From Euperipatoides rowelli (taxonomy: Eukaryota; Onychophora; Udeonychophora; Euonychophora; Peripatopsidae), in assembly GCA_003024985.2 (NCBI GenBank), contig PXIH01S0000137.1: a stretch of 21,437 bases of DNA; one strand, written 5' to 3'. The position numbers were made by a program, and so were the translations under genes. Position 1 is the stretch's first letter. Each line of letters begins with the position of its first letter. Of the stretch, positions 1 through 21,437 are shown in pieces. The notes beneath the pieces are model-generated. The model had not been told where the DNA came from. It did no database searches and saw only the letters and a list, made by a program, of their open reading frames with translations.

Positions 1-430
1 TTGAGATTTAATTATAAACAAACTATCATCATACTGTACTAACGTAGTCAACTTCCTGCATGATTACCGCTATTTAAAAATCATGCATTGCAAATGAAGG
101 CAGTATAAACACGATCATTCCGATATCTGTTCCGGAACACGTATTGGATAAGAATTCGCTATTTCAGTGTAAACTTGGCTTTATTAGAGGCGAGAGAGAA
201 ACTTTGTTCCTACAATTGCCATGGTTATAACAAATTTTGAGAAAGGCCCACAAATGGTAAATGTAGTTTTACTTATATTAGCTGAATGTGTTGCTTAAGT
301 TTGTAATGATTAATGAATACCATAATAATCAATCAGTAATCTGTTATTTGTCAATTTGAGCAACAAGTCATTATTTTAATGATTTAGATAATCATTTTGT
401 ATATGTGTGTGCATATATAAAGTAAACGGT
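1..430. other. AT-rich DNA without a recognisable gene
   Basis: There is no ORF of coding character and no splice-site pair worth calling. The sequence is moderately complex near 110-240 and becomes AT-rich towards the microsatellite. I see no RNA gene here. Confidence 0.6.
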
Positions 431-454
431 GTGTATATATATATACAGTATATA

Positions 455-501
<47 letters not shown>

Positions 502-512
502 TAGATAGATAT
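431..512. repeat. Compound microsatellite (AT)n-(GA)n-(GATA)n
   Basis: An alternating TA tract runs from about 431 to 484, broken once by CAG and once by a TGA-type interruption. A GA tract follows to about 501, then about three GATA units. Two overlapping TACTGTA words follow at 523-536. The short minus-strand ORF across this block is low-complexity Tyr/Ile/Ser and is not a gene. Confidence 0.95.
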
Positions 513-596
513 CGTATGTATATACTGTATACTGTACATGAAAGGGTAAGAAAGTGATAATCCAAAAAGTTCAAAAACACACTTTTAGCAAACATA

Positions 597-1290
597 TTTT
601 GAATTAGTTCACCTATTTGTCAAATGGGGGAGCTCATATCAAAATATTTTAAGATTTTTTCCAAAAGTGGCAGAGCATTTTGAAAAATTAAATCATTAAC
701 ATGGTTTATAGTCTTTTTCTAAACTTTCAAATCATTCTCCTGGAAAATTTTCATTTTGTGGCTTTGGAGTATTTTGAATTAGTTCACCTATTTATTACCA
801 GGGGGAGCTCATATCAAAATATTATAAGATTCTGTCCAAAGATGGCAGAGCATTTTGAAAAATTAAAAAAATCATTAACATGGTTTATAGACTTTTTCTA
901 AACTTTCAAATCACTCTCCTGAAAAATTTTCATTTTATGGCTTTGGATTATTTTGAATTAGTTTACCTATTTGTCACCTGGGGGAGGTCATATCAAAATA
1001 TTATAAGATTCTGTCCAAAGTTGGCAGATCATTTTGAAAAATTAAATCATTAACACGGTTTATATCCTTTTTCTAAACTTTCAAATCACTCTTCTGAACA
1101 ATTTTTATTTAGTGGCTTTGAATTAGTTCACCTATTTGTCACATGGGGGAGCTCATATCAAAATATTATAAGATTCTGTCCAAAGATGGCAGAGCATTTT
1201 GAGAAATTAAAAAATCATTAACATGGTTTATACCCTTTTTCTAAACTTTAAAATCACTCTCCTGAAAAATTTTCATTTTGTGTCCTTGGA
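597..1290. repeat. Satellite-like tandem array, ~175 bp unit, four copies
   Basis: The phrase GAATTAGTTCACCTATTTGT recurs with starts at 601, 776, 955 (one C-to-T difference in the phrase) and 1120, so the periods are 175, 179 and 165 bp. Each unit then carries a GGGGGAG block, ATATCAAAATATT, CCAAAG(A/T)TGGCAGA, a CATTAACA(T/C)GGTTTATA block, CTAAACTTTCAAATCA and a TTTTCATTTTGTGGCTTTGGA block, in that order. Copies differ by substitutions and small indels; the 165 bp step reflects loss of about ten bases before the fourth copy. A 66-codon plus-strand ORF at 701-901 is a reading of this unit and is not kept open in all copies, so it is not called as a gene. Confidence 0.95.
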
Positions 1291-1740
1291 TTATATCATT
1301 CTCACCCCTTCAAATGTATAAACTGTATATAAATTTTACATTTCTAAATGTATAAATAATGTGATTTGTATCTACAAAAAATAATATTGACAATCTGTTA
1401 AAAAAAAGTAAAATGATTCTTACCTTACCTATATGTTCTAAATTACACTAAAATTAGAGCCCTAATAGCTATTATTTAATATATATATAAATATATTTAG
1501 AAATCAGATCAATAAATGTTTTGCCCATTTCAGGTTAAGAAACAGTAAGGCCATTATATTACTAAAAATGTCACTAAAGGTAAGGTTTAAACTTAGTATT
1601 ATGAAAAAGATCGTACTTTGATCATTTTAAAATATCAAGCGATTTTAAGCTAAATGTTGGGAGTTGACATTTAAATTTTGACTTAAGTTTGAGGGAGAAA
1701 AAAATAATTCTCCTTGATCTTGAATCAAATTATTATCTTG
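1291..1740. other. Unique AT-rich spacer
   Basis: No gene or repeat is recognised. The minus strand holds a GGTAAGGTAAG double donor word at 1425-1434, but no acceptor gives a satisfying short exon. The plus strand holds an AG...GTAAGG pair, acceptor near 1533 and donor near 1579, enclosing about 46 nt. Its length is not divisible by three and I treat it as chance. Confidence 0.5.
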
Positions 1741-1744
1741 TATG

Positions 1745-2090
1745 TCCGAAATGCGTCTACTCGTACTTTTTACAAATGTGTAAATCCTGGTATTGAAAAA
1801 AATCTACTGTAATTCTAAACTACAGGAGAAAGTGTTTTCTCTGGACTCATGGATCTAATAAGTTGAAATATCAAGCTCATAATACTAATTATTAATGTAC
1901 TTTTTAAAAGAAAAGCATTTCTCCAAGAAGTGGAGATTCAGCTTTAATATTTTATAATGTAACAAATCCTTTTGTGAAGCTTAAAAGTGACAAAAAAGGT
2001 GTGACTATCGTGCAAGGGGGAATCACACTTGATCACTATTTCATTTGATCACTCACCCTTGCACATACAAGTTTGTAAAAAGTACAGAGC
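1745..2090. repeat. Inverted-repeat (fold-back or MITE-like) segment
   Basis: The left arm near 1750-1785 contains ATGCG...GTACTTTTTACAAA..TGTA. The right arm near 2065-2100 contains the same words in reverse complement (TACAAGTTTGTAAAAAGTAC...CGCAT). The arms are imperfect over about 33 bp with a 14 bp identical core. Inside the right end, GTGCAAGGG (2010-2018) and CCCTTGCAC (2056-2064) form a second perfect 9 bp pair around two direct TGATCACT copies (2030-2037 and 2046-2053). I found no clear target-site duplication. The same TGCAAGGGTGA phrase recurs at 18665-18675, which supports a dispersed element family. Confidence 0.5.
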
Positions 2091-2203
2091 CCGCATCATT
2101 CAGGTATCTTTGTAAATGAGTTAAACAACTTAAATTAACATAACAGAAATTATAACAAATCACAAAAGCAAATTTATTGTCAAAAAATAATCTAAAAATA
2201 TTT

Positions 2204-2331
2204 AGATAAAGCAAATTTAATATTAACAAAATATTATATAAAGTTATAGAGAAAACACATTTCACAATAAAATACTATAAAGACATATAATAGATAAAGC
2301 AAACTTAATGTTAACAAAATACTATAAATAT
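2204..2331. repeat. Two-copy direct repeat, 88 bp period
   Basis: AGATAAAGCAAATTTAATAT starting at 2204 recurs as AGATAAAGCAAACTTAATGT at 2292, each followed by TAACAAAATA(T/C)TATA. The copies differ at a few positions. A third, weaker partial match, AGCAAATTTATTGTCAAAA, begins near 2167. Confidence 0.8.
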
Positions 2332-2334
2332 ATA

Positions 2335-2980
2335 CAGTATATAAATACAGTATGTATGTATATCGTAGAACACAGGGGAAAAATATCTTGAAAAAAAAAA
2401 ATACCGTTCACCTATCAATATTTTATTTAGCATTAATAAGTCATATTTTATAATATACCCAAAATTAATTATTCAAAACAACTTTTTTTTTAATTTTTTA
2501 TGTGAAATAGTCTACATTTAAGAGGTTAACTAAATCTGATTTTTTTAAGACTATAATTGACAGAATATAGAAATAAATACTAACAATGTAACAACACCAA
2601 ATTATATTCGTAACAGCGAAGCCAAATGATTTTTTAGTGCTATTTATAGCCAGGTTTGTTAGCATATGAATTGTTGCCCAAATGTGGCATAATGAATATC
2701 TAGATTTGGTGAAGTTAAAAAAAACACATGTTTTTTCAAACATTAATTTTTTAAGGACTTTAGACAATTATAAATTAAAAATCTATATCTTTCCATTAAA
2801 AAATAAAAACAACATCCTGGTATGTACATGAGCTACAATATGCAAAGCTATATAAATAATCATCTAGGGAAAAAACCATTGAATTACTTTAATTATAGGC
2901 TATGATGATTTAAAATATAATACAAGGTAAGTTAAAATGGCTTTTTATATTTCTCCGATTTAAAAGAATTATTGTGATAG
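2335..2980. other. AT-rich DNA without a recognisable gene
   Basis: This stretch has two TACAGTA words near 2334-2352, an 11-base A-run near 2391, and otherwise AT-rich sequence. The plus strand carries CAAG|GTAAGT near 2928 with an ATTATAG acceptor about 28 nt upstream. The enclosed length is not divisible by three, only one phase is open, and it is on the opposite strand from the microexon candidates, so it is not called. The minus-strand ORF at 2498-2767 is unsupported AT-rich sequence. Confidence 0.5.
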
Positions 2981-3350
2981 TTATATTTTTTATAAGATGC
3001 TCATATTTTTACTGTTTAAATGATTTAACACTACCATTATATTTTTATAAGCTTTTCTTATTTCTAATATTCAAAGCTTTATCGCTATTATACTTCTTCT
3101 AAGTGCTGTTTATATTTATCCTATTCAAAATATTTATCACTATTATACCGGTACCTCTAAGAATTGTTCAAATTTCTATTATTCAAACAATTTATTTTTA
3201 CTACTCAAATGATTTATAACTATTATATTTCTATAAAGTTTTCATATTTAAACATTTTTCTGCTATTATTATTATTATATTCTGATGAGCTGTGCAAAAT
3301 CCTAATATTAAAAGATTCATACTATTATATAATCATATTAGTTTTAAGGA
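2981..3350. repeat. Degenerate minisatellite, ~50-56 bp unit
   Basis: The phrase (C)TATTATA-TTTCTATAAG followed by T-rich sequence, TATTCAAA and ATTTATCAC recurs with phase points near 2981, 3037, 3088, 3143, 3223, 3275 and 3325. The steps are about 56, 51, 55, 80, 52 and 50 bp; the 80 bp step carries an extra partial unit. Divergence is high, so this is an old array. The plus-strand ORF at 3164-3367 is a reading of the array. Confidence 0.8.
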
Positions 3351-3451
3351 TTATCAAAAAATATTGAGAGCTTCAAACACGTCTTTGTCTAGTAGTATGC
3401 AATTCGTTCCCTATTTGATCACCTCCATTCATCTGAGGCTCTTGTCCTTAC

Positions 3452-3472
3452 ATGTTTAGACCAATATATTTA
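3452..3472 (-). other. Candidate 21 nt microexon (minus strand)
   Basis: On the minus strand a T-rich tract ending TTTTTTCTTTTAAG is followed by 21 nt and then the donor GTAAGG (plus 3446-3451). The length divides by three. Phases 0 and 2 contain stops. The phase using one leading base reads KYIGLN and leaves AT. That is the phase open in every other candidate of the chain. The acceptor is AAG, a less favoured trinucleotide, and G+C is low, so a chance pair is quite possible. Confidence 0.2.
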
Positions 3473-3539
3473 CTTAAAAGAAAAAATATTTAGTTAAATT
3501 TAGAATCCCCTGCAGCATGGTAAATATTTTTAAAAAAGG

Positions 3540-3930
3540 GTCAATCTTTGAATGGTTAAATTAAAAATATTGGAAACTAAAAATACCACTAACAACTTAT
3601 TGTAATTCATAAAATAATATTTGACAGGTTAAGTTAAAAATATTAGAAAAGTAAAACAGCACTAATAATTTATTGTAATTCAGAGTAGAATGTTTGATAG
3701 GTTTAATTAAAATTATTGGAAAAGTAAACACCACTTAATAATTTTATTGTAACTCAGAATTTTTGACGGGTTAAATTAAAAATATCGAAAAAGTAAAACA
3801 CACCACCATTTATTTTAATACATCGTATAATGTATGAGTACGACAGATTAATTTTTTTTAAAAAATTGGAAATTAAAATTAACTAATAATTTATTGTAAT
3901 TCATTCATAGTAGAACGTATACTTTTCTAT
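3540..3930. repeat. Degenerate minisatellite, ~73 bp unit
   Basis: GGTTAAATTAAAAATATTGG, followed by AAA-GTAAAACACCACTAATAA-like sequence and TTTATTGTAATTCA, recurs with starts near 3554, 3627, 3700, 3769 and 3845. The periods are about 73, 73, 69 and 76 bp. Further eroded units can be followed to about 4100, including another TTTATTGTAATT. The array is distinct from the adjacent ~54 bp array upstream. Confidence 0.85.
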
Positions 3931-4119
3931 TGTTACATTGCGATTTTAAAAGGACATATTAACTTTTTTTTAAACTGGAACAATTAATAAACCGATTTTA
4001 AAAAATAGCAATTATTTCAGATTTATATTTTACGAAAAAAATAGAAAATTATTTATTGTAATTTTAGAATGTATATTTTCCATTAGATTATGATTGACTT
4101 TTGCCTAGCAACTTAATAA

Positions 4120-4905
4120 TGCATTATACCATCCAAACATACTTAATAAGAGAATAAGATATGTTATATTATTATTTACAGTATATGGCTTTGGTCTCTT
4201 TATTCAAACAAATATGGGCTTTAAAAGTAAAAAATAAAAATAAAAAAAATAAACCATGCTTAACTTTAAATAATTTAATGTCTATATATTGTAGATAATT
4301 TGAATTTTTTAAATTACGTAATACAGTCATTTCAATAGGTTTTAACCAAACTGATATATTACTTAGAGGTTTTAGTATACACTAGCTGAGAAAACATATT
4401 GACAGTATATCCTAATAAAGATAATGATCTATAATTGAATAATGTTTGATATTTTTATTTTATGATGTGCTAATTGATTAGATCAGGAGATAGACATTTC
4501 CATTGTGATACTTTAAAGTATTACAAAATATCACTTAAACTGAGAAATCGACAGCTATCCAAATAATGCTTTATATTCAAGTAGAATGTATGTATAAATT
4601 TACGGTAATAAAAAAATATGGCAAACGTTTTTAAAGTAATGTTTAGCTTATACCAATAATAAAATTATGATTATCAACAACATTCTTTTAGCCCAAAGTA
4701 GGAACATTAATTTAAGATGGTTATTTTATAATGGTCCACTTTTTACTGTTTTAACAAAGCAAGATTACCTGAACCTAATTAAATATTTGATATAAAGTAA
4801 TTTAAAAATAGTACACAATATTATGATTAATAATCTATATTAAAGAATACATAAATAACAAGCCAATAATATAACATATAAAGAAATAAGTTCTACTACT
4901 GGACG
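4120..4905. other. AT-rich DNA without a recognisable gene
   Basis: Only AT-rich unique sequence is visible. A very short AG/GT pair on the minus strand (GTTCAG, 6 nt, just before a GTAATC donor near 4770) is too weak to call. Confidence 0.5.
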
Positions 4906-4910
4906 TAATC

Positions 4911-4931
4911 AGTCACATGATGCATGTGACT
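4911..4931. repeat. Perfect 9 bp inverted repeat with a 3 nt loop
   Basis: AGTCACATG (4911-4919) and CATGTGACT (4923-4931) are perfect reverse complements separated by ATG. The outer bases AATC/GATT continue the symmetry after a small offset. The arms contain CACATG/CATGTG, an E-box-like word. It could be a hairpin, a dimeric transcription-factor site, or the core of a small palindromic element. Confidence 0.85.
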
Positions 4932-5029
4932 ATTGATTTATGTTTGATCAGCTAAAATACATACACATGTATAGATTATATGACAAAGTATATATACAAC
5001 AAATTATAAAAAAAGGCAAAATTAACGAT

Positions 5030-5150
5030 AAAATAAATTCATGCTTAAAAAAAAGCACTACTTTCACAAAAATTAAAAAATATACAAAAACAACAAAAGC
5101 ACACCACCTCAAAAAAAAAAATTTCACAAAAAAAAAAAAAAAATGGGAAC
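5030..5150. repeat. A-rich low-complexity tract
   Basis: The plus strand is almost entirely A with occasional C, including runs of 11 and more than 14 A. Both short ORFs across it (Lys-rich on plus, Phe-rich on minus) are by-products. On the minus strand it is a long poly-T tract immediately downstream of the candidate donor at 5149-5154. Confidence 0.9.
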
Positions 5151-5154
5151 TCAC

Positions 5155-5169
5155 CTTTCAGGAAATAGT
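5155..5169 (-). other. Candidate 15 nt microexon (minus strand)
   Basis: The minus strand reads AATTTATTTTAG, then 15 nt, then GTGAGT (plus 5149-5154), with the exon ending AAAG before the donor. That gives AAG|GTGAGT, a near-consensus junction. The length divides by three. Phase 0 has a stop. The phase with one leading base reads LFPE and leaves AG. The T-rich acceptor tract is good, with 12 T from a plus A-free stretch slightly further upstream. It sits between the 6030 and 3452 candidates on the same strand. Confidence 0.28.
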
Positions 5170-5499
5170 CTAAAATAAATTATAAAAGTATTTTTTTTTT
5201 TATAAAATTAAAGTGTTTTATAAAAGGATGACCCTCTATGTACCGTTAAATAAAAAGGTTAAAAGCACATGTTAAAAAATAAAACAATGAGAGATAGAGC
5301 GAAAAAATAAAATTAAAAATAAAAAATTTTAGGCCTATTATAAAATGAAGATATTTCTAAAATATATCTCTGTGATAAAATGTATTTTAATGTTCTTATA
5401 TAAACACATAAAGTTAACAAACTCAAAATTCAATTTTGAGAAACTTGAATCTAGAATTTCTTTAGAAATATCTAAAAATAGTATAAATGCAAAGTATTA

Positions 5500-5670
5500 T
5501 CAGCTCCTATAATTAAATTAATAATCAAATTAATTTAAATATTAATTAAAATGTTAAAAATATGAATTAATAATATATATTATTTTCATTAAGGATTTAA
5601 TAACAAAATCAATAAATTAAATATTATTTGATTAATTAATTAAAGTTCATGCTAATTACATTAATAAAAA
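5500..5670. other. Extremely AT-rich block with TTAATTAA-type words
   Basis: Over about 170 bp nearly every base is A or T, with repeated ATTAATTA, TTAATTAATTAA and AATATATATTATT words. Such blocks can act as easily melted or matrix-attachment DNA, but nothing in the sequence establishes a function. No gene is seen. Confidence 0.6.
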
Positions 5671-5849
5671 GCATATTTCTGATTTTAGTTGAGGGACACC
5701 GACACAGAAAAAAAAAAGAAAGAATTTATAACGTTAATAATTAATATTGTTTGCACTCACACAACTTCAAAGTAGTAAGTAATAACATATAACACATAGG
5801 TTATAATAATAGAAATACTTTATTAGTACTGTATAAGACTTATTATACA

Positions 5850-5985
5850 ATCTAGAGCAAGCGTCCATGCTGCTGCTTCGTAGCATAGTTCACCGCGAAA
5901 GTCAAGTGACTTCCCACGTGATGTTCCTGTACACGTCAGCGCTCCTCCCAAAGTAGCCTTGTAGTATAGAGGACGCTCCTATACA
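5850..5985. other. GC-richer island in AT-rich surroundings
   Basis: This 135 bp segment stands out for base composition. It contains a CACGTG E-box (5915-5920), an ACACGTCAGCG word, a short ATGCT...AGCAT hairpin, and AGCGTCC (5860-5866) paired with GGACGCT (5971-5977) as an inverted repeat about 105 bp apart. GTATAG/CTATAC flanks the right copy. It does not fold as a tRNA and has no useful ORF. It could be a remnant of a transposable element or an enhancer-like unit; the sequence does not decide. Confidence 0.4.
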
Positions 5986-6029
5986 TAACAATTTTGTCGC
6001 CGAATATAATCATTGGGTTAATGTCTTAC

Positions 6030-6041
6030 GTAAAACCTGGA
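6030..6041 (-). other. Candidate 12 nt microexon (minus strand)
   Basis: On the minus strand an ATTCTTGCCCAG acceptor is followed by 12 nt (TCCAGGTTTTAC) and the donor GTAAGA (plus 6024-6029). The CAG acceptor with pyrimidines in front is one of the better ones in the window. All three phases are open. In the chain phase it reads PGF and leaves AC. Confidence 0.25.
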
Positions 6042-6187
6042 CTGGGCAAGAATTTACTTCTTATCATTTACAAATAGACATTTTCAATACTACCACCAAT
6101 CAGTCTGAAAGTTCTGAACACACACTTAATTATCTGACAGTGCCTGACCGTTCACTGGTTGGATACATTTTTAGGGTAACTATTAGG

Positions 6188-6217
6188 TTAATGCAAATTC
6201 TCGTTATTTTGCATTAA
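6188..6217. repeat. Hairpin, 10 bp perfect stem with a 10 nt loop
   Basis: TTAATGCAAA (6188-6197) pairs with TTTGCATTAA (6208-6217). The left arm contains ATGCAAAT, the POU/octamer word. No terminator or RNA-gene context is evident. Confidence 0.75.
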
Positions 6218-6219
6218 AT

Positions 6220-6960
6220 CCTACCTACAGATTTTTGCTACAAAATGAGATCTTTAAAAAAAAATCATTGCTGTAAATAATAAATTTCATTCTGACCATT
6301 TTTGTTTAGGATATATTAAATTAAAAATGGTGGTCAATGGCTCACATATCAAACATACACAAATATTTAATTTCTCTCGCCTGACTATAAATCTAGAACA
6401 GAGGTCAGCTTTTGATTTAAATTTCACACAAAATGTAAACTAACACGAGGATCAATAATCTGTTGCTGTTTTTATATACCGTACTGGTACTGTATTAAAA
6501 AAAAAGCGGAATTTTTACAGATGACGGAAAAATTAATGCATTATTTGATTATAAAAACAAATTGAATTTAACAAATTTACATACATTATAATTAAATTTA
6601 TTTAAACTATTAGATATTTGTGTAAGATGTTTGTTAAAGGTGAAACTCCTTCTTTAATCCTTTAATCTCAAAGGGTGATATCTAATGCCACAATACTCTT
6701 CAATGCAATATTTTAGATAGTTTGCATTGGAGTTTTATTACTGGGATCAGAGATCTTAAAAAATATAATCTGAACACTTTTTTAAAAAAGAGCATGAGAA
6801 TGAGATTTCTATCATTACACTGCATGGTTCAAATGTAATAAATTTTGTTCTGTCTGTAATTTTCTAATACGGGAGAGAAAAGGATTGTGCTGAAAATAAT
6901 TCAATCGCTTATCCGATCCATCATTTGAATATAAAAAAATTTTCCCACATCAATAAAAAA
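6220..6960. other. AT-rich DNA, no gene recognised
   Basis: No ORF, RNA gene or clear repeat is seen, apart from a 9-base A-run near 6497 and a TACTGTA word near 6489. Confidence 0.5.
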
Positions 6961-7174
6961 CATGTCTTGAGAGGATCTGCAGGAATCGGACTAGTAAGAG
7001 GAACAGAGGGATGGAAGGGGAAAAAGAAGAGGAAGACCAAGAAGAGAATGGTTGGATGACCTTAAGGACTGGACTAACATCAGATAATTCTCTATATTAA
7101 AAAGAAGAGCTCAAGTTAGAAATCTTTGGCGATCATTGAACATGAATCTCCGACTCAGAGAATGCACCCAATGA
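6961..7174 (+). pseudogene. Decayed 3' end of a LINE reverse-transcriptase ORF
   Basis: The stretch reads HVLRGSAG..LVRGTEGWKGKK from 6961, then after a one-base frameshift near 7018 GKRRGRPRREWLDDLKDWTN from 7019. Next come an in-frame TAA at 7085-7087, then FSILKRRAQVRNLWRSLN, then MNLRLRECTQ and TGA at 7172-7174. The order GHxLRG ... GK(R)RGRPR-xWLDDLKxWT ... RAQxRxxWRxL is the well-known C-terminal tail of reverse transcriptases encoded by several animal non-LTR retrotransposon clades. Only this tail is present; the catalytic reverse-transcriptase and endonuclease domains are absent. That fits the 5' truncation usual for LINE insertions. One frameshift and one stop mean it is dead. Coding bases here are visibly richer in G+C than the flanks. 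I cannot assign the clade. Confidence 0.88.
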
Positions 7175-8500
7175 TCATGAATTTTTCTGTGAAGATGGCT
7201 CCTCTGTATTGATTTAATTAACAGCAAATAAATTAATTATGAAAAACCTAAAGCAATATTTTCAAAGATAATTAATTAAATTAAAAAGTATTATAGAATA
7301 ATTAAGTAATTTAATTCAAAATAAAAAAATATAAAAAAGTCATTTTTTTAAAAATATTAATCAAGCAATATTAAGTAAATAGAAAAAGCGATAAGGTACA
7401 TAGAGGGTTGAGATGGCCAAAACCAATCCCCAGGGCTGTAATATACTGTAGATACTGATGAATTGCGTTCCTCTCAAGTTTTAGGTAAAAAAAAAAAAAA
7501 AACAGAAAAAAAAAAAAGCAATGAAACATAAATTATGAAAATAAAGACAAATGGTTTCACAGAACAACCAAAAATATGACAGCAAAATGAATAAAAAAAA
7601 AGAAAACACGAAAGAAATATTTATAATAAACTTGCAAATCTACAGCTGACAGAAGAGATTAAGAGAAAAAGAAGAGAAATATTGTTTAAATTGTAAACCT
7701 TTAGCACCAACTCCAGAAGAAATAAGAAAGAATATAAGTGTCTAAGAAGACTCATAGAATACAAGTCAGTCAATGAAATGAAAGTATGTTGTAAATAATA
7801 TAGTGAACACAATTTTGTTGACATAAGGAAGGACTCATTCACATGGTGATAAATCATCATTTAACAAAATCGTTATATACTTTAGCGATTCAAAAACAAC
7901 AAAAATATTTAATTATTCATTACTGGTAAATACATTATTTAATAAAAAGTGTTTTAATTCAATAAATGCCTCAAATCACAAAAATGAAAATCTATTAATT
8001 GTTTTTATCAATTCAATGATAAATATAATAAACTACATTATGCTAACAGTTAACGGTATATTTAATGAAAATGTGCATATTAGCGTAACTGTATCAATTG
8101 TATCCTTTTTTAGGAAGATTTATATGTGAATGAATCCTAGAGAGTGTTTTATATTTGTAACAAATGTACTGTTGTATTGTAATTACATTACTTTTGTTGT
8201 AGGCTATTATTAAGTAGTATTATGTTTATAATTTGGATGTCTCATGTAATTTGAAATAACAATGAGAAATAAATTAAACTAAAAATATAGCTATAATGCA
8301 TTTATATTTTACACGTTATTCAAAAATAATTATATAATGTAACTGCGGGCAATATTTTTGTAAGCTCATTAAATAAAATTCCTTAAGCTATTGAAATGTT
8401 TACAGGTAGGCTAAGAAAAATGAAAGTTTATCAAAAGAAATCAAATATTTGCAAGTTATTTTAAAAAAATTTCTTTTTTTAGCACTTTACAAAAATACAG
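7175..8500. other. AT-rich DNA with A-runs; no gene
   Basis: Two A-runs (about 14 and 12 bases) lie at 7487-7518. A purine-rich segment at 7621-7860 is read on the minus strand as a 79-codon hydrophobic ORF. On the plus strand it gives fragments such as LANLQLTEEIKRKRREIL interrupted by several stops. Neither reading is recognisable, and I leave it as unassigned sequence, possibly a very old pseudogene or repeat. Confidence 0.45.
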
Positions 8501-8504
8501 AAGA

Positions 8505-8650
8505 CTGAAAACAATCGCCGCTAAAAAAAAAAAAGACCAGCCACAAACATGGCTATTGCACATACACAAAAACGAATAGATAAGAAGTATGCTGGGCAAA
8601 AAAAAAAAAGCGAGAATCACCGCCACCAACAGATGAAGAAGACTTGAAAA
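8505..8650. other. Complex segment with two 12-base A-tracts
   Basis: Two A12 tracts about 75 bp apart (near 8523 and 8600) are each bordered by G+C-containing words (ATCGCCGCT, GACCAGCCACAAACATGGC, GCGAGAATCACCGCCACC). The composition differs from the surrounding DNA. It may be a retroposed fragment with A-rich ends, but no direct repeats or Pol III boxes were found. Confidence 0.3.
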
Positions 8651-8666
8651 ATTAAGTAATACTTAC

Positions 8667-8678
8667 GCATCAGGTTTA
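8667..8678 (-). other. Candidate 12 nt microexon (minus strand)
   Basis: The minus strand reads TTATTATTTTTTCCACAG, then TAAACCTGATGC, then GTAAGTATT (donor plus 8661-8666). Acceptor and donor are both close to consensus. The length divides by three. Phase 0 starts with a stop. The chain phase reads KPD and leaves GC; phase 2 reads NLM. Among the very short candidates this has the best pair of splice sites. Confidence 0.32.
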
Positions 8679-8739
8679 CTGTGGAAAAAATAATAACCAA
8701 AAAAAATATCAAAATAAAAAAAACAACAAAAAAAAAAAT

Positions 8740-9340
8740 ATCATGAGAAGGCTATAAATAAATGTACAATAATAAAATTGATGTGATGAATATAAGTTGA
8801 TGTATTGATGGTAAAATTAAACCTAAGGAAATGTGCATATATTTTTATTATTAATGATCAAATTTTGTACAATAATTTAAATTTAATATTACAGTATACT
8901 GTATGTAAAAAATATGAAAAAAAAAATCATTTAAATATTGTAAAGATTTAAAAAATTTGCCGGGAAATGCATTTAAAAAAATCATTCCTTATTTTAAATT
9001 ACTTGAGTAGCTTTCTAAAAAAAAATATATTTACGGTACTATTTTTTAAAAAAATAATTTTATATTTTACACTAAACATAAGACTCTAGAATTGACTTAA
9101 AACTTTTGACACATAATTAGAATTGTTAAAGAAATGAATGAAATATCATTGTCCATTACACACAAAAGGTAAATACACAACTTGATAAATCATTTATTAA
9201 TACAATTTCAATTATTTTAACTTCAAAGCAGTAAATTGGACATAAAGATGATTTAACCAAGCTGATAAAAAGCACATTAAAAATTCAAATATATACACAT
9301 TTTGTAATTATTTGTGCGTCTAACATTTAAGGTGTAAATA
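8740..9340. other. AT-rich DNA; includes a perfect 14 bp palindrome at 8890-8903
   Basis: TACAGTATACTGTA at 8890-8903 is a perfect palindrome made of the window's recurrent TACTGTA/TACAGTA word. The remainder is AT-rich without a gene. Confidence 0.6.
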
Positions 9341-9345
9341 TAATC

Positions 9346-9412
9346 ATATTGTTTATCAAAAACAATTGTTTTCAAATAAACAATATTAATCTTCATTTAA
9401 TTTTAAATGAAG
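9346..9412. repeat. Cluster of nested and adjacent palindromes
   Basis: ATATTGTTTA (9346-9355) pairs with TAAACAATAT (9377-9386), enclosing a perfect 14 bp palindrome AAAACAATTGTTTT (9359-9372). Five bases further on, CTTCATTTAA (9391-9400) pairs with TTAAATGAAG (9403-9412) around TT, a 22 bp perfect palindrome. Three symmetric structures within 67 bp is unusual even for AT-rich DNA. Confidence 0.8.
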
Positions 9413-9419
9413 GCATTGA

Positions 9420-10243
9420 CAAATAAAAGACTGACAATAACACAAACAATATAAAACACAATTGGAGTTGATATTAGACAATGGATTAATCACAAAAAGG
9501 GGAGTATTTTAAAAAATATATTTTCATGCCTTTTTAATAACATCATTAAAATATTTATATCAATTTGTATATATTACAACTGTAATTATGTACAGTTCTA
9601 AAGATTTAGCCTATTGTATTACCATAATATTTCTAGAGATCAATGGACAGAGAACCGTAATTTACAGCAATGAAAAATCCAATAGCCAATCTGATTTGTG
9701 AAGCCTATTTCAATCCCAAATTATTTTTCTATCTAATAAAGACGGGTAATTTTATTCCCTATATCACATATTATAAAAGCATCTCGGATACATGGCTGAT
9801 TAAAATATATATTTTATTAAAATATACACTAAATAAGGTACTGTATATATATAAATTATTAAATGTAATTTGTATTTTAAATGTTTGCATTAAACTTTTA
9901 CTTGCTAGCAGCCTGCTTATTAATAATTGTATTATTTAGAACTTTGGCCTGCTGTGAAAAGCAAAATTACGATACAATTTTAACAAAAATTATTAAAACC
10001 AAGTAAATTAATTTTGTAGCAGATTAATCAAGCAAACAGTATTTTGATATTGAATGTTTGATTGTTTTTATTGATGAAAAAACCAACTTGCAAAATCTCT
10101 TCTCACTAACTAACTGTACAATAAAACATTTTATATTGTAATAATTTTATAAATTCATAATGCCTATATATTATTTTAAAAACTTTGCATTTCTTTAATT
10201 AGCAAACAATATTATTTTTGAACTATGAAAAATTTAATAGATG
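9420..10243. other. AT-rich DNA, no gene recognised
   Basis: A plus-strand ORF of 89 codons at 9670-9939 is rich in Leu, Ile, Tyr and Asn with no recognisable domain. Its start region (MKNPIANLICEAYFNPKLFF) is a little less AT-biased, but there is no promoter or splice support. I treat it as chance. Confidence 0.45.
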
Positions 10244-10251
10244 GTCTTAAC
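10244..10251. repeat. Left target-site duplication of the hAT element
   Basis: GTCTTAAC directly abuts the element's left terminal inverted repeat and is repeated exactly at 11525-11532. Eight bases is the duplication length made by hAT transposases. Confidence 0.9.
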
Positions 10252-11524
10252 CAATGGTGTATTGCTAAAAATGTTTCTGAGTATACTCCAACTGGGAGTG
10301 TGTGCGGGAGGGGGTACCCCCCCCCCTGCAAGAAAATTTTGTAAAATTAGCTCTCTGTTTAAGGCTTTTAAATACTTTGTTTCAAGTTCATTATAAGAAA
10401 AATCAGTTTTTCAAATTTTTTGCACTTCCAGTTCAGTCTCTCCTACATTAGTTTTAATTTTGCTCATCTTGTTTTCTTTTGATATGCATANNNNNNNNNN
10501 NNNNNNNNNNNNNNNNNNNNNNNNNNNNNNNNNNNNNNNNNNNNNNNNNNNNNNNNNNNNNNNNNNNNNNNNNNNNNNNNNNNNNNNNNNNNNNNNNNNN
10601 NNNNNNNNNNNNNNNNNNNNNNNNNNNNNNNNNNNNNNNNNNNNNNNNNNNNNNNNNNNNNNNNNNNNNNNNNNNNNNNNNNNNNNNNNNNNNNNNNNNN
10701 NNNNNNNNNNNNNNNNNNNNNNNNNNNNNNNNNNNNNNNNNNNNNNNNNNNNNNNNNNNNNNNNNNNNNNNNNNNNNNNNNNNNNNNNNNNNNNNNNNNN
10801 NNNNNNNNNNNNNNNNNNNNNNNNNNNNNNNNNNNNNNNNNNNNNNNNNNNNNNNNNNNNNNNNNNNNNNNNNNNNNNNNNNNNNNNNNNNNNNNNNNNN
10901 NNNNNNNNNNNNNNNNNNNNNNNNNNNNNNNNNNNNNNNNNNNNNNNNNNNNNNNNNNNNNNNNNNNNNNNNNNNNNNNNNNNNNNNNNNNNNNNNNNNN
11001 NNNNNNNNNNNNNNNNNNNNNNNNNNNNNNNNNNNNNNNNNNNNNNNNNNNNNNNNNNNNNNNNNNNNNNNNNNNNNNNNNNNNNNNNNNNNNNNNNNNN
11101 NNNNNNNNNNNNNNNNNNNNNNNNNNNNNNNNNNNNNNNNNNNNNNNNNNNNNNNNNNNNNNNNNNNNNNNNNNNNNNNNNNNNNNNNNNNNNNNNNNNN
11201 NNNNNNNNNNNNNNNNNNNNNNNNNNNNNNNNNNNNNNNNNNNNNNNNNNNNNNNNNNNNNNNNNNNNNNNNNNNNNNNNNNNNNNNNNNNNNNNNNNNN
11301 NNNNNNNNNNNNNNNNNNNNNNNNNNNNNNNNNNNNNNNNNNNNNNNNNNNNNNNNNNNNNNNNNNNNNNNNNNNNNAAAAAATTATAACATGTCAATTA
11401 TTGTTTAAGAATATACAACCGTATAGCCATGTAATTGATTATCATTTTCTAAGTATACGCTTATAAAAATTAATCTTTCTAGTTATACTACGTATACCCT
11501 CGTATACCCCCCAATATAGCACTG
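10252..11524. mobile_element. hAT-superfamily DNA transposon (interior lost in assembly gap)
   Basis: The left end reads CAATGGTGTATTGC and the right end, reverse-complemented, reads CAGTGCTATATTGG. They agree at 10 of the first 14 positions and fit the CAGTG-type terminal repeat of hAT elements. Perfect 8 bp duplications GTCTTAAC flank both ends. Sub-terminal sequence on the left has GTATACTCC and a GGGAGGGGGTACCCC block; on the right it has repeated CGTATACCC words, the G/C-run and GTATAC motifs acting as sub-terminal repeats. The central 887 bases are N, so a transposase cannot be confirmed. The right-going minus-strand reading before the left end (MSKIKTNVGETELEVQKI then stop, about 10411-10470) could be the end of an internal ORF but matches no transposase motif I know. 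Confidence 0.85.
10491..11377. other. Assembly gap (887 N)
   Basis: An uninterrupted run of N lies wholly inside the hAT element. The three ORFs of about 309-328 codons spanning it are artefacts of translating N. Repeated copies of the element elsewhere, or the G/C homopolymer at its left end, probably caused the gap. The true size may differ from 887. Confidence 0.99.
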
Positions 11525-11532
11525 GTCTTAAC
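11525..11532. repeat. Right target-site duplication of the hAT element
   Basis: GTCTTAAC, identical to 10244-10251, follows immediately after the terminal CACTG of the right inverted repeat. Confidence 0.9.
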
Positions 11533-12485
11533 CTACTAAACCAAAAGTCAACTCTAAACCCAATACTTTTCATACTGGTTACTCTATCCATTGTCATTCA
11601 AAAAAATCACACTAACGACTAACGAGTAACACTGTAGGCAGTTTCATGAAGTAGGACTCTATTTAACTATACATTATCCTATACTTGAAAAGGTAAGAAA
11701 AGGCTTTATTTATACAATTTTACTAACTTTATTTGCAGCTTTTATTAAGGGGTGGGGACTACAGATCAGAACATTTTTTATTTATTTATTAAGTTATGGC
11801 AATTTAAATAGGAAAATAATACATGGCTTTAAAAGGCGAGTTAAAATATGTAGTTGTATTTTATTGTGGATACTTATCATAAAAACAGACACCATCTTTG
11901 AATTTTATAGTATCAACAATTTTAGCTGCTCGGTAACAAAACCAGATAAAAACATGGGACCAGTATTTTATGCAGTTCTAATGATATTAAATACCGTACA
12001 ACTATGTTTTATTTGTAAAAATTAACTTTTTATATTTACATTTTTTTCAAACATGTATTAGGGCTTTTTTTTCAATAATGATTTGATGTTTTAAATGTCT
12101 CATTGTATAAAATGAATACTTAAAATTTAAAAACATAGTTGTATAATCATGCCAATTTTTAGGAAGTTACAACAGGTTAAATAAGATGTATGAATTTTAT
12201 AAGTGACTGAATACATCAAAATTTCTATTTTGAAAAAAAACATTTAAATATTAAAAAAAAATCAATCAGAAATTATATTTTTCAAATATTTATTTTGTGG
12301 TTTGCCAATTATCAACCAAGAGAAATGCAGTAAAATGAAAAATATCAAAGATTTTAGCCTAAACTACATAATTTTTATTTCAACTTTGACTAGTAAGAAA
12401 TCAATATAAAATTGATTTTTAATAATGAAGAGACATTATACAAGTAAAACTTTATTGTATTATAACATATAGAGAATTTGAAATG
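11533..12485. other. AT-rich DNA, no gene recognised
   Basis: Unique AT-rich sequence. A plus-strand AAAG|GTAAGA word near 11691 has only poor upstream acceptors giving lengths not divisible by three. Confidence 0.5.
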
Positions 12486-12489
12486 TAAA

Positions 12490-12660
12490 AATCATAAAAT
12501 CTAAAAATCGGTTCTGGAATTAATTTCCGGCTCAAAACCTGTAGCATATCCCCTTTAATGAACAATATTCAGCCTTGTTGTAGTAGTATTAGATGATTTG
12601 TGAGCAGGAATTTTCCAACGCTGGTGAATAATGTTATAAACTTACTCTGTTTATATGTTA
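12490..12660. other. Less AT-rich segment of unknown origin
   Basis: The plus strand has an open stretch KIGSGINFRLKTCSISPLMN... to a TGA near 12595, continuing in the same frame as FVSRNFPTLVNNVINLLC after the stop. The minus strand carries GGGGATATGCTACAGG and TTGAGCCGGAAATTAATTCC words. A minus-strand GTAAGT donor (plus 12646-12651) directly follows an ACAG, leaving room for only one base, so no microexon is called. It may be an old interspersed repeat; I do not recognise it. Confidence 0.3.
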
Positions 12661-12664
12661 CAAA

Positions 12665-13660
12665 TTTTATTTGGAGTTTTTATAAAAGATTAAAATTTAG
12701 CAATTAAATTAAATGAATTTGAGAATTAGAATTATATTTAATTATATTATGTTATTCTATATAAAGAGTGCAAAAATTAATTCATTGAGGTGAATAAAAT
12801 ATTCTGTTAATAAATTATTTTTTTTTATCATTACTGGGGTAATTTTTTAATGTCTTATTAAAAAAGTCATTTTTAAATATATTTTTTTACTCATTTACCC
12901 TTAAAACATTAAAATTTATTAACAAAAAGTAATAAATTTTTTGACATAAAAACAATCATGATTTGTGGTATAGCAACTATAGATTTGACAAATTCATTGT
13001 AGCAAAAAAATCACAATTTGTTTTCATATTACTGAAAACAAATTTTGGAAGAAATAACAGATCTCCCCAAATGAAAAAAAAAAACCCTGCCAACGGTGGT
13101 AATTATAATAGAAAGCAAAATATAATGAATACTTTCTTGAATAAAAGAAAAAAAAAAATTTCATAAGAGTAATGTTTAAAAAAAAAAAACTTTCGATGGA
13201 TATACTGTACCAAAATAAAAAGACACGGCAATAAAACACAACCACAAAATAATCCAATTGAAATTTTAAAATCCGATTAAATTGGCAGAAAAAAATTTAG
13301 TTGAAGAAAATGTCAAAAAAATTAGTTATTATTAACGGTAACTGCAGCAATGTAATTTATAAGTTCATGATAAAAGCAATTGTGAAAACCACTAGACATA
13401 TTCCGATTTGAAAAATAACTTATTTTTGCGAATTATATATAATTGAATTATGAATCAATAAATAGGCCACTGGGGAAAAAAGATGATGACCATCCCTCTC
13501 CTTCCCCCCACCCTGACCGGAAAAAAAAAAGATGAACCAAAGAGGGAGAAGAAAAAAATTAAAAAAAAAAAAATACTGGTGGTATATTTCTTTATCTGAA
13601 TGATGAAAAAATAGTGCTTTCAGCACATCAAAGGCGGAACTTGTTAGTGAGATATATAGG
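12665..13660. other. AT-rich DNA with many A-runs
   Basis: A-runs of 9-12 occur near 13075, 13149, 13180, 13520 and 13560 on the plus strand. Between about 13490 and 13550 a CCCTCTCCTTCCCCCCACCC pyrimidine block and a purine block stand side by side. The overlapping short ORFs on both strands are low-complexity (Lys-rich or Phe-rich) and not credible. Confidence 0.5.
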
Positions 13661-13673
13661 TTTGTCTACTCAC

Positions 13674-13682
13674 GCAGCAGAT
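13674..13682 (-). other. Candidate 9 nt microexon (minus strand)
   Basis: The minus strand reads AATTTATTTTTTATAG, then ATCTGCTGC, then GTGAGTAGAC (donor plus 13668-13673). The T-rich acceptor and strong donor are both good. Five of nine bases are G or C. The chain phase reads SA and leaves GC. The interval is so short that coding content offers no test. Confidence 0.25.
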
Positions 13683-13689
13683 CTATAAA

Positions 13690-14390
13690 AAATAAATTTC
13701 AAAACTTGTTTAAAATTATATTCTTCCAAAAAATAACCGTCTATATACCAAACAGTTCCAAGACAGGGAAGAGGATAAGAATAGAGCAAAGAAGAAAAAG
13801 GGGAGTCTGGAAGGTGTTAAACATCATTGACAACTATTCATACAAGCCAATGAAAACAAACCATGCAACTACATAAAAAACAATACAAAATACAAGCACT
13901 ACAATTCTACATGAAACAAAGTAACATACACATTAACAAATTCTGTTATACAACAAACTCAAAATATATAGTTCTTAAAAAAAATTACTTTTAACATGCT
14001 CATAACTAAATTATCATGCTAGGAACGAAGGTTTTACAAAGAAAACCTCATGGAGATCGCATGACTGTTACAGCAAAATAAAAGTAATTCTAAAATTATA
14101 ATACTAGTAATCAAAGTTAAATAGAAGTAAATTTTAAAATTAAATTAACTAAAACTACTGGGAAACTACAAATTATATGACTAAAGTTAATATAATACTA
14201 TTTATTAAACAATAACATAAATCCCACAAATTACAAGGCACTAGTGTGGTACAAGCATGAGTAAAAGTAGGAAAGAATGGAAATACAACTGAAAACATGG
14301 TATATAGACGGTACACAAAACGTTCAACAGAGAGAGAAAAAAACACCCCCTTCTGGTTTTAACTAATGGATGGCTACCAAATAAAAATGC
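13690..14390. other. AT-rich DNA upstream of the 24 nt microexon candidate's donor
   Basis: No recognisable gene. On the minus strand this would be the intron between the 24 nt and 9 nt candidates. A 64-codon minus-strand ORF at 14241-14435 has no recognisable features. Confidence 0.4.
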
Positions 14391-14391
14391 C

Positions 14392-14408
14392 TTTTGCACA
14401 GTGCAAAA
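14392..14408. repeat. 17 bp near-perfect palindrome TTTTGCACAGTGCAAAA
   Basis: TTTTGCAC and GTGCAAAA are perfect arms around a single A. On the minus strand it lies about 45 nt downstream of the 24 nt microexon candidate. A symmetric element this close to a microexon donor could be an intronic structure or a DNA-binding site; this is inference only. Confidence 0.85.
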
Positions 14409-14453
14409 ATGTATTTTTAGATTAATACCATCCACAATTGGAACAAAACTTAC

Positions 14454-14477
14454 TCTGGATCCAGGCCTTTCTTCAAG
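14454..14477 (-). CDS. Candidate 24 nt microexon of an unidentified minus-strand gene
   Basis: The minus strand shows a T9 tract and CTTTTCAG (acceptor, plus 14478-14480 is the CAG), then 24 nt, then GTAAGTTTTG (donor, plus 14448-14453). Twelve of the 24 bases are G or C, against roughly a quarter in the surroundings, so composition as well as the splice sites suggests selection. Phase 2 contains a stop. Phase 0 reads LEERPGSR. The phase with one leading base reads LKKGLDP and leaves GA. Only the latter stays open through the downstream candidates at 13674, 8667, 6030, 5155 and 3452. Twenty-four-nucleotide, frame-preserving exons are a known class of alternatively used microexons in animal genes. 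I do not recognise the peptide, so no gene is named. The last exon base before GT is A rather than the preferred G. Confidence 0.45.
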
Positions 14478-14484
14478 CTGAAAA

Positions 14485-15545
14485 GAAAAAAAAATATTAT
14501 GTAAATAATTTTAATATTTTTTAAATCAGAAAAAAAAAAAAAATCCAATAAAAAATATTGTTTACAAAAAGAACTAAAGTCAATTCAATAGGGTACATAA
14601 TGTAGTCCTTCTTATTTTACTCTTGAGAAGTCATTTTATGTTTGCGAGTTTGATTTATGAAGTGTTACTTAAATTAAATTGATCAGCGATTTCAAACACT
14701 AGCTATAGATAATATGGAAATTGTTGGTGAATTGTGTTCAAAATATAATAAATAATCTATCGACCATGATTCAAATTTCAAACTTTTTACTTAAAATAGA
14801 CCCAAATTCTTAACAAAATTGTATTTTATATTTATACTTCACAACTCCATCCTGATGACCACAAATTGAAGTACAGGTAGTATTTGTATTTCGAATGAAG
14901 CCCAATTTATAAAAAATGTCAAACACACACATGACAGTCATTTCCAGTTAAATTTTATCAATAATAAAAAAAAATTAAACTAGAAAAATAAACAAGAGAA
15001 AAATTGTCTTTTTTAAAAACTAAGACTAAAAAAAATATCATTTAAAAAGTCTTCTTATTCTTTGGCTGTTTGTTTAAAACTATGTGGCAACACTTTATAG
15101 CTGAACAGTAGTCATTATATTCACACAATGTAATGCTATCATTTAATTACCAAGGCATAATAATAACCTGTTAGAACTATGTCAGGATATCAGTAAATAT
15201 AATGTTGCAAGACGATTTTTAAAATATGAGCATAACTCATGCATTTCATTCTGACAAGTATGTTATTATTTTAAGGAGATACTTGTAATGTTACATTAGA
15301 AACTTATTTATAAAATGGGAAAGCAGGCACAACTACTTTAAAAATATTATGACAGTGAATTCATACACTTTTACCATTACAATTAGAATTTTTTTTAATT
15401 TATAGGCTGTTTGATATTATAACGATTAGGGGTTCTTATGTTTTATTATTTGTTATTTATTGCTTTAAAGAGATAGCTGATGTTATTTCAAGGTATAATT
15501 ACTTTCTTAATACATCATTTACGAATCGCATGCGTAAATATAGTA
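14485..15545. other. AT-rich DNA, no gene recognised
   Basis: Unique AT-rich sequence with A-runs near 14486 and 14530. On the minus strand this would be the intron just upstream of the 24 nt candidate. No RNA gene is seen. Confidence 0.45.
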
Positions 15546-15551
15546 CTAAAA

Positions 15552-15692
15552 TGACGTCAAATCATTGAATTGAATTATCTCTTGAAATATTCAAACCCAC
15601 TTGAACGAGCTAAATAATTAATTAGTTATTCATTTTATACATTTGTTTGCGCACTCTTTGTATTATAAAATGGAGCGCCCACACAAATCTTA
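15552..15692 (+). promoter_or_regulatory. Core-promoter-like layout: CRE, TATA box, initiator
   Basis: TGACGTCA, a full CRE/ATF palindrome, lies at 15552-15559. TATAAAA is at 15664-15670, followed by GC-richer GGAGCGCCCACAC. TTAGTCT at 15690-15696 fits the initiator YYANWYY with its A at 15692, 28 bases after the first T of the TATA box, which is the standard spacing. A 100-codon ORF starts at 15705 but is unrecognised and would leave a 5' leader of only about 13 nt. The layout suits either a cellular promoter or the U3/R of an LTR retroelement. I found no convincing TG...CA ends or target-site duplication. Confidence 0.4.
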
Positions 15693-15704
15693 GTCTGTAT
15701 TCGC

Positions 15705-16007
15705 ATGTTGGTTAGTTGCTGCCTTTCCAGCGGATACTTTTATTTTACCACCTTATTGTTTATATTTTTATGCAGTAACCACCTTTCCAGGTTGCAGACC
15801 GCCCCAATACTGTGTTTAACGGTCATTACTAGAAGACGGCTTTTGATTTGTATACCATTTTATTTAGTACCTGTATATAAAATTGGAGTTATTTCCAGTC
15901 ATCGGTGTTTGGCTAATCTATTCAACTTTTTACCTTATGAAAAGCCATTTTATGGTAATAAAAAGCCATTTGTTATAAATACTGTAAATGTATTGTATAT
16001 TATATGA
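15705..16007 (+). other. Unrecognised 100-codon ORF downstream of the promoter-like element
   Basis: The reading starts MLVSCCLSSGYFYFTTLLFI, with an N-terminal hydrophobic stretch that resembles a signal peptide or membrane segment (about residues 10-23), then a basic middle (TRRR near residue 42). It is less AT-driven than other ORFs here, with Cys, Pro, Ser and Arg. An AATAAA word at 15957-15962 falls inside the 3' part. I recognise no domain. It may be a real short gene, part of an LTR, or chance. Confidence 0.2.
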
Positions 16008-16009
16008 AT

Positions 16010-16760
16010 ATGTGTGTGTATAAAATAATTGACACAAAAGGCAAGTGGGGCAAGAGTTAATTCAACTTTAAGATTAGAAAAAAAAAAAAAAACTTCTACT
16101 CGGACAAAAAAAAAAAACAATTATTTTGATTAGTCTCCAATATATCAGTGTCAATATTTATAAATGAAAATAACATTTCTCCTTACCAAGAATTCCAGAA
16201 CTTTGTTAATGATTGTCGAACAACTAAAGAATTACAATCTGAATATTAAAACAATATACATTTATATTACATTTTTTATTCTTTATTATTATATAAATAT
16301 TTTGTTGTTTCCAAGTGTAATGTTCAATAATATTAATATCTATGGTAAAATTCTTAAATGCTTCCTAGTAACACCAACGTATAATGTAAATTCACTATTA
16401 CAGTTTAATATGATTGAAAAGCTGAATCAAATCATAGAACCTTTGTAGGCAGAAGATTATCAAACAAAAAAAATAGAAATGGATTGAATCTATGTTAAAA
16501 ATCAGTTTTAAATTAACAGTTTTGAAAGTTTTATTAGTTAGCTTCATTGACAAAAAAAAAAGTAACCACTAAAAAAAAAAAAAGTAAACGACGACTGTGG
16601 TGATTCCCGGCCACTCAAATTCTGGGAGATTAATGATCACTTAAAATTTGAATATATTTAATACTTGAATTGAAAAACTAAAATATCCTAATAATTCAAT
16701 AATTATTAAAGTTTTATAATATAACAATAGCTATTATTATTTAATATCAGTAAAAAAAAA
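16010..16760. other. AT-rich DNA with A-runs; one discarded exon-like interval
   Basis: A-runs of 10-14 lie near 16078, 16107, 16553 and 16571. On the minus strand a CTTTAG acceptor, 37 nt (16187-16223) and a CTTG|GTAAGG donor form an exon-like interval. Its length is not divisible by three and its inclusion would break the phase of the downstream chain. A CAAATTCTGGG at 16616-16626 is exactly reverse-complemented at 17018-17028. Confidence 0.4.
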
Positions 16761-16763
16761 CAT

Positions 16764-16801
16764 TCGACTCCGACTCCTGTTAATTTTAGTAGTTCGACTC
16801 T
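16764..16801. repeat. GACTCC-type short repeat, left copy
   Basis: TTCGACTCCGACTCCTG and, after an insert, TTCGACTC. A related GACTCC cluster lies at 17738-17776 on the other side of the ~122 bp array, so the two may mark the borders of one compound repeat. Confidence 0.5.
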
Positions 16802-17079
16802 AACAAAATTAAATACAAAGACATTTTATTGTGAGTGTAATAAAAAAGAGAAAAAAATATATAAAGAAATGATTCAAAATTTGAGTCAAAATTCAAATTC
16901 AAATCAGTTACAATGTGTACTCTACTAAAAACAGAAATACTGCAGAGAAAACTACAAATTTAATAAATTAAAACTAGTCGAAAGCCGTCCAAATCGACGT
17001 TAATTTTTTTTTTTGAGCCCAGAATTTGGTGTCGTGTTTGGAACTATGGTAAACTCTCCCAATGTATTTGCTCTCCCCC

Positions 17080-17640
17080 CGCCCATCCCCCCAAAAAAAT
17101 GGGCAAGTCTATTTTCATTGTCTAAAATGATGGAATTCAATTGGGCTTTCCTAGCACCCCAATGGGATTCTAGACCTTTAGGGTAACACAAATTTCAAAT
17201 TAATCGGACATTTTAAAATATTTTGATTTTTGGGGGATCCTAGCACCCTCATGTGTACACCTAGAACCTTGACCTTTTATATACATATTATAGACTTCTC
17301 GTGTAACACCAATTTCAAATTATAACTTAATCGGAGCATTTTAAAAAATTTAGATTTTTGGGGGTCCCCTAGCACAATGTGACCACCTAGGACCTTGACC
17401 TTTTATATGTACATATTCTACACTTATAGTGTACACAAATTTCAACTTAATTGGAGCATTTTAAAAAATAGAGATTTTTGGTGCCCCCCTAGGACCCCTA
17501 TGTGACCACCTAGGACCTAGACCTTTATATACATATTGTAGACCTCTATGGTAATACCAATTTCAGCTTAATTGGGCAAACCATTGGGGAGAAAATTTAA
17601 TTTAAAGAATTCGGAATGACGGACACACAGAGAAAATTTG
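17080..17640. repeat. Tandem array, ~120-127 bp unit, about four copies
   Basis: AATTTCAA(A/C)TTAAT(C/T)GGA phase points lie at about 17191, 17311, 17438 and 17559, giving periods of 120, 127 and 121 bp. Each unit has CATTTTAAAA, then GATTTTTGGGGG with a C-run, CCTAG(C/G)AC, ATGTG(A/T)(A/C)CACCTAG, ACCTTGACCTTTTATAT(A/G), ACATATT and TAGAC. The array ends with GAATGACGGACACACAG, a tail style seen on similar long-period repeats of marine invertebrates (recollection, not checked). A 63-codon minus-strand ORF at 17000-17191 overlaps the first degenerate unit and is not a gene. Confidence 0.9.
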
Positions 17641-17737
17641 TTTTTTTTTTAATATAATAATAATTGGCAACAAACCACCTCTCAATTTTTTATTTCTATA
17701 AAATTTAAACATAGACTTGAAGTCGGCACATTTGTTT

Positions 17738-17776
17738 GACTCCACTGACTAGAAATTCCTCCTAAACTCTGACTCC
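17738..17776. repeat. GACTCC-type short repeat, right copy
   Basis: TTTGACTCCACTGACTAG and, after an insert, CTCTGACTCCAGAAACC. It parallels the 16764-16801 cluster. Confidence 0.45.
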
Positions 17777-17941
17777 AGAAACCTGGTTAATATATGTGCA
17801 ATCCATTTTTTTATTTTAAATTTTTATGTAAGGTAGGAGGAAAAATTACAAAAAATATTGTCCTTGAAAATTGTCTTTTTTTTTAAAAGATCCATTCCCT
17901 TCAAAGAAGTTTACTTTATTCCATTAATGTTTTTTATTATG

Positions 17942-18197
17942 AGTAATTAGTTATCCTCTTCAGGCATGTTCACGGTTTTCTTCAAATGCTTCCGTAACAC
18001 TCACTATAAGCGAATAAAATCTATCCATTAGTGGTCATATTTTTTTAAAAAGATTTAATGGCCTTTTCTATCTTTCTATGTATTATTTGAAGAGTAATTG
18101 AAAGGATAACTTGCCCAGTAATTAGTTATCCTTTTCAGGCATGTTCACAATTTTCTTCAAATGCTTCCCTAAACACTCACCATAAGTGACTAAAATA
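17942..18197. repeat. Direct duplication, ~80 bp copies 175 bp apart, with an internal hairpin
   Basis: AGTAATTAGTTATCCTCTTC at 17942 recurs with one change at 18117. Homology continues through CAGGCATGTTCAC, TTTTCTTCAAATGCTTCC and AACACTCAC to about 18021 and 18197. Just before the second copy AAAGGATAACT (18101-18111) is the exact reverse complement of AGTTATCCTTT (18124-18134), giving an 11 bp stem. The first copy lacks this hairpin. Confidence 0.9.
18181..18189 (-). other. Weak candidate 9 nt microexon (minus strand)
   Basis: The minus strand reads TGAAATATTTTAG, TCACTTATG, GTGAGTGTTT (donor plus 18175-18180). The length divides by three and the chain phase is open (HL, leaving TG). The interval lies inside the second copy of the 80 bp duplication. 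The first copy keeps the donor but not the acceptor spacing, which weakens it. Confidence 0.12.
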
Positions 18198-18623
18198 TTT
18201 CAATTGGGCCTACTTTGGACTGTACTTTTAAAAGGAAATGACCCATTCACAATTCAGGATGATCAAATTAATATTGCTTATAGATATTACCAAAAGTTTA
18301 TTTATCCAATTAGAAATATTTAGCCTATTTTATTAATATTATTATTCTTAATGTTGTGTTCAAATTTAATTTTTAAAGTTAAAATTTCTTAGTTATTTTT
18401 ATACGAACAAGATTGTAATTTGTTATAGCCTAGTACTAATAAATCAGTGAATAGAATAGTTTTGTGTGAAAGTAATTTTTGCACTGTAGTTAAAGTCTGT
18501 TTAGGTTGAAAAGTTAACTTATTCAGCATTTAAAAATACAATTTTATATATTTTAAGCATATGAGCATTAGCAAAAAAAATTATTAGGACAAAAAAATTT
18601 CCTTCTTACGTCAAATCTAAGAT

Positions 18624-18684
18624 GATCATTAATCACCCCAGAAATGACCATTAATCATCCCAATGCAAGGGTGATTAATGGTCA
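18624..18684. repeat. Compound palindrome built from (G)GGTGATTAATG(A/G)TCA
   Basis: GATCATTAATCACCCC (18624-18639) and TGACCATTAATCATCCC (18645-18661) point one way. GGGTGATTAATGGTCA (18669-18684) points the other, around a 7 nt loop AATGCAA. The hairpin arms pair over 16-17 bases with one indel. Related words occur at 2010-2064, about 16603-16640 (GGTGATTCCC, GATTAATGATCAC) and about 18841 (AATCACCCC), so this looks like a dispersed palindromic element. Confidence 0.75.
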
Positions 18685-18689
18685 CAGAT

Positions 18690-19670
18690 TTTTAAAATAA
18701 AATTACGTGGTTAAGTAATATTATGTTGAAATAAATACTTGGTAATTACTAAATAATATAGAGCTGGTCTCATGCCAAATTTTGAATTATCACCATACAA
18801 TATTTTTTTGTAAAGATATTTTAATAGTTTTTGGTTAGAAATCACCCCAAATGGAAAAAAAAAAACATGTAATATTACTTAAATGATAAGAGGAGGCCAA
18901 AAATATTTACAAAACATACTGTATGTATCAGTAGTATTTATAAATCAGGAGCCAATAATTGCTTCAAAGAACAGAAAAATCAAAATTATTTGTCACCCAT
19001 TTTGATAAAACTAACTTTATAAAAACAGTGAACTTTATAAAGCAATGACATAACCATTAGGAATGTAACATGTTGAAAACTGGGCAGTAATTATAACAAT
19101 TGGTTTAAAGTATAACGGGTTTAAAAGCTTATGTCTAGGTACTTGGCAACACAAACTATAAGAACAAATAATAAAACTAAATATATAATTATAATAAAAA
19201 CAACTATTATGACAAGCCTTAAAATTTTTCTTTATAGTCTATAATAATTATTATTCAAATAAAGGCAGAATCATCAAATAACTTAGCATAAAAAAAACAC
19301 ATGGTTAAATTATTTTAAAAAGGCTTTTTTTTTAGAGAGTTCTTAGTACGGTATTATTACTTTTACTTTTGAAATAAGTTACGGGTATCTCTTTTCAAGA
19401 AATGAGTATTTTGTGTATCTTAAATATAAATCCGAAACGATTTCAAAGAAAACATAGCCAGAATACAATTTGTACTTATACATGTCCGAGATGATGGTTT
19501 GATTTCATCATGACAAAGACTTAAAGATGAAATGCAATGAATTTTAACAATTTTTTTTTAATCATATATTTTGAAAAATGATTAAAAAACATGATTCCAC
19601 ATGTCAATAAAAAAAGTTATTGAATATTAATCAAATTCTATTTTATAGCTTTCCCACCCTTTTAATGGAT
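18690..19670. other. AT-rich DNA, no gene recognised
   Basis: Unique AT-rich sequence with a 10-base A-run near 18856 and T-runs near 19329 and 19552. No gene, RNA or clear repeat. Confidence 0.5.
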
Positions 19671-19674
19671 ATAT

Positions 19675-19861
19675 TATAAATAGACGCTGGCATTGCACTT
19701 ACACTATGTTTGATGTCACCAGCATACTACTGCTTGATAGATATATGGATGCCTATGTTAATTTCTCTGAGTAATAGCACATTATGAATCCAGAAAATAC
19801 GGAAATTACTGCAATTAAATCGGAGCGCACTCAGAGCAAGTTAGTTTTGAATATTTTATAG
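19675..19861 (+). promoter_or_regulatory. Weak TATA-like element with two tiny ORFs
   Basis: TATAAATAG at 19675 is followed at 19706-19774 by a 22-codon ORF and at 19784-19861 by a 25-codon ORF starting MNPENTEITAIKSERTQSK. A GTTAGT word at 19840 could serve as a donor inside the second. Composition is more codon-like than the flanks. There is no independent support, and the minus-strand microexon reading at 19703-19732 competes with it. Confidence 0.15.
19703..19726 (-). other. Candidate 24/27/30 nt microexon with triple tandem acceptor
   Basis: On the minus strand three successive trinucleotides AAG, CAG and TAG (plus 19727-19735) precede 24 nt and the donor GTAAGTGC (plus 19697-19702). 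Whichever acceptor is used, the length stays divisible by three (24, 27 or 30). The chain phase is open as MLVTSNI, optionally with one or two leading Ser. The pyrimidine tract is poor. The same bases on the plus strand lie in a 22-codon ORF (MFDVTSILLLDRYMDAYVNF...), a competing reading. Confidence 0.2.
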
Positions 19862-20335
19862 CATCACCAGTGATGGTATAAAACAACTATCAACAAATCA
19901 AATATTGTATTAAAAAAATTACATCCTTTTAATATACTGCATTTAATAAGATATAATGCTAGTATAGAATAATTTTAAGATCGATTGATTTGGTTTAGGA
20001 AATTAAATAAATTTATTAAATAAATTTTATTCGATCATTGAATAAAATGTTCAATGTTAATTGAAAATCTTTAATGCTGCTACTGTAAATGAATTTTTAC
20101 AATAAAATAAATAAATAAATTACTAAGAATGATCAAGGCTAGTGCAACCAAATATTTGATGAATTAATGATTTTATTTCTTTGATTGTTCAACTACACTG
20201 TTTTGTAGATGTGTGAGAGAGTTTTCTTGCATTTTCCAGGACAATGATTTTTTTTTTACTATATCAATAAATCAATAACAAAGAGAAAAAGCATGATTTT
20301 TTTATCTTGGCGATTCCATTGGACTGCCTTCTTAC

Positions 20336-20365
20336 TTTATTAAATACAAAAGTTTGCAATCCCTA
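20336..20365 (-). other. Weak candidate 27/30 nt microexon (minus strand)
   Basis: The minus strand has AATTGTTGAATATTTAG (and TAG again three bases later), 30 or 27 nt, then GTAAGAAGG (donor plus 20330-20335). The length divides by three either way, and the chain phase is open (RDCKLLYLI, leaving AA). Acceptor quality is modest and the last exon bases TAAA do not match the donor consensus. Confidence 0.15.
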
Positions 20366-20497
20366 CTAAATATTCAACAATTACATTTTTAAAATAAAAA
20401 TAATTATATTTTTGGTATTATTGGTAATTTTATGACTCATGGATTTAAAAAAAAAATCATGATTATTTAATACACATCAAGAAATAAGGGTCCTACT

Positions 20498-20651
20498 CAG
20501 TGGTAGGATTCAAATACTTTAGGAAATGTTTGCAGGTTCGTTCTTCAAAGCCTCTCCCCATATTATTTTGACTGTTAGCGGACATCTTTTGTCTGAATAT
20601 ATTAAATTCATTGCTGAAAATTATTTTTCTGCTTCTGCTGAACTAAGGTAA
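20498..20651 (+). mobile_element. Possible hAT-type left terminus with a 41-codon ORF
   Basis: CAGTGGTAGGATTCAAATAC at 20498 looks like the terminal sequence of a hAT element, which typically starts CAGTG(G). A CAGGTTCG and a CCTCTCCCC block follow. From 20526 to 20651 an ORF reads MFAGSFFKASPHIILTVSGH, then LLSEYIKFIAENYFSASAEL before R and stop; it is better balanced in composition than other ORFs here. No right terminus (reverse complement of CAGTGGTAGG) and no second copy of the flanking GTCCTACT appear before the window ends, so the element is either longer than the window or broken. TCCTAC/GTAGGA also makes a 6 bp hairpin here, an alternative explanation. Confidence 0.3.
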
Positions 20652-20659
20652 TAGTATTT

Positions 20660-21290
20660 ATATTTTTAGATTTCTGAAATTTTTTTGAGATTTTCAGATT
20701 CTGACAATTTATCTGCACATTTTCAAAATATTCTCTTTGTCAGTTTCATAATAAAAAAATGCATTGAATATTATTGTATTTTTTCTTCTGCAGTTTTCCA
20801 TGGAATGATAATTCAAGATATTTAATTTGTTCTCTTAGGATTTGTATATTTGATTTTACATTTTTGTTCTTGTAAGAGAAATAAATTTTGATCTTTGATA
20901 ATTTAAAAAAAAAAAAAAAATTGATAATTTGCTTGGAAGTATTTTCAGTTCAATTTAAAAGATATATTTAAAACAAAAACAAGTTTTGATTGATTTTGCA
21001 AATAAGTTTGCCCATTGTTCAAACCGTGATAGTTTAGGATTCATTTTATGTATTATTTTTAAATATTCTATAGTTAATTAAAAGGACATAAACGAACGCT
21101 TGACGTATTACTTATTCTCTGTTGTTGCTCAGAGAAAATTACCATAAGCAGCCAAGAATTTAAAGTGATGTACTGCAAAATGTAATCTCGGACTAAGACA
21201 TTTTTATTTATTACATTTCATAATTAAAAAACTTTAATTTTTAAATTTTTTTTTTTTTAAATAGTGAAATCTTTTATAATTTTTTTTTTT
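20660..21290. other. T-rich DNA, no gene recognised
   Basis: Plus-strand T-runs predominate, with one 15-base A-run near 20909. No recognisable ORF or RNA gene. Confidence 0.45.
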
Positions 21291-21300
21291 TAAATTGAAG

Positions 21301-21358
21301 ATGTTAAAATGTTATGTTCGGTCAATTTTTATATGGATGCGAGACTTGGACTTTAACC
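21301..21358 (+). pseudogene. LINE reverse-transcriptase relic (YGCETWTLT motif)
   Basis: From 21301 the plus strand reads MLKCYVRSIF. After a frame change in the T-run at about 21326-21331, the next frame reads LYGCETWTLT (from 21329). The pair (K)xYVxSxxLYGCETWTL is a strong signature of the region just after the reverse-transcriptase domain in many animal LINEs. It lies upstream, in the full-length protein, of the GRPRxxWLDDLKxW tail seen at 7019. The homology stops abruptly after about 58 bp (reading TLSLGNYFF then stop), so only a scrap remains. Whether it comes from the same family as the 6961-7174 relic cannot be told. Confidence 0.75.
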
Positions 21359-21437
21359 CTTTCATTAGGGAATTATTTTTTTTGGATTTTTTAAGTGATC
21401 TGAAATTTTGACTTTAAGGTGGTCTAATAAATATATT

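Follow-up and report, generated by a model that had tools for sequence, protein, structure and literature searches.

A 24-nt troponin T microexon and five candidate intervals downstream of it in the onychophoran Euperipatoides rowelli

In muscle, troponin T (TnT) attaches the troponin complex to tropomyosin. Its acidic N-terminal part is known to vary, and the microexons known from chicken and Drosophila TnT lie in that variable part. Chicken cardiac TnT has a 6-nt exon, and a title cited in the same source names a 3-bp microexon in Drosophila TnT (both in PMC8042270). Schistosome micro-exon genes (MEGs) carry tandem symmetric exons of 6-36 bp, with a signal peptide in several family members (PMC3961193), and nearly all internal exons of aphid bicycle genes are small and start at codon position 2 (PMC9168663); both families are linked to secretion.

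We analyzed a window of 21,437 nucleotides from Euperipatoides rowelli in which an initial annotation had read six minus-strand intervals as a possible chain of phase-symmetric microexons. Re-reading the minus strand bore out the description itself. The intervals measure 24, 9, 12, 12, 15 and 21 nt (Table 1), each is flanked by AG upstream and GT downstream with the donors described, and one common phase is open in all six, the 21-nt interval being open in that phase only. The acceptors had been called usually T-rich; that of 6030-6041 is an exception, with a T fraction of 0.30. We report here that the first interval belongs to a TnT gene, and we weigh what the other five, which lie downstream of it, may be.

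Table 1. Features of the locus, in window numbering
Feature	Coordinates	Strand	Length	Reading	Basis or remarks
Seven TnT exons, right flank	33973-34005, 32678-32750, 31928-32044, 30081-30167, 29817-29957, 24064-24285, 23890-23936	minus
Intron between exon 23890-23936 and microexon	14478-23889	minus	9412 nt		exon ends; N run 21438-22743 inside
Part of that intron within the window	14478-21437	minus			exon ends
Microexon, phase 2 to phase 2	14454-14477	minus	24 nt	(Y)LKKGLDP(E)	homology and frame
Candidate interval	13674-13682	minus	9 nt	SA	splice score 2.5; donor position -1 is C
N run	10491-11377	none	887 N		may contain the missing conserved TnT exon
Candidate interval, unproven	8667-8678	minus	12 nt	KPD	splice score 5.3; donor position -1 is C
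Candidate interval	6030-6041	minus	12 nt	PGF	splice score 1.7; acceptor not T-rich; donor position -1 is C
Candidate cassette microexon	5155-5169	minus	15 nt	LFPE + S	splice score 11.2; donor AAG/gtgagt; without homology
Candidate interval, unproven	3452-3472	minus	21 nt	KYIGLN	splice score 7.4

A troponin T gene on the minus strand

The gene on the window's minus strand is, by the homology of its predicted product, TnT. The window lies in contig C71 (37,583 bases), part of an assembly of 100.9 Mb; its left flank consists of 2,801 bases that are all N, and its right flank is readable except for an N run at 21438-22743 (1,306 nt) and two single N. Seven TnT exons fall in the right flank, the two most upstream (33973-34005 and 32678-32750) placed mainly by splice signals, frame and looser likeness. 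The first coding exon was not found. Joined with the intervals, the seven exons yield a partial protein of 269 residues that matches the Pfam Troponin profile (PF00992; E 1.7e-8, 35.3 bits against a cut-off of 26.2). Fifteen of its 17 PDB matches are troponin T (best E 1.6e-13), and the remaining two are troponin I (E 0.003-0.004).

Homologues place the gene among ecdysozoan TnTs. Searching a protein collection with the partial protein returned 126 homologues at E<=1e-3; among the 120 of them listed, those carrying both a TnT name and an organism come from arthropods, nematodes and tardigrades. A 45-row tree was built from the query and 44 homologues hand-picked from the 120, its phyla limited to tardigrades, nematodes and arthropods. 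In it the query groups with three tardigrade TnTs (97/92), adjoining nematodes and separate from arthropods, which makes a non-arthropod ecdysozoan the probable source; a search for COX1 found nothing. Searched against the assembly, a tardigrade TnT matched four exon pieces; every one lies on the minus strand of C71, and none is C-terminal. Besides this tree position, the upstream exons and the LKKGLDPE motif match ecdysozoan TnT (PF00992). Differences from those homologues are a Y before LKK, a C-terminal segment missing from the readable sequence, and a separate 24-nt exon for LKKGLDPE.

Two other troponin-like features were seen. The symmetric 33-nt exon at 33973-34005 (minus strand; L005:2536-2568), upstream in the TnT gene, codes EEEAPKTPRL in the acidic N-terminal part. 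A second match to the Troponin profile lies elsewhere in the assembly, in region L007 (G000:C2754:16434-16556, plus strand), where two exons read like troponin I and have troponin I as their single PDB match (E 0.007). The same region holds a short stretch (L007:2880-2980) reminiscent of a fragment from a 7SL-derived or Alu-like element.

The window and the sampled assembly contain further repeats and foreign sequence. The stretch 595-1294 comprises about four direct repeats, each some 175 bases long and 88-90% alike, and further imperfect repeats lie at 3543-3837, 17167-17578 and 17942-18196. A repeat at 6960-7109, which resembles the tail of a LINE-type element, is 81% identical to L004:1557-1709. 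Open frames in L024 (G000:C2001:1-10000) resemble parts of a Maverick/Polinton-type element. Of 20 further assembly regions sampled as background, 11 were wholly N and 2 mostly N. One region (L012, G000:C76:1-10000) is a bacterial contig within the animal assembly and carries a LepA-like frame along with genes for a V-type ATPase. Its ATPase A protein shares 78-79% identity with that of four Borreliella genomes and at most 70% with the other 76 loci kept. The contig may derive from an associated spirochaete close to the Borrelia family.

The 24-nt microexon

Homology and frame agreement set 14454-14477 apart from chance and mark it as a genuine symmetric TnT microexon. Exon 23890-23936 reads LKELNERQRQINRNK, its terminal TA precedes a gtaagt donor, and it ends in phase 2. 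Across the intron, 14454-14477 contributes the C that follows this TA and reads Y-LKKGLDP-(GA). The in-frame junction of exon and microexon reads NERQRQINRNKY-LKKGLDPE, and the joined reading is LKELNERQRQINRNKY-LKKGLDPE. Homologues have, for example, LKELNERQRQINRNKA-LKKGLDPE at the same point, others have LKKGLDPE or a close variant, and the motif LKELxERQxQxxxxxxLKKGLDPE runs across the two exons. LKK is preceded by A in 182 of 185 pattern-matched homologues and by H in the other 3, which are tardigrades; here Y precedes it. The splice score of the microexon, 12.2, is the highest among 13 scored exons and intervals. The frame join of 14454-14477 indicates that the TnT gene is indeed read in the phase chosen in the initial annotation.

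The microexon differs in position from those described in other TnT genes. It shares with the chicken and Drosophila examples its tiny size and its gene family, whereas the motif that it codes is nearly invariant and lies late in the protein. An intron at the same place in other species is hinted at by three homologues, truncated or read-through (P0023; P0051, Armadillidium; P0078, Diploptera), that break directly after GLDPE. Were the intron 3' of the microexon retained in Euperipatoides, the protein would end at GLDPE, because GA followed by gtaa gives GAG TAA.

The locus also departs from the microexon gene families of schistosomes and aphids. The initial annotation had suggested an analogous fast-evolving secreted gene, and the likeness lies in exons that are small and either have lengths divisible by three or share a single phase, as PMC3961193 and PMC9168663 describe for those families. 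Set against the 6-36 bp tandem symmetric exons of MEGs, the locus offers one proven 24-nt exon, a 33-nt exon upstream and five unproven intervals. Bicycle exons start at codon position 2, whereas 14454-14477 starts at position 3 and the exons found here at 1 or 3. In contrast to families linked to secretion, the gene codes for a conserved protein of muscle, and its exons differ in phase. Sizes and a common phase are all that speak for a secreted gene of this kind, whose probability we put close to nil; for 14454-14477 it is refuted, since that interval is TnT by homology and frame.

Five intervals downstream of GLDPE

In homologues, a stretch of nearly constant length follows the microexon motif. 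We fetched the 199 best-scoring homologues, mostly arthropod and nematode, from 2734 at E<=1e-8. In 185 of them, 6 or 7 residues separate GxDPx from PPK. Of the remaining 14, seven differ in a letter but not in spacing; six are truncated, pass into other sequence or are scrambled; and one (P0199) gave no anchor. None of the 192 judgeable homologues among the 199 has an insert after GLDPE.

The conserved segment that should follow in a protostome TnT, PPK...SKYxRxxDRR, was not found in the readable contig or the readable assembly, parts of both of which read N. On the contig's minus strand, neither motif searches (PPK, SKY, KY[DE]R, DRRxY) nor a profile scan of the sequence downstream of 14454-14477 rose above controls. 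Drosophila-like and nematode-like C-terminal TnT queries found no match in the assembly, in searches that ran without a positive control. The microexon would then be spliced over a long intron to a PPK...SKYxRxxDRR exon lying within the N run at 10491-11377 or beyond the readable left end. With the exon in the N run, the intervals from 8667 downward would fall outside the stretch between GLDPE and PPK.

Alternatively, the five intervals might themselves be constitutive exons coding a strongly diverged version of this segment. Their joined chain carries SKY at about the homologue distance from GLDPE, which happens in 0.07-0.13% of random chains, and it shares P and SKY with homologues in an alignment; the SKY match was noticed after the fact. 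Yet the chain as a whole (SAKPDAPGFTLFPESKYIGLN) is no closer to 53 distinct post-GLDPE homologue segments than random AG...GT chains drawn from the window (P 0.31 by best score and 0.20 by mean score), and it lacks PPK and xRxxDRR while the exons directly upstream are well conserved. The joined 29-residue microexon peptide alone had no match in PDB or Pfam. We rejected the diverged segment as first choice on the random-level similarity of the chain and regard it as very unlikely.

Whether the five intervals exceed chance depends on the rule by which they are counted. A rule resembling the initial annotation's, shaped with the intervals already in view, called for a GTRAGN donor, an AG 6-30 nt upstream and a T threshold on the minus strand downstream of 14454-14477. 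At T thresholds of 0.30, 0.40, 0.50, 0.55 and 0.60 it gave 6, 5, 4, 4 and 4 symmetric open intervals, the looser thresholds admitting some absent from the original list, against 1.33, 0.80, 0.27, 0.09 and 0.00 expected from 152,735 bases of other assembly DNA. The excess is 5- to 15-fold at T 0.30-0.50 and larger above. At T>=0.60, Markov sequences averaged 0.15-0.23 such intervals, none of 1600 (400 for each of orders 1-4) reached four, and the plus strand of the window had zero.

Generic splice weights gave no clear excess, and we weighted them more because the other rule was fitted after the intervals were known. They found 10 symmetric open intervals at a score of >=1 (7.6 expected from background, 6.0 from Markov sequences) and 3 at >=5 (1.4 and 1.3), with P between 0.087 and 0.207 across eight thresholds. 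The background, in which real exons may remain, drew on both strands of some 70 kb (60 kb minus L012) and on the contig's plus strand. The bacterial region had supplied 2 of 3 background intervals in one count; with L012 removed, the expectations for the generic weights were 7.3 and 1.4, and the picture held when the counts were repeated. Among splice-weight scans with other weights, one listed none of the six intervals and another 14454-14477 alone.

The individual intervals differ in quality. C stands at donor position -1 in 3 of the 5, versus none of 8 TnT gene exons. The intervals 13674-13682 and 6030-6041 are probably chance. The best candidate among the five is 5155-5169: only 0.18 symmetric open intervals scoring >=11 would be expected by chance in the stretch. 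At a score of >=7, 2 were seen against 0.4-0.6 expected.

At least one of the five, first 5155-5169 and then 3452-3472 or 8667-8678, could be a lineage-specific cassette microexon of TnT. All five share the true TnT phase, each is symmetric in phase 2, and any subset could thus be inserted after GLDPE with the frame kept. The excess under GTRAGN rules and the very good donor of 5155-5169 point the same way, as do the setting, in which a microexon lies next to the intervals and small exons of 33 and 47 nt (33973-34005 and 23890-23936) occur elsewhere in the gene, and the precedents in chicken and Drosophila TnT (PMC8042270). Against these stand the lack of any insert at GLDPE in the judgeable homologues, the P values of the generic count and the C at the donors. 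On balance we think a cassette doubtful. That three or more are real cassettes, giving combinatorial tiny peptides in the hinge right after LKKGLDPE, is decidedly improbable.

We consider it rather likely that the window's minus strand is the 3' part of a TnT gene in which 14454-14477 is a real exon and most or all of the five downstream intervals are chance. By homology and frame, the microexon carrying LKKGLDPE fits in phase 2 to exon 23890-23936 across the 9.4-kb intron, and splicing would, we infer, continue from GLDPE to PPK...SKYxR. Most or all of the other intervals would be AG...GT pairs arising in an AT-rich intron and symmetric by accident. The proposed chain of six microexons is thereby reduced to its first member: that one stands, and the other five have no homology and no clear excess under generic splice weights. 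The initial annotation's own caution that such pairs arise by chance probably holds for most of the five and fails for 14454-14477.

Implications for troponin T

The gene that holds the microexon is settled as TnT. Tiny symmetric exons can be looked for in raw sequence with success, in this case a real one of 24 nt after a 9.4-kb intron. If further intervals are real, they would make a new site of splicing variation in TnT, in a stretch of near-constant length among the fetched homologues; with at least three real cassettes, inserts would occur at a site where no judgeable fetched TnT has one.
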